Shown here piece after piece: positions 1 through 58,730 of a DNA stretch of 58,730 bases. Both the position numbers and the translations under genes were made by a program. The stretch is from positions 1 to 58,730 of the IMG/VR virus record IMGVR_UViG_3300008110_000203; one strand, given 5' to 3'. Numbering within the stretch: position 1 is the stretch's first letter; every line of letters starts with the position of its first letter. The notes below the pieces were generated by a model. That model ran no database searches and had not been told where the DNA came from. It worked only from the letters and a program-made list of their open reading frames with translations. The stretch is from a virus.

Positions 1-108
1 GTCCTCGGGCGAGGGTGTGACAACGGCGGGTGGACTGACGTCGGGGAACTGAATCTGCGGCGGCTCATCCGCCGCCAACAAGGCGAGGAATGTGATTATC
101 AGCAGCAT
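1..108 (-). CDS. Secreted protein N-terminus, cut by the window edge
   Basis: Reading leftward from an ATG at 108, the frame stays open to base 1 and gives about 36 residues. They begin MLLIITFLALLAADEPP, a short hydrophobic signal peptide with an Ala-Ala cleavage-like site, followed by a Pro-rich mature start. The start lies just after the stop of the gene ending at 119, and an AGGA element sits about 14 nt upstream. It follows holin-like genes, so a secreted lysis or envelope function is possible. Too little is visible to name it. Confidence 0.5.
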   Translation of the reverse strand, partial: MLLIITFLALLAADEPPQIQFPDVSPPAVVTPSPED

Positions 109-118
109 GCGGCACCAG

Positions 119-586
119 TCAGCCGTCCTGCAGATCGATGGTAATGGAAATCGCCTCGCCCATCGAGGAGATCATGTCAAGCTGTTCAACCGGCTGTGCG
201 GCCAGCTCGTGCAGACCGGCTGTCGCGAGTGTCTGGGACATCCCTCGATCCATCAACCAATCTCGACGACGGAAGGTGATGTTATTCTCCTGACAGTATC
301 GCCGACCTCCGTTGATGTACGCCGTCCGCAGGGACTGAGCAGAGGTGACCGGGGCTGTTCCAGCAACGACAGCCTGCTGCGGCACCGTGGAGTCGTTCTT
401 CTTGCCGCACCTGTCCAGCAAGTTCGTCATTATTGGTACGACGAACTGAGCCAGAATTGCCCCAATCGCGGGGTTTCCTACGCCGCTGGCCCGCGGGAGG
501 TTATCCACGGAGACGCTATCCCCGCAGCGATAAAACACGCCTTCAACAATATCAGGACAACAGTCCTTTTTCCTCTTCTTCGCCAT
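119..586 (-). CDS. Hypothetical protein of the lysis-end cassette
   Basis: I do not recognise this 155-aa protein. I chose the ATG at 586 (MAKKRKKDCCPD) over the longer frame because an AGAAGGGG Shine-Dalgarno sequence lies just upstream. The N-terminus is very basic and carries a Cys pair. Near residues 35-55 there is a moderately hydrophobic stretch (NPAIGAILAQFVVPIMTNLL) that could be a membrane helix. The C-terminal half is soluble-looking. It lies between the holin gene and a secreted-protein gene on the same strand, so a lysis-associated role is possible but is inferred only from position. Confidence 0.6.
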   Translation of the reverse strand: MAKKRKKDCCPDIVEGVFYRCGDSVSVDNLPRASGVGNPAIGAILAQFVVPIMTNLLDRCGKKNDSTVPQQAVVAGTAPVTSAQSLRTAYINGGRRYCQENNITFRRRDWLMDRGMSQTLATAGLHELAAQPVEQLDMISSMGEAISITIDLQDG

Positions 587-639
587 AACACAGCCCCTTC
601 TAAACAAAACAAAAAGTCGGAACACTCTGCTCCGATCAG

Positions 640-807
640 TCACTTGCGGAATTTGCTCTGCACACTCCAGCCGACAGCGAGGAGGGACATGATCGCACCA
701 AGCACCTCAGGGACTTGGCCTTCCTCAAGCAGTCCTTTCTGCACCAACATACCGCCTGCGATAGTCAGCACGTGGCGGATCAAACCAAACGTCTGGTCCT
801 TGTTCAT
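640..807 (-). CDS. Small phage holin (Pam3-gp28-like)
   Basis: This 55-aa protein starts MNKDQTFGLIRHVLTIAGGM, continues with a short polar turn (KGLLEEGQV), then a second hydrophobic helix (LGAIMSLLAVGWSV) and ends SKFRK. Two short helices, an xxLIRHxLTxxGG start and a basic tail match a widespread family of tiny phage holins that open the inner membrane at lysis. A strong AAGGAGG site precedes the ATG. The start overlaps the stop of the upstream gene as ATGA, which implies coupled translation. The family name is from memory. Confidence 0.75.
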   Translation of the reverse strand: MNKDQTFGLIRHVLTIAGGMLVQKGLLEEGQVPEVLGAIMSLLAVGWSVQSKFRK

Positions 808-1079
808 GGAGGTCCTCCTTCAATTGGGCCCGCATATCGCGGTCGGTCCGGTACAAGATCTTTCAGAAACTGCAACGTCGCCTGCCGCTCTTCGCGGTGA
901 CTCTGCTCTACCCGCTCATACCCCTGCTGGATAGCAGAGATGTGTCCGGGTATTGCGTCCAACAAATACTTGATGCCGGTGATCATGGTCAACACAAGAG
1001 CCAGCAACAACACGTTGTTGAAGCTTTGCGAGGTGACCCAACCGATAACAGCGTCTGTCGGTGTCTTCTTCTCAGGCAT
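804..1079 (-). CDS. BhlA/UviB-like single-TM holin-type protein
   Basis: The protein is 91 aa from the ATG at 1079, chosen because GGAG lies 7 nt upstream; the longer frame has no such site. A polar N-terminus is followed by one membrane helix (NNVLLLALVLTMITGIKYLL, about residues 21-40) and then a charged, probably coiled tail (EQSHREERQATLQFLKDL). This layout is that of BhlA/UviB holin-like proteins. It directly precedes the small holin and overlaps it by 4 nt, so the pair probably forms the membrane part of the lysis cassette. A spanin component is an alternative. Confidence 0.6.
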   Translation of the reverse strand: MPEKKTPTDAVIGWVTSQSFNNVLLLALVLTMITGIKYLLDAIPGHISAIQQGYERVEQSHREERQATLQFLKDLVPDRPRYAGPIEGGPP

Positions 1080-1102
1080 CGTAATGCTCCGGTGTCCGGG
1101 CG

Positions 1103-4100
1103 TCAAGGCGATTGACTACGGGAGGCTTCCTGTTTACGCAACAGTTTGAGCAGACGGTCGATTTGTTGCAGCTTTGCAAGCTGCTCAGTGTCGCCTATCT
1201 GCGCCAACCGTTCGCGTAACTTTGCGGTTCCTGTCGCCAGTGTAAGGGGCCTTGCGCCGGCCGCAACCTCCATCGCATTGAGTCTGTCCCGTATTTCCCG
1301 CAATGTCTGTTCTGGGGTTATGGTGTCCACCTTGACTCCGAGCAGGAATCGGGCCACCTTCTCGGTCGCGCTGGTCCTGTCCTCAGGGTTGCTCAGGTAT
1401 TTTGTGGTGCTCAACAGCCTCGACAGTGGCGACGCCGACGCTACTGCTTCTACGGTAGGACCCAAAAACGGGGTGGCTTTACCGCTGGGCGCCACGTCCG
1501 TAATACCCAAGTTTACTAAAATTCTCCCAATTGTCGGGTCGAGGTCGTCCAAGCGGCGACCGCCCATAGGTGTAGCGGCGAACAGTGATGTGTTTGTCGC
1601 TTGTTCGACTACGCTCTTGAGTGCCGGGTTGCCTGACGCGATCAGCTTCTGCAGCAGGCCTTTGACGTCCGCCTGCAGAATGTCGCCGGCGTACCTCACA
1701 GCATCCTCGTGCATTAGACCCAAGCTGGTCAAGAACTTCGCCCGCCCGTCGTCATAGGTGCCGAGGGGTATGGCCGTAGTGTCCTGCAACCCGAACGGCA
1801 CATATTCCTCGTCATCGCCTTGTGCCAATCGGGTCGCTCGCACAGCAATGCCGAGATTCCCGCCGGGGTTGAAGGCCAACTCCCGCAGGAACATTGGCAT
1901 GCTCTGCCGCATAAACGCATAGAAGGGGATCAGCGACCGCATCCAGGTGTTTTCGAACCGGGAGAAATTCCGCGGGTCATTGTTTGTCAGCACTTTGTCT
2001 GCGAACGCAAACGCATCCGACAAACGAGCCCCGGACCCTTGCCGCTGCAAGTATTCGAGGACGACAGCGGTGCGCGTCGTGGTGTCCAGAGTGCCGCGGA
2101 ATGAGTTCAGCGAGTCTGCTAGGAAGTTCCCCCTCGAGGAACGCACAATACGGGAGGACTTACTCTGCAGCACTCGAGGTGGGGCAGCGAACTTCTGCGT
2201 ACCGGGAGCTTGCGTGGTCCAGTCCTTTACGCCCGACTCAGTGACGTATCGCCCCACAACATTCATTGGGTTGAGGAATTCGTTAGCCAAAGCCCCCGCT
2301 CGACCAGCGACCGTCGGCTGCGACAGACCCCCGCGGAGGCGCTGCATGAAGTCCCGCCCTACGTTTACGGAACCACCAGCAACCGCCTCCACAAACGTCG
2401 GTATGGCATCCTGTACGGCCCCGGCCCCTTCCCCCGGAACAGCATTGAGCACGGCTTCCGCCGAGCCGGATATGGCTTGAGCTTCTACGTCAGCGGTCAT
2501 CAGGCTGGCGTGCCGAAACGGTGCCCTGTGGTGGGCGGCAAACAACGCTTGAAACGCTCGCCCTCGGTTCGCCGGAGTGTCCGCCCACCCCTTAGTCGCC
2601 AGCAACCGGGAGATCTCAGGGATGTTTACCCCCGTCAATTCGGTAGGATCGATCGGAGCTCCGCGGGCGAAGTTCAGGCCGGCTTTGGCGAACTTGGTGA
2701 CAACGCCGAGATTCGACCCGCCGACCAAGCTGGCGTTGATCGCGGAGCCCAGGACGTCTCGAATTGCCGTACTGATGGCAAGCAGGAATCCGCTCTTGGA
2801 TGCTGCCGTGATATTCGCTGTGGTTCGAAGGAACATACCGAGTTCGGGCATCTGCATCATTGCAGGTAATTCGGTGAACGTCCTCAACTGTTCTGCTTGC
2901 TCGGAGGTGAGCTCCATTGTTCGCAGGATGTCGTGGGCGTACGCTCTCGCCGCCTCCATTGCGGATCCAGTCAGCGGAGCTCCTGCCCCATCGACAAACA
3001 GATCTACCGGGTCGAGGCGATACCGGACAGGCCAGTTAGCGTCCACAAACGTAGACGCGTTGACGTCTCGGGTCCCACTAAAGACGCGGCTTTCGGCGAT
3101 GCTGCGGAGTAGGTTGTCAAGGAACTGGCCCTCCACCAGGTTGTCCGGCCACAGCCCCCGCCGAGCGGCTTTGCCGAGGTAGTCCTTCTGCGGGCTCAGC
3201 CATTCCCCTAGAGTGGTGGTGCCGGGAATTTCCGTCTTCGAGGTGAACAGTCTTCTCGGGGTCGGACGGTACAGCGTGGTCAGCGCACCAACCGCCCCTC
3301 GCAGATACTGAGCCTGCATTGTTTGCTTTTGAATGCCGTCGGCAACCTGCACGAGCGGGTCGTCACCAAACAAACCAGTCTGCCGCCGTTCAGCTCTGTC
3401 TGTAAGTTCGGCGGCGAGGGCTCTGTATCGAGACACCGTGTCGATCGTGTAATCTGCCGGGATCTCCTCCGCATACCGGGTGAGGTTTGCTGCGATCACG
3501 CCGTTCACGTCGGCGCGCACGCGATCCAGTTCGTCGATCACCGCCCGTGGTAGGCCTATCGCTTGGATCGCTTTTGCGTCGAACCGAAACGCAGACATCA
3601 GCTTCGGTCGCTGCTCGAGCAGTCGCAGGAACTCCTGCGCTGCCGGACCTATCCCCCCGGGCACGGTGGAGAGAGTGCGGTTCCACGTGTCGATGAGTTC
3701 GGTGACGGCCCCGATCCACGCAGGGCGGCTCAAGCTCAGAGGTGCTGCGGCATCTGCCGGATTCGCCGCAGCGCTCCCTCGCGTGACCGGAGTCCCGTCG
3801 GGTAAGCGTGCAACTATCCCATGGGTCTGGGGGTCGAACCGAGGCATGTATTCATCGACGGCGTTGCCGTAGGACCGCCCCAAGTGGTTGTAGATATCCT
3901 CCATTGCTGCCTCGGACTGCAGCACTGGGGCCATATTTGCCGAGTTCGCTACTGTGTCCAGATGATACCGCAAACTCCCCGGACGTGTCAGAGGCGACCG
4001 GAGCGCAGGCTGCACCACGTACGGTTGAGGCCCACCACCAGCTCGCCGATGGGTGCCGTAGTACGCAACGTCGTCCGGGGCCGGCGTGACTCCCGGGGCC

Positions 4101-6619
4101 GCACCGCGGTCTATCCTTGCCTGCATCTGGATCATATCGGGGTCTGTAAGGTCCACCCCGTTGGCGGTAGCCCAACTGGCAAACCCCGGATAGGCCGGGT
4201 CAAACGAAGTGGGGACTCGTGCCCACGGAACACGCGTCGTCCCTGCTGGAGTCCACATCGTTGACACTGGCACCGCCAGCCCATTGGGCCCGGGGGCAAA
4301 CTCCAGATACACTCCCGGAGGTACCGGAGATACCGCCCCGGGAGCAGGTTTTGCGACAGGACCGATGTGCTGATTGAACATCGCTCGGTTGCCGAGGATG
4401 AATTGGGTGGCGTTAGCGCCCGGCGTGACGGGCACCCCCAAACGGTTTTGCCTGTCCACAAACCGGGAGAACGCTCGCTCAAAGATCGCAAACTCCATCG
4501 TGCCGGGGAATGCAAACTTCTCGGGAACCTCCCGCCAAACGTCGCCTTGCGGGCTGGGCTGAACGCGGCGTACCCAATCCTCAACGCCGGCTGTCCCGGA
4601 CGCTGCGGGAACGGGTTCGAAGCCCTGCGGGCGGTACAGCACATCACCGGCACCCACCGGAACGTCTACAGCTCGCAGAGATTCGATGCTGGCGGCTCGG
4701 TACTCGGGGGATTTTCGCAGCCCGTTTATGGCGGCGTCTACGTAGGTCGCTCCTTCGGCAGTCGGAGCCATGTTCAGGGACTGCAGCACGCCTGCGGAAT
4801 TCGTGTACCCTCCGCCAAGGAGTTTCACCTCGGTATCCGTCGGCAGAATCCGGCCAGCCCGCAGCAACCCTGTCGGCGGAGGCAAACGCGACACTCCGTC
4901 CCAGCGGGCTTTGTCCAGCACTCCGATGTGGCCGGTGGCAGCATCGTATATGCCGGTCAAACGGTCGGGTATATCGTTCTCGGCAAGCTTCCAGATCTCG
5001 GCCCAAAACTCATCAGGATCCATACCGATCTGGTCGGCAAGGTCTTCGGCATGGCGTCGGCCAACCGGGTATTGTTTACCCGTCGGCAACAGAGTGGAGG
5101 GGCTGTCGCTGGTGGGCTCGGTGACCAGCGACCCGCCTTGGCTTGGAGGCCGGTACTTCGTGGCGATTTGTTCGTAGGCCTCATCCATGTACAGCTTGCG
5201 GATGCCTACTGTGCCTTCGCGGAAATTGGAGTACAACAACTCGCGAGCACCCGGTACCTGCAAGGCCTCCGCAACGCCGTGTCGGGCACGAGCCCAGGCC
5301 TGCGGCGTTTGCCCAATGGCTATCTCCGAAGAGCGGGCAACGTCGGACTTTTGTCTGGGGGCGTATTCGGTGTAAGGGTCCCGCCACACCGGAACGTTCC
5401 ACCCCGCATCGACGGCTTCTTCCCTCGCTCTTGCAATTGCTGGGATCCAATAGGTATCAAGTTCGTCGTACACGGTTGCAGGCAGGGTCACCTGCTTGGG
5501 TCTGAATGCCGGAGTCAGCCTGTCTTCGTCAAACAATTCGGCTGAGTCTGCCAGCTTAATCTGCCACCGCCCGTCTGCCGATCTTGTTGCGTACTCTACC
5601 TCACGCAAGTCGGAGGTTCCGACAAATGTCACCAAATCCCCCCGGTCGTAAGAGGTAAGGCCGGCCAGCGGGTCCGCGGTGGGGGTGCCGGAGAGTGTAG
5701 CCCGCACCATGTCGCGGTGCTCCGGGCTCTCCAAGTACCGAGACACGGCGTCTCTGTTAGCCTGCACCCGAAGTGGCGACCCTTCGGCGAAGAAATTGCT
5801 CGGGTCTTTGAGGTCCAGTCCGGGGTCAACGGTGAACCGTATGCCCAAGTCGTACCCCGACCGGAGGTGAAACGCCGCAAGCTGCGCTTGCGTTTGGTCA
5901 GCAGTCGCTCTCGCCGCTTCCCGGACAGCCGAGGATGTGTCTTGCAATACCGGATCCGTCAGACCCCAGGCATACTTGTCGAACACGGCCTTGGTTCCGG
6001 TCTTGACGCCTTGAAACGCCTTCTTTATGGCGTCAAGACCCATCGGAGACAGCGGGTCGAACGCTGCTTTTGTCGCCACCCCGAGACCGTAGATCAGCGG
6101 ATGCAGGGTCTGCCCTGCCTCCGGCATTTTAGGCAACCGTTGCAACACCTTGGGGGTGGTGACAGCTCGAGCCGCAGCTCGAGCTGATGCAGTCCTCGCC
6201 ATTGCACCGGTCAGACCCGCTGCCCGAGATACCCACCCTCCGATCGGCCCGAACGGGTCTGTCAACACCTCAAACCCGAATCCGGCTAAGTCGCGCAGGC
6301 CTTCCCCCGGGTCGTCGATCCAGCCGGATATTCCCGTCTCTTTGTTAGGCCTCATGCCGTACCGTTCGAGCACGTCACGACCGGACAGCCTCCCCTCGCC
6401 AGAGATAGGAGACCCCCACGCTGTGGTGGGGCTCTCGCCGGCAAGCAGTGCTCGCACCGATGCCGCGGGGGTATCGATGAAGTTTCCCACCGTGGCGACA
6501 GCACCAACACCGGTCGAACCGATCTGGGACAGCAGAGACCCGATCGTCTCTTTTGAGTCAGAGGACGGCCCGGGTTGCTGCTGCCGCGAGGCGGAGAGTA
6601 TGTCTCTTAGAGTAGGCAT
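1103..6619 (-). CDS. Giant internal virion / tail protein with shared N-terminal module
   Basis: At 1838 aa this is the largest protein in the window. Residues 47-130 hold a module also found in the protein at 24286-26808: FID..SVRALL, GRDVLERYG, NKETGISGWIDDP and EGLRDLAGFGFEVLTDP. The middle is long and Pro-rich without recognised catalytic motifs. The last third (RDVLGSAINASL, then WMRSLIPFYAFMRQSMPMFL, then an ATPLG-type stretch) resembles the large polyvalent-protein-associated regions (LPD38-like) at the C-termini of ejected phage proteins. It could be a tape measure or an internal ejection protein. No obvious Shine-Dalgarno sequence precedes the ATG, and the gene to its right ends only 35 nt upstream. 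Confidence 0.7.
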   Translation of the reverse strand: MPTLRDILSASRQQQPGPSSDSKETIGSLLSQIGSTGVGAVATVGNFIDTPAASVRALLAGESPTTAWGSPISGEGRLSGRDVLERYGMRPNKETGISGWIDDPGEGLRDLAGFGFEVLTDPFGPIGGWVSRAAGLTGAMARTASARAAARAVTTPKVLQRLPKMPEAGQTLHPLIYGLGVATKAAFDPLSPMGLDAIKKAFQGVKTGTKAVFDKYAWGLTDPVLQDTSSAVREAARATADQTQAQLAAFHLRSGYDLGIRFTVDPGLDLKDPSNFFAEGSPLRVQANRDAVSRYLESPEHRDMVRATLSGTPTADPLAGLTSYDRGDLVTFVGTSDLREVEYATRSADGRWQIKLADSAELFDEDRLTPAFRPKQVTLPATVYDELDTYWIPAIARAREEAVDAGWNVPVWRDPYTEYAPRQKSDVARSSEIAIGQTPQAWARARHGVAEALQVPGARELLYSNFREGTVGIRKLYMDEAYEQIATKYRPPSQGGSLVTEPTSDSPSTLLPTGKQYPVGRRHAEDLADQIGMDPDEFWAEIWKLAENDIPDRLTGIYDAATGHIGVLDKARWDGVSRLPPPTGLLRAGRILPTDTEVKLLGGGYTNSAGVLQSLNMAPTAEGATYVDAAINGLRKSPEYRAASIESLRAVDVPVGAGDVLYRPQGFEPVPAASGTAGVEDWVRRVQPSPQGDVWREVPEKFAFPGTMEFAIFERAFSRFVDRQNRLGVPVTPGANATQFILGNRAMFNQHIGPVAKPAPGAVSPVPPGVYLEFAPGPNGLAVPVSTMWTPAGTTRVPWARVPTSFDPAYPGFASWATANGVDLTDPDMIQMQARIDRGAAPGVTPAPDDVAYYGTHRRAGGGPQPYVVQPALRSPLTRPGSLRYHLDTVANSANMAPVLQSEAAMEDIYNHLGRSYGNAVDEYMPRFDPQTHGIVARLPDGTPVTRGSAAANPADAAAPLSLSRPAWIGAVTELIDTWNRTLSTVPGGIGPAAQEFLRLLEQRPKLMSAFRFDAKAIQAIGLPRAVIDELDRVRADVNGVIAANLTRYAEEIPADYTIDTVSRYRALAAELTDRAERRQTGLFGDDPLVQVADGIQKQTMQAQYLRGAVGALTTLYRPTPRRLFTSKTEIPGTTTLGEWLSPQKDYLGKAARRGLWPDNLVEGQFLDNLLRSIAESRVFSGTRDVNASTFVDANWPVRYRLDPVDLFVDGAGAPLTGSAMEAARAYAHDILRTMELTSEQAEQLRTFTELPAMMQMPELGMFLRTTANITAASKSGFLLAISTAIRDVLGSAINASLVGGSNLGVVTKFAKAGLNFARGAPIDPTELTGVNIPEISRLLATKGWADTPANRGRAFQALFAAHHRAPFRHASLMTADVEAQAISGSAEAVLNAVPGEGAGAVQDAIPTFVEAVAGGSVNVGRDFMQRLRGGLSQPTVAGRAGALANEFLNPMNVVGRYVTESGVKDWTTQAPGTQKFAAPPRVLQSKSSRIVRSSRGNFLADSLNSFRGTLDTTTRTAVVLEYLQRQGSGARLSDAFAFADKVLTNNDPRNFSRFENTWMRSLIPFYAFMRQSMPMFLRELAFNPGGNLGIAVRATRLAQGDDEEYVPFGLQDTTAIPLGTYDDGRAKFLTSLGLMHEDAVRYAGDILQADVKGLLQKLIASGNPALKSVVEQATNTSLFAATPMGGRRLDDLDPTIGRILVNLGITDVAPSGKATPFLGPTVEAVASASPLSRLLSTTKYLSNPEDRTSATEKVARFLLGVKVDTITPEQTLREIRDRLNAMEVAAGARPLTLATGTAKLRERLAQIGDTEQLAKLQQIDRLLKLLRKQEASRSQSP

Positions 6620-6654
6620 CGACTATAGTGGTGCGTAAAAACCAAAGGTGAGGA

Positions 6655-9600
6655 TTAAAAACCGGAGCCGCCCGTCCTACCAAAACTTGACCAAAAATTT
6701 GACGCGTCCGCGTTTGCGGCCCTTTCTCTACTTTTACGCTCTTCTCGGTCTTTCTTGACCCTTTCCAAAAACGCTTGATGTCCCTCTTCCGAACCAAGGT
6801 CCGCGTCCAACAGTGCTGTCAGACCGGGAGTCCACTCGGGCCTAAAAGAGTCGCGGTGTTCTGGAGACACCGCCGCAGCTCTTGCATACATCTGCAACGC
6901 CTGCAGGTTTTCCCGGGTCAATTTGAGAGAACCTTCTTCGTTGTTCAAGTCACGCTGCATTTTACTTTCAATAGTCCCCGGGTCTCCAAATGCCCCGGGT
7001 TGGTCCGCCCGGTAAGCGTCAAACACGTCATACCCTGCCCCCGGAATAGACTCGTAGGTGTCGGCATTTAGGCGAGACAGTAGCATCTGCGACTCAGCCA
7101 TTTGAGTCGTTGTCGGGCTACTTCTCGAAGTAACACCCGACAGAGGGCTCTGCATGTCGGAGGTCTGCGACTGCTCGCCCGCATCAAACCCGTAGGCCTG
7201 CCGCTGGCCGGCACCGAGATTGTCCGCCCATCTTTGCACAGCGCCGGGGAACCGCTGCTGCAAAAACGGATCTGTTGGACTGTAACCCTGCTTCAAGTAT
7301 CGGGACAACGCCCGGTCTTCGGAGGTCGCTTTCTTCTGCGCGGCTCTCGCCTGCAGTGTCTCCCGAACAGAGTTACGGTACGTTTCGGAACGCCGGGCTT
7401 CGCGATTTCCGCGAGCTACGGTCTCCTCCTGCCGCAATTCTTCCGCCAGCTCCGGCCTGCCCTCCAACTGCCCTTGGGCTTGCATCATACGGAGCATGCC
7501 GAGGCGGTTTGTACCGGTAATCCCCAGAGGATTGTTGGCTCCTGCGTTTGCTGGATTCGCGAACGCGAACGTAGAAGACCGTCGCTGGAATGGGTCGGTC
7601 GGGGAGGCCGGCATGCGGCCCTCTGTGATGTTGGCCAACCCCTCTTCGGTCATAGGGTTTGACATGTCGATCAATCGCTGGTCCGCAGCTACCCTGCTCC
7701 GCATACGGAAGGCCTGTTCTGCATCCCGCTCGCTCTGCTGTGCAGCCAAGGCCTGCAGCCCCATAGGACCTCCACGCCCAAACCGGGACACCAGCCCGCC
7801 CGGCGTCATCATGGACCCCTGCCGGTATTGCTCGGTGTTACGAATACCAGCCATCTCCGCTTCCGACAGCGGTGACTGGTTTGGGTTAAACTCGCCGCCG
7901 GGGGACCAGCGGGTGTCGTATCCGCCGAGGGATTGGGCTGCTGACCGCAGGACGTTTGGGTTGTACCCCTGCGCGTCCGCCAGCAACGCCGCCGCACGGT
8001 TCGGATTATCCCGGAACCCTCTTTGCCGCAAAACGTTTAGGCCCTGCGTAAACGCGTCGGAGTTCTGATCGATGGACTGCACAGCTTGCGCTGAGTCATA
8101 CCCCCCGCGTGGCGTTAACGGATTATCCATCTGCGACTGCTGCACCGCGGCGTCTATTGCGGAGGTACTGCTATCACCCCAATAGCCCAGCTGAGAGTCC
8201 CGTATTGCTTGGGGGGCGAGGTTCAAGCCCATCTGAATAGCGTTGCCGATTCCGGCTAAGGGGTATCCGAGACTCATAGCAAGCGACAGAGGAGACCTGT
8301 TTTGCGGTAAAGACCGTGGGGCATATTCGTCATAGGCTTGTTCCCCTTCAATCTTGGGGCCGTAATATCTCCTGACCACCGGCCCGAGATACCCCTGCGT
8401 AGAGTACGTAGGTGGTCCTCCCTCATCCGGATTATAGTTTGTCACACCGAGATTTCGCGGTCCGGCAGGCACGACTCCCGTAGCGGGGGCACCTTGTGCG
8501 GGCGAGGTAGCGGCTGCCGGTGGCTCGAAAGGCGAGGGGGTTGCAACAGAACCGCTTGGTGCCGGTAATGCGGGGACTACCGGCGAAGGACCGCCCGGTT
8601 GCAAGGCCTGATGCAGTCGTATGAGGTCTTGGGTCTGACGATCTTGTTCGGTCGCCGCGTTGTTGCCGGACGCACCCAACCCATAGCCCAGAGCCCCTGC
8701 AGCCAGACCTAGCCCAAGAGCCCCAACACCTCGCACAGACCGCTGGGCCCCCGCAGGTGCGGTAATCGGCGGTGCGCCCGCAGGTGCGGTAATCGGCGGT
8801 GCGCCCGCAGACCGCGGCGGTGGGAGGGGCGGCGAAAGGGTTGTGGGCGTTCGTGCTGGCACGACAGTAGGCGTTCGTGCTGGCACGACAGTAGACGTTC
8901 GCGGAGGAGCCACCGCTGCTGGTATCGCCCCCGGCGGCGGACCCGGTACGGGCAGCAAAGGCGGTGGTGGCTGGGGCGGCAATGGTCCTGCCGTAGTTAC
9001 GGTTGACGACGTAGGCAAAGGATCTGGCTCTGCCGCCAACATCGCACTAAGATCATCATCTGGCGAAAACGAACTCTGCGCACTGGCCGGGGGTGACAGC
9101 GGGCTGTCCATGGCGGCTGGCTGCGGCGAAGAGCTCCGAGGCGTTGCCGTCGCCACCCGAGCGAACTCCTCGTCATCTATTCTCCCATTGATCAACTCTT
9201 GGTAGTCCTCAAAAGCGAGCTTTGTCGGGGTACTGTGATACTTTTCCCGGGCCTGACGGAGTGCGTCCACGCTCATGCCGAGCTGCATGGCTGCTTCCAC
9301 CTCCGTCAAATATTTTTTGCCGTCGAGTGTCTGCATTGAGTCTATCTCATCGTCAGAGAGCCTTCTCGTAGCAGGGGGCTCCGGGGGCGCCAACGGGCTC
9401 TGCATGCCCGCCGGTGCAGAAGGTTTCGGCTTTACCACCCGCGGTTTTTTTACGGCTGCAGGTGCCGGTGCCGGTGCCGGTGCAGGTGCTGCTTGTGCCG
9501 GTGCAGGTGCTGCTTGTGCTGGTGCGGGAGGCGGTGCGGAATTGTCGTCAAACAAACCTCGTTGGCCAGGCAAGGGGTTTGCCATACCTCCGCCCACGTC

Positions 9601-9894
9601 TCTGAGTACCTCAGAAGGAGTCTTCTTAGTGGCGCGGGGTTTGCGTGCCGGGGTGGCCGAAGCGGGTGGCGACGCTGGTGGGGTGGTCTTCTTAGCAGCT
9701 TTCGTAGCCGGTGCCGCAGGCTTCGACGCAGCGGGGGTTGGAACCTTCTTCGCCGCCTTCTTTGCAGCCGCTGGTGCAGGTGTTGGGGCAGGCACGGCTT
9801 TCGCCGCGGCTTTTACCCCCTTGACACCTTTTGGCGGGCCCGGGGAGGGTTGTGCAGGTACGACCGGAAAAAACGACGCGATAGGGCGTGCCAT
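6655..9894 (-). CDS. Pro/Ala-rich low-complexity virion protein with recurring SPL motif
   Basis: I chose the second of two adjacent ATGs (9894, MARPIASFF) because GGAG lies 6 nt upstream. The longer frame would overlap the previous gene. The protein has about 1079 aa. Roughly the first 400 residues are Ala/Pro/Lys repeats, encoded partly by perfect DNA repeats (about 8756-8805 and 8845-8895). A hydrophobic segment (VGALGLGLAAGALGYGLG) follows, then a Gln/Arg-rich helical half. The motif (M/N)xSPL or MxNPL recurs at least seven times. Position and size suit a tape-measure, internal or tail-fibre accessory protein. No enzyme motif was seen. Confidence 0.6.
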   Translation of the reverse strand: MARPIASFFPVVPAQPSPGPPKGVKGVKAAAKAVPAPTPAPAAAKKAAKKVPTPAASKPAAPATKAAKKTTPPASPPASATPARKPRATKKTPSEVLRDVGGGMANPLPGQRGLFDDNSAPPPAPAQAAPAPAQAAPAPAPAPAPAAVKKPRVVKPKPSAPAGMQSPLAPPEPPATRRLSDDEIDSMQTLDGKKYLTEVEAAMQLGMSVDALRQAREKYHSTPTKLAFEDYQELINGRIDDEEFARVATATPRSSSPQPAAMDSPLSPPASAQSSFSPDDDLSAMLAAEPDPLPTSSTVTTAGPLPPQPPPPLLPVPGPPPGAIPAAVAPPRTSTVVPARTPTVVPARTPTTLSPPLPPPRSAGAPPITAPAGAPPITAPAGAQRSVRGVGALGLGLAAGALGYGLGASGNNAATEQDRQTQDLIRLHQALQPGGPSPVVPALPAPSGSVATPSPFEPPAAATSPAQGAPATGVVPAGPRNLGVTNYNPDEGGPPTYSTQGYLGPVVRRYYGPKIEGEQAYDEYAPRSLPQNRSPLSLAMSLGYPLAGIGNAIQMGLNLAPQAIRDSQLGYWGDSSTSAIDAAVQQSQMDNPLTPRGGYDSAQAVQSIDQNSDAFTQGLNVLRQRGFRDNPNRAAALLADAQGYNPNVLRSAAQSLGGYDTRWSPGGEFNPNQSPLSEAEMAGIRNTEQYRQGSMMTPGGLVSRFGRGGPMGLQALAAQQSERDAEQAFRMRSRVAADQRLIDMSNPMTEEGLANITEGRMPASPTDPFQRRSSTFAFANPANAGANNPLGITGTNRLGMLRMMQAQGQLEGRPELAEELRQEETVARGNREARRSETYRNSVRETLQARAAQKKATSEDRALSRYLKQGYSPTDPFLQQRFPGAVQRWADNLGAGQRQAYGFDAGEQSQTSDMQSPLSGVTSRSSPTTTQMAESQMLLSRLNADTYESIPGAGYDVFDAYRADQPGAFGDPGTIESKMQRDLNNEEGSLKLTRENLQALQMYARAAAVSPEHRDSFRPEWTPGLTALLDADLGSEEGHQAFLERVKKDREERKSRERAANADASNFWSSFGRTGGSGF

Positions 9895-9961
9895 CATTAG
9901 CTCCAAAGAAGAGGCGTTGCGTACGATACCACCGACCGCTGGCGTAGTCCAGAGATCGTGG

Positions 9962-10804
9962 TCACGGCCCGCCGAGACCAGGGTCTGGGGGTGTGGGGCC
10001 GCCACCGGACGTCAGAGTAATGGCCACCCGAGCGGCGTTTACCCCAAGATCCAGTGAGACTCGGGTGTCCGCACCCGCTGCTGCTGATCCGATATCTCGG
10101 ATCAGCAACTGTATGGGGGATGTTGCCGACCAACCGGTCACCGCTTTCAGTTCATCCAGTATTGCTTTGATGTCGAACGTCATCCAAGGGGTGGTGTTCG
10201 TCGTCCAGTCGGCATACGCCGTCGTGGTCGTCTTGCCGATGAGGGTAGCCCAGCTCGTGATCGACCCGGACTGGTCCGTGGCGTACTTCAACGCACGCAC
10301 CCGGAACGTGCGATTCGGCACGAAGTAGTCGGCAACGAACACGGCAATGGCGAATTGAATCGTGTCCGTGACCAACAGGCCGGGTGCCGGGACGTGAGCG
10401 TACGTGGCAAACTCATACGGGTTGGCCGCGGCTCGGGGCGTGATGTTGTCAAACCCCGCGGTCGGTGTGGGGGTCTGAACCCACCCAGTATCGCTGCCTG
10501 CACCTCCGGTGAACGCGTTGCCCGACAACGTTAGCGAGAATGAGGGGCCGTCCTTTTTATCGTAGTAGATCGTGACGGAACCGGAAGTAATGCGGAGGTA
10601 CAGTTTTGCCCCAGCAATGGGTGAGGGCATCCCGTACGCGTTTGGACTGATCAGCGGTGCTCCGTAAAAAGTTGACGGAGGCATGCCGACAGACCACGCA
10701 TACTCGACGGTTCCCGTGCCGGCCAAAGAAAAAGTTGGAGCGTCTGGGTTCAGCCAATCGGAGGCTGTCCACCAAGACGACGTCAGTGGTAGGGAGATTG
10801 CCAT
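9962..10804 (-). CDS. Predicted beta-rich virion surface protein
   Basis: I do not recognise this 280-aa protein. It is rich in Thr, Ser, Gly and aromatic residues, has no long helices, and ends in a Gly/Pro tail (GGGPTPPDPGLGGP). Regular alternation of hydrophobic and polar residues (AKLYLRITSGSVTIYYDKK, FRVRALKYATDQSGS) suggests beta-sandwich folds of the carbohydrate-binding or fibre-tip type. It starts 2 nt after the preceding gene ends, within the tail-tip and fibre block. A receptor-binding or decoration role is inferred from position. Confidence 0.55.
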   Translation of the reverse strand: MAISLPLTSSWWTASDWLNPDAPTFSLAGTGTVEYAWSVGMPPSTFYGAPLISPNAYGMPSPIAGAKLYLRITSGSVTIYYDKKDGPSFSLTLSGNAFTGGAGSDTGWVQTPTPTAGFDNITPRAAANPYEFATYAHVPAPGLLVTDTIQFAIAVFVADYFVPNRTFRVRALKYATDQSGSITSWATLIGKTTTTAYADWTTNTTPWMTFDIKAILDELKAVTGWSATSPIQLLIRDIGSAAAGADTRVSLDLGVNAARVAITLTSGGGPTPPDPGLGGP

Positions 10805-10805
10805 T

Positions 10806-12227
10806 TTACGGGGGGCTCACTGTTATTGATGTGGGGAAGTCTGAATAGATAGAATCGCCCGGGGTCCACGAAGGTGGGGTGTTTCCGGATCCTGCAAAGT
10901 CTTTCCACTGCTGTGGCGGTAGGTTGAGAGAAGGCTGGTGGTAAAACCCTTGGGCGTAGGGTACGAACACTGTTGACCCAGACTGGTTCCACTCCCCTTG
11001 GGTGTGCCGATATCCGCTGGGCATAACCAGATCTGAAAACTTGTTGTTATTTTGTGGTGCATACCACACGACTCGTTTTGCAACAGAACCAGACACAGCG
11101 CCCGGTGTGGGTTTGAAAACTTGAATTATCGGAACCTCGCTGTTGCTTACGAACCTAAACCCTTCGCCAGAGTTGGACGTGACCTCAGGAAAAGGCCACA
11201 CCCCGAATAACTCAGCACCTGCTAGGCCGTCGTAAAACCACCCGGTTGGTGGTGTGCCCACAATGGCTTGCGAAACCCCACCAACCAAAGGCCCCGCAAC
11301 AACAATCTTGTAGTTTTGAAACACAGAAGACCTTGTGAAGCCCCCCACTTCGACAATGTTTTCTCCGGGCCAAGAGCCAATATACCCCACCTGATCGACC
11401 AACCCCCCGGCAGACCCCGGGGCTGGGTGTACAGTAGCCGCGTGCCACAGATCGATGTGTATTGTTTTCCCTCGGTGCGCGGCCAGCTCTACGTCAAACC
11501 ATCTAAGTTCGCTTGCGTCCCCGAACTCTGGAGATTTTACTTGGACAACCCCCGTGACGTCCACACCATCCGCCAGCAAACGCGCATACGTCGTGCCGTT
11601 GCCTACGCCGTATGCGAGTTGTAGAACCCCCTTAACGTTTACATACACCCCGCCTATCACGGGGAAACCAATTCTTCGGAGCAGCCTATCATTGCCTTGG
11701 CTCCTGACAGACCACCGCACCCTAGTCGCAGAAAAATTCTGCAAATGAGTTATGCTGTCTGATACATACTTTTTCGTTGGTGGAGCCTTTTGGTACGTGT
11801 TGTATGTGCCTAAGTCAGATACAGTACCCGTTCTCCTAGACGCATCGTACGGTTGTGGGTACTGGTTGTCGTGGTTGTACGGGTACGGACTAAAAGGGTT
11901 GTTCTGCCTTTGCAGAAACCCGTAGAAACCCTCCGACCAATCGTGCAGCTCATACCGAAAAGGCTGCGCTAATACTGCTGTTGACGTGGGGTAGGGGTTT
12001 GCCACTACGCCCGGCGGTAGTGTCAAATAATACCCAACCCTATTTCTGTATGGCTCAAGAGCCAGATTTGAGTTGACCGACTGAGTGCGTATGTTGAAAG
12101 GCCCCCACACATACTGCCCGGTGTCCGTACCAAGTTCTGAAGGTAAAGGCCCGACCGCCCGTAAGTGCCTATGCACAAAGTCCGTGACCGGGTTTTGGTT
12201 GCACTTACAACATCGCCCGAGCTGCAT
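10806..12227 (-). CDS. Putative tail-fibre / tail-tip protein with N-terminal Cys cluster
   Basis: This 473-aa protein opens MQLGRCCKCNQNP, a Cys-Cys-x-Cys cluster that could bind metal. The rest is Gly-, Tyr-, Pro- and aromatic-rich with predicted beta structure. A central stretch (about residues 150-290) resembles a jelly-roll ligand-binding domain. No chaperone, lyase or hydrolase motif was found. It follows the 210-aa gene after 4 nt. Its position late in the tail block fits a fibre or host-recognition protein. The assignment rests on composition and context only. Confidence 0.5.
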   Translation of the reverse strand: MQLGRCCKCNQNPVTDFVHRHLRAVGPLPSELGTDTGQYVWGPFNIRTQSVNSNLALEPYRNRVGYYLTLPPGVVANPYPTSTAVLAQPFRYELHDWSEGFYGFLQRQNNPFSPYPYNHDNQYPQPYDASRRTGTVSDLGTYNTYQKAPPTKKYVSDSITHLQNFSATRVRWSVRSQGNDRLLRRIGFPVIGGVYVNVKGVLQLAYGVGNGTTYARLLADGVDVTGVVQVKSPEFGDASELRWFDVELAAHRGKTIHIDLWHAATVHPAPGSAGGLVDQVGYIGSWPGENIVEVGGFTRSSVFQNYKIVVAGPLVGGVSQAIVGTPPTGWFYDGLAGAELFGVWPFPEVTSNSGEGFRFVSNSEVPIIQVFKPTPGAVSGSVAKRVVWYAPQNNNKFSDLVMPSGYRHTQGEWNQSGSTVFVPYAQGFYHQPSLNLPPQQWKDFAGSGNTPPSWTPGDSIYSDFPTSITVSPP

Positions 12228-12231
12228 CGCA

Positions 12232-12864
12232 TCACCCGCAATCTGCTACGTACAGCCGCCACTCCCCGTCAACCATTTCCGCCTCCGCCCAAGCTCCGGA
12301 CACAATCGATATGTTCTTCATTCGACTGAACACCGTGATGTTCTCACCAGAGTCTTCGAACGTTCCCGCCGGCGTTCTCCGCCACACCCGAAACGATGCC
12401 GTTGCGGGGGCATTCGCGGGGTTGGAAGACGCTGCTAGGTTTCCGCTCAACCGTCCGAAGTATTTCGGCGTAGCCTCGCCTGTCGCAATAACAACCGCGG
12501 TCGTGTCCGCAGACGGGGCGGGATACAGCACGCGAAAACCACCACCGCCCCGGCCAATACCCCAAGACCCTGGGATCGGGCCGACCAAGGACCCCGCATC
12601 CGGAGCCCCTATTATCTTTACCCTCCGGGGTGTTGTCCAGAGGTACGCCTCACCGAACGTGTTCGCTGCTATCGGGCGGGCACCGTTGACCAAATACAGG
12701 GCGGAACCCGTAGCGTTTGGCTTGTTGGCCTGGAGAATTCCGGCTACCGGGTTTGAGCGAAAACTCATAACCGCATACGGAGGTATGGCCTCTCCAGACA
12801 CGTTTCGAAACCTCAACGCGTACTGCGGCTCTGCTGGGGCTCTCGAGTATGTTGGTTCAACCAT
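12232..12864 (-). CDS. Putative tail-associated structural protein
   Basis: The protein has 210 aa. It begins MVEPTYSRAPAEPQYALRFR, followed by NVSGEAIPPYAVM, and ends in a pattern (xFRVWRRTPAGTFEDSGENI, then a short turn, then DGEWRLYVADCG) that I associate with uncharacterised beta-rich proteins of planctomycetes and their phages. The start overlaps the preceding gene by 8 nt. No catalytic residues were recognised. A tail-hub accessory or surface protein is likely from context. Confidence 0.5.
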   Translation of the reverse strand: MVEPTYSRAPAEPQYALRFRNVSGEAIPPYAVMSFRSNPVAGILQANKPNATGSALYLVNGARPIAANTFGEAYLWTTPRRVKIIGAPDAGSLVGPIPGSWGIGRGGGGFRVLYPAPSADTTAVVIATGEATPKYFGRLSGNLAASSNPANAPATASFRVWRRTPAGTFEDSGENITVFSRMKNISIVSGAWAEAEMVDGEWRLYVADCG

Positions 12865-14515
12865 CGACGGTATCCAGTCGGGCTTGGTCCAAATCTCTCA
12901 CTGAGTATTCCGCCATTGCCGCCACGCGTCTCTCCCGACGAGAAGGAATCCCCCGGTCGAATTCCCAGTTTCGAGAAGCAACGGTGCGGTTCACCGCGTG
13001 CTCAAACTCTCCGCAAGTCAGCACATGCTGTACCTGCAGAATAGCGCCGTCGCATCGCAGAGTCAACTGTGGCTGCGAATACACTACTTGCTGGGCGGCT
13101 CCTGTGGCGTAAAGGCCAGACACTGCCGTTGCGTTGCTGTCGGCAATTGTCTGCAGATCTGTCTGGTTTGTGGTTTGCCCGGTCATTGCGTGATTGCCTG
13201 AATAGTTGGCGATGATCTCAAACCGAGACTCGCCCGAGACCACAGCGTATCCGCTACCCTGCGGGTACACATCGACATCCACGAACTGCTGGTGTGTCGC
13301 GTACGTGGAGGGGCTGCGGATTTGAAAGGCACATTCGAGGTACAGTTGGGCGGGCTCAAAATAGTTGCTGGTCGGGTTGAAGATCACCTGCGGCTCCGAG
13401 AATATCACCATCCCGTACTCCGGCTCTGTTCGGAAAAAGTCTGTGACTTGATCCGTCACCGCAGTGTCCTGCAGGTCCTCTCCCGCCGCGAATGTGGGAT
13501 CCTGCCACGACAACCGTTTTGTCCGCTTGCCGTAGACCCGCGGCCAGCCTCGCGTATCCCAATCACGTATCGTCTGCTTTTCCAACAGCCCGGATTGGAG
13601 CGGCAGGATGAAGTCCAACCCCGGAACAGCCGTACCAAAGAACGGCAACACCCACGTGGGGGCTTGTGCCGTGTCGTTGACAAACCCTCGAATCCTGTAG
13701 GCCCTGCGAACAAAGCCCAGGCTGGTCTCTCGAGTTTGAGCCGTGATGCTGTTGTCTTCGTCTTGCAGGGCGTACGGAGATGTTGTACCCCACCCGCCAG
13801 CAGGCTTGTAGGACAGGTCGTCAATCGGCTTCCAGCGACCGTCAGTGTCTAGGCCTACAGCCTCTAACGCCATACGAGCCTGCATACACGTTCGACCAAA
13901 CACAGTGCGCACGTAGCGGGGGGCGACTTTTGGGTCGAGGCCTTCGGTACGCAGAAACACGTCATTCGTCGGCAACGTCGCCCCAGTACCAAGCCGTACC
14001 ACCTTCACAGGCTCATTGCCAAAGTTCAAAGCGATTGTGTACCCTCGATCCTCTAACAGCTTGCGAAGATGCACCGCAGGAGATGCCTGCTCGAACGTGA
14101 CTCGGGGGTAGACGTTGGTCGGCAACACAGACACGTCAGCACTGGGCTCCCCCATAGCCGTCAACAATATCGTCGCGATCTGCCGCAGGTTTTTCTCCGT
14201 AGCCGTGACGCGCTTTCCGCCCATCACCAGGTTGTAGTCTCCAGAGATCGTTGGTAGACGCGACCAATGGTCGCGTCTGTCGAGCAGGATGATGTCTAGG
14301 AATTTACCCTCGACCAACTTAAACGAGGCCACGTCTACGACGCAATTCGGCAGAGTGATTGTGGTCCCGCCCCACACCATCGTCAAAGTGCCTGACGTCG
14401 GAAAGTTCCCGATCTGCGGCAAGGCGCGTAGTTGAACCTTGTCGGGATCAAAACCGGAATGCTGCGTGTACACCATCTCGCACGGGTACGATATACCCGG
14501 AAACGACCACGGCAT
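12857..14515 (-). CDS. Putative tail hub / baseplate protein
   Basis: This 552-aa protein begins MPWSFPGISYPCEMVYT and is preceded by a TGAGGT Shine-Dalgarno sequence. The first 160 residues show features of hub proteins: a compact beta domain (TLTMVWGGTTITLPNCVVDV), a short DRRDHWSRLP segment, and a helix near QASPAVHLRKLLEDRGY. The remainder is large, acidic and aromatic. Its place between the chaperone-like and fibre-like genes is where gp27/gpD-like hub proteins sit. I found no peptidase or lysozyme motif. The hub call is an inference. Confidence 0.5.
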   Translation of the reverse strand: MPWSFPGISYPCEMVYTQHSGFDPDKVQLRALPQIGNFPTSGTLTMVWGGTTITLPNCVVDVASFKLVEGKFLDIILLDRRDHWSRLPTISGDYNLVMGGKRVTATEKNLRQIATILLTAMGEPSADVSVLPTNVYPRVTFEQASPAVHLRKLLEDRGYTIALNFGNEPVKVVRLGTGATLPTNDVFLRTEGLDPKVAPRYVRTVFGRTCMQARMALEAVGLDTDGRWKPIDDLSYKPAGGWGTTSPYALQDEDNSITAQTRETSLGFVRRAYRIRGFVNDTAQAPTWVLPFFGTAVPGLDFILPLQSGLLEKQTIRDWDTRGWPRVYGKRTKRLSWQDPTFAAGEDLQDTAVTDQVTDFFRTEPEYGMVIFSEPQVIFNPTSNYFEPAQLYLECAFQIRSPSTYATHQQFVDVDVYPQGSGYAVVSGESRFEIIANYSGNHAMTGQTTNQTDLQTIADSNATAVSGLYATGAAQQVVYSQPQLTLRCDGAILQVQHVLTCGEFEHAVNRTVASRNWEFDRGIPSRRERRVAAMAEYSVRDLDQARLDTVDG

Positions 14516-14527
14516 GTTGACCTCAGA

Positions 14528-15280
14528 TTACGGAGGGAGAAACCCGGGAAACAATTGGGACACCGTGGCCTCCTGCACATACTTCCACGAGATCGGGTAC
14601 ATCTCGGGGTTCCCTGCTGCGTTCAAATCCTGGGGCGAGTCGTACGCCAACTCTCGCAGAGGGCCGTGCTCGAGAGTAGGGAACAGTGGGGCTGGGGGTG
14701 TTGGGTATGCCTGACGCCCGATCGCTTGGCCTTCTTGTATGTAGAAAAATGTTGTCGCAGTCTGGAGTGTCTGCTTCTGTGGGTCGCCGACCTCTTGGGG
14801 GCTGTACCGCCACCGCGGGCCGCCGTTGCCTTTAATGGTCAGCCTCTCCCGGTAGGAATGCACGCCTGTCCCAGTGCGAACCTCTGCACGCAGGACGATG
14901 GAGTAAGACCTGCGGTTGAGGTATTCGATTTGGCCGGTCCACGGCCCTTCGATGTATGTGGGGGGTTGGATAACTTTGACACCGCCGAAGGTGTTTGCGC
15001 TGGTCAACACGTGAGCTGTGGCCGTAACGCCGTCGGGCAAATACAGACCGCAGTTTTGGTTATCAACCGCGTACGCCGCTTCCAAGCTCTGCAGGGCGGT
15101 AGTCAACAAGGCCTTGGTCTGATCTGGGGTGGCTTGAGTCGGTACGATCTTGACGCCCACGATAGTGTACTCAAAAATCGTGCCCATCCTGCGGCGGTAG
15201 CCGTCCATAATCGCCGTAGCAGCGACACGCAACCCGCACTCACAGTTGTCGTGGGCGTAGTTTCCGTATTTGAAAATCAC
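14528..15280 (-). CDS. Putative minor tail protein
   Basis: The protein has 250 aa. The start codon is GTG at 15280 (MIFKYGNYAHDNCECG), supported by an AGGAGG site 7-8 nt upstream. A Cys pair appears at residues 13 and 15. A beta-rich middle with RRSYSIVLRAEVRTGTG is followed by a Pro/aromatic C-terminus. It has no recognised family. It follows the second chaperone-like frame after 1 nt and precedes the hub-like gene, so a tail-tip or distal-tail role is likely. Confidence 0.5.
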   Translation of the reverse strand: MIFKYGNYAHDNCECGLRVAATAIMDGYRRRMGTIFEYTIVGVKIVPTQATPDQTKALLTTALQSLEAAYAVDNQNCGLYLPDGVTATAHVLTSANTFGGVKVIQPPTYIEGPWTGQIEYLNRRSYSIVLRAEVRTGTGVHSYRERLTIKGNGGPRWRYSPQEVGDPQKQTLQTATTFFYIQEGQAIGRQAYPTPPAPLFPTLEHGPLRELAYDSPQDLNAAGNPEMYPISWKYVQEATVSQLFPGFLPP

Positions 15281-15281
15281 G

Positions 15282-16226
15282 TCAGTACCTCCTGTCTAAC
15301 TGACTCGACTGACGTGACACAAAATGCTGCGACACCATCTCAGACGTGCTTTCGACTCCCGCGGCGACGGGGGGCTGAAACAGATTCCTCGGCGTAACGT
15401 CGGTCGGGGCGTTGGGTGCCGTCCGAGCGGTGAGTCTGTCAGCAGCCTCAAACATCGCCTTTGCATCGAAAACAGTTGGCGGGGGTACTACAAAATCTAC
15501 TCGGATATTGGGCGTCACCTGCACGCCGCTTACCATATACGGCTGTTGTGGGTTGGCGGGATCTCCGACGTTCGGGCGAGGTATTGCTGCGGTGGCCAAC
15601 ACGCCGGCGGCGTACTCCGGAGATACAACTTTTGCAATCGCGCCTTGCGATTGGTTGGCCGGGGTGTATTCTGCAGGAGGGGCGGACACGAACCGTGCCG
15701 CCGCGAATTCCGCGGACTGTTGCCGGGACGCTTCCCGCTCTGCCGGCGTTGCGAACGGGGATACAGCCTCTCGGGGTGCGTTTACCTCCGCAGGGTTTTG
15801 AGTGTACCACTCATATCGAGAGGGCTTAGCCGGACCGACCGTCTGAAAAACTGCCGAGATTGGCGATGCAGGTGCAGCCGTCGCGGGTTCTGACGGTCGA
15901 GCTGTAGCAACTCGACCGGTAGATTCAGGCCGCTGGGTGCCGACCGCCGGAGCGGCGCTGGTTTGCACATTCGTGGCGACCCCTGCGACAGGGGTCGCAA
16001 TCTGCTGCTGTGTGGCCGGCAACGCGGGTGTTACGCTTCCGTACTCATTACTTGCGACACTCGCCGGACTGACAGGCTGGGTTCCCACAGAAGAGGCACG
16101 GGACGTCTGGAGGCGAAACTGCGCCGCGTGAAGAAGATCCATCGGGTTTGGTAAAACCCGCTCCTCGGGAGGCGCCTCGGCCAGCAAGCGGATCAGTTCC
16201 GGGATTGTTTCCACGCTGCACCACAT
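15282..16226 (-). CDS. Overlapping frame after tail chaperone; possible frameshift extension
   Basis: This frame encodes 314 aa from an ATG at 16226. It overlaps the 3' end of the preceding gene by 179 nt in a different frame (+1, equivalent to -2). The N-terminus (ETIPELIRLLAEAPPEER) looks like a real amphipathic helix. The rest is Ala/Pro/Thr-rich and probably disordered. No Shine-Dalgarno sequence precedes the ATG or the internal Met at 16142. In siphoviruses the gene pair after the tail tube is joined by a ribosomal frameshift (G/GT chaperones), and this arrangement matches. Independent initiation cannot be excluded. Confidence 0.5.
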   Translation of the reverse strand: MWCSVETIPELIRLLAEAPPEERVLPNPMDLLHAAQFRLQTSRASSVGTQPVSPASVASNEYGSVTPALPATQQQIATPVAGVATNVQTSAAPAVGTQRPESTGRVATARPSEPATAAPASPISAVFQTVGPAKPSRYEWYTQNPAEVNAPREAVSPFATPAEREASRQQSAEFAAARFVSAPPAEYTPANQSQGAIAKVVSPEYAAGVLATAAIPRPNVGDPANPQQPYMVSGVQVTPNIRVDFVVPPPTVFDAKAMFEAADRLTARTAPNAPTDVTPRNLFQPPVAAGVESTSEMVSQHFVSRQSSQLDRRY

Positions 16227-16869
16227 TGTCTAAGACTGAGCGGTATGTCATATATCTCGGGCAGTTGCTGAGTTTATGGACCTGAAACCGGTACGTCCAA
16301 TAATGTTGCCACAGTTTCCGAAACTGCGGGTTTGACACCCCCAAGCTGACCTCAGGGCTGCCTTTGGCGCAGGACCCTCCGGGTGTCAGGCAATGCGGCA
16401 CACTCCCCGGCGGAAGTTTGTACGGTTGCCCCGAGTGGTCGAGCCCCACTGTGAAGTGTACCAGATCGACTCGGTATTCCGAGCACAGACTACACGAGAA
16501 GCGGCTGACCTCTGGTTGTTGGGCTTGCATGACAGCGTGATCTCGAACCTGCTCAGGCGTCAAGGCGGGTTTTGCCATCGCCTGCAACACTGCGATAAAA
16601 TCTTCGCTACTGGAGACCACCGTTTTGATAAGGTCTTCGATGGAATCGACCGGACGTAACGTGAAAACGTACGGGGGTTGGAATACCGGCAAAAGCCAAC
16701 GCCTGTTTTTATCGAACCTCGTATACGCGGCAAACAGCTCTGTCGGTTCCACCAATCCGACCGTGGATCTGACGTACAGCACAGGCGACATCTCAGCCGC
16801 TCTGGACTTAAGATTGACGGCTGCTGTCGCCCCGTCATCAATCTCCGCGGGTATCAGTGTGGGGGTCAT
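16048..16869 (-). CDS. Putative tail assembly chaperone (G-like) with zinc-type Cys motifs
   Basis: The protein has 273 aa and follows the tail-tube gene with a GAGG site before the ATG. Residues 1-130 are a soluble alpha/beta region. Next come CSLC (about 134-137) with further His and Cys residues (VPHCLTPGGSC). At the C-terminus, CLFCGNPACQSGEC forms a second Cys cluster. The position immediately downstream of the tail tube is that of tail assembly chaperones, which bind the tape measure. The Cys clusters are unusual for that role. The 3' 179 nt are shared with the next gene in another frame. Confidence 0.55.
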   Translation of the reverse strand: MTPTLIPAEIDDGATAAVNLKSRAAEMSPVLYVRSTVGLVEPTELFAAYTRFDKNRRWLLPVFQPPYVFTLRPVDSIEDLIKTVVSSSEDFIAVLQAMAKPALTPEQVRDHAVMQAQQPEVSRFSCSLCSEYRVDLVHFTVGLDHSGQPYKLPPGSVPHCLTPGGSCAKGSPEVSLGVSNPQFRKLWQHYWTYRFQVHKLSNCPRYMTYRSVLDNVVQRGNNPGTDPLAGRGASRGAGFTKPDGSSSRGAVSPPDVPCLFCGNPACQSGECRK

Positions 16870-16881
16870 CTCAAAACCTCG

Positions 16882-17763
16882 TCAAGTGCCGTACAGCGAA
16901 AACGTAAACGCCGGGTCGTTGCCGCTTCGGTACGCCTCCCATGTTTCGTTGATCCTGATCTCTTCCGTAGCGCCCGGCACCGACGGGCTTTGGGGCACAA
17001 GCACGCCATACCCCATGCTGAATGTGAGAGAGTCGTTCCCGTTAGTGATACGGTGAGACAAAGCGCGGGGCGTGACAGCTCGGTTCAGCCAGTAGTGGTC
17101 TTTGTTCGCTGCGATGTACGGGCAAGCGAAGGCCAGCAGTACCTGTCGCGGCCCGGGACCGACGTCGGTCACCGTCTCGCTGGCATTCCAGCTCGGCACC
17201 AACCTGTTGTCAATCACGATAGCGTAGCGGTCATGGGCCGCGGCCACCCCGCCGACAGTAAGATCCGCCCCCGGGAATGCGATCAGGTTGTCAACGGTCC
17301 CGTCCACAAACGAGAACGCGGCGTCCTCAATTTCATCTGTCGCAATCCAAGTGGACTCGGCTTGGATAGGCATAGTGCCGACCTGACCGCGCAACACCAA
17401 CCGCTGCAGTCGGCAAGACGTGTATTTGTGCTTAGCGCCAACCTTGTCAACGCAGATCTCGGTGGTGCCTACAGACTCATTCGCCGTGTACAACCACGGA
17501 GACGCCTGCGTACCGGCTCCCGTGCGAGTAGTGCCGGCCAACGCGAGCAGTTGGTCAAGGATCGGTCGAGTAGCGTCGTGTGTGAGCTGGAACTGCACCA
17601 GCTTGCGGCCAGTGGCTACCCGCTGCACAATCGGATCGCGACTACCGCAAATAGCCGACGGGTTTACCACACGCTCTTGCGTCGAGCTGTCTTCAAACGA
17701 AGCGAAACAGAAAGCGTTTCCTCCGATACTGACCCGACTGCTGACGCCCGTGCTTACTGGCAT
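16882..17763 (-). CDS. Major tail tube protein
   Basis: This 293-aa protein starts MPVSTGVSSRVSIGGNAFCF after a GGAG site. The central stretch VGAKHKYTSCRLQRLVLRG, followed by a strand ending ESTWIATDE, is the characteristic core of siphovirus tail-tube proteins: a Tyr/Cys-containing strand, then an RLxLxG hairpin. The C-terminal half (SLTFSMGYGV) is also beta-rich. Hexameric rings of this family stack to form the non-contractile tail. Gene order (terminator-like, tube, chaperone) supports the call. Identification is by pattern, not by database search. Confidence 0.7.
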   Translation of the reverse strand: MPVSTGVSSRVSIGGNAFCFASFEDSSTQERVVNPSAICGSRDPIVQRVATGRKLVQFQLTHDATRPILDQLLALAGTTRTGAGTQASPWLYTANESVGTTEICVDKVGAKHKYTSCRLQRLVLRGQVGTMPIQAESTWIATDEIEDAAFSFVDGTVDNLIAFPGADLTVGGVAAAHDRYAIVIDNRLVPSWNASETVTDVGPGPRQVLLAFACPYIAANKDHYWLNRAVTPRALSHRITNGNDSLTFSMGYGVLVPQSPSVPGATEEIRINETWEAYRSGNDPAFTFSLYGT

Positions 17764-17766
17764 GTC

Positions 17767-18303
17767 TCACGCTCCACGAGGGTGCCGCACCATAACCTGA
17801 AACACAAACTGTGCCACAACTTGAGCACTCCGCACAAACGATGCAGGGTCTACGCTCGTGCGTCGCACGGTCTGAACAACGTAAGGATCATACTCTGTTG
17901 GACTGGCGTCCTGCAAGAACGGATTGGGTGTGGTCAAAAGCGATTGGCGGATTATTGACTGCCACTGAGAAAAAGACTCGAACGTCGTCAAATTGGATTG
18001 AGGGCAGTTCTCGACGATGAGGATAGCGACACGAACAATCTCGTCATCCGCTGTCGAGACGCCGGACGGGGTGGCTGTGTCAACCGGTAACGCCGACACA
18101 AGAATGGCCGGCAACGGGATGTTCCCTACACCGCTCGAAGTGCGTGTCTGCTCGGACCCTTCCAACGCTCGGACTTGGCGGATTGCAGAAGGGTGAACCT
18201 GCCGGCACCGCTCCCCCTCGACCGGCACAAATTTGTTTTGTGCGGCCAAGGTCTGCAGAATCGTCAGGGTGCGAGACAGGATTCTCGTTTCAGGAGACGA
18301 CAT
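17767..18303 (-). CDS. Putative tail terminator / tail completion protein
   Basis: The protein has 178 aa. It begins MSSPETRILSRTLTILQTL and overlaps the end of the upstream gene by 14 nt. It alternates helices and strands, with a central DDEIVRVAILIVENCPQ strand and a C-terminal strand-rich region (VAQFVFQVMVRHP). Size, fold pattern and position directly before the tail tube fit tail-terminator proteins that cap the tube. No sequence motif proves this. Confidence 0.55.
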   Translation of the reverse strand: MSSPETRILSRTLTILQTLAAQNKFVPVEGERCRQVHPSAIRQVRALEGSEQTRTSSGVGNIPLPAILVSALPVDTATPSGVSTADDEIVRVAILIVENCPQSNLTTFESFSQWQSIIRQSLLTTPNPFLQDASPTEYDPYVVQTVRRTSVDPASFVRSAQVVAQFVFQVMVRHPRGA

Positions 18304-19447
18304 ATCCGATATCCTTCAGCCGCAGCCCGTACCAATACTGAAGTTCAGAACGCATGTTGGTGACGTTTCGGTTATCCGCGGCTAAGGCTTCGCGGACTGC
18401 GTCCGCGAGATTGGACTTCGACACCAGTTTTTCGTTGTGGTTCCCCACCGGGCGTGTGCCATATTCGTCTTCGGCTAAGCGGAACACCAGGCTTTGCATG
18501 GCCCCGCCCGCGCAGTCAATGTGGGTGGACGCCACGTAAGCCACCCCGCTCGCCGATGCGGTTGTGTCTGACACTCGCACTTGCGTGGAGGATAAGAACG
18601 CTGTCACCAGCATTTCCGACACGGGGGTTTCTAAGACCGACGGGTCTTGTGCGTAATCGCCGTACGAGCCGACAGGGGGTGTCGTCGCGCTAGCCGACAG
18701 CCTCAACACCGCACCAACAAAAGCGGGTGTCACTATCGGGTCTGAAAAGGTGGCGATCCCGTCGGCAACGCTGACCGTTCCTCTCGACTCCCGGACAAGT
18801 AACTGCGACGGGCGTCGGGCTTGGTACATGTACGCCAGTTCTGTGGGTGTGTAGATCTCGCACGGTATCCACAGGCACCATCGCCCAGGGTGCCGGGGGT
18901 CCGCAAAAATCGAATACTGCGTCGGCAACGTCGGCGACCACGAAAACCCCTCTTGGATTTGAAACGCTGTTGTCGGAGAAACCCGCCACATCCGGATGTT
19001 TTGGTGGCCTTCGTACACCACTATGACATCACTTACCTCAGCAGGTAGGGGGTACAGTACCTGCTGCAGCACATAACTCACGTTAGTCAGGTCTACGGCA
19101 GGTCTGGTCTCTGGGTACAGCTCAACCTGTGTAGAGCTGAGCCTACGGAAAATAGGGTACCACGTGCGATCTATGAGAAGGTGTTGGGTAGGAGCCATCT
19201 CCGGAAACGTGTTCCCGGTGAGGGTGACCAACCCGGTGTTTTTGGAGAACGACACAGTGCCTGTGTTTTGGCCGGGATACACCCGCAGCACTCCCGAACG
19301 GTGGAAGTAACTCCAGCTTGCGAGAGTGTGCATGCGCCCCCACGCCATCTGCACAGCGTTACGTACGCGCTGCTCCAGACTGCCCGACAGTATGGTGTCG
19401 AGCTGGGTGGCCAAAAAACTCATGACGTCCGCAAAGCTAAGTAGCAT
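18290..19447 (-). CDS. Putative head-tail adaptor / connector protein
   Basis: This 385-aa protein starts MLLSFADVMSFLATQLDTIL. An early helical region (VRNAVQMAWGRMHTLASWSY) is followed by a beta-rich body. A helix-rich N-terminus of the type VRNAxxxAWxxxxxxxxWSY is common in phage adaptor or neck proteins that attach to the portal ring. The C-terminus (NLADAVREALAADNRNV) is helical again. It overlaps the 219-aa gene by 11 nt. The call comes from this pattern and from its place between portal and tail genes. Confidence 0.5.
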   Translation of the reverse strand: MLLSFADVMSFLATQLDTILSGSLEQRVRNAVQMAWGRMHTLASWSYFHRSGVLRVYPGQNTGTVSFSKNTGLVTLTGNTFPEMAPTQHLLIDRTWYPIFRRLSSTQVELYPETRPAVDLTNVSYVLQQVLYPLPAEVSDVIVVYEGHQNIRMWRVSPTTAFQIQEGFSWSPTLPTQYSIFADPRHPGRWCLWIPCEIYTPTELAYMYQARRPSQLLVRESRGTVSVADGIATFSDPIVTPAFVGAVLRLSASATTPPVGSYGDYAQDPSVLETPVSEMLVTAFLSSTQVRVSDTTASASGVAYVASTHIDCAGGAMQSLVFRLAEDEYGTRPVGNHNEKLVSKSNLADAVREALAADNRNVTNMRSELQYWYGLRLKDIGYVVS

Positions 19448-20096
19448 CTTTGAAAACCTTGGCGCACTGCTCCAGTGTCGTGGGTGCGTTTCGAACGTCG
19501 TCAGCGGTTACCAGCTTGGTGTGCTGGTAAATCACCTCTTCCTTCAGGTCTGCATCCGACACATTGCGGTACGTGTCTGGCTGCTCCTGACGGTATTCGT
19601 TCATATACCTCTGAACAATGTCAGGGGCCATGCGAACAATCTGCGGGGTGGGCGTGACTTGGTCGCCGACTACTTCCCAGTCGCCCTGCACATCGCGGCC
19701 CCGCTCCCGAGCATACTCCTGCACACTCTGCAGAGAGTTTTTGTGGGTGACGACCGCACGAGGGTCCCCGGGGTACTCAACCAGGCCGCGGTACACCACA
19801 GCGTCGGCTGGCAAATCCTCGCCGGTTTTTGCCCGGTAGTTTTTGCGGTACAGCGCCAACATCTCAGGGCAACCCCGGAACGTTTTCTCGACATTGCCCT
19901 CGTTCGCCATCACCATGCGATCATCGACCCCGGTTGTGGGGGCCTTCCGACACGCCAGCATGGCCGCCATACGCACGCCCTCGCGGGCTACTATGGTGTC
20001 AAAGAACGCCACGGCTTCCGGCCCGCAGGCCCACACCGCCTCAAACTCAGACTGATCCGACAAACGACTGTACCGCTGTGGGGGTTTACTGGACAC
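19437..20096 (-). CDS. Hypothetical head-module protein
   Basis: The protein has 219 aa and starts with GTG at 20096, overlapping the portal stop by 11 nt. It is mostly helical and rich in charged residues. Segments such as GCPEMLALYRKNYRAKTGED and PDIVQRYMNEYRQEQPDTYR look soluble. No motif was recognised. Lying between portal and adaptor genes, it may be a neck, minor-head or portal-associated protein. Confidence 0.5.
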   Translation of the reverse strand: MSSKPPQRYSRLSDQSEFEAVWACGPEAVAFFDTIVAREGVRMAAMLACRKAPTTGVDDRMVMANEGNVEKTFRGCPEMLALYRKNYRAKTGEDLPADAVVYRGLVEYPGDPRAVVTHKNSLQSVQEYARERGRDVQGDWEVVGDQVTPTPQIVRMAPDIVQRYMNEYRQEQPDTYRNVSDADLKEEVIYQHTKLVTADDVRNAPTTLEQCAKVFKDAT

Positions 20097-22245
20097 GGTT
20101 ATTCCTTTCCATTTCGGCTTGCTCTTGCGCGAACAACAGATTCTGAATGTGGGTCTCGTCCTGCTGCCTCATCTTTTGTGCGTGCTGCAGTTCGGCGAAC
20201 CGCATTCGCTGCATCGCCGGGGCAGTAGCCCCCTGCGATTTGAAATTCGCATCCACCAGTCGGGCCGTGGTTTTGGCGCGGGTTTCGTCCGTATCTGCTG
20301 CAAGTTTCGCCAACTGAGCCGCCGTCATCTGCTGCTGCAACTGCATCGCTGCCGGGTCTGGCTGCTGTGACCACCCCTGCATGACAAACGCGGCAGGGTC
20401 TTTCAACTGCATCGCACTGAAATACCGTTGCGTCAGATTGTTCAGGGGCGTGGTGTCCCCTGTAGTCTGAGCGTACGACTGCAGCACCGGCAGCAGGAAC
20501 GGAAGGATCCTCTCGTGGTCTGCGATCTCTTTGTCGTTGTCGGGACGCCGCATTTCCGTGACCTCGACGGAAGCGTCAAACTGCCTGACGAGCTGCTCAA
20601 ACGGGATAGCACGGACCTGCTGCTCCCACACCTGAGAACCGTACGGGCCAAGCAGAGGAGTCAGGGACTCCCCGGTTACGTACTGAGCGCACAACCACAG
20701 CTCTTTGGTAGCGACGCGGCGAAGGAATTCGGCAACGTCTTCCGCCATTTTGTCTGGCCGGACCGCACTCTTTTGTTGTCGCAACTGCACATCAGCAACT
20801 ACGCGGGATTGCTTTGTTGCGATCCCGTAGCTGAGGTCGTCAAGCCCAGTGGCCTTCTGGAATTGCCTGTCAAGGTACTCGACCCACTGCAACAAGTCGC
20901 CCCCGACCGCGGGCCTCTGCAGGTACGTCATCACCTCAGAAATGGACTGCTGAGCTGCTGAGGTCAGTTTGATAACGCAGGGTGTGGCTTCGCTGTTAAG
21001 CGCCTCGTTGACCTGCTGCGCCATGTGCTCGTAAACGCCGATTATATCTCTTCGACGGTCGTAGCTCATCTGCAGGTGACTGACAAGCAGGATGTTCATC
21101 GCCAACAGGTAGGGCAGGCCCGGTGCCAAGGGCGCTATCGGCCACGGACTTCCGGCTAGCGGGTAAAACTCCAGGAACTCACAGGGCCACCGGCGGTCTT
21201 TCCAGCATTCGAAGACGCTCCCAAAGCGAGATGTCCTCCACCGCAGTGCTTCTCGGATCGCATCAGGAGGAGCTTGTTCGACCAGAGTCGGGGGGAGATT
21301 CAACGGGTGAGGCAGGTTTTTGGTAAACGCAATGTAACAGTATTCCCCAGCGACCTCATCCATCGCTTGACCCAAGGCCGCGTCTATCCCATGCACACGA
21401 GCGCCGATCCCGCCACAACTCCAGACCTCGTGCCATTCGACCATGTCTTGGTAGTACTGATGGGATTGCTGGACTTGGCTCTGTTGCCACGCCCACTCCG
21501 CGCTCACGCTGGTGCCTTTTCCGGCTAAATACCCCGGGGGGTAACCAAAACGCCTCTCGACCACCCACGCAGGTTCGACGTGCGTCCTCGAGATCCACTT
21601 TGCTGAGGCTCGCGTCGCGTCGCGACAGTCCGGGTCGATCAGTAGCTCATCCTGCCGACCGGCGAATGAGCCCACCATAGGGGATCCGTCAGCCCTGTGA
21701 GTGTAGGTTTCGGTCCACAAAAGGCCAAGGCCCGACACCAACGCATCTTGGACCACGAGCTGTGCTTCGGCTAAAGCCGTGCCCGTCGGGTGCGAGTCCA
21801 GCATGTAGTTAAGCACTTTCTCACACAGCTTGTCCCGCACAGCGGTAGTCGCCGACTGAGATTGCTCCATTGCCTGCATCTGCTGGAGAAAAGCTTCGTC
21901 CTGAACACCAAACACCTGCGAGAGTATCTCGGTCTGGGACGGCGGTGTTATCGAATGGACTTGCCTCCGAGGGTTACGCCATAGCATGCTCGGCCCAATC
22001 ACCGAGACAAGCTCAAACGATTTGTTTATGGAGATCGCAAACTGCGGCTTGGGGACTTGCGGGTAGAACTCCTTGCGAACATCGTCACCCCACTGAGCCC
22101 CCGGGTCCGACCCGTAGAACTTGCGGCACAGGCGCGCGCAGGTGTCAAAACGGCTCTTGGCCGCTTTTGCCGCCTGTAGCCGGGCAGACCACTGCGTCAC
22201 CAATGGCCCCAGCAGCGCACGCTGTACCTGTTCGTATGTGATCAT
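20086..22245 (-). CDS. Portal protein
   Basis: The protein has 719 aa. It starts MITYEQVQRALLGPLVTQW and shares an ATGA overlap with the gene before it. The long helical N-terminal stem, the DPDCRDATRASAKW-like wing region and a long helix (HLQMSYDRRRDIIGVYEHM) are typical of large portal proteins of the P22-like/DUF type. The C-terminal 120 residues are a Gln/Ala-rich coiled coil. Portal dodecamers form the DNA channel at one capsid vertex and dock the terminase. TerL lies just upstream in the same transcript, which supports the assignment. Confidence 0.7.
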   Translation of the reverse strand: MITYEQVQRALLGPLVTQWSARLQAAKAAKSRFDTCARLCRKFYGSDPGAQWGDDVRKEFYPQVPKPQFAISINKSFELVSVIGPSMLWRNPRRQVHSITPPSQTEILSQVFGVQDEAFLQQMQAMEQSQSATTAVRDKLCEKVLNYMLDSHPTGTALAEAQLVVQDALVSGLGLLWTETYTHRADGSPMVGSFAGRQDELLIDPDCRDATRASAKWISRTHVEPAWVVERRFGYPPGYLAGKGTSVSAEWAWQQSQVQQSHQYYQDMVEWHEVWSCGGIGARVHGIDAALGQAMDEVAGEYCYIAFTKNLPHPLNLPPTLVEQAPPDAIREALRWRTSRFGSVFECWKDRRWPCEFLEFYPLAGSPWPIAPLAPGLPYLLAMNILLVSHLQMSYDRRRDIIGVYEHMAQQVNEALNSEATPCVIKLTSAAQQSISEVMTYLQRPAVGGDLLQWVEYLDRQFQKATGLDDLSYGIATKQSRVVADVQLRQQKSAVRPDKMAEDVAEFLRRVATKELWLCAQYVTGESLTPLLGPYGSQVWEQQVRAIPFEQLVRQFDASVEVTEMRRPDNDKEIADHERILPFLLPVLQSYAQTTGDTTPLNNLTQRYFSAMQLKDPAAFVMQGWSQQPDPAAMQLQQQMTAAQLAKLAADTDETRAKTTARLVDANFKSQGATAPAMQRMRFAELQHAQKMRQQDETHIQNLLFAQEQAEMERNNRVQ

Positions 22246-22559
22246 GTGTCAATGATTTGTGGCCACAACGCCCGCGGCAGCCACACCCCTCTGTTAAGGA
22301 CATTAACGTTGGTCAACCGCTCGTCGCCGAAAATGCACACGCCAGTTTTTGACACCCAAGAACTGGTTCCCTGATCCCACACAGTCAGACTCACCTGTCC
22401 CTGATCACACAGCTCAACGACAGTCGCCACGCTGGGTCTCGCTGTCATATCTCCCCGGTGGAAATACCACACTGTGTCCCCCAGCGTGACCGGCACAGAC
22501 TGGTGCCCGCCGTTTGGGATCGGGACTGAAAACGACCGCGTCAAAATTTCTTGTCTCAT
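22242..22559 (-). CDS. Hypothetical small protein between TerL and portal
   Basis: The protein has 105 aa from the ATG at 22559 (MRQEILTRSFSVPIPNGG). This start was chosen because it overlaps the TerL stop as ATGA and has a GGGG site just upstream. It is a beta-rich protein with several Trp residues (VTLGDTVWYFHRGD, SLTVWDQGTSSWVS), suggesting an SH3/OB-like small barrel. It has no recognised family. Its position within the packaging genes suggests a head-completion or packaging accessory role. Confidence 0.55.
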   Translation of the reverse strand: MRQEILTRSFSVPIPNGGHQSVPVTLGDTVWYFHRGDMTARPSVATVVELCDQGQVSLTVWDQGTSSWVSKTGVCIFGDERLTNVNVLNRGVWLPRALWPQIIDT

Positions 22560-24289
22560 ACTGCCCCCGGAGCGCCTAACATGATCATCTGTTTTGCAGG
22601 GGAGTTGTTCCCCGACAGGTTCTGCCAAAATATACCTTCCTGTTCGAACATCCGCAACCCTGGGTTGTTTCTGGATTCGGGGCTCACCACGCGAAAGGTT
22701 GGGTCGGAACCCGCCCAGTACTCCAGAGTGTCGAGCACGTCATGCACTTGCCCTTCGGCGATCTTGTCCTGCACCTCGTCCCGGCGAAGCATTTTCCGGA
22801 TGGATTTGAGCTGGTCTATCAGCTTAGGGCAAGAGCGGGCGTAGATCCGCAACTGCGGTCGAGGACAATCGACCCGACCCCGCATCCACGCACGTAGTTT
22901 GAGTGTTCGCACCGCCCAGACGTGCTCGCTCGGCATGAACTCAAAACCCGTGGCCACGTTGCGGACACCAACGGCCCGGAATTCCTGAGAGTATTGGTAG
23001 GCTACCCGATGTGCAAAACCCATCGGTGTTTGGGCGCCGGCTTTTTTGTCGATGATGAACCGGGCGTAGGTGCGGGTGGGTTCTATCGCTCTGATCCGCA
23101 GCGCCATGTCACGAGCGTCGATACGGGGAATGTTCATCTCCCGGTAGACGATGTAGTAGGGCATTCCGCAGTCCCAGTAATCGGGCGTCGGGATCGCACA
23201 CCACAACACGGCGGGGCTGGTTGTTCCGGGGTCCAGTATCAAATCGACCGGCCAATCGTCAGGAACCGTCCCGTTCAGGCGTCGCATGACGTCAGTGACC
23301 CTGTCGTTCATGTCGTCGTTATCTCCGTAATCAACGACGTGGAGGTCCTCGCTGAATTCCGGGTACGCCAATATTCCTTCCGTGGGGAACTCCCCAAAAT
23401 CTCGAGCCAGTCTTTCGGCTTCGCTCCAACCTTCAGACCGTTTTCGGATTTCGTCCTTATCGACAAACGGGGAGTTTGACCCGACAAAAGTAAACCTGAC
23501 GACGTCCGCGGTTTTTCTCTCCCCTCTGGCGACCTCGCGGGCTTGGGTTTTGGCACGATCGCATAGTCTCAACAACGCCGGGGTCTTCAAGTCTGGCCAC
23601 GACGTCCAATACAGCCTGCCTTTGCGGTCGCTGAGACGGCTCTGCCATTCCGAGTAGTACTCGGAAAACTGGATTTCTTCGTCGATCCACAGGATGTTCA
23701 CCGGGTCGCCGCGCTTGACCTTTGCGGTCGAAGCAAATGCGTATATCATGGAGCCATTACGTAGGGTCATACTGGTGAGCTTGTGCTCGGCCTTGTTCTC
23801 CCAGGTTTCGTTTATGACCTCTTCGTCGGGGATCAGGGGAGGTGCTGGCACTCTGCCGTCCGGACCGATCTTGTCGTCCCCGGGCACAACACCGGGTTGC
23901 CACGCGCGTAGTTTCCCTGTCACAGGGTCTTGCACGCAGTCGTACGCCCCAGGCTGCCGCAGCAGGCGGTAAAGCGTTTGGCCGATGTGGCTGAGCTGCA
24001 GCCCCACAAGCCACACAACAACGGGCCGATTAGCCCACGCCTTCTCGCGGATATTGTGCTTAGACCCGTCGGAAAACGTGATGGGTCTGTTTCGGGCGTA
24101 CGCAGCTATGAGCGCGGCGACGATGGTGCTCTTGCCAGACCGCGTGCCCCCCTGCACCAGATGTTCTGTGGCTTTGGCTAGAATCACTGGCTCTTGGTAC
24201 GATGTTGGCCGGAAGATTTCAAGGCCGTCGTTCCCCCGCTGGAGGAGTCTGGCGGCGGCCATCAGAGCCTGTGTGAGCTGATCTGTCAT
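22556..24289 (-). CDS. terL: Terminase large subunit
   Basis: This 577-aa packaging ATPase and nuclease has a Walker A motif at about residues 47-55 (GGTRSGKST). Walker B with the catalytic Glu is at about 200-205 (LWIDEE). A C-terminal RNase H-like nuclease region contains VDLILDPGTTSPAVLW and a later FIIDKKAG segment. It powers DNA translocation through the portal and cuts the concatemer. The start overlaps the upstream stop as ATGA. No typical small subunit lies beside it; the protein at 26780-27445 is a weak candidate. Confidence 0.9.
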   Translation of the reverse strand: MTDQLTQALMAAARLLQRGNDGLEIFRPTSYQEPVILAKATEHLVQGGTRSGKSTIVAALIAAYARNRPITFSDGSKHNIREKAWANRPVVVWLVGLQLSHIGQTLYRLLRQPGAYDCVQDPVTGKLRAWQPGVVPGDDKIGPDGRVPAPPLIPDEEVINETWENKAEHKLTSMTLRNGSMIYAFASTAKVKRGDPVNILWIDEEIQFSEYYSEWQSRLSDRKGRLYWTSWPDLKTPALLRLCDRAKTQAREVARGERKTADVVRFTFVGSNSPFVDKDEIRKRSEGWSEAERLARDFGEFPTEGILAYPEFSEDLHVVDYGDNDDMNDRVTDVMRRLNGTVPDDWPVDLILDPGTTSPAVLWCAIPTPDYWDCGMPYYIVYREMNIPRIDARDMALRIRAIEPTRTYARFIIDKKAGAQTPMGFAHRVAYQYSQEFRAVGVRNVATGFEFMPSEHVWAVRTLKLRAWMRGRVDCPRPQLRIYARSCPKLIDQLKSIRKMLRRDEVQDKIAEGQVHDVLDTLEYWAGSDPTFRVVSPESRNNPGLRMFEQEGIFWQNLSGNNSPAKQMIMLGAPGAV

Positions 24290-26808
24290 ATCCCACCATG
24301 TTGGCTGAACCGGGACAGCAGATTGCGAACCAACGCCATGCCAGCCGGTGTGATTAGGTCAGGAGCCTGCTTCGGGTCCAGTGGCGAGGCGGTTTCGGTG
24401 ACACCCAGAAGATCTGCGTAGTCGTACCCGCCTCTGGCCGGGAGATTTCGGTAGCCCATTTGCGGGTCGTACACTTTCGGGATTTCTTGGTTGAAGTACT
24501 GAAACGCCGCAGACATCGCAGGGCTGCTGGTGGATGTTGTTGCGGCGAAGTTCTCGAACCCTCCGGCAAAGGCTTCCTCTCGGTCTCGAGTCCACGGATT
24601 GCCCGGCATAAACCGGCGGCGCAGGTAGTGGGACATCTCGTGCGGTGCTGTTGACGGATCCGGACCAAAAGCCATCAACGTTGTCCCGTCCGGACTGAAT
24701 TGAATAGCTCCTCGAGGTGTTTGGTCGGCTAGCGGCGATTGCGTGTAGAGGTTCGGGTCGGGTCCCTCTGGGTTCAATCCGGCCAACAACCTCGCTATTT
24801 TTTCGTTTGGTGTGTTGGCGGGCGCCATACCTATTCTGTTAAGCAACGACGGGTCGTGGACTGCGGCCTCAATAAGCCCCGGAAACCCATCGCCTTGGGC
24901 TGGGAGCATCTCCACTCTTAGCCTATAGTTTACTTTATTTGCGTCACTGAGCCTTCTGGCCTCAGCAAACGCAGCCGATCGTTCGCTCCCGACGGGGAGA
25001 GAGTTTGCGTGTTCGTACAGGTCTCCAATACGTTTTTGTGTGTCTGTAAATAGATAGTCCGGAGCGTGTTGCCCCGCCCACGACGTGTGGCCTACCGGAG
25101 GTTGTATAGAAAACAAGTGTATTTGGGGGTCGCCCCCTCCGTACTCGTTGGCGTACACCTTGGCGCCTGAAATAGCTCTTAACAATTCTTCGTCGTTTCT
25201 GGCTGCGTACCCGTACAGCCCATTTCCCAGAGGGCGTAGTCCTCCGGGCTCCCCGGATCCAAGAAAGCTTTTGTCAAAATCTCGCCAGTTACTACCCCCA
25301 TGAACAAACACCCAATTTTTATCATCCATCAGAGTGTTCTGTGGATTTAATGGAGACTGGTACAGCATCCGCGGGTCGGCATCTTCCGGACCCACCCCAG
25401 CCGCCGCCAAACGGTCTCGAACGCCTTCAGAAGACATCATCTCCGTGCGCGGGTTTTTCGCCAAAACAAAGTCGCCGAATTGCAGCACCTCGTCGGCGTC
25501 AACAACACGCGACCGGTGGTCGTCCGACAGGTAGAAGTAGGAGTGCCGCTCGGGGTTGTACCCAACCTGCCGCCATTGCGGATCCCGCATCTTCGCTTGA
25601 ATCTCGCTAAGCACTTGATCCGGGGACGTGAGAGCCCCCACCCGACCCGCAACCACGGCCCACGAGTTTTTACTGGCTTCTCCCGCCGCAACTGCTGCCG
25701 GGCCCCGAGGCCCGGCAGAAAACTGGTACTCTTCCAAAGGCGATTTTACGTTTGTTTTGTTTCCTCCGGCCAGCCCAAAACTTACTTTGCCTGTTTCGTC
25801 CGGCAGGAGCTGAACAGCTCGGGCGTAGTTGAGCCCGTCTTTCCCGTGCAACGTGACGACAGGGTTATTCCGCGCGTACTCATTGATGTCCAGACGGGCC
25901 CCTACCGGCATACCAACAACCGGGGAAAGGTCATCCAAACCCTTTGCCGCAATCCGCTCCGGGCTGTTGGAAAAACCCGGAGGCATGCGGTCGCGCAAGG
26001 TTGTCAGGTGGTCTTCTGACCGAGGAACTGGCGCCCTCCCCGACTCACCCATCAAGCGGTTGTACTGGTCTTGGTCGATTCTGCCGGCAAACAGGTCGTT
26101 CGCCTCGTCCTGCATCAATCGTGGTCGAGGTATTGCCGGCTGTTGCAGGGGCGATTCCATCAACTGATCAGCAACCGCGGAAGTCGCTGCGATCCCGGCA
26201 ACAGCGCCCTCCAGCCGCTTAGCGGTTACGCCGCCGTAGACCAAGTTTGGGTCTTTCTTCTGCGCAATCGTGGCGGCATCGAGCAGTGTCATTGTGTGCT
26301 CGCCAGACTCGCCGTACGCCTCTACCATCTCTCGACCAAGGCGTTGCCGTTCCGGGTTTCGTTGCAAGGCCTCCAAAGCTGCGTTGTGGGTTGTGGCCTT
26401 TTTCCCCGCACGAAATAGCTTGCCGAGTTTTAGCGCAGAAACCACGTTCAGCGGGTCCGTCAGGATCTCCACCCCAAACCCAGCCAGGTCGCGAAGGCCT
26501 TCCATCGGATCGTCGAGCCAGCCAGCCATGCCGGTCTCTTTGTTCGGGGCTGTAACACCCCAGTGATCCAGAACATCTCTCCCCGTCACTCGGTTGTCGG
26601 CGCTGAACGGAGACGCAAATTGGTCGAGTGGGTTTCTCCCGACGAGCAGGTCTCTGACGGAGCTGCCGGGCAGGTCGAAGGCGTTCCCCACGGCGTCCAG
26701 CACCGGGCTGTAATACTCGCTGCCGGGGGCTCCGGCCACAGCACCTGCAGTAAGTCCGTACGTCGCGTACGGTGCGTACCTACCAGCTCGTTGGAGAAAC
26801 GTTCGCAT
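24286..26808 (-). CDS. Polyvalent internal protein: ART-like and HExxH metallopeptidase-like domains
   Basis: The protein has 840 aa from the ATG at 26808; a TTG one codon earlier is possible. Residues 40-124 carry the module shared with the 1838-aa protein (GRDVLDHWG, NKETGMAGWLDDP, EGLRDLAGFGVEILTDP). Around 440-475, HSYFYLSDD with ADEVLQFGDFVLAK resembles a small polyvalent-associated domain. Around 497-580, VFVHGGSN and FLGSGEPGG with GNGLYGYA look like an ADP-ribosyltransferase fold. At 723-727, HEMSH with a downstream EEAFAGGFE fits a zinc metallopeptidase. Phage polyvalent proteins with such domains are thought to enter the host with the DNA and counter its defences. Domain calls are from memory. 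Confidence 0.7.
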   Translation of the reverse strand: MRTFLQRAGRYAPYATYGLTAGAVAGAPGSEYYSPVLDAVGNAFDLPGSSVRDLLVGRNPLDQFASPFSADNRVTGRDVLDHWGVTAPNKETGMAGWLDDPMEGLRDLAGFGVEILTDPLNVVSALKLGKLFRAGKKATTHNAALEALQRNPERQRLGREMVEAYGESGEHTMTLLDAATIAQKKDPNLVYGGVTAKRLEGAVAGIAATSAVADQLMESPLQQPAIPRPRLMQDEANDLFAGRIDQDQYNRLMGESGRAPVPRSEDHLTTLRDRMPPGFSNSPERIAAKGLDDLSPVVGMPVGARLDINEYARNNPVVTLHGKDGLNYARAVQLLPDETGKVSFGLAGGNKTNVKSPLEEYQFSAGPRGPAAVAAGEASKNSWAVVAGRVGALTSPDQVLSEIQAKMRDPQWRQVGYNPERHSYFYLSDDHRSRVVDADEVLQFGDFVLAKNPRTEMMSSEGVRDRLAAAGVGPEDADPRMLYQSPLNPQNTLMDDKNWVFVHGGSNWRDFDKSFLGSGEPGGLRPLGNGLYGYAARNDEELLRAISGAKVYANEYGGGDPQIHLFSIQPPVGHTSWAGQHAPDYLFTDTQKRIGDLYEHANSLPVGSERSAAFAEARRLSDANKVNYRLRVEMLPAQGDGFPGLIEAAVHDPSLLNRIGMAPANTPNEKIARLLAGLNPEGPDPNLYTQSPLADQTPRGAIQFSPDGTTLMAFGPDPSTAPHEMSHYLRRRFMPGNPWTRDREEAFAGGFENFAATTSTSSPAMSAAFQYFNQEIPKVYDPQMGYRNLPARGGYDYADLLGVTETASPLDPKQAPDLITPAGMALVRNLLSRFSQHGGI

Positions 26809-27445
26809 CAATCACCACCACCTTCGGCGGGGACAAAACCTGCATCGCGGATGAAACCACCAATTGAGGGTCTATCTGGGATATTCTGCTCAAAATGTCA
26901 ACCCGAAACAAGGGGTCGTGCTCGAGGCGGGCGAAAGCGGCCTGGGAGGCCACCGCCATGAGCTGCCCCTCGTCCATATCTCCGAGAGGGTCCGAGTCTC
27001 CCACCAGCTTATCGCGGGAATTTATGAGTGTGCTCAGCAGCTCGTACAGCCCTTTGACGAGCTTGAGGTCAACGGACTGGAACATTGCCTGCTCTGGCGT
27101 CAGGCCCTCCCCTCGTGCCGTCTTGAAGTCCTCGACGAGGCGGTCGGCGAGCTTTTCCGGACCCCCGAGGTTTTCTATCACGCGGTCGGCGAGGTCGAGG
27201 CCGTACGGGCGGCCTTTTTTCCGCACCGCTGCCAGGGCTTTTCGCCACTCAGAGGGATGCTCTCCGCTTAGCAAAGACGCGGCGGTGCGCTCCGCCAACT
27301 CAGTGCATGACATGCAAGATGCTCCATCAGCCCGTGGAGTGTATGGCATACCACAAATGGGGCAGATCACTCGCCCCGGGAATTGCTCACTAAACACAAT
27401 CGGCGGGCTGTGGCCCGCCGATTGCGTTGCGTCTCCGCCTGACAC
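26780..27445 (-). CDS. Zinc-ribbon helical protein; weak small-terminase candidate
   Basis: The protein has 221 aa with a GTG start at 27445. Near the N-terminus CPIC and, 16 residues later, CMSC form a plausible zinc ribbon. The remainder is helical: LADRVIENLGGPEKLADRL, LVKGLYELLSTLINSRDKL and a region ending EGQLMAVASQAAF. It lies upstream of the polyvalent protein and TerL. A helical protein at this place could act as small terminase or as a head-assembly factor, but no HTH motif is obvious. A perfect 12-bp hairpin lies within its first 20 codons, so the true start may be later. Confidence 0.5.
   Translation of the reverse strand: MSGGDATQSAGHSPPIVFSEQFPGRVICPICGMPYTPRADGASCMSCTELAERTAASLLSGEHPSEWRKALAAVRKKGRPYGLDLADRVIENLGGPEKLADRLVEDFKTARGEGLTPEQAMFQSVDLKLVKGLYELLSTLINSRDKLVGDSDPLGDMDEGQLMAVASQAAFARLEHDPLFRVDILSRISQIDPQLVVSSAMQVLSPPKVVVIDANVSPTSW
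27397..27424 (-). other. Perfect 12-bp hairpin at the 5' end of the zinc-ribbon gene
   Basis: CAATCGGCGGGC and its exact reverse complement flank a 4-nt loop. No T-run follows on either strand, so it is not a standard terminator. It falls inside or just before the start of the 26780-27445 gene and could limit its translation. Confidence 0.6.
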
Positions 27446-27449
27446 GGAG

Positions 27450-27560
27450 TCACCGAGTGCTGACCGGAGTCAGCGGGTTCTGGATAGGGTTGCCTGGCTG
27501 GACGTTTGTCACGCTGGAACTGCCGTGAATCCCGGTCGGCGGAACTGGTTTGTCAACCAC
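27450..27560 (-). CDS. Small Pro-rich ORF with strong RBS
   Basis: A CAGGAG Shine-Dalgarno sequence is followed 7 nt later by GTG, which opens a 36-codon frame (start MVDKPVPPTGIHGSSSV, end PLTPVSTR). The frame fills most of the gap between the decoration-like gene and the zinc-ribbon gene and ends 5 nt before the next start. The peptide is Pro/Ser/Thr-rich and likely disordered. It may be a real small structural peptide or a translational coupling leader. I found nothing else in this 162-nt gap. Confidence 0.4.
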   Translation of the reverse strand: MVDKPVPPTGIHGSSSVTNVQPGNPIQNPLTPVSTR

Positions 27561-27607
27561 AACTAAACTCCTGTAAGAGGGAACCTTGCGACATCAGCCG
27601 GCACAAA

Positions 27608-28138
27608 TCAGCAGTCGAGTGGGCTGAACGGGGTGCGGACGTACGCCCGACCGCGTGCTGCCGCCGCGGTAGTACTCGAGGAATACCCGCAATGACCCAC
27701 GGGGTTGGTTCCCTCGGTACCTGCCACAAACGTGCCGTTGGCGGAAGTTTGCAGGACGGCCCCGGGGGTCAGACCCCCTGTGCCGGCCAACACCCGAGTA
27801 GGTCCTTCGACAATCATCCAGAAAATACTGCCGACCGGGACGGGGGCTGACAACCACGGATCGACAACTCCGTGCAGGGCCTGATTTGCCCCGCACAGAC
27901 CCCCCACAAGCGTGACGGTGGTGTCCGCGGCTTTCATCCGCACACCAACGCCCGGGGCCAATGTCGCTCCGCTGTCGTTCTTCACCAAGACTGCACAGAC
28001 TTTCTGCTGAGACTGCAGTACCGGAAATTCCGGGTTTGTGTAGTCGAGGTCTTGAAACTCGGCTCCCTGACCCAGAGCCTGCGGGTCATCATAGATATCA
28101 ACCGCACCCAACTTCGCCAGAATCGTGTGGCCTGCCAT
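27608..28138 (-). CDS. Putative capsid decoration protein
   Basis: The protein has 176 aa and begins MAGHTILAKLGAVDIYDD after an AAGGTGA site. It is beta-rich and Gly/Ala/Thr-rich (VKNDSGATLAPGVGVRMKAA, VPVGSIFWMIVEGPTRVLAG). It follows the major capsid gene directly. Small proteins at this position in phage head modules are usually decoration or head-fibre proteins that bind the capsid lattice. The late Ser/Thr/Ala stretch is a flexible loop candidate. The call is from position and composition. Confidence 0.6.
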   Translation of the reverse strand: MAGHTILAKLGAVDIYDDPQALGQGAEFQDLDYTNPEFPVLQSQQKVCAVLVKNDSGATLAPGVGVRMKAADTTVTLVGGLCGANQALHGVVDPWLSAPVPVGSIFWMIVEGPTRVLAGTGGLTPGAVLQTSANGTFVAGTEGTNPVGHCGYSSSTTAAAARGRAYVRTPFSPLDC

Positions 28139-28200
28139 ACATCACCTTCAGAAAAAGTAAACCGATTGTTTTGGGAACGTAAAATCAGGCGATCCGACGA

Positions 28201-29346
28201 TCAGGTCTTGCTCACAAACCGGCACAGGTACTTCGGCAAGAACTTGAAATTGCCGTAGCTCGAGGCGTAGTACAGGTACCCAGTGTGGCTTGTGCTCCAC
28301 TCGGGGCCGTGTGGTCCGTAAATATCGTTGTGCAGGAAGAAGCCCTCCAAGAACTGCGGGAGGTACATGTAGGCGTTGTTCTGCGGAATGGCGTAGTCCA
28401 TTGAGTAGACGGCACCGTCAACCATCAGCGTTTCGCCCGGATAGCCCAGGTCGCCGTCCTTCCACGGCATGATCTGCCGGTTGTTGGCGCGGAAGCTGTC
28501 CTTGAACTGGGGGAACAGATTGCTGCTCATAGCGACCTGCGGAGGAGCGCCAATCATCGACTGGCCGCCACGGTGCAGCATGGCTGTCATCGCGTAGGAG
28601 GCAGCAGACACAATGTTTTTCGCAAAACCTGTACCGCCATTGCCCCAGATGTTGGGGCCATAATTGATGATCAGCGGCGAAGTACCATCATACTCAGGGC
28701 TACCCTGACCAAACGGGAAGTCGTTCCCGAGAGAGGCATTCGGCGGGGTGTCGCCGGCGGTCACCGACCACGTTCCGCCCAGAGACCCGAGGGCTGTATT
28801 CTGACCGCAGTAGGACCCTGTCGGACGAGCGACCTTATCGGCGTTGGTGAGCGTATTGTTGTCGTACGCGGTAGCCGTACCAATACCAGCGAAATCGTAG
28901 GCAAACGCTGAATCGTTGCCGTTACACCAAAACGCTCGCTGAATTCTCTCGCTCATTGCCTGAGCGAGTTCCTCCGATTTGCGGGTGTAGCGGTCGGTGA
29001 TTGCGATGTCGCCAGCGCCATCTCGCATCAAGTACTCCTGCTCGCCCATGAAATCGGACGTGCGGTAGCCCTTGATCCCAATAAAATACTGGATGTCGGT
29101 GTCGGTGTTGACAAACTGCAACGGCTGGTTTTCGACCGCAGGGAATACGGACGGCTGCTTGACGCGAGCGTTCCAGACCTGAGTATGCCCGCGTGCTTTG
29201 AACGAGAGCCGACCGAATCGCCGCAGGTTGTACATCGTCAAGAAGTTTCGGACCGTGAGATCCGACACTGCTTTCCAGTACTTGGGGGCCAAGTCGCGTA
29301 CTACGTTGACATGCCCCGCTACGTTTTGCGGTACAATAGCAACCAT
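28201..29346 (-). CDS. Major capsid protein (HK97-fold type)
   Basis: The protein has 381 aa and begins MVAIVPQNVAGHVNVVRDLA after an AGGAT site. It lies immediately downstream of the scaffold-like gene. An N-terminal helical arm is followed by an E-loop-like stretch (FKARGHTQVWNARVKQP), a long spine helix region (RKSEELAQAMSERIQRAFWC), and a late beta-rich P-domain (GDLGYPGETLMVDGAVYSMD). These are typical of phage capsid proteins of this size. No prohead-protease gene was seen, consistent with separate scaffolding. Confidence 0.75.
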   Translation of the reverse strand: MVAIVPQNVAGHVNVVRDLAPKYWKAVSDLTVRNFLTMYNLRRFGRLSFKARGHTQVWNARVKQPSVFPAVENQPLQFVNTDTDIQYFIGIKGYRTSDFMGEQEYLMRDGAGDIAITDRYTRKSEELAQAMSERIQRAFWCNGNDSAFAYDFAGIGTATAYDNNTLTNADKVARPTGSYCGQNTALGSLGGTWSVTAGDTPPNASLGNDFPFGQGSPEYDGTSPLIINYGPNIWGNGGTGFAKNIVSAASYAMTAMLHRGGQSMIGAPPQVAMSSNLFPQFKDSFRANNRQIMPWKDGDLGYPGETLMVDGAVYSMDYAIPQNNAYMYLPQFLEGFFLHNDIYGPHGPEWSTSHTGYLYYASSYGNFKFLPKYLCRFVSKT

Positions 29347-29358
29347 TTTCGAATCCTA

Positions 29359-30390
29359 TTAAGAGGGTACCTGTTGAGAAGCGGCGGCCATCAACGTGAA
29401 ATCCGGAAATCCGGCGTTGTTTACTGGAACCGAACCCGCCGGAGGGCCGTTGTTGACGATGCTTCCGGGAGCAGAAAACGCAGGGTTTGCCGACTGTGTG
29501 GTCACAGTCTGCAACCAAGGCTTTTGCGCAGCCGCCGGTGGCTGTTGCGCCGGCGGGGGTGTTTGAGTGTTCAGCAGCGGCTTAGCCGCCAAGTGGGCGA
29601 TATTGTGTGCAGCAGTGCGGTCTCGAACGCCGGCGGCGGTTGCTGCCTCCCAAGCAGCGTGATAGGCCTGTCCGGCAGCCGTCAAAGCTCCGTCTGGCCC
29701 CACCAAAGCGGGTCGGTTCGTCTGCACAAAAGTCGTCGCTGGGTCTGGTACGGCCTGTCGCGCGACGGCGGCGAGCTGTTCCCGAAGCGTTGCAATCTCT
29801 TGCTGTAACGGGGCTGTGACTTCAGCGACAAACCCTTGACCGTAGTTACGGATAAACCGCTCCGGGTCTGCGAGTTCTGCCTGGATCGCCCGCTGACGCG
29901 CGAGGTTGTCATTCAGGGCTGATGCGACCTGGGTAGCGAGCGGGTTTGAGGCAACATACGCACCGTCGCGGAACGCCAGCATGCCCGCTTGCTGGAACGA
30001 AAGAGCCGCAGCAGACAGATCCGCGGGTGAGGGGGCTGGCGTCTCTGCCGGGGCTGTCTGCTGCGGAGGCGCTGGTTCTGGCGTCTGAGAGGCTTCCGCC
30101 AAATACTGGAGTACCTGCAGGTCGTCCGTGAACCCATGCCCTTGGGGAAGAGTCCCGTTGGCCTCCAGCCGGCGGATCATCGCGATGTTGCTCGACGCTG
30201 CTGCAGGGGCACTTGGCGCTGCCGGCGCAGGGGTCGGGGCTGTCGGTGCTGTCGGTGCGGGGGTTGGCGCTGGCTGCGGTGGAGGGAAAGCTGCCCCCGA
30301 CGCAGGCTGGGGCTGCTGCGTCGGGGGGTTCACTCCCCCCACGGGAGCGGTCGCGGATAAATCGGCAAAATTTGGGAAAGGCATAGACAT
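29359..30390 (-). CDS. Capsid scaffolding protein
   Basis: The protein has 343 aa. Residues 1-75 are a Pro/Ala-rich disordered lead. A helical core follows (FQQAGMLAFRDGAYVASNPL, ASALNDNLARQRAIQAELAD, LQQEIATLREQLAAVARQ), ending in a Pro/Gln tail and a conserved-looking terminal segment (VPVNNAGFPDFTLMAAASQQ). A long helical protein with disordered flanks directly before the capsid gene is the usual scaffolding layout. It is the first gene of the leftward virion operon and has GGAG 9 nt before the ATG. Confidence 0.7.
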   Translation of the reverse strand: MSMPFPNFADLSATAPVGGVNPPTQQPQPASGAAFPPPQPAPTPAPTAPTAPTPAPAAPSAPAAASSNIAMIRRLEANGTLPQGHGFTDDLQVLQYLAEASQTPEPAPPQQTAPAETPAPSPADLSAAALSFQQAGMLAFRDGAYVASNPLATQVASALNDNLARQRAIQAELADPERFIRNYGQGFVAEVTAPLQQEIATLREQLAAVARQAVPDPATTFVQTNRPALVGPDGALTAAGQAYHAAWEAATAAGVRDRTAAHNIAHLAAKPLLNTQTPPPAQQPPAAAQKPWLQTVTTQSANPAFSAPGSIVNNGPPAGSVPVNNAGFPDFTLMAAASQQVPS

Positions 30391-30533
30391 AGTTTAAGGC
30401 TCCAGTGCAAAGTGGGGGGAGAAACGATTCTTCCGAATCGTGCCCACTATCAGACTGGACGGCAACGCTGCCTCTGAACTATTCTACCGACATTCCCGTT
30501 TTGCCCGTTTCCCTACACGATAACCTGACCCCC
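30391..30533. promoter_or_regulatory. Divergent intergenic region, candidate promoter for the virion operon
   Basis: This 143-nt gap separates the leftward scaffold gene and the rightward helix-turn-helix gene, so it should hold promoters for both directions. On the minus strand a TAGAAT box (about 30480) could be a -10 element, without a clear -35. A 7-bp hairpin with a 4-nt loop (ACGATTC / GAATCGT, 30424-30441) lies in the leader of the scaffold transcript. An operator or attachment site could also be here. Confidence 0.35.
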
Positions 30534-30779
30534 ATGAGCGAACAATTACTGACACCAAAAGAAGTCGTGACGCTGATCAAACAACAGTTTGGTGTTAGCG
30601 TAGACGTATCTACTGTTCGGAAGTGGTGTACCCGCGGTATTGGCGGGGCGAATTCAAAGTGTTGCCTGCCTCGCGTGCATGTCGGCGGGCGGGTATTTGT
30701 GAAGCTCAGTCGGCTGCAGAATTGGCTGCAGCGGAAACAACTCCGATCACTGTTGGATGGTTCCGAAACATCTCTGTGA
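30534..30779 (+). CDS. Small helix-turn-helix DNA-binding protein (excisionase / DUF1580-like)
   Basis: The protein has 81 aa. I start it at the ATG at 30534 (MSEQLLTPKEVVTLIK), ignoring an upstream extension. TPKEVVTLI and VDVSTVRKWCTRGIGG form a winged MerR/excisionase-like helix-turn-helix. LPRVHVGGRVFVKLSRLQNW resembles the wing and tail of DUF1580 proteins common in Planctomycetes. Such proteins bend DNA for excision or act as repressors. Its 3' end overlaps the convergent serine recombinase gene by 74 nt, so it is a good candidate recombination-directionality factor. That role is inferred from position. Confidence 0.65.
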   Translation: MSEQLLTPKEVVTLIKQQFGVSVDVSTVRKWCTRGIGGANSKCCLPRVHVGGRVFVKLSRLQNWLQRKQLRSLLDGSETSL

Positions 30780-32211
30780 GGCTCAGAGATCGCTGCTCTC
30801 TCGGAAGCTGCTGGTGGATGTCCATGAATTCTTTGAACCTTGCAGCGTTCCTCATGAAACGGTTCGGGTTCACGGGAGAAGCTACGTGCGTGTGACTATC
30901 AACTACGGCAGCAACGCGTTTGCATAACGCGGTACCCTTCCGCCGCAAGGCTCGAGCGTACTCCGCCGCATTTGTGTACGGCATGGCGATCAGAGGGGGT
31001 AGGCCTTTCTCATGCAGCGCCTGATTGCAAACGCACGATACGCACGCCGGCACGTTCCGGTATTGTTTGTACGTCAGGTACACTTTGAGCCACAAATCAG
31101 ACATTTCCTGCGGCGTGAACACATCTTGAAACACGTAATGCTTCTGGCGGAGTGGGATCCTGTTCGACAACGCTCTCGGTAACCGTTGTTGCAACAGGTT
31201 CTCATTTGTCGCAAGAGCAATTGCTGCCGCATGCTTCGTGGCTCGGCTAGTTTCCTCGGACTCGAGCTGGGCGAATGCGGAGAGCATGCCCATCAGCAGC
31301 CTGCCAAACAGGTCGTCAGTGCGGATCCCGCTTTCCGCGATCGCGAGAATGGCACCTTTGGCGTGAATGGCGTCGATTTGGTTGGCCGCGTCTTTCAGAG
31401 ACCGAAACAGTCTGTCCGGCCTCAGAGCAACGACGACATCACCGGGTTGCAGGATCTGCAGCATTTGCCCACCAGCGGGCCGGTTCTGCAGAGGGGTTTT
31501 CCACGCGCTGACCCCTTCGTCCACAAACTCCAGGGCGTCTGGGTACTTCTGCCGCAAAATCTGTAGTTGAGTGCTTGCGGACTGATCGTCCGTGGACACT
31601 CTGGCATACAAAAACGTCCGCCCTTTGGCGACCGCTGCCGGGGTCGCAGCCATTATCCGAAGAGTTTCAACCGCAGAAAGTTGGGACGGAGGTACTGGCG
31701 GCCTGGTCGCTGGTCGGCGATCTTGTGGGGTCGCGGTTGCATCCTTCTTTCGCGCCTTTGCCTCCCGTATTCGAGCAGAAATAAGCTCGCTTTTGAGCTG
31801 AGCAACTGCCGCCATGCAGTACACCAGACACCGACCGTTGGCCGAGTTGAAACTCAGCGAAGGGTAGTCCACAAAAGTGACGTGGACTCCGGCCTCGACC
31901 CACCGTTCGAGGATGCTGCACGCATCAGAGACACGGCGAAATAGCCGTGTCAGGCTCGTGACGACTACGGTGTCACCCGGTCGAACCGAGTTTGCCAGCA
32001 ACAAAGCGCCGGGTCTTGTCTCAAAAGACTTTTTGTACGCGCTCCTGCCCCCGTCGATTATCACGCCGGGGCTGTCGCAATTCGAGGCCGAAGCCAAAAC
32101 AAGGTTTGTCGATGTGCAGTAGTCCCGACAGGACTTCACCTGACCCTCGAGACTCTGCCCGTTCAGCATTTGCTCAGGCGTTGAGACGCGTGCGTAAATG
32201 TACGCCACCAT
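30706..32211 (-). CDS. Serine recombinase with two catalytic domains
   Basis: The protein has 501 aa and an AGGAGC site before the ATG. Residues 4-150 form a resolvase-type domain: YIYARVST with Arg8 and Ser10, then Arg66, then TSLTRLFRR, where the usual Asp before the Arg is Thr88. Residues 199-330 form a second complete domain: FLYARVSTDDQ with Arg204 and Ser206, Arg244, then PDRLFR with Asp266, Arg267 and Arg270. A unique C-terminal 170 residues contain CVSCVC. Serine recombinases use the Ser to cut and rejoin DNA. Normally one catalytic domain is present. It probably serves integration or inversion. Confidence 0.85.
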   Translation of the reverse strand: MVAYIYARVSTPEQMLNGQSLEGQVKSCRDYCTSTNLVLASASNCDSPGVIIDGGRSAYKKSFETRPGALLLANSVRPGDTVVVTSLTRLFRRVSDACSILERWVEAGVHVTFVDYPSLSFNSANGRCLVYCMAAVAQLKSELISARIREAKARKKDATATPQDRRPATRPPVPPSQLSAVETLRIMAATPAAVAKGRTFLYARVSTDDQSASTQLQILRQKYPDALEFVDEGVSAWKTPLQNRPAGGQMLQILQPGDVVVALRPDRLFRSLKDAANQIDAIHAKGAILAIAESGIRTDDLFGRLLMGMLSAFAQLESEETSRATKHAAAIALATNENLLQQRLPRALSNRIPLRQKHYVFQDVFTPQEMSDLWLKVYLTYKQYRNVPACVSCVCNQALHEKGLPPLIAMPYTNAAEYARALRRKGTALCKRVAAVVDSHTHVASPVNPNRFMRNAARFKEFMDIHQQLPREQRSLSLTEMFRNHPTVIGVVSAAANSAAD

Positions 32212-32231
32212 GTCGTGCTCCTAAAAAGATA

Positions 32232-32263
32232 GCCGGAGAGGGGTGTGCGGACCCCTCTCCGGC
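32232..32263 (-). terminator. Strong terminator-like hairpin before the recombinase
   Basis: A perfect 12-bp stem (GCCGGAGAGGGG with its complement) encloses an 8-nt loop. On the minus strand it is followed by TATCTTTTT and then the recombinase Shine-Dalgarno sequence. It probably ends transcripts from the PEP-CTERM gene and the tRNA-like sequence, or attenuates entry into the recombinase gene. Confidence 0.75.
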
Positions 32264-32349
32264 CACCTGCCCCTCCGGTTAATGGATGGACAGCAAAGGA
32301 ACAGGACCAACCGCTGCCAAAAGCACCGCACATGCTTTTGACAACAAAA

Positions 32350-32438
32350 CACGCTGGGCAGGGCTCGAACCTGCACAAGTGGCCTCAACGCACCCACTAC
32401 CTTGCGGCCACTTACTCTACCAATTGAGATACCAGCAT
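32350..32438 (-). tRNA. tRNA-like sequence with abnormal anticodon arm
   Basis: Read leftward, a 7-bp acceptor stem (ATGCTGG with CCAGCGT) encloses a three-pair D stem (CTC/GAG) with a TTGGTA loop and a perfect T arm (GCAGG, TTCGAGC, CCTGC). In place of a 5+7+5 anticodon arm there is an 8-bp stem (AAGTGGCC/GGCCACTT) with a 21-nt loop, and the variable region is only 3 nt or so. No CCA is encoded. It may be a degenerate tRNA, a tRNA with an insertion in the anticodon loop, or a tRNA mimic or attachment-site relic next to the recombinase gene. No anticodon is assigned. Confidence 0.5.
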
Positions 32439-32449
32439 GCACCTGCGAC

Positions 32450-33301
32450 TCAGTTCGCCGGTTTCGACCGGAGCATCCTACTACGGGACAAACGAGACGT
32501 CAACCATTTTTGTGTAATTAGCACCGCAGCCACCACAAAAACCGCAGCCAACACCCCGGGTTCGGGCACTGAGTTGGTCTGGGGGACTTGCCCGGCATAC
32601 AAGTCTCCGTTGGTCAGGACGATCCTGTCCAGTCGATAGTTTGGGTGGGCGCCTGAACCTTCGATCGGCATCGGATCAACCTCGTCGATTGAGATATACC
32701 CAACCCCTTGATAGACGCGGTCGAACAGGCCTGTCGGTGCTCTGCCGACCCAGCTACGCCACAAAAAGGGGATGTAGATGGGGTTGTTTGCCGGCAGGTC
32801 TGTCAGACTGTCATAGACTCGCAGGAAATCGCTGTAGGTGTCCCCGGCGCCTACAGGAGTCCCGTACGGCAGCAACACCGCCTGATCCCAACCCCGAGTG
32901 TATGTGGTCTGCACCTGAATCTGCTGCTCCCCGTCTTCGGTGCCATACCTATCCGAGAAACTTCCGGTGCTTATGAACGCCATCCCACCACCCTCCGCAA
33001 TCTGAGCGAAAGAGATCCACCCCAGCGGTCGCCCAAAACCGGAAAGATTCTGACCAATCTCTGCCGTGTACCAGCCCGTGTCTGGGTTTATGGTAACCCC
33101 GTACTCCTGAACCTCCACGATGAGGTCTCCTTTTACGGCGTCGCAACCTCCAAGAGCCAGCAATATCACCAGCAATATGACAAGGAGGTTTCCGATCTCT
33201 GGGTGGATTGACAACCACCCCGGATCCCCGACCCAAATTTTACAGCACAGATGCCCATACAGCCTTTTCAAGTACTTGTCGCCGCCCCGTTGCTCGCTCA
33301 T
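32450..33301 (-). CDS. PEP-CTERM-sorted surface protein encoded by the phage
   Basis: The protein has 283 aa. Residues 39-52 are strongly hydrophobic and end in a lipobox-like LALGGC with Cys53, so the protein is exported. The mature part is beta-rich. Residues 245-248 read VPEP, followed by a membrane helix (LAAVFVVAAVLIT) and a basic tail (KWLTSRLSRSR). This is the PEP-CTERM signal that exosortase recognises in Planctomycetes and some Proteobacteria, although about 8 further residues follow. It overlaps the upstream gene by ATGA. A role in altering the host surface is an inference. Confidence 0.75.
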   Translation of the reverse strand: MSEQRGGDKYLKRLYGHLCCKIWVGDPGWLSIHPEIGNLLVILLVILLALGGCDAVKGDLIVEVQEYGVTINPDTGWYTAEIGQNLSGFGRPLGWISFAQIAEGGGMAFISTGSFSDRYGTEDGEQQIQVQTTYTRGWDQAVLLPYGTPVGAGDTYSDFLRVYDSLTDLPANNPIYIPFLWRSWVGRAPTGLFDRVYQGVGYISIDEVDPMPIEGSGAHPNYRLDRIVLTNGDLYAGQVPQTNSVPEPGVLAAVFVVAAVLITQKWLTSRLSRSRMLRSKPAN

Positions 33302-33516
33302 GGATCCCAGCCCTCCTCGTATTCCGAATACGTCATCGCACTACTACCGTAATCTGCGTACTCCTGCTCCCACCCCGGATCTGCCGGGACTTCCTCCGAG
33401 GCTATCAATACCTCCCAAAGACGCCCGAGAATTCGGAACGCCCACACACCCAAAGGCACTCCCGCCAGTACAAGAACAAACCACAGAAACCCTGAAACCC
33501 CAAGCCTGTCTTGCAT
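33298..33516 (-). CDS. Small single-TM protein with acidic tail
   Basis: The protein has 72 aa, with an ACAGGAG site before the ATG. An N-terminal membrane helix (GFLWFVLVLAGVPLGVWAF) is followed by an amphipathic helix and a strongly acidic, Tyr-rich tail (EQEYADYGSSAMTYSEYEE). It is coupled by ATGA to the PEP-CTERM gene. Function is unknown. Its partner gene suggests it works at the envelope. Confidence 0.6.
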   Translation of the reverse strand: MQDRLGVSGFLWFVLVLAGVPLGVWAFRILGRLWEVLIASEEVPADPGWEQEYADYGSSAMTYSEYEEGWDP

Positions 33517-34121
33517 TATTGACTCCTGTGAAAAACGCCATCCCAGACAACAGACGTGATTCGCGTCCGCGGTGAACCGTCAGGCTCTAAGCGGCTCAAA
33601 CCAAAGTCCCGAACAAATTGACACATCGCCCGGGCAAGCGGTGCCGGGGTCAGCTCTCTGACAGCTTTTGAGCAACAGAGCACCTGCTTCGGTTTTTGCG
33701 GACGCTTTACCCTGGCCCCCAGCCGACCCAATTCGTACGCCGCCTGCATCGCCGTCATTGCCGGCAACCCGACCAGATACAGCGTCGTCAGCTTGCGGGC
33801 TTCGTGACCGTAGTCATACTGGTCGATTGTGATACGCAACCCGCCAAACTGGTCCCTCCGACCCCCGTCGGGGATCCCCGCAAATTCCCACAGGGTACTG
33901 TCTTTCGGGTGCTCGAGAATCCCGCCGCATCTGCGTACCTCCTGCAGGCAGAGCAAAGCCAAGGATTTTTGTGATATGTTTTTGTTTGCCAACGGGGCGG
34001 TACGACCCCACTGGGCGCACGGTGGGTGTGCGATGACTGGGTAATTATCCCGACATTTGCGAAAATCCTTACGTTTGTCCCACGGCACTACGCCGGGTAT
34101 GTGGTAATAGGCGCTATCCAT
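33516..34121 (-). CDS. Cytosine-methyltransferase-like phage protein
   Basis: I start the protein at Met (34121, MDSAYYHIPGVVPWDKR), which overlaps the end of the upstream small gene by 8 nt; the longer frame looks like noise. It has 201 aa. VIAHPPCAQWGR matches motif IV (Pro-Pro-Cys) of cytosine-5 DNA methyltransferases, and CGGILEHPKDSTLWEFAG is the second block seen in this phage family. The usual N-terminal SAM-binding FxGxG motif is not visible, so it may be a truncated or divergent enzyme. A role in protecting phage DNA is plausible but unproven. Confidence 0.6.
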   Translation of the reverse strand: MDSAYYHIPGVVPWDKRKDFRKCRDNYPVIAHPPCAQWGRTAPLANKNISQKSLALLCLQEVRRCGGILEHPKDSTLWEFAGIPDGGRRDQFGGLRITIDQYDYGHEARKLTTLYLVGLPAMTAMQAAYELGRLGARVKRPQKPKQVLCCSKAVRELTPAPLARAMCQFVRDFGLSRLEPDGSPRTRITSVVWDGVFHRSQ

Positions 34122-34308
34122 TCGAACGCAGGCCGCGGTTATCGTCTGTATCCCTGTCAATCGTCTTCTCCATCTTTTCGACGTGGTGGGGTAGGTGGTT
34201 GTGGGACCACGGGATGTACAGCACATCCCTGGGGATGAGCCACTGAAAAGGTAAGTACTTCTCCGCATGGCTATTTGCTTGCCACCATTTCGATTGCTTT
34301 TCTGTCAT
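34114..34308 (-). CDS. Small hypothetical protein
   Basis: The protein has 64 aa and begins MTEKQSKWWQANSHAEKYLP. It shares ATGA with the gene upstream and overlaps the methyltransferase-like gene by 8 nt. It is aromatic- and His-rich (WSHNHLPHHVEKMEK) and likely soluble. No family was recognised. Both ends are coupled to neighbours, so it is probably translated. Confidence 0.55.
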   Translation of the reverse strand: MTEKQSKWWQANSHAEKYLPFQWLIPRDVLYIPWSHNHLPHHVEKMEKTIDRDTDDNRGLRSNG

Positions 34309-34637
34309 CCGAACTCCGATATGATGATTCGTCTGAGCCGGTACACTTCCTGCAATACGACAGACATATCCTGGTTATCGAAGGTGGTTTCGTTGGCCTC
34401 ACATCGTTGCAGGATCCGATGCAGCTCCTCTGTCATGCCTGCATCCGGATCGAGCCGGATGTACTGCTGCTTTTCCCCTACAGCGTCCCCGACGCGGTGT
34501 GTCGGATATCGTCTCCCGTCGTCGATCTGTACAATCTGATCACCAGGCTGCAGTATCTCACCGACTTGCAGCCTTCGCCAGCCCTCGGGTATTGTGAACT
34601 CCGGCTGTGGTTCTGGCGTTTTGTCCGGCTCACTCAT
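34305..34637 (-). CDS. Hypothetical protein with GWR...LQxGD motif
   Basis: The protein has 110 aa and begins MSEPDKTPEPQPEFTIPEG. Residues 19-35 read GWRRLQVGEILQPGDQI, a motif that recurs in the plus-strand gene at 53042-53452. It is common in small phage proteins of unknown function. A helical C-terminus (MSVVLQEVYRLRRIIIS) follows. It is coupled by ATGA on both sides. Confidence 0.6.
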   Translation of the reverse strand: MSEPDKTPEPQPEFTIPEGWRRLQVGEILQPGDQIVQIDDGRRYPTHRVGDAVGEKQQYIRLDPDAGMTEELHRILQRCEANETTFDNQDMSVVLQEVYRLRRIIISEFG

Positions 34638-34720
34638 TGCTCACCCCCTGCCCGTAGAGTCTCAAAAGACTGCTGCATGCCACATTCATCACATGTTACG
34701 ATCAGGACGTTTTGCCGCAT
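34634..34720 (-). CDS. Tiny Cys-x-x-Cys peptide
   Basis: This 28-codon frame (MRQNVLIVTCDECGMQQSFE) has CDEC as a half zinc-knuckle and a GGGGAT site upstream of the ATG. It overlaps the preceding gene by 32 nt and the next by ATGA. The coupling and the clean motif suggest it is real, but it is very short. Confidence 0.35.
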   Translation of the reverse strand: MRQNVLIVTCDECGMQQSFETLRAGGEQ

Positions 34721-34892
34721 CTCTGTATCCCCTCGACCAGCGGAACCAATGTCGCGGTGTCATTATTTCAAGTCGCGGCCCTGAACCTTTGATTCCGCGA
34801 CCGACGTACATTGCCACCGATCCAACATGCAAACAGAACCAGCATCCGTATGATGCCGTGTAAGCCACGTTACCCTTAATCACAACCATCAT
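34689..34892 (-). CDS. Small hypothetical protein, possibly membrane associated
   Basis: The protein has 67 aa from the ATG at 34892 (MMVVIKGNVAYTASYGCWF), chosen for its TAGGAGC site. The first half is hydrophobic and Cys/Gly-rich. The second half is basic (FRWSRGYRDAAKRPDR). The sequence after 34892 to 34942 holds only a leader. It has no recognised family. Confidence 0.45.
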   Translation of the reverse strand: MMVVIKGNVAYTASYGCWFCLHVGSVAMYVGRGIKGSGPRLEIMTPRHWFRWSRGYRDAAKRPDRNM

Positions 34893-34942
34893 TGTCGCTC
34901 CTATAAAACGTTTTAAAACGCCATCCTGTGCAAAGTAGGGTG

Positions 34943-35188
34943 TCACTGCTGCCCCTCCTGCAGACGTTCCACGGCGAACTCAATCTCCAACTCCTGCCGC
35001 TTTACTTCGTCCATCAGATCCTTTAGTGTCAGGCCCATCGACTGCACCACTGCCAACCACGACGCTACTGTTCCGGTGGCTGGTCTGCTCAGTCGCATTA
35101 TCGTGGCCAGATGTGGCAGCAACTCCGCCGCCAACTGTTTGCGTTCGTCACTCACTGCTGCTGCTGTGGTGATGGTCCCAACATGCAC
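34943..35188 (-). CDS. Small helical protein downstream of the primase-helicase
   Basis: The protein has 81 aa with a GTG start at 35188. GGGAGG lies 8 nt upstream, and the stop of the primase-helicase gene ends 2 nt before the GTG. It is almost entirely helical (ERKQLAAELLPHLATIMRLS, then LKDLMDEVKRQELEIEF). Coupling to the replication protein suggests an accessory replication role. It has no recognised family. Confidence 0.55.
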   Translation of the reverse strand: MHVGTITTAAAVSDERKQLAAELLPHLATIMRLSRPATGTVASWLAVVQSMGLTLKDLMDEVKRQELEIEFAVERLQEGQQ

Positions 35189-35190
35189 TC

Positions 35191-37452
35191 TTAGTCCCTC
35201 CCCTGTTGTTCTTCGAACTGAACTCGGAAACGATACGCAATGGGGTCTGTATCCGGAATCTCTTCGATCCAACCCAAACTCTTGAACAATGTGATCTCGT
35301 ACTCAGCAGCCCCCCGCCCAAGGTTGTTGAACCGTGAGTAGTGCCTGAAGGTGAATGTGGGGTACCCACGTGTCTGCAGCTTCCGCGATCTCTGGGACGC
35401 AGTGGTTTGCAGCATGTCCGTGACAGCCTGCGTTTGAGCCCCGGCAGCCCCGCACAGCTTAGCGTACGCCTGATCCACCTTGCTGTCGAGCATGCGTTGT
35501 TTGTGTGACCACAGCCACTCCATCAGATCTATGGCACGGTGTACGTAGGCGGTCGGAATTGTCGGGTTGACAAACCCCCGGGTTGGGTTTACGGCAGAAG
35601 TCCACACCTGTTCTTCGATCGCGAGGTCGAGCACCCACAAAACTGCCGACATTCGCAAGGCCACTTCCGCATGCCTGAGCACCTCGCTCCGCCAAGGATG
35701 CTCGTCCGGCCACTGAGCCAGGTACGCCGCGCTGCGTTTGTGTTTGGCGTACCCCTGCCAGACGGCGTTGGCTTCGGAGGACAGGGTGAGGATCGACGGG
35801 TCGATGTCGGTCCCTGACGCCGCGGCGAGGGCCATAGCATCGACGCTCTGGATCGCCTGCTTGTGGGTGTTCAGGCGTCGGGCCATTTGATCCCAGTGCG
35901 ACCACCACGCCGTCATGGCTCTCTGGCTTTCCTGAGCCGGCTCCTCCGGAATACGGCCCAGAGGGAAGAGCTGCATTCGCTGGATCAAACCGTCGATCAG
36001 GTCAATCCCGGGGATTTGGTTCAGGTTCACGCCCTGAATAGCCCCCACGATAGAGCAGAACGGCGACCGGACGACAGTGTTCCCGGTCTTGCGGAACTGG
36101 ACGATTGAGTCCCCGGACCATGCTCGCAGCCACATGCCGGTGTTTGACGAGCTGCCGGCAAGGGCCTGAGAGTATCGACCGAACATCCCGAGGAAGTCCT
36201 TGCCTTCAGTGAGCACAACCAGCAGTCCTCGGGGGAATTTCGACATGCCGTGGGCGAAGGCCTCCGGCGTAGCGTCGGTCAGAACCCGTTCAGATCCGCG
36301 CAGCGGAGCTGTGACCTGATTGATGGTCAGCGATTTCCCCGCACCCGACGGTCCAACCCCGAAAATGTACGACTGCACTCCGGTCGCTGGGGCGTCGGGG
36401 GTTGTGCGGACCTGCACCGACGACCCCAGCAGACCGGAGGCTACTGCTAATGTGCTCAACAGGAACAAATTCCTGGGGTATTGAGCTGCTCTTGCGTGCA
36501 AACTGACCGCCTGAATACGGCTATCAAAGACATTTTGCGGAATTTCGGGGAAAATTGCAGATTCTTCCTGCAATTCCGCCGCCTGGCGTGCCTTTATTAC
36601 GTCAGACGTGGCGTCCGCGAAGTCGATTTCGGTAAATTCCGCGGCGGGAGTGGGCGTAACCGCCAGTTTTGCCACCAGATTCTGCAATTCCAGCTCGCCA
36701 CGCCCCTTTTCATGCAGCGTCCCGAGCTTGTCCGCCAGTGGCCGCATCATATCCACGACCAAAGTCTTCGGAAGTCGCAGATCCGCGGCCAGAATCTTGC
36801 TCAACCGCAGCAGGTACTCGTGCCTGTTTCCCACTTCTGGCAACAAACCGTCGTCTTCAGCACAGACAGTGGTTGTTCTCTTCACTGCCGTGCGAGTTTT
36901 GCTGTAGTTGGTCAGAAACCAGTGCTTCAGGGGCCCCGGAATCAGGGCAATTCTGGTCTCCCACGGCGCACAACCCGGCAACCAACTGTAGTACTGTTGG
37001 GTCAGAGGGTGTATGGAGGGCGGGCAAGCTGAGTAAACGGCGGAATCCTGTTGCCCCAGTCGGCATTCCAAGTAATCGGCTTTGACAACGGACACACCGA
37101 AAGCGGCCAGATCCGCGTCCCACTGGAACCAGTAGTGATTCCCCCGGGCTGCTCGGTACGCAACGGTACGTATCTGAGCCTGCTGAATCATTTGTTCCAG
37201 CAGAGCATAAGCCTCCGGGCTGTCCGGCTCGCAGTCCATCACCCCACTGGACGGACCCATTAGTGCGGCTAGACCCCAGTTCTGCCCTTTCGGGAACATC
37301 GCCGGCAACGCCTGCACGTTGTTCGTAGCCTCAACGTCCCATTTGCAGCCGTGTTTTGGTAGCTTTGTACCCGGTTGCAAGGCAAACACGCGGACACCCA
37401 AATCCGCAAGGCACTTCGCCGTGCCCATCAAACACTCATAGTGATTCACCAT
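35191..37452 (-). CDS. Primase-polymerase fused to DUF3987-type helicase
   Basis: The protein has 753 aa, with GGAG 7 nt before the ATG. The N-terminal 200 residues are an archaeo-eukaryotic primase-like domain: PGTKLPKHGCKW, then a metal-binding GVMDCEPDSP near residue 70 and a GNHYWFQW strand. From about 310 to 620 lies a DUF3987-like ATPase with Walker A GVGPSGAGKS near 366 and a hydrophobic Walker B-like LLVVLTEGKD. A helical C-terminal tail follows. The protein should synthesise primers and unwind DNA at the origin. It lies beside the iteron cluster at 38141-38320. Confidence 0.8.
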   Translation of the reverse strand: MVNHYECLMGTAKCLADLGVRVFALQPGTKLPKHGCKWDVEATNNVQALPAMFPKGQNWGLAALMGPSSGVMDCEPDSPEAYALLEQMIQQAQIRTVAYRAARGNHYWFQWDADLAAFGVSVVKADYLECRLGQQDSAVYSACPPSIHPLTQQYYSWLPGCAPWETRIALIPGPLKHWFLTNYSKTRTAVKRTTTVCAEDDGLLPEVGNRHEYLLRLSKILAADLRLPKTLVVDMMRPLADKLGTLHEKGRGELELQNLVAKLAVTPTPAAEFTEIDFADATSDVIKARQAAELQEESAIFPEIPQNVFDSRIQAVSLHARAAQYPRNLFLLSTLAVASGLLGSSVQVRTTPDAPATGVQSYIFGVGPSGAGKSLTINQVTAPLRGSERVLTDATPEAFAHGMSKFPRGLLVVLTEGKDFLGMFGRYSQALAGSSSNTGMWLRAWSGDSIVQFRKTGNTVVRSPFCSIVGAIQGVNLNQIPGIDLIDGLIQRMQLFPLGRIPEEPAQESQRAMTAWWSHWDQMARRLNTHKQAIQSVDAMALAAASGTDIDPSILTLSSEANAVWQGYAKHKRSAAYLAQWPDEHPWRSEVLRHAEVALRMSAVLWVLDLAIEEQVWTSAVNPTRGFVNPTIPTAYVHRAIDLMEWLWSHKQRMLDSKVDQAYAKLCGAAGAQTQAVTDMLQTTASQRSRKLQTRGYPTFTFRHYSRFNNLGRGAAEYEITLFKSLGWIEEIPDTDPIAYRFRVQFEEQQGRD

Positions 37453-37812
37453 TTCGCTCTCCGCACAAGAGTGATGCCAGTGTGGCGGGGATTTGGGAGA
37501 TTGTCAACCGTGATTCTCCGCAATTTGTAGAAAGGCTTCCGGTCGAGTGAACGCGAAGCGTTCACGTCGAGGAAAAACTTCGATGGAATTTGAAAATAAA
37601 ACTTGGGGTGACTTGACGGGGTGGGGTTGTGTGTGACTAAAATCGGGTAAATACTGGTATTTGCCGGTGATTACGGGGAGCAACCGAGCTTGGGTCTCCC
37701 TTCGCTCGGCTCTCGCTGGCGCTTCGCCGATCGAAGACCGGTAAGACTTGTGCCCGGCTGTTACGGGATCCACATACGGTCACTACGGTATTACTTTAAG
37801 GGGGCTGTGACA
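37453..37812. promoter_or_regulatory. Divergent control region of replication genes
   Basis: This 360-nt stretch without a convincing gene lies between divergent genes. A perfect 8-bp hairpin (GTGAACGC, loop GAA, GCGTTCAC) sits at 37547-37565. On the plus strand TTGACG at 37613 is followed by CTAAAA 18 nt later, a possible promoter for the 37813 gene. A palindromic AAATACTGGTATTT lies at about 37650. Short ORFs here look like shadows. Confidence 0.4.
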
Positions 37813-38007
37813 ATGGTAGACACCTTCGCTCGGCTGAGGGCATGCACCACTTGCGACGAAAACGGTAATGTGGTTATCCGGCACGGCGATAAGTCGGTCG
37901 TCCTGATCCCGGCAAAGTCCGACAAAGGTCGGTCAACGCACGAAATGCTGAATGACACGATCACAGGGTTGGCTGATCTGCTGGATGAGGTTCTTACCCA
38001 ATCCTGA
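37813..38007 (+). CDS. Small acidic protein next to the origin
   Basis: The protein has 64 aa from the ATG at 37813 (MVDTFARLRACTTCDENGN), with AAGGGGG upstream. It contains ACTTCD and a VVIRHGDKSVVLIPAK beta hairpin, then a helix (MLNDTITGLADLLDEVL). It ends in front of a strong terminator, so it forms a single-gene transcript at the origin. Possible roles are repressor, copy-control or anti-host protein. No family was recognised. Confidence 0.6.
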   Translation: MVDTFARLRACTTCDENGNVVIRHGDKSVVLIPAKSDKGRSTHEMLNDTITGLADLLDEVLTQS

Positions 38008-38018
38008 TCAAAGGTTTG

Positions 38019-38044
38019 AGCTGGCAAACACGCCAGCTTTTTTT
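38019..38044 (+). terminator. Rho-independent terminator
   Basis: AGCTGGC and GCCAGCT form a 7-bp stem with a 6-nt loop, followed at once by seven Ts. It ends the 37813-38007 transcript and separates it from the iterons. Confidence 0.9.
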
Positions 38045-38140
38045 ACGCGCTGTGGCCGGTATACGGCCAAATTGGTCTGCAGTCTGTGTAATAGCCGGAA
38101 GTGCTGTGGTCGGCTGCTATTGCCTTGACCGCCCTGATTG

Positions 38141-38320
38141 CTGGTGTTTACCGGTATTGCCCTGTGTTTACCGGTATTTCCTTGTGTTTACCGGTATTTC
38201 CCTGTGTTTACCGGTATTGCCCTGTGTTTACCGGTATTTCCTTGTGTTTACCGGTATTTCCCTGTGTTTACCGGTATTGCCCTGTGTTTACCGGTATTGC
38301 CCTGTGTTTACCGGTATTTT
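38141..38320. repeat. Nine tandem 20-bp iterons, candidate origin of replication
   Basis: Nine copies of a 20-bp unit, core TGTTTACCGGTATT, are arrayed head to tail. Each contains the palindrome TACCGGTA. Spacer bases vary in a pattern that repeats every 60 bp, so larger units were duplicated. Because 20 is not a multiple of three, all frames show repeated peptides that are artefacts. Position between a primase-helicase gene and a strand switch suggests an initiator-binding origin. Partition or operator function is possible. Confidence 0.8.
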
Positions 38321-38438
38321 GGAAAATTAAAAAATTCCGGGAGAGTAACCAAAATAAACCCCTCCTGCCCGACCGGTCCAGCCAGCCCCCCTCTTTAAAG
38401 CCGATCTAACTTCCCTGGCAAGCTTTTCTAAGGAATCC

Positions 38439-38542
38439 CGTGTTTACCTTCGCGGTCTACGTGATAGGTAAACACGGCTACGCCTAGTCTCGTGTTTACT
38501 TTCTGAAGTCTCCCCTGCACTCACCCCGCCGCAGTGTTTACC
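38439..38542. repeat. Further GTGTTTAC boxes and an inverted repeat
   Basis: CGTGTTTACC at 38439-38448 is repeated in perfect inverted form at 38467-38476 with an 18-nt spacer. Single copies follow at about 38491 and 38534. They share the iteron core. The AT-rich stretch at 38319-38360 between these and the iterons could be an unwinding element. No gene is supported in 38321-38546. Confidence 0.65.
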
Positions 38543-38546
38543 GCGC

Positions 38547-38579
38547 AAAAAAAAACACCACCAGGAATTCCCGGTGGTG
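38547..38579 (-). terminator. Rho-independent terminator
   Basis: On the minus strand CACCACC and GGTGGTG form a stem that continues inside as GGA/TCC, followed by nine Ts. It ends the leftward transcript of the 39815-38609 gene pair. Confidence 0.9.
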
Positions 38580-38608
38580 CTGTCGTTGTGTGGAGTTGTG
38601 GCTAGGTT

Positions 38609-39292
38609 CTAGGTTTTTGCTTTACCTTTCTTTGTGGTGGTTGCTGCAGGTCCGTAGTGCGTTGTAACCACCTGTTCTGCAAGCTTCCGCCGTGCGTCGT
38701 CGTCGTCGGCATTTATTTTGCATACCCACAAAATGGAATCCGCCAGCAGTACACTGAGGGTGCGGGCGTCGGTCTGCGTTGCGGGTTGTTTAGCCTGGCC
38801 AGGTTCGTCTTTAGGTTGCAGCCAAAAGCTAGCCCCACGACTTCGCCACAACAGGACCGTTTGCCATGCGTCGTTCTGTGTGATCAATTCATCTTCTGTC
38901 TGGGGTTTCGTTTCTTTCCTGCTGCTACTGCTGCGCCCGCCGATGATTCTGCTGACGTGTTCCGAGCGCGGGAAATGAATTGTCAGCGCGCGGGAGTAGT
39001 GCGTCGTTGATCCGCTAGTTGTTGTGGTTTCTCCGCACTCTGCAGCGAGGCAGATTGCCGGATTGTCGGTCGGGTTGCGCTTTGTTCCGGGCTCGGTGGG
39101 TGTCCGGGCAGTGGGGTGTACGTTATCGGGCAAGGGGGCGCGGGTCTTTGTCTTTGCGTGGGTTGCTGCGGTCTGGGTGGAGGCGACTTCACGCGCGCCG
39201 GTCTCAACCGCCAGCAGCCGATTGTTCACACCTTCGAGTGCACCTGACAGTTCCGTCATTTTGCTTAAGATCAAGTTCAAGGCGTCGTTCAT
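38609..39292 (-). CDS. Hypothetical protein with N-terminal coiled coil
   Basis: The protein has 227 aa and begins MNDALNLILSKMTELSGALE, a heptad-like helix of about 45 residues. A Thr/Pro/Lys-rich linker follows, then a basic patch (IIGGRSSSSRKETKPQ) and a compact C-terminal domain with several Trp residues (QTVLLWRSRGASFWLQPKDE). The tail is Lys-rich. It has no recognised family. It lies next to the origin, so a DNA-binding or segregation role is possible. The upstream AAAGGG is a weak Shine-Dalgarno sequence. Confidence 0.6.
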   Translation of the reverse strand: MNDALNLILSKMTELSGALEGVNNRLLAVETGAREVASTQTAATHAKTKTRAPLPDNVHPTARTPTEPGTKRNPTDNPAICLAAECGETTTTSGSTTHYSRALTIHFPRSEHVSRIIGGRSSSSRKETKPQTEDELITQNDAWQTVLLWRSRGASFWLQPKDEPGQAKQPATQTDARTLSVLLADSILWVCKINADDDDARRKLAEQVVTTHYGPAATTTKKGKAKT

Positions 39293-39296
39293 TGTC

Positions 39297-39815
39297 TTAA
39301 CCCTTTATGGATTTGAGATTGGAAAGATAGTCCGCATTTCTGCGGGCGATATGCTGCCGGTGTCCGGCCGTCTCTGTTGGTTCCGGCTTTTTGCCGTTGC
39401 CTAGTTCTGTCAGGTCTTTGTTCGTGTTTTCTTTGGGTGTCGTCTTCCTCCTAGCTAGTTGGTGAAGGGTGGCGTAAAGCCGTTCAATGCTGCATAAGCT
39501 TTTCCGGGTCTTAAAACACCTAAGGAAAGTTTGCGCAACTAGTGCTGTTTGCTGGTAGTCGTCTCGAGGGCAGATTTTCCGGGCAGTGGAGTAGACTTCC
39601 CCCCAGTCAATCCAGTCTGCTGGCAGAATCGGCAATTCGCCAGATAGTTCCAAGTCTAAAAGTCTGCCGATATGTTCCCCCTTTCGTAAGTCAGGTCGGT
39701 TGCAGTTCCCCGGTCTGCCACATTCATCGACCGTCGGCAGGGGAAGTCTACACTCTTTCCCCCTCCCACACAACGGAAAGCAAAACATTTCCCGAAACAG
39801 AGAAAAAACGTTCAC
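39297..39815 (-). CDS. Hypothetical Cys-rich protein
   Basis: The protein has 172 aa with a GTG start. Five Cys residues lie in the first 40 residues (FCFPLCGRGKEC, DECGRPGNC), suggesting zinc binding. The middle is helical (EVYSTARKICPRDDYQQTAL, FLRCFKTRKSLCSIERLYAT). The C-terminus is basic. It is co-transcribed with the coiled-coil gene 4 nt downstream. The exact start is uncertain, because a later Met also fits. No family was recognised. Confidence 0.55.
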   Translation of the reverse strand: MNVFSLFREMFCFPLCGRGKECRLPLPTVDECGRPGNCNRPDLRKGEHIGRLLDLELSGELPILPADWIDWGEVYSTARKICPRDDYQQTALVAQTFLRCFKTRKSLCSIERLYATLHQLARRKTTPKENTNKDLTELGNGKKPEPTETAGHRQHIARRNADYLSNLKSIKG

Positions 39816-39975
39816 TATGGGTGTGCGTTTGTCACCCGTAGGGGTGACACCCGGCCTTACGGGTTACGTGCGCGGTCGGCGAGGGAAACCCGAGCGGCTG
39901 CCCAGAAAGCGGGACGCCTAAGAGGCCGGTCGGAAAGCGGATGCGTAACGCGTCGCCCAGAAAGCGGATGCGTAA
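39816..39975. promoter_or_regulatory. Divergent region before the plus-strand array
   Basis: This region separates the leftward Cys-rich gene from the rightward gene array and must hold at least one rightward promoter. A 7-bp hairpin (GTCACCC, GTAG, GGGTGAC) lies at 39831-39848. The unit GAAAGCGGATGCGTAACGC occurs twice in tandem (about 39931-39975) and runs into the first leader element. No consensus promoter is obvious. Confidence 0.35.
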
Positions 39976-40055
39976 CGCAGAAAGCAGGTCGTTTGCAGTA
40001 TGGTCCCGGCGACGCTGTGTCGCCGGGTTTTTGTGTTCCAGTAGGGAGCTTTGTT
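39976..40055 (+). promoter_or_regulatory. Leader element 1 (family 1)
   Basis: The order is a conserved box (CGCAGAAAGCAGGTC), GTTTGCAGTATG, then a 9-bp hairpin (CCCGGCGAC, loop GCTGT, GTCGCCGGG), five Ts, TTCCAGTAGGGAG as the Shine-Dalgarno region, and the ATG at 40056. Similar elements precede most genes to 47600. Confidence 0.85.
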
Positions 40056-40640
40056 ATGGGAACAGATGATTCTGGACGGCTTTTGGGTTGTGCGGTCGAA
40101 ATGGCCCTCCTCAAGCGCGATCAAAAGGACCGGTTGTCATGGTCGGCGGGGTATACCAACCGCGTTACGGTCATCGGCCCCAACAACCTCGTTACAGGAG
40201 GCTACGACACCTTTTACACGAGCAGCGAGCAGATGTTGCGCCGCAACCTCGGGCCGCTTTCGGAACGGTTGTCGGCTGCGGAAGTTGACATGTGCGTGTT
40301 GCCCCTGTGTGATAGGAAACGCCACCTGCTTACTGCCGACGGGTTTCCCGGGAAACACGTACTGAGATCCCTGCATCGTGAACCTGGGGCCGATGCGAGT
40401 TTTTGCGCAGCCGATTTGGTGGACACCACTGACTCTGCGGTGATGGACAACTTCTGGCTTAACGCCCGGAACAAACTCCGCGAGCGTTACAAGTGGTCGC
40501 AGGGCCAGTTCACAATGATTGACGCACTGGACGGGGTGTACGACGAGCCGACTAAGGGCACCCCTTATGTGTGCGTTTTTAGGAGTAGCGGGCGTTTGTC
40601 TACCCTCGTTCGGTCTAAATCCATTCTGATCATCAAGTGA
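40056..40640 (+). CDS. Hypothetical array protein, paralogue of the next gene
   Basis: The protein has 194 aa and begins MGTDDSGRLLGCAVEMALLK. It shares with the following gene a VTVIGPNNLV strand, a Tyr/Ser-rich segment and a late block NKLRERYKWSQGQFTMIDAL, so the two are diverged duplicates. The C-terminus is beta-rich (RSKSILIIK). It has no recognised family. As first gene of the leader-bounded array it is probably expressed early. Function is unknown. Confidence 0.65.
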   Translation: MGTDDSGRLLGCAVEMALLKRDQKDRLSWSAGYTNRVTVIGPNNLVTGGYDTFYTSSEQMLRRNLGPLSERLSAAEVDMCVLPLCDRKRHLLTADGFPGKHVLRSLHREPGADASFCAADLVDTTDSAVMDNFWLNARNKLRERYKWSQGQFTMIDALDGVYDEPTKGTPYVCVFRSSGRLSTLVRSKSILIIK

Positions 40641-40736
40641 CTCGTGGCCGTGTAAGGCGAGCGTGTGATAGACAGCCGCTGCGGCGGCTGTCGTTCGTGT
40701 GCTTTCCGTTTTTGTGTTCCAGTAGGGAGCTTTGTT
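40641..40736 (+). promoter_or_regulatory. Leader element, family 1b
   Basis: GTGTAAGGCGAGCGTGTG is followed by a 9-bp hairpin (GACAGCCGC, TGCG, GCGGCTGTC) and GTTCGTGTGCTTTC, and then by the same SD tail as leader 1 (TTCCAGTAGGGAGC). The first part recurs at 41558. The element is therefore a hybrid of a different hairpin with a family 1 SD tail. Confidence 0.75.
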
Positions 40737-41264
40737 ATGTCCGAGGAAACTGAGGCGTGCCCGTTTACGGAGCGATGGGGCGTCAACCGGATCAAAATGG
40801 CCCGTAAGGGGTATACGCTCATCGTCACCATGATCGGGCCTAAAAGCCTGATCAAAGACGGGGTAGATTCAATCTACGTGAAGAACGGTAGCGATATGAT
40901 GGACTGGCTTAAGGACTACCACCCTACCGTCCACCACAGCCCGGCGGCGCGTGAGGCACAGGGGGTGACCGTCTCTTACGAACACCTCGACGCCTTTACC
41001 GGCCCGAACGTTCGGCCCATCGACGACGCGATCCTGATCTGGCGTCTGGTGGATTTCAACAACCCAGACGCTAAGGGTAATCCGTGGGTAACCATGCAGA
41101 ACGCCTTGAGGGAGCGTTTTGGGTGGACCAACGGCCACTTTACGTCGATCGAGTCTCTTACAGGGGTTGACTACAGCGCCCCTGAAGACGCCGTGTATGG
41201 GGTCAGGTTCCGTAAGGAGCACATCAAGGGTGCGGAAACGAAAAACCTGCTGATCCTCTGCTAA
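40737..41264 (+). CDS. Hypothetical array protein, paralogue of the previous gene
   Basis: The protein has 175 aa and begins MSEETEACPFTERWGVNRIK. VTMIGPKSLIKDG and NALRERFGWTNGHFTSIESL align with the preceding protein, while the middle differs. Tandem duplication followed by divergence is the likely origin. It is probably soluble and acidic. No known family or catalytic motif was seen. Confidence 0.65.
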   Translation: MSEETEACPFTERWGVNRIKMARKGYTLIVTMIGPKSLIKDGVDSIYVKNGSDMMDWLKDYHPTVHHSPAAREAQGVTVSYEHLDAFTGPNVRPIDDAILIWRLVDFNNPDAKGNPWVTMQNALRERFGWTNGHFTSIESLTGVDYSAPEDAVYGVRFRKEHIKGAETKNLLILC

Positions 41265-41344
41265 CGCGGAAAGCAGGTCTTCGGCAGTTCTTCCCGGCGA
41301 CGCTGTGTCGCCGGGTTTTTTGCGGTTCCATTATGGAGTTTGTC
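41265..41344 (+). promoter_or_regulatory. Leader element 2 (family 1)
   Basis: Directly after the stop codon come GCGGAAAGCAGGTC, then TTCGGCAGTTCTT, the CCCGGCGAC/GTCGCCGGG hairpin, six Ts and TTCCATTATGGAG before the ATG. Confidence 0.85.
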
Positions 41345-41557
41345 ATGGCAACGTTGACCCCAGCTTACGGACGTGATTACACGAGGGCAGACGCAGCCCG
41401 CGAGGCATTTCTCGCGGGTAAAGATTTCATCTTTAACGAGGTCGGCAGTCGCTGGGATGGAAAGCCCTGTTCGATCCGTGACTTCAAGGCGGACGAAACG
41501 CCCAGCGTGACGATCCGCTACAACCACCTCAGATCGTCGATCGTCGTCGATCTGTGA
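41345..41557 (+). CDS. Small hypothetical array protein
   Basis: The protein has 70 aa and begins MATLTPAYGRDYTRADAARE. The DYTRADAAREAFLAGKDFIF helix is followed by a beta hairpin (PCSIRDFKADETPSVTIRYN) and ends SSIVVDL. It has no recognised family. The start is fixed by the leader SD. Confidence 0.55.
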   Translation: MATLTPAYGRDYTRADAAREAFLAGKDFIFNEVGSRWDGKPCSIRDFKADETPSVTIRYNHLRSSIVVDL

Positions 41558-41639
41558 CGTGCGTGTAAGGCGAGCGTGTGATAGACAGCCGCTGCGGCGG
41601 CTGTCGTTCGTGTGCTTTCTTTCCACTAAGGAGAAACCA
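41558..41639 (+). promoter_or_regulatory. Second family 1b leader
   Basis: This is almost identical to 40641-40710 (same GACAGCCGC hairpin and flanks), but its SD tail differs: CCACTAAGGAGAAACCA before the ATG at 41640. Confidence 0.75.
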
Positions 41640-42242
41640 ATGTGTGAGTACTGGGCTGATAAAGACGGGTGCGTGACGTACTGCGACGGCGATGCTGGTG
41701 CTGACGTGGCCAACCACGAGGGTGTGGCCCGCCAGCACGCGGCGCGTAACGTGGCGGATGCGTTGCAGTCTTTGAGCGGCGACGAACCTCTGGTGGACGC
41801 CATCAACCGTGTGTTTACGGACCACATCAATCACGATGGGGTTCTGGATTGTACCGCTTTGCGTTGCGATTTAGGAAACCTCGACGAATTCGCTGGCGAT
41901 GAAACCCCGGTTGAGGCGATCACGCGCCTTACGGGGCTGCCTGAGCTGGAGGTTCGGTTTGCGCTGCAGGCCGAACCCACTGACGAGGACGTGAGGCTCT
42001 ACGCGATGCGTGTGTGGGGTTGGCACCGCATCGTGTGCAAAGGCTCGTTTTATACGATTGAGAGCTGGAAAGTGTCCCGCTCTCTTATCAAGATGATGTA
42101 CTACGTGATCGGCGAGATTGAGGACGAATGCGGCGTTACCTCGCCTACGTGGACGTGGTACGTGAGGGGTAACGGGAGGCGGTTTGAGATCGCCAACGCG
42201 GACATGGAGGCTGGGATTATCCCCCGCGCTGAGGTGTCCTAA
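41640..42242 (+). CDS. Hypothetical array protein
   Basis: The protein has 200 aa and begins MCEYWADKDGCVTYCDGDAG. It is acidic with helical repeats: LSGDEPLVDAINRVFTDHIN and FAGDETPVEAITRLTGLPEL look like two related helical units. The later part contains SFYTIESWKVSRSLIKMMYY and a beta end. Three Cys residues lie within the first 15 residues. No family was recognised. Confidence 0.6.
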   Translation: MCEYWADKDGCVTYCDGDAGADVANHEGVARQHAARNVADALQSLSGDEPLVDAINRVFTDHINHDGVLDCTALRCDLGNLDEFAGDETPVEAITRLTGLPELEVRFALQAEPTDEDVRLYAMRVWGWHRIVCKGSFYTIESWKVSRSLIKMMYYVIGEIEDECGVTSPTWTWYVRGNGRRFEIANADMEAGIIPRAEVS

Positions 42243-42321
42243 CGCGGAAAGCAGGTTGTTTGCAGTATGTCCCGGCGGCACTGTGTCGCCGGGTTTTTGT
42301 GATTCCATTATGGAGTTTGTT
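42243..42321 (+). promoter_or_regulatory. Leader element 3 (family 1)
   Basis: It has the same order as leader 2, with one base change in the stem (CCCGGCGGC / GTCGCCGGG) and five Ts. The SD tail is GATTCCATTATGGAG. Confidence 0.8.
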
Positions 42322-42618
42322 ATGGGTCTGGGAAAAAAACCGCTTCCTAAGGTGGAATACGTCACCGGAGACTACCGGTTGGTTTCAAACGATGCCACGC
42401 GTGTTGTGGGCAGGCGGGGGCAGGATGAGATGGGCTATGGCCTTGCCATCACCACGGGCATCGTGCTGCAGTTCGCCGAAACGAAGCGAAAGCATCATGT
42501 GTATTGCACGTGCTTTAGCAACATCGGGTCGCTGTGGATCAAGGTGAAGGGCAAACGCCTTTACTTGGGCACCGTGTTTAGCAGTGACCTCAAAGAAACC
42601 TTTTATGCGGGAGACTGA
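42322..42618 (+). CDS. Small hypothetical array protein
   Basis: The protein has 98 aa and begins MGLGKKPLPKVEYVTGDYRL. It is basic and beta-rich (VLQFAETKRKHHVYCTCFSN, LWIKVKGKRLYLGTVF), consistent with a small nucleic-acid-binding or protein-inhibitor fold. No family was recognised. The next gene starts 1 nt after its stop. Confidence 0.55.
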   Translation: MGLGKKPLPKVEYVTGDYRLVSNDATRVVGRRGQDEMGYGLAITTGIVLQFAETKRKHHVYCTCFSNIGSLWIKVKGKRLYLGTVFSSDLKETFYAGD

Positions 42619-42619
42619 T

Positions 42620-42892
42620 GTGTCCGAGAAGCAAGAGATTACGCTGCACTTCCCACACCTCCCGCACTACGTGAGGGCAGTAGCGACAATCGTCAAAGAT
42701 GAATTCGAGCGGGAGGGTGGGGGCGTATCGGTAACGGTATACTCAGACATACACGTCCCTAAAGAGACCAAGATGGACATGGGCTGGTCATACCACTTTT
42801 TCCGCGATCGCCGTAACGAGTTCATGTCTGATGTTGCGGGCTTTATGATCAAGATTTATGGTCTGACGCCCATGCCTACGCGGTACTGGTGA
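42620..42892 (+). CDS. Small hypothetical array protein
   Basis: The protein has 90 aa with a GTG start (MSEKQEITLHFPHLPHYVRA), supported by GGGAG 6 nt upstream inside the end of the preceding gene. It contains DMGWSYHFFRDRRNEFMSDV. It is the only gene in this part without its own hairpin leader, so it is translated with the gene before it. No family was recognised. Confidence 0.5.
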   Translation: MSEKQEITLHFPHLPHYVRAVATIVKDEFEREGGGVSVTVYSDIHVPKETKMDMGWSYHFFRDRRNEFMSDVAGFMIKIYGLTPMPTRYW

Positions 42893-42972
42893 CGCGGAAA
42901 GCAGGTCGTTTGCAGTCTCTCCCGGCGACGTTGTGTCGCCGGGTTTTTTGCGGTTCCATTATGGAGTTTGTC
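42893..42972 (+). promoter_or_regulatory. Leader element 4 (family 1)
   Basis: GCGGAAAGCAGGTCGTTTGCAG is followed by the 9-bp hairpin with loop GTTGT, six Ts, and TTCCATTATGGAG before the ATG at 42973. Confidence 0.85.
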
Positions 42973-43278
42973 ATGGATCTCAATAACGTAGAGTTCCCCG
43001 AGCGGTTCGTTAGGACAGCGGGTGAGTGGTACGGCGGGCAGGGCTGCATCCTGTACGCGGTGAGTTCTACGGGCGGTCTCACCCGTGGCAGCATCAGGCC
43101 GGACTTGTGCGATGATGACGGGAACTACACGCCCGCTACGGATGAGGCGTGGATCAGATACTTGTGGGACGAGCTGGACATCACGCCGAGTTCTGCTGTA
43201 CTGGAAGTGCGCTCGGTGCGGGCGTTACGTGAGTGCCACAGGGTCCGCCATTCAGGAGTCGGGGATTCCGCTGTGTGA
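42973..43278 (+). CDS. Small hypothetical array protein, possible frameshift near the end
   Basis: The protein has 101 aa and begins MDLNNVEFPERFVRTAGEWY. From about 43200 the +1 frame looks more protein-like: YWKCARCGRYVSATGSAIQE, then IPLCECAETS and VGVSVKR, ending at 43345 with a zinc-ribbon-like set of Cys residues. Either a ribosomal frameshift, a recent mutation or a sequencing error joins the two frames. The native product may end at 43345. Confidence 0.5.
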   Translation: MDLNNVEFPERFVRTAGEWYGGQGCILYAVSSTGGLTRGSIRPDLCDDDGNYTPATDEAWIRYLWDELDITPSSAVLEVRSVRALRECHRVRHSGVGDSAV

Positions 43279-43326
43279 ATGCGCTGAAACCTCGTATGAC
43301 ATGGTGTACGTTGGCGTCAGCGTAAA

Positions 43327-43407
43327 GCGGAAAGCAGGTCGGTAGCAGTCTTTCCCGGCGACGTCGTGTCGCCGGGTTTTTGTTTTGTTCTACTAAGGAG
43401 CTTCGTT
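43327..43407 (+). promoter_or_regulatory. Leader element 5 (family 1)
   Basis: GCGGAAAGCAGGTCGGTAGCAG is followed by the hairpin with loop GTCGT, five Ts, and TTCTACTAAGGAGCTTCGTT before a GTG start. Confidence 0.85.
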
Positions 43408-43974
43408 GTGGGATCGTACTTGTTTCAAACCTTGTTTGCGATGAACAACCAGGGTACGGTTAAGGAGTTGCTTGAAGGGGCGTGTGACGGGGGTGAAGCC
43501 TCGCACGGACTTGCGAAAGTCGAGATGTGCTACTCAGGAACCCTGTCTTACGAGCACGTAAGGTTCACGGTTGCAGACGGGCACGTCACCTTCCGAGGGA
43601 AGCGTCGTAAGATAGAGCGACAGCCCGGCGGTGAGTTTATCCGCCAGCCCAACGAGAGCATGGACGACTTCTGGGAAAAAGCCCTCAAGTTTGCGAAAGC
43701 GGAATACAAAAAATTTCGGCAGCATGACACGCGACACCCATCTCACACAGCGTCTATGGTCCTGTCGAGCACGGAACGGTTTTTCCCCGAGCTAAAGACG
43801 CACGGGGTGGAGGGGTTTGCCCTCGATGCGGGTGGGCGTGATGGCCTGACATACCTCAACACTGGCGATACGTACCAGAGGACGATCCTGTTCAGGTCAA
43901 AATCAGAGCGTATGTGGCTCGGAAGTTGGGGTGACTTTGTTGAGAGTAACCCGAAGCTGTGCGGTAACGGGTAG
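43408..43974 (+). CDS. Hypothetical array protein
   Basis: The protein has 188 aa, starting at GTG 43408 (MGSYLFQTLFAMNNQGTVKE). Two beta hairpins (YEHVRFTVADGHVTFRGKRR) surround a basic helix-rich centre (KALKFAKAEYKKFRQHDTRH). The C-terminus ends in WLGSWGDFVESNPKL. It has no recognised family. It may start at Met11, but the leader SD fits the GTG. Confidence 0.6.
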   Translation: MGSYLFQTLFAMNNQGTVKELLEGACDGGEASHGLAKVEMCYSGTLSYEHVRFTVADGHVTFRGKRRKIERQPGGEFIRQPNESMDDFWEKALKFAKAEYKKFRQHDTRHPSHTASMVLSSTERFFPELKTHGVEGFALDAGGRDGLTYLNTGDTYQRTILFRSKSERMWLGSWGDFVESNPKLCGNG

Positions 43975-43980
43975 CGTTTA

Positions 43981-44064
43981 CGCAGAAAGCAGGTCGTTTG
44001 CAGTAGGTTCCCGGCGACGCTGTGTCGCCGGGTTTTTTGTTGTCGTTCCATGAAGGAGTTTGCC
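43981..44064 (+). promoter_or_regulatory. Leader element 6 (family 1)
   Basis: CGCAGAAAGCAGGTCGTTTGCAGTAGG is identical in its first half to leader 1. It has the 9-bp hairpin with loop GCTGT, six Ts, then TTCCATGAAGGAG before the ATG. Confidence 0.85.
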
Positions 44065-44631
44065 ATGTACATGGTTGGTTTCTACGGTCGTCCTATCGGT
44101 TCCGACGGGGTTGTGCGTTGGATCTACACGCACATCAACAACAATCCAGAGAAGTTTGCTGAACGAGACTGCCCTGACGACGATCCGGCGATGCTGGAGA
44201 TTTATTCCAGGTATGAACACATCTCCGGGTTCACGAGCGTTTCTCACGCTCGTTACGTGCTGGTATCCCTCGCGGACGACAAGAAAGTTCTCGAGAAGGT
44301 TGAGCCGTCCGTGATGTTTGTTGTGAACGATGCAGGAGACGGGCGTGCTTGGTCCGAGAGCGACCGCCGGCAGGGCATTCAACCGTTGGACCGCGTCGTA
44401 CGGTGGCCGGCTCGGTACAGCGCCGATAGGCCCCTCGACGCCCGGTTTTGGGTGGCTGTGGTTGTTAGGAGTTTCCTCCCGAACACCCGGATTGACGACG
44501 ACTGGGAGGCCATGCTGCTCGCCCTCGACTACCTGTTTGAGATGCGGGAGAAAGACCCAAAGTTAGACAAAATCTGTGGCCGCTCGGGGTTGCCCGGGTA
44601 CGCCTTGCAACCGATACAGTTGCTCGTCTAA
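44065..44631 (+). CDS. Hypothetical array protein
   Basis: The protein has 188 aa and begins MYMVGFYGRPIGSDGVVRWI. It is an acidic alpha/beta protein with a HARYVLVSLADDKKVLEKVE segment and a C-terminal helix (WEAMLLALDYLFEMREKD). No active-site motif was seen. No family was recognised. Confidence 0.6.
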   Translation: MYMVGFYGRPIGSDGVVRWIYTHINNNPEKFAERDCPDDDPAMLEIYSRYEHISGFTSVSHARYVLVSLADDKKVLEKVEPSVMFVVNDAGDGRAWSESDRRQGIQPLDRVVRWPARYSADRPLDARFWVAVVVRSFLPNTRIDDDWEAMLLALDYLFEMREKDPKLDKICGRSGLPGYALQPIQLLV

Positions 44632-44716
44632 CGCGGAAAGCAGGTCCTCGGCAGTATGTTCCCGGCGACGTTGTGTCGCCGGGTTTTTTGCAATTCCATT
44701 ATGGAGTTCCCTCGCT
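44632..44716 (+). promoter_or_regulatory. Leader element 7 (family 1)
   Basis: After the stop come GCGGAAAGCAGGTCCTCGGCAGTATG, the hairpin with loop GTTGT, six Ts, TTCCATTATGGAG and an unusually long spacing to the ATG at 44717. Confidence 0.85.
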
Positions 44717-45364
44717 ATGTCAGAACATCTCATCGTAAGTATTGGCAGTGATTATTGTGAGAACCCAGCAGAGTCTGGATGCAACTGGCGGTTGATTAGC
44801 TACAGCACGCGGCACGCCGCTTTCGAGCACCCGGACAAGCTGTTTAATGTCACCCGTGAAAACGGCTGGCTCGTGTTCAACCCCCGCGAACTGGGCTTGC
44901 GACGCCGCCTCGACGTGGGGCTGGCGTTTCACTTGTCCTACTACGAACACGGCCTGTGTAGCTGGTTCCGTAAAGGCAACGGTCGGCCCGGCACAAACTG
45001 TCGGTTCGATGGCGTTACCTACGCCGGCCTGCTGGTGTTCGAGCACGGACCTGCCGCCATCGGCTCTAAGACGTACGCTGAACGAGCGGCGGACGCTGAC
45101 AGGTTCCTCGAGCAGTACACCGACTGGTGTAACGGGAACGGGCTGTCTGTCGATGTCCGCACTAACACCGGCGAATACGTCGATGGGGGTTGCGGCGGGT
45201 ACTACGGCAGCGACTACAAGACCGCGGTCAACGACGCCGTAGGGGTTGTCTCTGACCTGATCGCGCAGGGTATGCCGTGGACTGTGTCCCCGGAGTCTCT
45301 GCACGAGTACGAACTCAATGCAGCCCTCAGGAAATTGTTCCCAACGCAGGAGTACAAGGCATGA
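44717..45364 (+). CDS. Hypothetical array protein
   Basis: The protein has 215 aa and begins MSEHLIVSIGSDYCENPAES. The domain contains aromatic-rich loops (HLSYYEHGLCSWFRKGNGR, DGGCGGYYGSDYKTAVNDA) and a C-terminal helical tail. It heads a run of four genes joined by ATGA overlaps. No family was recognised. Confidence 0.6.
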   Translation: MSEHLIVSIGSDYCENPAESGCNWRLISYSTRHAAFEHPDKLFNVTRENGWLVFNPRELGLRRRLDVGLAFHLSYYEHGLCSWFRKGNGRPGTNCRFDGVTYAGLLVFEHGPAAIGSKTYAERAADADRFLEQYTDWCNGNGLSVDVRTNTGEYVDGGCGGYYGSDYKTAVNDAVGVVSDLIAQGMPWTVSPESLHEYELNAALRKLFPTQEYKA

Positions 45365-45576
45365 TTTCCTTCCGGGTAGGCGAGAAAGTGTGGGTGGGGC
45401 CTAACCGCACGCGGGTTGGAGAGCCCGGCTACTACGGCACCGTGACAGCGGTGCATGCCGCAACGAGCGGGCGGTTTGTGTTTAGTGTCCGGCCAGACGA
45501 CACCCCAGACATTCTGCGACTGGTAAGTCTACACCACCTTAGGGGTATTCCAAAACACGAGGAGAACGAGTCATGA
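45361..45576 (+). CDS. Small KOW/SH3-like protein
   Basis: The protein has 71 aa and overlaps the previous stop as ATGA. FRVGEKVWVGPNRTRVGEPG, with a following YYGTVTAVH strand, is the pattern of small SH3/KOW barrels found in RNA polymerase or ribosome-binding proteins. It is followed by a related gene. A role in host transcription or translation control is an inference. Confidence 0.55.
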   Translation: MISFRVGEKVWVGPNRTRVGEPGYYGTVTAVHAATSGRFVFSVRPDDTPDILRLVSLHHLRGIPKHEENES

Positions 45577-45800
45577 GTGAGCAGCGTAAATCCCCTGCAG
45601 TAGGCGAGCGTGTACGCGTTCGGCCCTACACAGTACCGGGTCATGAACAGCCCGCGTATTCCGGGACTGTGGGTCACGTTCACGGGCCCGATGAGGCGGG
45701 TCGTTACTTGGTAGGTTTGGACCGATGCTCTGGCGATAGGGGGCAGTCGCGGGTGGAGTGGTTGCATTTTATCTCAGGATATGAAGGGCACAGATCATGA
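45573..45800 (+). CDS. Small KOW/SH3-like protein, paralogue
   Basis: The protein has 75 aa and begins MSEQRKSPAVGERVRVRPYT. VGERVRVRPY, then AYSGTVGHVHGPDEAGRYLV, parallels the preceding protein, so this is a tandem duplicate. It overlaps both neighbours by ATGA. Confidence 0.55.
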   Translation: MSEQRKSPAVGERVRVRPYTVPGHEQPAYSGTVGHVHGPDEAGRYLVGLDRCSGDRGQSRVEWLHFISGYEGHRS

Positions 45801-46270
45801 ATAGTGAGAAGAAACCCAGCACTGTACGTGTGAAGTGCTACGACGCCGGTGATGGTGTCTTAGACAGGTACGTAGTGTTCTTTTCCGGTAGCACGCGGAG
45901 GTGGTGTTCGAGTTCGGTGGCCATGTCTTCGAACCCTCACCACCCGCAAGGGTTTTGGTGTTCAGCAGGGAACTCAACTATCGGCAAACACCTCGGAAAA
46001 CGGGTCGCGTTTAGTGAATTGCCGGAGGCGTGTCAAACAGCGGTATGCCAGTACCTCGTACTCAATGTCGCAAGCACCGCGGTTCTTGCCCCCCACGTCA
46101 TTGACGCCTGCGGGATCAAACGATTCTGCGTGGGGCGCATAGACCAGCGTCCAGTGTACGGAAACAAACGCCGGCGATGGTTCGCTACCGAAGATCAGGC
46201 GGAACAGTTCTTGGGCACTCTCCCGGAGGCCGACGTGGCTGCCGGGCTGTACTATCTCGAGAGGAGGTGA
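45797..46270 (+). CDS. Hypothetical phage protein
   Basis: The protein has 157 aa. The N-terminal half (YDAGDGVLDRYVVFFSGSTR, then SSNPHHPQGFW) matches a recurring phage family of unknown function that I recognise by the DRYxVxF and NPxHPQGF pattern. The C-terminal region (GRIDQRPVYGNKRRRWFATE) is basic. It may be two domains. It overlaps the previous gene by ATGA. Confidence 0.6.
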   Translation: MNSEKKPSTVRVKCYDAGDGVLDRYVVFFSGSTRRWCSSSVAMSSNPHHPQGFWCSAGNSTIGKHLGKRVAFSELPEACQTAVCQYLVLNVASTAVLAPHVIDACGIKRFCVGRIDQRPVYGNKRRRWFATEDQAEQFLGTLPEADVAAGLYYLERR

Positions 46271-46274
46271 TTCT

Positions 46275-46595
46275 GTGGAAGGTCTTGAGTGTTACGTAAT
46301 TCAGATGGACTTTAAGGCCTTGAAAGGCCTTGAGGATAGCCTCAAACCGGTGTTTTTCAAACGGTTCAAGGGCGAAGACATTGACAACGGTCCGACAGAA
46401 CTCGGCGACATAACGCAAGCACACCGCTTTGCGACGGCTGGCAATGCGGTGTCAACAGTGCGTCGATTGTTGAACAACCCGTCAGTGTGCAATGACACGC
46501 TGGACTCTTACGAGATCTCTATTCGCAAGCTGGTGTGTGGGGTTGCAATGTCCGCACGTTTGTCGGACGACGGTCGAGTTTCACTCTTTGGATGA
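46275..46595 (+). CDS. Small hypothetical array protein
   Basis: The protein has 106 aa with a GTG start after a strong GAGGAGG site. It begins MEGLECYVIQMDFKALKGLE. Helical segments (VSTVRRLLNNPSVCNDTLDS) precede a beta end. No family was recognised. Confidence 0.55.
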   Translation: MEGLECYVIQMDFKALKGLEDSLKPVFFKRFKGEDIDNGPTELGDITQAHRFATAGNAVSTVRRLLNNPSVCNDTLDSYEISIRKLVCGVAMSARLSDDGRVSLFG

Positions 46596-46601
46596 AAGGC
46601 G

Positions 46602-46835
46602 GTGCGTGTGAGAACTTTTGACGAAGAGTTGTTTGACGAGCGTGTAAATGAGGCCGAACATGAAGCACGCGAACTGTTCGAAGCGATCACTACGCTGGCG
46701 GACCCCGAGTGTTACGCGAAAGAGGACAGCCGGCTGGGTCAAATCGCAGAAGTTATGGGCGGGTTGGTGAGTTTGACGACCGCGGTTCGCAAACTCGTCC
46801 GAGCCGGACGCATAACGCAGAAAGCAGGTCGGTAG
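46602..46835 (+). CDS. Small acidic helical array protein
   Basis: The protein has 77 aa with a GTG start (or the GTG two codons later). It is highly acidic and helical (FDEELFDERVNEAEHEAREL). Its last eight codons run through the conserved box of the next leader element (ITQKAGR), showing that the element was inserted or retained across a stop codon. No family was recognised. Confidence 0.5.
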   Translation: MRVRTFDEELFDERVNEAEHEARELFEAITTLADPECYAKEDSRLGQIAEVMGGLVSLTTAVRKLVRAGRITQKAGR

Positions 46836-46899
46836 CAGTATGTTCCCGGCGACGCTGTGTCGCCGGGTTTTTTGTTGTCGTTCCATGAAGGAGTTTGTT
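46816..46899 (+). promoter_or_regulatory. Leader element 8 (family 1)
   Basis: CGCAGAAAGCAGGTCGGTAGCAGTATG is followed by the hairpin with loop GCTGT, six Ts, and TTCCATGAAGGAG before the ATG. The first part codes for the end of the preceding protein. Confidence 0.85.
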
Positions 46900-47514
46900 A
46901 TGTCAGATCACCACGCAATCACACTCACCCCTCCCATGCTGGCCCACGCAAAGGCCTACGCTTGGGCCCACCATGTCAGCACCATTCTCGTGCCCGATAT
47001 GCGGACCGTTTGTGAGAATTTCCTCGGCAAGAAGGTGCTCAAGGTGGATGGCACGTTCGGTAAGGCGTTTACCGGCATGGTAAACGATGCGGTGAGGGAC
47101 AACGTGACTAACCTCCCGCATGTCGATAAGGAGCGACCGGACGACCCGAACACTACCCGGTTTGTCCGGGCACTGCTGCGGTTCTGGAGGTCGGGTGCTG
47201 GCTGTGGTTCAATATACCTGCACGTGACAGCCACAGCCCACGCCGGCGGTGAAGGCGGTCGGTTCGACCACAATGAGTACAACATCTGCGAGACGCGGCT
47301 CGGGGCCGTTACGCATCTTACGCTCTCTGAGATTGAGTGCAATGTGTCTCCTCTTAACAACCCAGCGAGGGAGGGGCGGCTGGCCACGCCGCTGCTCGAG
47401 AAGCAGTTGGCCGACTACAACGCCGCAGTCGCGGAGTTTGAGGCGATGCGGGAGCGTGTTGATGGGCTGCGTCACGACATCAAGCACCTGCTTTTTGGCA
47501 ACAGCAAGTGGTGA
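46900..47514 (+). CDS. Hypothetical array protein
   Basis: The protein has 204 aa and begins MSDHHAITLTPPMLAHAKAY. A His-rich start is followed by a globular middle (HVTATAHAGGEGGRFDHNEY) and a C-terminal coiled coil (LEKQLADYNAAVAEFEAMRE). No catalytic motif was seen. No family was recognised. Confidence 0.6.
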   Translation: MSDHHAITLTPPMLAHAKAYAWAHHVSTILVPDMRTVCENFLGKKVLKVDGTFGKAFTGMVNDAVRDNVTNLPHVDKERPDDPNTTRFVRALLRFWRSGAGCGSIYLHVTATAHAGGEGGRFDHNEYNICETRLGAVTHLTLSEIECNVSPLNNPAREGRLATPLLEKQLADYNAAVAEFEAMRERVDGLRHDIKHLLFGNSKW

Positions 47515-47599
47515 TGCGGGTGGTGATGCGGGTGGTTTATGTGCCCGGCGACACGGTGTCGCCGGGTTTTTTGTTGGTGTTCCAATAAGGAAACGCGTC
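47515..47599 (+). promoter_or_regulatory. Leader element 9, degenerate (family 1)
   Basis: The conserved upstream box is missing and replaced by two copies of GATGCGGGTGGT. The hairpin (CCCGGCGAC, ACGGT, GTCGCCGGG), six Ts and TTCCAATAAGGAAA remain before a GTG start. Confidence 0.75.
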
Positions 47600-47911
47600 G
47601 TGGGAAAACAAACGTTCTTTAACGTGGTCGATGAGCCACATGTTGGGGTCCGAATTGTGGTTGTCGGATACAACTCATGGGGTGCGGGCGGTACTCGAAG
47701 TGAGGCCCTGAAAAACTGGCGGAGGAACGCCCCTCAGGGCGCTCGGGTTGACAAGACCGCCACATACGTAGCCATCGACGAGCGGGTGCTCACCCGCGGC
47801 GACATGCCCGACAACAACTGGGCGGACGTAGATGACCGCAACGCCGCGTGGATCAGCATTGATGACATGGGTCGGGTAAAGATCCGCCACTGCATCGTGA
47901 TCAGGCATTGA
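47600..47911 (+). CDS. Small hypothetical array protein
   Basis: The protein has 103 aa with a GTG start (MGKQTFFNVVDEPHVGVRIV). It is an alpha/beta protein (VGYNSWGAGGTRSEALKNWR, then RVDKTATYVAIDERVLTRGD). No family was recognised. Confidence 0.55.
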   Translation: MGKQTFFNVVDEPHVGVRIVVVGYNSWGAGGTRSEALKNWRRNAPQGARVDKTATYVAIDERVLTRGDMPDNNWADVDDRNAAWISIDDMGRVKIRHCIVIRH

Positions 47912-47943
47912 CCGGGTTCAACTGTTTTTGTAGAATGTCCAAT

Positions 47944-47965
47944 GTGCCGGCGTGTTTGCCGGCAC
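47944..47965 (+). promoter_or_regulatory. Hairpin leader of the csrA-like gene
   Basis: A perfect 8-bp stem (GTGCCGGC, loop GTGTTT, GCCGGCAC) has no family 1 box and no T-run. It lies 24 nt before the ATG. GAAGGAG follows as the Shine-Dalgarno sequence. The gene is therefore led by a different hairpin from its neighbours. Confidence 0.7.
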
Positions 47966-47988
47966 GATTCTTTACGAAGGAGAATGTC

Positions 47989-48171
47989 ATGTTAGTGTTG
48001 AAGCGCAAGCGGGGCGAAAAGATCAGCATCGTGGTTAAGGTTCCGGGGTCCGACACCCCGATCACGATAACGTTGCTGACCCACCTGATAAGCAAAGGCA
48101 GCGTGTCGTTGGGCTTTGAGGCACCTCGCAAATCGGTAACGATCATTCGCAACGAGATCGCGAAGCAGTAA
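47989..48171 (+). CDS. csrA: CsrA-family RNA-binding translational regulator
   Basis: The protein has 60 aa. It begins MLVLKRKRGEKISI and continues ITITLLTHLISKGSVSLGFE, then APRKSVTIIRNEI. This is the full CsrA/RsmA fold with its Leu4, Arg6 and late Arg (here in IIRNEI), which contact RNA. CsrA dimers bind GGA motifs, often at Shine-Dalgarno sites, and block or alter translation. Compared with bacterial CsrA, a 6-residue insertion lies before the ITIT strand. It sits inside the leader-bounded gene array, whose SDs carry GGA. Confidence 0.85.
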   Translation: MLVLKRKRGEKISIVVKVPGSDTPITITLLTHLISKGSVSLGFEAPRKSVTIIRNEIAKQ

Positions 48172-48214
48172 ACTCGCGACGTGTTGATTCTTTCACCCAT
48201 TATGGAGAGCTATT

Positions 48215-48997
48215 ATGGCTGGCGTAGTGTTCTATGAAGGTCCCTCAGCGATCGACGGCAAGCCTATCGTTGCGATAGCGACCACCGGCACTCGCAACAA
48301 GAAGACCGGACCCTTGGTCCAGACGTGGATTCTGAGAGCGGATGTGAGCCCGGTGAATGCCATCAACACTGGTGCTGACAGTAGCGTGTGCGGTTCCTGC
48401 CCTTTGCGGGGGATCATCGCCAACAGTACCCGGGTCAAGAGGAAGAAAGTCAACCGGTTCAGGTCCTGCTATGTGCGGGTTGGTCAGGCACCGAACCAAA
48501 TCTGGAAGGCTTACCGACGCGGTGCTTACCCGACACTCGACGCCCTGTCACCGGCCATGAGGCGGGCTCTGAGGAACAGCCTGCTTCGGCGTGGGTCTTA
48601 CGGTGACCCAGTCGCCGTACCTCGGGCAGCGTGGGACGCCTTGGCGGAGTTGGTCAAACCCGGCAAGCACCCGGGTTACACGCACCAGTGGGACAGTCCG
48701 GCAGCCGCCGGCTGGCAGACGGACCTGATGGCCAGCGTGCAGACGCTGGATGAGCGGGCCCGAGCTGTCGCCGCAGGGTGGCGTACGTTCCGCATCGTCA
48801 AGAGCGTGGACGAGCTGCAGGACGGCGAGATCCTGTGTCCGGCCAGCCCTGAGGCGGGCAGCACAAAGACCTGCGAACAGTGCGGTGCGTGCAACGGTCG
48901 GCGTGACAGCCGAGACCTCCGGCACTCGGTCGCTATCCCCGGGCACGGGTCGCGGTTTGCCGTGCTGCCCAGTCTGCTGCGACTGTTCGACAATTGA
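48215..48997 (+). CDS. Conserved phage protein with Cys motif (DUF7227-like)
   Basis: The protein has 260 aa and begins MAGVVFYEGPSAIDGKPIVA. The family signature is GPSAIDGKPIVAI, then KKTGPLVQTWILR, a VCGSCPLR motif and CYVRVGQAPNQIWKAYRRG. It is a widespread phage and plasmid family of unknown function, usually 230-280 aa. A late CEQCGACNGRR adds a second zinc-type site. The domain number is from memory. Confidence 0.75.
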   Translation: MAGVVFYEGPSAIDGKPIVAIATTGTRNKKTGPLVQTWILRADVSPVNAINTGADSSVCGSCPLRGIIANSTRVKRKKVNRFRSCYVRVGQAPNQIWKAYRRGAYPTLDALSPAMRRALRNSLLRRGSYGDPVAVPRAAWDALAELVKPGKHPGYTHQWDSPAAAGWQTDLMASVQTLDERARAVAAGWRTFRIVKSVDELQDGEILCPASPEAGSTKTCEQCGACNGRRDSRDLRHSVAIPGHGSRFAVLPSLLRLFDN

Positions 48998-49010
48998 CGT
49001 GGTTTTATCT

Positions 49011-49038
49011 GGCGGGGGCGAATGCCCCCGCCTTTCTT
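49011..49038 (+). terminator. Rho-independent terminator
   Basis: GGCGGGGGC and GCCCCCGCC form a 9-bp stem around GAAT, followed by TTTCTT. It ends the first part of the array and lies 24 nt before the next gene's ATG. Confidence 0.8.
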
Positions 49039-49062
49039 GTGTCCATTTCTTTGGAGATCGAT

Positions 49063-49578
49063 ATGCAAACGAGCATACTCACAATCCGCAACGAGCCCCG
49101 GCTTGGTGAGAACGTACCACGAACGTTTCGCCCCTTTGAAGGGGGACCACCTCGCGACGTCGAGGAGGTCATTATTCGTAAGGAATTTTGTTTTACCAAC
49201 CCTTCTGTGGTAGCAGAGGCAGGTGTAGAGCTGCAATTCTCTGTGGTCTTGCAGTCCCTCCGCAAAAACGGAAGGCCCGAGGTTGTACGCCCATATAGTC
49301 GGATGCATGACCCCCGCGAAATCGAGAAGGACAGGCTGGTGTTTATCCACGCAGATTACTTCTACGACTTTGTGCTGCGGTGGCTTCTTGCCTGCGAGTA
49401 TCGCCTCGCCAACGCTTCTCGGACGACGCAACCCACACTTTGTACAATCCCGTACGACACGGATATTGCCACCAAGGACCGAGAGCTGCATGACGCCGTG
49501 ATTTTCGTTCGTCGGTTCATCACCGACACGCAACGCCACATGAAAGCCCTTGGACTGGAGGTGTCGATTGGATTCTAA
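49063..49578 (+). CDS. Hypothetical protein
   Basis: The protein has 171 aa from the ATG at 49063 (MQTSILTIRNEPRLGENVPR), with TTGGAG upstream. It is a beta/alpha protein with YFYDFVLRWLLACEYRLANA and a late helix. The preceding terminator hairpin replaces a leader. No family was recognised. Confidence 0.6.
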   Translation: MQTSILTIRNEPRLGENVPRTFRPFEGGPPRDVEEVIIRKEFCFTNPSVVAEAGVELQFSVVLQSLRKNGRPEVVRPYSRMHDPREIEKDRLVFIHADYFYDFVLRWLLACEYRLANASRTTQPTLCTIPYDTDIATKDRELHDAVIFVRRFITDTQRHMKALGLEVSIGF

Positions 49579-49645
49579 GCGGGTCGCCGAAGCGTTTTGC
49601 GTAGCCGTATGGCTGTTCCTTGTTTTGTTTGTCATCTTTAAGTGA
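49568..49645 (+). CDS. 25-aa single-TM peptide
   Basis: The TTG at 49568 is preceded by an ideal GGAGG and overlaps the previous gene by 11 nt. The peptide is MDSKRVAEAF followed by a hydrophobic helix (WLFLVLFVIF) and Lys. A membrane peptide of this size with such a strong RBS may act on the host envelope. Confidence 0.4.
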   Translation: MDSKRVAEAFCVAVWLFLVLFVIFK

Positions 49646-49652
49646 GGTCCTC

Positions 49653-50171
49653 ATGTCTCTGCGAACATCAGACCCCCCTGTCTACGTGCCACCGGAAGGG
49701 CCGGAGAAAGCCCCCTTCTTCGTTCAGGTCCTGCCTGTTGGGTTTTTTGCCTGGCAAGCGGCGTACGTTGTTTCCTATACGATAGATGACTATCGATTGC
49801 GACAGCTCGAATTGCGGGACAGAGGAACCCCTGCTGGGGAAGTGTATTGCCGACTTGGTGTGCCCCTCCCACCGGCAGTTAGCGAGGACTCGAAGGTCAT
49901 CGTGCGGCGTGTCGATGGGCCTCTGTCGTTGGCGGCTTTGGACCACGAAGCCGCTTACGCTTGGCTCGATCGACTCACTCGGGGCCAGTTGATTGATTGT
50001 CTGGCGGGTTGTCTCGAGCTTTTGAAGGGGTCGAAAGAGCCTCTGTCTGAGCAATTCGTGGCCAATCAGATGCACGACGTACTCCGCAGACGGGCAGAGT
50101 ACAACAAGACCGGCGTACAAACAGTCTTAAAAGACCATTCCGAATTCATCAGCGGGGGGGCCTATCAGTGA
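49653..50171 (+). CDS. Hypothetical protein
   Basis: The protein has 172 aa from the ATG at 49653 (MSLRTSDPPVYVPPEGPEKA). A Pro-rich start precedes a moderately hydrophobic stretch (VGFFAWQAAYVVSY). The C-terminal half is helical (WLDRLTRGQLIDCLAGCLEL). It overlaps the next gene as GTGA. No family was recognised. Confidence 0.55.
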   Translation: MSLRTSDPPVYVPPEGPEKAPFFVQVLPVGFFAWQAAYVVSYTIDDYRLRQLELRDRGTPAGEVYCRLGVPLPPAVSEDSKVIVRRVDGPLSLAALDHEAAYAWLDRLTRGQLIDCLAGCLELLKGSKEPLSEQFVANQMHDVLRRRAEYNKTGVQTVLKDHSEFISGGAYQ

Positions 50172-50365
50172 CAGAGATGAGCTTTTATGGGTTCATACTA
50201 ATGGCGGTTGTGGCGTTTGCGGTGCTCGTGTGGGGCACCCATCACGAACTTAAGACAGGAGGCGACTTCAGTGGAGTGTCTGAATTGGACCCATGCGATG
50301 GTGGCGGTGATCTCAGCAGTCGCGACCTTACTGGCGGTGGTGATTGTGACTATTTGCCTGGATAG
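50168..50365 (+). CDS. Small membrane protein
   Basis: The protein has 65 aa with a GTG start (an ATG three codons later is possible). One membrane helix (FILMAVVAFAVLVWGTHHE) is followed by an acidic Gly-rich tail (FSGVSELDPCDGGGDLSSRD). Its 3' half is overlapped by another membrane peptide in a different frame. Confidence 0.5.
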   Translation: MTEMSFYGFILMAVVAFAVLVWGTHHELKTGGDFSGVSELDPCDGGGDLSSRDLTGGGDCDYLPG

Positions 50366-50378
50366 GTGGTTGCCATGA
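50271..50378 (+). CDS. Nested membrane peptide
   Basis: The 35-codon frame starts at GTG after GGAGG and lies almost entirely inside the previous gene in another frame. VAVISAVATLLAVVIVTICL is a clear membrane helix with a short basic end (DRWLP). The nesting recalls overlapping Rz/Rz1-type genes, but no lipobox is present. Confidence 0.4.
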   Translation: MECLNWTHAMVAVISAVATLLAVVIVTICLDRWLP

Positions 50379-50470
50379 GAGAGCATGTCATCTTGGTGTG
50401 TCTCCTGTTGCTGCTGTGGTACATCTCACCCCGTCTGCCTCCCCGCCTGCCCCCAACGAGGTTGTCATGA
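50375..50470 (+). CDS. Membrane peptide with Pro-rich tail
   Basis: The 31-codon frame starts at an ATGA overlap (MREHVILVCLLLLLWYISPR) and ends in a Pro/Arg-rich tail. It may be a lipoprotein-like or TM peptide; a Cys lies in the hydrophobic run. It is coupled to the next gene by ATGA. Confidence 0.4.
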   Translation: MREHVILVCLLLLLWYISPRLPPRLPPTRLS

Positions 50471-50928
50471 GAAAACCTTACCCGTGTAGATGGAACTGTT
50501 TCGCCACCGGAGTTGAGAACGCTATTCCGGTGCGATGGGAGGTGCTGCTGAACCGCATCAGCCGGCAATGGTTTGTGCGGAAGGTGATGCAGTTTCCTTG
50601 GGGTGAAACGCCCGGCAAGTCTATTCCGGTCAACCCGGGCACTGGCCGGTCGTGTCACGCTGCGACCGTGAAGAGAGAGAGCCTTCAGTCGGCATACCCC
50701 TCCATGTTCGGAGGGGGGCCTCCGGTACCAGACAGCACACCAGACATCGCTCCCGTCGTAGACCCGACGTGGTGCGATGGGCGGGTCTGGGAGATGCCGG
50801 CAGTGTACGGACTTCGGCAGGCGCTCATGGCGTACTGCCGAGAACATCATATCCGGGCGACGTTTCCGTCCGGCGGCAAAGCCGCCGGCGTCACCGGCTT
50901 TTATTTTCAAGCTGTAAGGGGTGAGTGA
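50467..50928 (+). CDS. Hypothetical protein
   Basis: The protein has 153 aa and begins MRKPYPCRWNCFATGVENAI. It starts with two Cys residues and continues with basic and aromatic sequence. The late part (MPAVYGLRQALMAYCREHHI, ending GGKAAGVTGFYFQAVRGE) is alpha/beta. No family was recognised. Confidence 0.55.
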   Translation: MRKPYPCRWNCFATGVENAIPVRWEVLLNRISRQWFVRKVMQFPWGETPGKSIPVNPGTGRSCHAATVKRESLQSAYPSMFGGGPPVPDSTPDIAPVVDPTWCDGRVWEMPAVYGLRQALMAYCREHHIRATFPSGGKAAGVTGFYFQAVRGE

Positions 50929-51189
50929 ATGGGAGAACGGAACGAGGACCAATTCGACTACTCAAACGTGGTTGTGTCCGACGCCACTCGGCTGGTCAGC
51001 ATCGCGAACCAGCTCGTAAATGTGTCACGCAATGTGGTAGTCCACCACGATGGGGAGAACAAGCACCTGCGGGGCGTCGTGTTTGACACCAGCGGTGTCC
51101 GGTGTGTGCTTGGTGAGGGTGACGGAGGCTCTAACGTGGAGGCTCCTATGGTAGATTGCATGGATTTGCGGGAGGCAAAAGGTGCTTGA
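50929..51189 (+). CDS. Small hypothetical protein
   Basis: The protein has 86 aa. It begins MGERNEDQFDYSNVVVSDAT and has AAGGGG upstream. It is beta-rich (VNVSRNVVVHHDGENKHLRG, VVFDTSGVRCVLGEG) and probably a small barrel. It overlaps the next gene by 8 nt. Confidence 0.55.
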   Translation: MGERNEDQFDYSNVVVSDATRLVSIANQLVNVSRNVVVHHDGENKHLRGVVFDTSGVRCVLGEGDGGSNVEAPMVDCMDLREAKGA

Positions 51190-51424
51190 AATTAGCTTTG
51201 AAATACAACAGACCAGCAAGGGGGCTACGCTACGGACGACGTTCCCAAGCCGAGGCGGTGGGGGTCGCACAACAACGAAGCGGTGGCGAAACACCCCCTA
51301 TAGGGATGCGGTGCATCAGGCCCTTGGTTGGTGCCACACCACCATAGCCAACCTGTTTGATCTCGCTGTTGGTGGCCCGCCAAAGGAAGTTACGTGGACA
51401 ATCCACTACAAGCCGGCTGAGTAG
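51182..51424 (+). CDS. Small hypothetical protein
   Basis: The protein has 80 aa with a GTG start after GGGAGG. It begins MLEISFEIQQTSKGATLRTT and contains a Gly/Arg loop and RDAVHQALGWCHTTIANLFD. It ends in a strand (EVTWTIHYKP). No family was recognised. Confidence 0.5.
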   Translation: MLEISFEIQQTSKGATLRTTFPSRGGGGRTTTKRWRNTPYRDAVHQALGWCHTTIANLFDLAVGGPPKEVTWTIHYKPAE

Positions 51425-51461
51425 GTCGCGGGGGTGCTTTAAGGTAGTGCGGTACGACAAC

Positions 51462-51484
51462 ACCCGCTGCACAGTGCGGCGGGT
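51462..51484 (+). promoter_or_regulatory. Family 2 hairpin leader, copy 1
   Basis: ACCCGC and GCGGGT enclose TGCACAGTGCG. It is followed by TTTCTCGAAGGAGG and the ATG at 51505. It lies in the 80-nt gap after 51424, which otherwise holds nothing obvious. Confidence 0.7.
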
Positions 51485-51504
51485 TTCTCGAAGGAGGAAG
51501 GACA

Positions 51505-51708
51505 ATGCTACAACAGGTGCGGGTAGTGGCGACCGCTGATGGTGTGACACAAGTGCAACAGCGGGTCGGGACGTTTGAGGTTGATGCCTCTGGTGCATTC
51601 TGCGGAGTGCGATGGGCTAAGTGGGAGGCGATGCCGATAGTATTGGTGAGCGAGCTGCTGCCCGATCAGATGGTTGTCAATTCGCTGGGGTTGCAGCACA
51701 GCGGCTGA
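51505..51708 (+). CDS. Small hypothetical protein
   Basis: The protein has 67 aa. It begins MLQQVRVVATADGVTQVQQR after AAGGAGG. It is a beta-rich domain with GTFEVDASGAFCGVRWAKWE. No family was recognised. Confidence 0.5.
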   Translation: MLQQVRVVATADGVTQVQQRVGTFEVDASGAFCGVRWAKWEAMPIVLVSELLPDQMVVNSLGLQHSG

Positions 51709-51715
51709 CACACAG

Positions 51716-51746
51716 CCCCGCTGCACAGTGCGGCGGGTGTGTTTTT
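51716..51746 (+). terminator. Family 2 hairpin, copy 2, terminator-like
   Basis: CCCGC and GCGGG around TGCACAGTGCG, then TGTGTTTTT. The T-run makes this copy the best terminator of the family. The next ATG is at 51769. Confidence 0.65.
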
Positions 51747-51768
51747 AATCGCTTTGGGGGTCGTGACG

Positions 51769-52215
51769 ATGAAGCCGGGTGATTCTGTGAATGAGGGTGG
51801 CTATTCTGTGTGTGAGTCGTCTTTGGGTGTTGGCAGGTGGAGGATCGAACACTGTGTGGTTGGTGAGATTGTGGCTGATGCTGTGTTTGCGTATGACGTC
51901 AGCAACTTCGCCTCTAAGTTTGTGTTCGCCGAAAATGAACTGTTTGTGCGCTGCCGTGTCCTGTGTCTGAGATTCAGGATTGATGACACTGGTGAGGAAG
52001 TGGATGCCGTTTCGCGCATCAAAATGCTGAAGAATGGCGGAAGTGGAAGAGCAGACGCTGAGCTGAAGGAACTGCTGGAGTCTCTGGTGGCCGACGCCGT
52101 CCAGCGGTTCAACGCGTGCTCTGTGCCGCTGATTTGCCGGCAGGCGTGGGCGTCGCACCCGCGGAATCCGGCGAACGCTCGCCGGGTGGCCCGTGATCCG
52201 GAGACTGGGATCTGA
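51769..52215 (+). CDS. Hypothetical protein
   Basis: The protein has 148 aa from the ATG at 51769 (MKPGDSVNEGGYSVCESSLG). It has a beta-rich first half with FRIDDTGEEVDAVSRIKML, a helix (LKELLESLVADAVQRFNACS) and a basic, Pro-containing end. The base composition is poorer in GC than neighbours at the start. No family was recognised. Confidence 0.55.
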   Translation: MKPGDSVNEGGYSVCESSLGVGRWRIEHCVVGEIVADAVFAYDVSNFASKFVFAENELFVRCRVLCLRFRIDDTGEEVDAVSRIKMLKNGGSGRADAELKELLESLVADAVQRFNACSVPLICRQAWASHPRNPANARRVARDPETGI

Positions 52216-52221
52216 GTTTCC

Positions 52222-52250
52222 TTGCTGCGAGTGCGGCGGGGCGTTTTGGA
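52222..52250 (+). promoter_or_regulatory. Family 2 hairpin, copy 3, degenerate
   Basis: The right arm and loop (TGCGAGTGCGGCGGGGC) are kept, while the left arm is weak (CCTTGC, G-U pairs). TTTT follows, and a GAGGGG SD precedes the ATG at 52272. Confidence 0.6.
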
Positions 52251-52271
52251 AAACTATCAGAGGGGTAGATA

Positions 52272-52676
52272 ATGAGTGACGCATACGCAACGACCTACCA
52301 TCGAGATCGGACCGTGACTGTGTGGGATGTGTATTCTCAGCAGTGGTTGAGAACAGGCAACCCGAGCGACCGAGTGCTTGCCAGTCTGTCAGGCAGTGAG
52401 CGGCATCGCGTGGTTCTGCACTGCTCGGGCGTACCGGTGCTGACGAATAAATTCACCACGATCGCGACGATAGCCTACAGCGGCAGCGTGAGTGTCAACC
52501 AAAACAGGGCGGCACATGGGGCGGTGTGCCACCTCCAAGCACGCAAAAAGGCTGATGGCCAGCTCGTCGGTCGTCACGTCAACAGCAACGGACGACACCG
52601 CGAGACCGGTAGAGCTTTCCCGCTCGACGTTGACACGCTGGCACAGTGGCAGCGGATGGACCACTGCTCACGCTGA
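52272..52676 (+). CDS. Hypothetical protein
   Basis: The protein has 134 aa. It begins MSDAYATTYHRDRTVTVWDV, with an AGAGGGG site. It is a beta-rich domain (VLTNKFTTIATIAYSGSVSV) followed by a basic, Arg/His-rich C-terminus. No family was recognised. Confidence 0.5.
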   Translation: MSDAYATTYHRDRTVTVWDVYSQQWLRTGNPSDRVLASLSGSERHRVVLHCSGVPVLTNKFTTIATIAYSGSVSVNQNRAAHGAVCHLQARKKADGQLVGRHVNSNGRHRETGRAFPLDVDTLAQWQRMDHCSR

Positions 52677-52687
52677 CCGACAACACA

Positions 52688-52716
52688 GCCCCGCTGCGAG
52701 TGCGGCGGGGCATTTT
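52688..52716 (+). promoter_or_regulatory. Family 2 hairpin, copy 4
   Basis: ACAGCCCCGC and GCGGGGC around TGCGAGTGCG, then ATTTTG. It lies 14 nt before the ATG at 52730. Confidence 0.7.
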
Positions 52717-52729
52717 GCGAGCAATCATT

Positions 52730-52981
52730 ATGACAACAGCAGCAATGATACCGATGAAGTGGTCAGGCAAAGACACAAACGGCAGCATCGAGCATTGTGT
52801 GTGCTGCGGGCGCAAGCTGACAGGCACGCCGGTGTACGTAGAGGTCATCGACGGCGGCGGGCAGGTCGCTGCTCCCGGCCTCGATCCAGACCAGACCGAT
52901 GCAGGGTATATGGGGTTCTTTCCGGTGGGTCGGCATTGTGCAAAGAAGCATTTTCGAGGATACACGCACGACTCGATTTGA
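52730..52981 (+). CDS. Small zinc-finger-like protein
   Basis: The protein has 83 aa. It begins MTTAAMIPMKWSGKDTNGSI, then CVCCGRKLTGTPVYVEVIDG and a late VGRHCAKKHF. The CxxC with a distal His/Cys suggests one zinc site. Upstream SD is weak. No family was recognised. Confidence 0.55.
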   Translation: MTTAAMIPMKWSGKDTNGSIEHCVCCGRKLTGTPVYVEVIDGGGQVAAPGLDPDQTDAGYMGFFPVGRHCAKKHFRGYTHDSI

Positions 52982-52996
52982 CACAACAACAACACA

Positions 52997-53025
52997 GCCC
53001 CGCTGCGAGTGCGGCGGGGCCTTTT
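52997..53025 (+). promoter_or_regulatory. Family 2 hairpin, copy 5
   Basis: This is nearly identical to copy 4: GCCCCGC, TGCGAGTGCG, GCGGGGC, then CTTTTG and GGGAGG before the ATG at 53042. Confidence 0.7.
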
Positions 53026-53041
53026 GCGGGAGGGATCGACC

Positions 53042-53452
53042 ATGATTTGGTGGTGCGGGTATTTCTGCGGCGTAACGACTGCTCTGGTTGTTGCTGCGAT
53101 TGTGTTCTGGGTTGTGGACGAGAGCGTTGAGATGCAAAACTTTGACGATACACAGAGGTCGGCAGGGTGTGGTCAATCTCGAGATGAGTTTGCTGCGTTA
53201 AAGACACTGTGCGATTCATTGGCGGATGAGGTGCATCGGCTGCAGGCTGATCGTGAAAAGTTTCTAACCGAAATGGACACCCTACGCTGTCAGTTAACCG
53301 CATTCAACATCGTCTTACCTGCACCTGCGAAAGGTCCGCCGCCAAGTGGGTGGCGGGCAGTGGCGGCAGGGGATCGCTTGCAGAAAGGGGATACCTACAG
53401 TTGGGGAACACGTGGCTACATCCGCCGGATTGAGGGGCCGGGTGGCGGTTGA
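53042..53452 (+). CDS. Membrane-anchored coiled-coil protein with GWR...LQxGD motif
   Basis: The protein has 136 aa, with GGGAGGG before the ATG. An N-terminal membrane helix (GVTTALVVAAIVFWVV) leads to a coiled coil (LCDSLADEVHRLQADREKFL). A terminal segment (PSGWRAVAAGDRLQKGD) matches the motif in the gene at 34305-34637. It ends the rightward array and converges with the SNF2 gene after only 7 nt, with no visible terminator. Confidence 0.6.
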   Translation: MIWWCGYFCGVTTALVVAAIVFWVVDESVEMQNFDDTQRSAGCGQSRDEFAALKTLCDSLADEVHRLQADREKFLTEMDTLRCQLTAFNIVLPAPAKGPPPSGWRAVAAGDRLQKGDTYSWGTRGYIRRIEGPGGG

Positions 53453-53459
53453 GTACCCA

Positions 53460-54905
53460 CTACCCGACAGGCTGTTGCTTGCGTTTAGCCTGGGCGTACT
53501 CTCGGAGGACTTGCAGGAGACTTTCCTGCACGTCCTCTTTTTGATCTGTGCGGTCCCAGACGAGGTCGCACACGGTGCCCGTTACACGGGGTCGGTGAAT
53601 CCGCACGGTGCTTGTGACCCCCTGCCTGTAGATGCGGGCATTGAGCTGCAGGTAATCGATCAGGTTATCGGTTGGGCTGGTCCAAATGATGTCGCGGCCA
53701 GAGCCCGCCTGCATGTTCACGCCGAAGCTGAGAGCCGCGGGGTGTACCGCCAGGTACGGGGGGTCCAGCTCGTCCTTGTTCCACCGGTCTACAAGCTTGG
53801 CGACGTCCGCAGCTCGCATCCCCCCTCGAATAGCGTGCAGCTTAGGGATCCTCTTCCGCAGCATCTCCAGCTCGTACGTGTATTGGTACGCGATGAGTGC
53901 CGGCTTTCCTCCAAGCTCTTGCAAGATGCCCATTACGCTGTCCACCACGGTGGTGTGGATCGGGTGGCCGGTCTTGTTCTCGTCGTACAAAAACCCGGCG
54001 GCGATCTGTTTGCATAGCTGGTAACGTGCGCTCGCGTTTGCCGCTGCCCGTATGTTCCCCTCGTCGAGTTCAAGGAACAACTGCTGCTCCATCTCCTCAT
54101 AGGCTTTTGCCGCGTCGCCCTCAAGCTGCAAAGGGATATCGTGAGTGACAAGCTGCGGCATGCTGAGGTAGTCGTTCTTCTCCAGCCTCAGGCACAGCGG
54201 TTGTATCCGCGAGTGGAATTGAGGCAACCTGTCGCTGCGGACATGAAAGCTCTGGCCCCGGCCCGCCGAATGCTCGAAGCAGAAATGGGCCCGGAATTGT
54301 TCCACGGTAGGCCCCAGCGCCTCCCCTTGGTCGAGCATGTATAGCTGCGAGTACAGGTCGGCCAAATTCTTTGGGCTCGGGGTGCCGGTAAGGATCACTC
54401 TGCGTGGGATTTTTGCAATCAGTTTTGCCAGAGCTTTAGTGCGCCGGCTTTCCCAGTTCCGGAAGTTCGTGCTTTCGTCGATGATTATCCCGTGCCACGG
54501 CAGTCTCTTGTGCGTTGCCGTAAGTCTGGCCAACCAGTCTAAGGCGTCGTGGTTGATGATGGCGAGATTTGTAGGAAGGCTCAGGCGTTTGCGTCGAGTC
54601 TGGTCCTGCCCCATACACACTGCGTACGTCAAATGCCGGAAGTTCTGCCACTTCTGGATCTCGTTTGGCCACACGAGATGACAAACTGCCTTCGGTGCGA
54701 CCACCAGAAAGCGAGACGCTACGCCGAACAATATGCAGTCAGACATCCACTGCAGCATGCATGCGGTTTTTCCCATGCCGGGGTCCAGCAGGACGGCTGC
54801 GCCGTCTCCGGGCCGCTGGCTCCACGTCGTTCGGCTGTGTATAAAATTTAGCACAGTCTTTTGATATTCGTGCGGCGTCCACACCGGAGGAGAACAGGAT
54901 TGCAT
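53460..54905 (-). CDS. SNF2-family DNA helicase
   Basis: The protein has 481 aa. Motif I is DPGMGKT (41-47), motif II IIDES (141-145) and motif III LTGTP (172-176). A C-terminal helicase half carries QLNARIYRQG as the final motif. These ATPases translocate on DNA or remodel protein-DNA complexes; in phages they sit beside VRR-NUC nucleases and polymerases. The start lies inside the nuclease gene: 167 nt overlap in another frame, with no good SD. Replication or recombination is the likely role. Confidence 0.85.
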   Translation of the reverse strand: MQSCSPPVWTPHEYQKTVLNFIHSRTTWSQRPGDGAAVLLDPGMGKTACMLQWMSDCILFGVASRFLVVAPKAVCHLVWPNEIQKWQNFRHLTYAVCMGQDQTRRKRLSLPTNLAIINHDALDWLARLTATHKRLPWHGIIIDESTNFRNWESRRTKALAKLIAKIPRRVILTGTPSPKNLADLYSQLYMLDQGEALGPTVEQFRAHFCFEHSAGRGQSFHVRSDRLPQFHSRIQPLCLRLEKNDYLSMPQLVTHDIPLQLEGDAAKAYEEMEQQLFLELDEGNIRAAANASARYQLCKQIAAGFLYDENKTGHPIHTTVVDSVMGILQELGGKPALIAYQYTYELEMLRKRIPKLHAIRGGMRAADVAKLVDRWNKDELDPPYLAVHPAALSFGVNMQAGSGRDIIWTSPTDNLIDYLQLNARIYRQGVTSTVRIHRPRVTGTVCDLVWDRTDQKEDVQESLLQVLREYAQAKRKQQPVG

Positions 54906-55227
54906 GTGCCAACTCGGTAAAAATTTTTGCTGACTGCAGGGTGTCCGCCCACCCGGCTATGTACCCAGCAGACAACAGGATGTGAATCCGTTCATGCTGC
55001 AGCGGGGTCGGTTTTTTCTTTGGTCTCTTCAATTCCAGCCAAGCGACCTTACCGTCGCCAAATAAAATCTGCCTGTCCGGGTAACCTTGGTTCCCCATTG
55101 GCGTACATTTGAGGGTTTGCCACCCTCGACTTTTACACCAATCCCGGTAGGCCTTCTCGATGCTTTTCTCTAAGGGTGCCCGGGCCTTTACCCGACCTTG
55201 AAACAGGGGGTCGATGTCATTTGCCAT
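54739..55227 (-). CDS. VRR-NUC domain nuclease
   Basis: The protein has 162 aa. Residues 18-105 form the VRR-NUC fold: EKSIEKAYRDWCKSRGW, then KCTPMGNQGYPDRQILF with the metal-binding Asp, then WLELKRPKKKP (E...K) and a helical end. These are PD-(D/E)XK nucleases that cut branched DNA or assist the adjacent helicase. The Arg-rich tail after about residue 110 overlaps the helicase start and may not be functional. The start overlaps the polymerase stop by 11 nt. Confidence 0.8.
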   Translation of the reverse strand: MANDIDPLFQGRVKARAPLEKSIEKAYRDWCKSRGWQTLKCTPMGNQGYPDRQILFGDGKVAWLELKRPKKKPTPLQHERIHILLSAGYIAGWADTLQSAKIFTELAHAILFSSGVDAARISKDCAKFYTQPNDVEPAARRRRSRPAGPRHGKNRMHAAVDV

Positions 55228-57334
55228 ACCGGGGTTTCCCTTCGCTCTCGCAATCGTTCGGCAAACCCGCCGCCCATTCTGGCACAGCGACCATCATCTC
55301 GTGGAATTTTTCAACGATGCTTTCACCCGGCGGACCCTCTGCCACGACTTCGTCGTGGACAGACAGGATCACAGGCAGGCCGGCAGAATCCACACGTCGG
55401 ATGGCCGCCACTAACAGATCACAGGCGACGGCTTGCACGGCGTTTTCGACCAACGTACCGCCCCACGTAGGCATGCGGACCCACTTACGACTTACCGGGT
55501 GCTCGCTCTCAAACGAGATCTCTTGCACTGTTCGAGTCTGCTTACCCACCTGCTTCCGCACCTCGGTCACCTTGGGTCGCGAATACCAAATTTGCCTGCC
55601 GCTGGGCAACATGACTGAGGTCCACTCCCCGTCTCCTGTCGTGAGCACGAGCAGGCGACCACACTGCACAGGCTTGCGGTTGAGTACGCTCTGACGGAAT
55701 GCATTTTCTAACGCCGACCAGAAGGCGGGTATCTCTGCATATGTTTTACGAAACAGATCTACAATGCGGATACTTTCGGGGTCTGTCAGGGTCAAAAAGT
55801 AGGGGCTTGCGGCAGCAGCCGCTTGGAACGTGCTGAGTGGGTACGTGGCGCTACCGGCTCGTGGCCTGCCCCCCATTCCGTAACCGAGGCCGAGCACGGC
55901 GACCTTCCCGAGTTGTCTCTCCTTGTCTTTCTTTCCGATTTGAGAGGCGGGTTTTCCGGTCGCACGTTCGGCAAACTGCCGGTACACACACTCTTTGCGA
56001 CGGAAAGCATCCAGCAACAGGGTACACCCGGATAACCAAGCCAGCACCCGACACTCGATAGAGCTGAAGTCCGAGATCAAAAGCTGTCTTCCCTGCCTCG
56101 GTATAATCAGCCCGCGCAACGCCTTGGACAATGTTTCCGGGACCACCTCCGGCTGCTGCGTCTCCCACTCTTTCGTTTCGAAAGCGGACCCGTCCCTCAG
56201 GCACGAGATCAGCGTGTTGTAATCCTTCAGGCTCAGCGTGTCCCGCACCAGGTTGTGTAACTGCACGCCCCGTCCAGTGTATCGTCCGGTGCTGGCCCCG
56301 TGCCAAACCAAAGAATCACGTATCACCCCGTCGTCATCAATAAAACTCAAGAAACTGTCCAGCTTGGCGATGGAGGATTTCCCCGCCTGCTGGCGGCACA
56401 ACAACAGTTGCCGGCAGTCGTCTGGTAAATCCTGCCGTGACAACAGGTCGGTGATGGTGTCTTTGGTCACGTCTGAGACCCACACACCCCGCATCGACAA
56501 GTACTCTCGGACGCACGCCACTTGGTTGATAGTCTGAACAAACCCCCGAGGGTACGCAGATGAGGCGGTAATCCGTCGGACCTTGGCGTCATACTCCTCC
56601 AGCGCTGATACCTTCCGCCCGTACATGCCGAACAGAGTGGGCACATCGATACGCACCCCACGCTCGTTGATCTTACGGTCGAGTTCCCAATCAGCCTGTC
56701 TGGCCGGAGGCAACGGACCCATTCTGTTGAGGAATTCGCACTGCGTGTTGATGTCCTGAACACAGTACCGGTACACCGCAGCGAGCTTGTCTGGCTGGTC
56801 AAACCAATGCAGAGGCCACCGGGTTTCGTCGTCGCCGAAAACTGCGGCGTATCCGGCCTTCTGCGACTTAGTGTACGGCTTTGGCCTGCTAACCTGAGCC
56901 AGCACACGACTGCCTGCACTATCTTTTTGTTCGCGCTGCCCCAAGGCTATAGCCAGCCGAGACAAAGATCTGGGGAGGGCGTAGTACGCGGCCAACGCCA
57001 TCGTACACCGCCACAAATCATCGGGGATATCCTGCCACCCCAGCTTTTGCACGGCTTGGTGGCGGTAAACGCGGCGGTCGAACGCTACGTTGTGTGCGTA
57101 AACAGGGATCCGGTGCTGAACAGCGTAAACGATCTCGGGAGGAGTATCGCTGGCCGTCAGCACCGGACCCTCTGCGGGGGTTACAACTCTGGTATCAGAA
57201 CCGTCGAGGGATACACCCAAACACAACACATCGGTAGATGCGTGACCTGCATACCGGTCGTAGCTAACATCCCGAAGGGATGCCGCAGACCGAGTCTCGA
57301 AGTCAATCATCAGGTACCGAGGTATCGATCGCAT
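55217..57334 (-). CDS. polA: Family A DNA polymerase with 3'-5' exonuclease
   Basis: The protein has 705 aa. Starts at 57349 (TTG), 57334 and 57310 are all possible; I use 57334. Exonuclease motifs: MIDFETRS at the start, AHNVAFDRRVYR and YCVQDINTQ. Polymerase motif A is LLISDFSSIE with Asp422, motif B RQLGKVAVLGLGYG with Lys477 and Tyr485, and motif C SVHDEVV with Asp661. The residue equivalent to E. coli Phe762 is Leu481, a variant proposed to mark slower, temperate phages. It replicates the genome with the primase-helicase. Confidence 0.9.
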   Translation of the reverse strand: MRSIPRYLMIDFETRSAASLRDVSYDRYAGHASTDVLCLGVSLDGSDTRVVTPAEGPVLTASDTPPEIVYAVQHRIPVYAHNVAFDRRVYRHQAVQKLGWQDIPDDLWRCTMALAAYYALPRSLSRLAIALGQREQKDSAGSRVLAQVSRPKPYTKSQKAGYAAVFGDDETRWPLHWFDQPDKLAAVYRYCVQDINTQCEFLNRMGPLPPARQADWELDRKINERGVRIDVPTLFGMYGRKVSALEEYDAKVRRITASSAYPRGFVQTINQVACVREYLSMRGVWVSDVTKDTITDLLSRQDLPDDCRQLLLCRQQAGKSSIAKLDSFLSFIDDDGVIRDSLVWHGASTGRYTGRGVQLHNLVRDTLSLKDYNTLISCLRDGSAFETKEWETQQPEVVPETLSKALRGLIIPRQGRQLLISDFSSIECRVLAWLSGCTLLLDAFRRKECVYRQFAERATGKPASQIGKKDKERQLGKVAVLGLGYGMGGRPRAGSATYPLSTFQAAAAASPYFLTLTDPESIRIVDLFRKTYAEIPAFWSALENAFRQSVLNRKPVQCGRLLVLTTGDGEWTSVMLPSGRQIWYSRPKVTEVRKQVGKQTRTVQEISFESEHPVSRKWVRMPTWGGTLVENAVQAVACDLLVAAIRRVDSAGLPVILSVHDEVVAEGPPGESIVEKFHEMMVAVPEWAAGLPNDCESEGKPRYGK

Positions 57335-57527
57335 GGAGTACACTTTCAAACAGCTCTCGGGTCCACCGTCGCCTGCCGAGTTCCAAAGCAGATAAGTAGC
57401 TCAGGGACACGCCAACTCTTGTGGACAGGTTACGTAACGACAGGCCTTTTCTTTTGCGGGCCTGCCTCACCACATCGCCGCACCGTCTGTGGTCTACAGT
57501 TGATGTCTGTTTATGAGGCATCTTCAC
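57303..57527 (-). CDS. XRE-family transcriptional regulator
   Basis: The protein has 74 aa with a GTG start at 57527, AAAGGAG upstream. CGDVVRQARKRKGLSLRNLS, then VGVSLSYLSALELGRR form a classic XRE/Cro helix-turn-helix. The C-terminus overlaps the polymerase start. A repressor or Cro-like regulator placed inside the replication operon could control the lytic/lysogenic choice or limit expression of this operon. Confidence 0.8.
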   Translation of the reverse strand: MKMPHKQTSTVDHRRCGDVVRQARKRKGLSLRNLSTRVGVSLSYLSALELGRRRWTRELFESVLHAIDTSVPDD

Positions 57528-57542
57528 TGTGACCTACTCCTT

Positions 57543-58487
57543 TCACGCCGGCCAGCCCGGAGCAGCGGGAGGACCCGGCTGCCACGAAGCGGGAGGCGGG
57601 CCCGGTGGTGCAGAAGGGACCACCGTGGCCGGCTGCTGCCACACTGTTGGAGGGCCTCCCGTCCAAGCCTGCTGCCACGCTGGTGGCGCCTCCCCGGCGG
57701 GCTGCTGCCATACAGATGGCTGCGGAGAAGGCGGGGCCACTGGTGCCGGCTGCTGCCACGGAGTCGTCTGGGGGGCAGAAGAGGGTGGAGCGGCCTGCGT
57801 TGGCTGCTGCCACGGAGGCGGGGAAGGCGGGGCCGCTGGTGCCGGCTGCTGCCACGGAGGCGGGGAGCTTGGAGACACATCCGAAAAGGCGGAAGCCTGT
57901 GACGGGGGTGTGGTGAACTCGGACAAATGCATCGGAGTCGCTGAGAACACCGCTGCAAAGTTTGGCTTTGCCGCAGCCAGACGAGGGCCATCCCCTGTCT
58001 GACACACGGCGTTCAAGTAAAATTTCACGCCTTTGGCAATACCCCCTGCTGGCGGTCGAAAATCGTAGTACGCGGCCTTCACGCTGACATAAACCAAGCA
58101 CCCAGCGTACATGTTGTCGGCGGCGTTGGCCGGCTCCAAGGAGCCTCCAGCACTTCGACGCACAAACAGCTCAGGGGCCTGATTGCTGTTGGCTCGAAAG
58201 AAGTACACCACCTTACCCCCAGTGCGCTCCGGATCCACGGGCTTAAGGGCAGGCATGGTGTGGGGGTTGTACTGCACCTTTTTCTCCGCACACGCTTCCG
58301 CCATCGCTGACGACAGTTTGGCGTGAATCTCCCCGGCGTGCGGGTTATCTGAGTACAACCAAAATTCAGCGGAGTACCGCGCGTCCTGTCCCCCCTCTTC
58401 GCTCGCACGAGGAGTAAACAGTGCCGGATAACTCAGCGTCAAAGGCCCAACCACCACTCGAGTGGGGTCATCAACAGTCGTCGCCAT
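57543..58487 (-). CDS. DUF2815-like single-stranded DNA-binding protein with Trp-repeat tail
   Basis: The protein has 314 aa from the ATG at 58487 (MATTVDDPTRVVVGPLTLSY), preceded by GAGGAG. The first 200 residues match the DUF2815 phage SSB family: LTLSYPALFTPRASEEGG, YSAEFWLYSDN and the GCLVYVSVKAAYYDF strand. The tail has five WQQP repeats plus WQQA and WQPG in a Pro/Ala linker. It should protect single-stranded DNA and bring replication proteins by its tail. The tail function is inferred. Confidence 0.8.
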   Translation of the reverse strand: MATTVDDPTRVVVGPLTLSYPALFTPRASEEGGQDARYSAEFWLYSDNPHAGEIHAKLSSAMAEACAEKKVQYNPHTMPALKPVDPERTGGKVVYFFRANSNQAPELFVRRSAGGSLEPANAADNMYAGCLVYVSVKAAYYDFRPPAGGIAKGVKFYLNAVCQTGDGPRLAAAKPNFAAVFSATPMHLSEFTTPPSQASAFSDVSPSSPPPWQQPAPAAPPSPPPWQQPTQAAPPSSAPQTTPWQQPAPVAPPSPQPSVWQQPAGEAPPAWQQAWTGGPPTVWQQPATVVPSAPPGPPPASWQPGPPAAPGWPA

Positions 58488-58722
58488 GACTAGCGTGCTC
58501 CTCAAGAATTTCCAAGAATTTGACCACAGCTTCCGGCTGAATCTCATCGCCGGCAGCACTGGCGTCACACAACCGTACACCACGCACACGCGTAGTGACC
58601 AAATTACCGACAGCCTCAGTCGCCTCACGGCGTTTGAGACCATACCTCGCCATCAGACGCCGTTCGACTTCAGCCGGGGTGGCTGCCGAGGTTTCGGCAA
58701 ACACCTCGGGCGGCACTGACAA
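58471..58722 (-). CDS. Small helical protein, possibly extending past the window
   Basis: At least 83 aa are visible. The start at TTG 58722 (MSVPPEVFAETSAATPAEVE) is 8 nt from the window edge, so the true start may lie outside. It is helical and basic (LMARYGLKRREATEAVGNLV) with an acidic helix at the end (VVKFLEILEEH). It overlaps the SSB start by 17 nt. No family was recognised. Confidence 0.45.
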   Translation of the reverse strand: MSVPPEVFAETSAATPAEVERRLMARYGLKRREATEAVGNLVTTRVRGVRLCDASAAGDEIQPEAVVKFLEILEEHASHGDDC

Positions 58723-58730
58723 AGCTTGCG

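Follow-up and report, generated by a model that had tools for sequence, protein, structure and literature searches.

An uncultured freshwater phage with a repeated module of conserved box, terminator-like hairpin and ribosome-binding site before eight small genes or operons

Introduction

The window analysed here, a virus record from IMG/VR, has 58,730 bp (58% G+C), derives from an uncultured freshwater virus of bacteria and encodes a terminase, a portal protein, a serine integrase, a primase/helicase, a helicase, DNA polymerase A and an SSB-like protein. Within a plus-strand block of small genes, a module of about 80 bases, consisting of a conserved box, a terminator-like hairpin and a ribosome-binding site (RBS), is repeated and precedes eight small genes or operons. 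This raises the question of what such a leader does, and whether it belongs to the gene behind it or to the one before it. Start-associated repeats and promoter-terminator cassettes have already been described for mycobacterial, Microbacterium and T4-type phages. Nearly all small array genes tested against Pfam were without a match; the exceptions are a CsrA-like gene of 60 AA at 47989-48171 on the plus strand (PF02599, 42.7 bits versus a cutoff of 27; NCBIfam matches were weak) and one sub-threshold DUF match. Neither the DNA of the array region nor the terminase protein gave a match among 50,697 phage records, and the capsid protein, used as a host clue, had no relative in GTDB.

Results

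Anatomy and positions of the element

The complete copies of the module, called A elements in the following, were determined by direct reading and by a repeat search, which returned them as direct-repeat families. Eight are present on the plus strand between 39973 and 46899. Their consensus is TAACGC(A/G)GAAAGCAGGTC-N4-GCAGT-N4/5-CCCGGCGAC-RYN-GT-GTCGCCGGG-T5/6, followed by an RBS such as TTCCATTATGGAG and the start codon. The conserved block is opened by TAACGC, which often provides the stop codon of the upstream gene, and closed by an invariant GCAGT; the GC(A/G) box and the GCAG of the original prediction are present within these extended limits. TAACG and GCAGT are spaced by 16-17 nt, and the block ends 4-5 nt 5' of the hairpin in every case. 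The hairpin itself has 9-10 bp with the arms CCCGGCGAC/GTCGCCGGG, a loop of three variable bases (R-Y-N) and a constant GT, and is followed by T5-6. Many A elements occupy the gap from the stop codon to the next RBS.

The hairpin pattern was found at nine sites of the window (18 strand matches), where 0.01 were expected from shuffles, and the box pattern at eight sites, compared to 0 in 100 shuffles. As originally stated, all these sites lie on the plus strand directly 5' of genes. Element 1 (39973-40055) comprises a box at 39973-39999, a hairpin at 40005-40027 and an RBS, and has no plus-strand gene before it; three extra half-boxes GAAAGCGG (at 39905, 39933 and 39960, covering 39905-39978 on the plus strand) run into its full box. 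It is followed by element 2 (41262-41344, hairpin 41293-41315), element 3 (42240-42321, hairpin 42271-42293), element 4 (42890-42972, hairpin 42921-42943), element 5 (43323-43407, hairpin 43354-43376), element 6 (43978-44064, hairpin 44010-44032), element 7 (44629-44716, hairpin 44661-44683) and element 8 (46813-46899, hairpin 46845-46867), the last one before gene 46900. A ninth site on the same strand (47543-47599) is a variant without box, consisting of a hairpin (47543-47567), a T-run and an RBS. Thus, the repeated leaders of the original prediction are real, and of its about nine near-identical elements of ~80 bp, eight are complete and the ninth lacks the box.

The further notion that the same leader stands before each gene holds for the eight full elements only; many other plus-strand genes have different hairpin leaders, namely at 40671, 41584, 47943 and 49011 and, as a second family, at 51.4-53.0 kb. 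The C-type leaders at 40649-40736 (hairpin 40671-40692, before gene 40737) and 41562-41639 (hairpin 41584-41605, before gene 41640) contain GTTCGTG in place of the T-run; their 58-bp duplicate was considered as a part of A and rejected, as it constitutes a separate leader type. A D-type hairpin (47943-47966) precedes the CsrA-like gene and an E-type hairpin is located at 49011-49032. The five F-type leaders (51463, 51717, 52221, 52690 and 52999; 51463-53018) have the hairpin and no box. All of these lie on the plus strand, and the hairpins of all leader types are stable (-18 to -22 kcal/mol), whether a T-run is present or not.

Conservation in related phages

IMG/VR was scanned with the pattern of the element, which gave two contigs with several elements, designated G001 (3300027806_000054) and G002 (3300020198_000019). 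The former is nearly identical to the window, the latter is diverged (integrase 57% and helicase 76% identical). Ten element alignments were found in each. The original prediction had suggested an alignment and a search of related phages, and box and stem proved nearly invariant in both. The alignment of 16 distinct elements from the two lineages has 64 columns, of which 38 are invariant. The nearly invariant arms and varying loop described originally were likewise recovered: all nine stem pairs are paired in 100% of cells, and the loop variation is confined to the R-Y-N before the constant GT. Only two stem changes occur in these elements, both one-sided, and the number of compensatory changes is zero; given the invariant arms, conservation of the A stem is therefore one of sequence and not of structure alone. 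The C-type hairpin before gene 41640 has two adjacent compensatory changes (GACAGCCGC/GCGGCTGTC in the window versus GATGGCCGC/GCGGCCATC in G002).

The independent phage lineages found to carry the A element are two, i.e., window/G001 and G002; the module was not found in the 50,697 phage records. Further box matches in IMG/VR and 31 matches in GTDB are single and without hairpin or RBS, except for one Planctomyces and one Saccharopolyspora record with two copies each, which represent an unrelated local repeat. None of these has several elements; they look like chance, and occurrence of the box in other phages or hosts was rejected. Such leaders are also lacking in relatives that share ~40% identity with protein 48215, and an Rfam search gave 0 matches at the gathering score.

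Two structural candidates were also discarded. An alternative RNA structure or pseudoknot between box, loop and T-run would require the GCAG-UUGY pairing, which is possible in many, not all, elements and shows no compensatory change. For integron attC-like sites, the start of the element resembles R'' (GTCTAAC) in some copies and the GTTRRRY partner is absent.

Association with the downstream gene

The neighbour of element 1, gene 39297-39815, is divergent from it, and upstream of this element only an antisense ORF is open. Since element 1 has no upstream plus-strand gene, it would belong to the downstream unit. Boxes precede units of one to six genes, and the genes within units are without box. 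When orthologous genes of window and G002 were compared, the leader type matched in 5 of 7 pairs, i.e., C before 41640, A before 44717 (where element 7 is kept) and 46900, box-less before 47600 and D, with an identical hairpin, before the CsrA-like gene. The pairs 46602 and 48215 disagree, the latter being preceded by an A element in G002 but not in the window. Because synteny is conserved around 46602-48215, only 44717, which has non-homologous upstream genes, cleanly separates the two neighbours. Both the context of element 1 and the agreement of leader types favour the downstream gene as owner of the element, and the A modules accordingly appear to mark the starts of predicted transcription units.

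Promoters and terminators

Terminator-like sites are frequent in the window (38 versus 14.1 expected) and predicted promoters are few. The A hairpin with its T5-6 is predicted to be a canonical intrinsic terminator. No σ70-like promoter was found in the A elements: they reach 5-7 of 12 matches, which is equalled by 30-100% of shuffles, and a σ70 promoter in the A box was rejected on this basis. The spacing GG-N10-GC of a σ54 promoter does not fit the box either, as judged by eye. A promoter is predicted at 47908-47936 on the plus strand (TTGACC-N17-TAGAAT; TTGACA-N17-TAGAGT in G002), ending 6 nt before the hairpin of the csrA leader. Its hexamers are conserved, its spacer is diverged in G002 and its score is reached by no or almost no shuffle. 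Thus, at least one unit would be ordered promoter, hairpin, RBS, gene, and promoters can precede a leader hairpin. It had been argued that no promoter fits between the terminator and the next Shine-Dalgarno sequence; this is correct for that gap, but the argument against a promoter is weakened by the position upstream of the hairpin. For the A elements, the spacing of TAACG and GCAGT would fit some other class of promoter, which is a conjecture, and the tandem half-boxes before element 1 suggest a binding site at the DNA level.

Gene 39297-39815 was considered as a candidate for the box-binding factor and dropped, as searches in Pfam, NCBIfam and PDB gave nothing convincing. A part of it recalls region 2 of ECF sigma factors by eye; its AlphaFold model was unusable (pLDDT 38.9).

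Recombination and gene exchange

Window and G001 form a mosaic, in which long stretches of 99-100% identity alternate with patches of 84-96%. Gene 49063-49578 is replaced in G001 (53%) directly after the E-type leader and the start codon, and gene 51739-52215 is absent from G001, the junction being inside the F-type hairpin which flanks this gene on both sides. In G002, unrelated genes stand between conserved A elements where the window has its genes of 42322 to 44631. Five pairs of A elements differ between window and G001, and in four of the five the exact match to a non-orthologous element is longer than that to the orthologue (45 versus 31, 83 versus 31, 32 versus 20 and 31 versus 30 bases). 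For instance, the 3' half of element 4 equals that of element 2, whereas the 3' half of its G001 version equals that of element 3; the exact match of 45 bp is to element 2 or 3, and element 6 has its 83 exact bases in common with a non-orthologous G001 element. Element copies thus appear to have recombined with one another, as read from metagenomic contigs in which assembly chimeras at 80-bp repeats are possible. The data for the A elements point to conversion of element sequence, and the clean gene insertion or deletion is at an F-type, not an A-type, leader. The proposed swapping of genes at the elements is supported by the gene content of both relatives.

Discussion

We consider the A elements to be start-associated control cassettes for separate transcription units, which also serve as recombination boundaries, with a probability of roughly 50%. 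By these cassettes, the accessory or early region would be divided up into units transcribed separately. The bipartite box TAACGCRGAAAGCAGGTC-N4-GCAGT would most likely act as DNA, with a regulator of phage or host origin or an RNA polymerase modified by the phage as its binding partner, i.e., it would be a recognition site at the level of transcription, and transcription of the units would begin at or just before the hairpin. The hairpin with T5-6 would stop read-through from the preceding gene as intrinsic terminator and would then serve as 5' stem-loop of the next mRNA, and the RBS would close the cassette at the foot of a small hairpin. The copies, being many and near-identical, would recombine and act as boundaries for gain, loss and replacement of genes. 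For this reading speaks that box and stem are nearly invariant although the orthologous array proteins of window and G002 have only ~39-65% amino acid identity. Thus, the module probably controls genes singly and aids their swapping between viruses, as is thought for known phage repeats.

A more specific version is tentative at best: the box may be the site of an undescribed phage-specific promoter or RNA-polymerase-modification system, by which each accessory gene or operon would be its own unit, with an mRNA capped at its 5' end by the upstream terminator and possibly under post-transcriptional control of the CsrA encoded by the phage.

Less easily fitted to the cassette reading are the F-type leaders, in which hairpin and box are separable, the escape from an efficient terminator hairpin which transcripts begun just 5' of it would need, the lack of a σ70-like promoter in the A elements and the differing leader of 48215.

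Processive or conditional antitermination, in which one long transcript is made and the box, in RNA or as a DNA pause site, sets read-through of the terminators, is rather unlikely. It would explain the constant position of the box 4-5 nt before a strong predicted terminator, the separation of genes by F-type hairpins without box or promoter, and the few predicted promoters. However, box and terminator arms have no conserved alternative fold, N4 varies freely, minimum-energy folds differ among elements and Rfam has no match; moreover, element 1 would be an attenuator ahead of any gene, and the half-boxes at 39905-39960 are in tandem and have no hairpins.

The boxes could also be operators of a temperate phage, on which a repressor silences the units in lysogens, and we regard this as improbable. 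L5 stoperators are such 13-bp repressor sites, which are dispersed, asymmetric and aligned with transcription, with no obligatory hairpin or RBS. The A boxes resemble them in being asymmetric, dispersed and all oriented with transcription; they are also intergenic, form a cluster beside a divergent gene and occur in a phage with a serine integrase. But they are tied to hairpin and RBS, no repressor was identified, and the L5 consensus is near chance in the window (7 versus 3.1 expected), its matches lying away from the elements. Moreover, window and G001 have identical boxes and yet differ in the divergent gene 39297-39815.

It is more improbable still that the main role of the hairpins is in mRNA processing or stability, by protection of the 5' or 3' ends or translational insulation, with the box being a part of the 3' end of the upstream gene. 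Stable hairpins in all leader types, with or without T-run, and the C type without T's would be expected, but the invariant box and the element without an upstream gene are left unexplained. That the repeats are linker homology alone, persisting by recombination without a role in expression, is very improbable: ectopic conversion and junctions at hairpins would fit, but homogenisation within a genome does not by itself explain the same box and stem at the same functional position in a diverged phage, nor that the leader type follows the gene.

The closest known systems in architecture and behaviour are the PeSL (promoter early stem-loop) cassettes and the SAS/ESAS repeats; the A element appears to work like both, with membership established in neither, and is unrelated to PeSL and ESAS in sequence. 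PeSL cassettes are many, near-identical and intergenic, combine a transcription-start function with a terminator stem-loop and are dense among small accessory genes. Each carries a strong σ70 promoter, and recombination between cassettes shuffles genes. They were reportedly found in the T4-type phages RB49 and phi1 by Arbiol et al. (2010) and Comeau et al. (2014). PMC4503421 cites the PeSL work. Near-identical intergenic cassettes among small accessory genes are seen here as well, with a stem-loop which is a terminator by prediction, and so is recombination between cassettes, with the possibility of assembly error in metagenomic contigs. In contrast, the A box has no similarity to σ70 promoters, which only the D-type csrA leader has, and the RBS lies directly 3' of the hairpin. 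Neither the host group nor the phage type is related: the 58.7 kb record is not of a T4-type phage, has a serine integrase and its terminase is without a relative in the phage records.

SAS/ESAS of cluster K mycobacteriophages are gene-start repeats of the non-structural arm with a conserved RBS and an upstream inverted repeat; the ESAS of Adephagia was proposed to contain promoters, and the imperfect ESAS inverted repeat of 17 bp overlaps a SigA-like promoter (PMC3203893, PMC11373665). The resemblance to SAS/ESAS noted originally holds for the architecture, in which a conserved RBS at the gene start has an inverted repeat 5' of it, and for the leader, whose presence usually goes with the gene family. 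It does not hold for the sequence, as the 13-bp SAS GGGATAGGAGCCC matches the window once (1.19 expected) and not at a start codon. Here, a perfect hairpin of 9-10 bp with T5-6 follows a separate box, and SigA-like -35/-10 motifs were not found in the A elements.

The A elements therefore seem to be an independent instance from an uncultured freshwater phage lineage, with a non-σ70 box, a perfect predicted terminator and visible recombination. This lends support to the view that exchangeable modules controlling accessory genes have arisen in phages repeatedly, for which the array is a compact test case. Start-associated and intergenic repeats also occur in Microbacterium phages of clusters EC, EF and EG, those of EC and EG being located 14-30 bp 5' of start codons and conserved while genes change (PMC7302621), and 17-bp palindromes of cluster O have no part in rearrangements (PMC4351075). 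The sequences of all these differ from the A element and, unlike the palindromes of cluster O, the A elements do take part in rearrangements.

Gene starts and leader hairpins

Within the window, the ribosome-binding site (RBS) lies inside a small hairpin in 13 of the 30 plus-strand genes, compared with about 2 expected from shuffled sequences. Such hairpins occur at gene starts between 40056 and 48215 and at the orthologues in the diverged relative G002 (IMG/VR contig 3300020198_000019), the sequence being TCCATTATGGA in the window versus CCCATTATGGG in G002. F-type leaders, hairpins without the box, are present in five copies in the window (51463-53018, plus strand); in G002, ten of them precede tiny genes in a second array (L026, reverse complement, 6297-9390), with an RBS of the TTCTTCTGACTGGGAGTTG type common to the array.

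Gene content of the region

Since the adjacent genes 40056/40737 (within 40056-41264; E = 2e-13) and 45361/45573 (within 45361-45800; E = 2.5e-4) are paralogous, their sequences suggest duplication inside the array. A CsrA-like RNA-binding protein gene (47989-48171, plus strand; PF02599, 42.7 bits), also carried by G002, has a conserved promoter and hairpin leader of its own. The divergent minus-strand gene 39297-39815, which adjoins the half-box cluster, encodes a candidate regulator. Its DNA identity to the nearly identical contig G001 (3300027806_000054) is 87.6%, against 99-100% in both flanks, and the divergence is restricted to the middle of the protein.

At 38144-38318, GTGTTTACCGGTATTGCCCT is repeated in tandem (8.8 copies, iteron-like; about one unit fewer in G001), possibly forming a replication origin or partition site.
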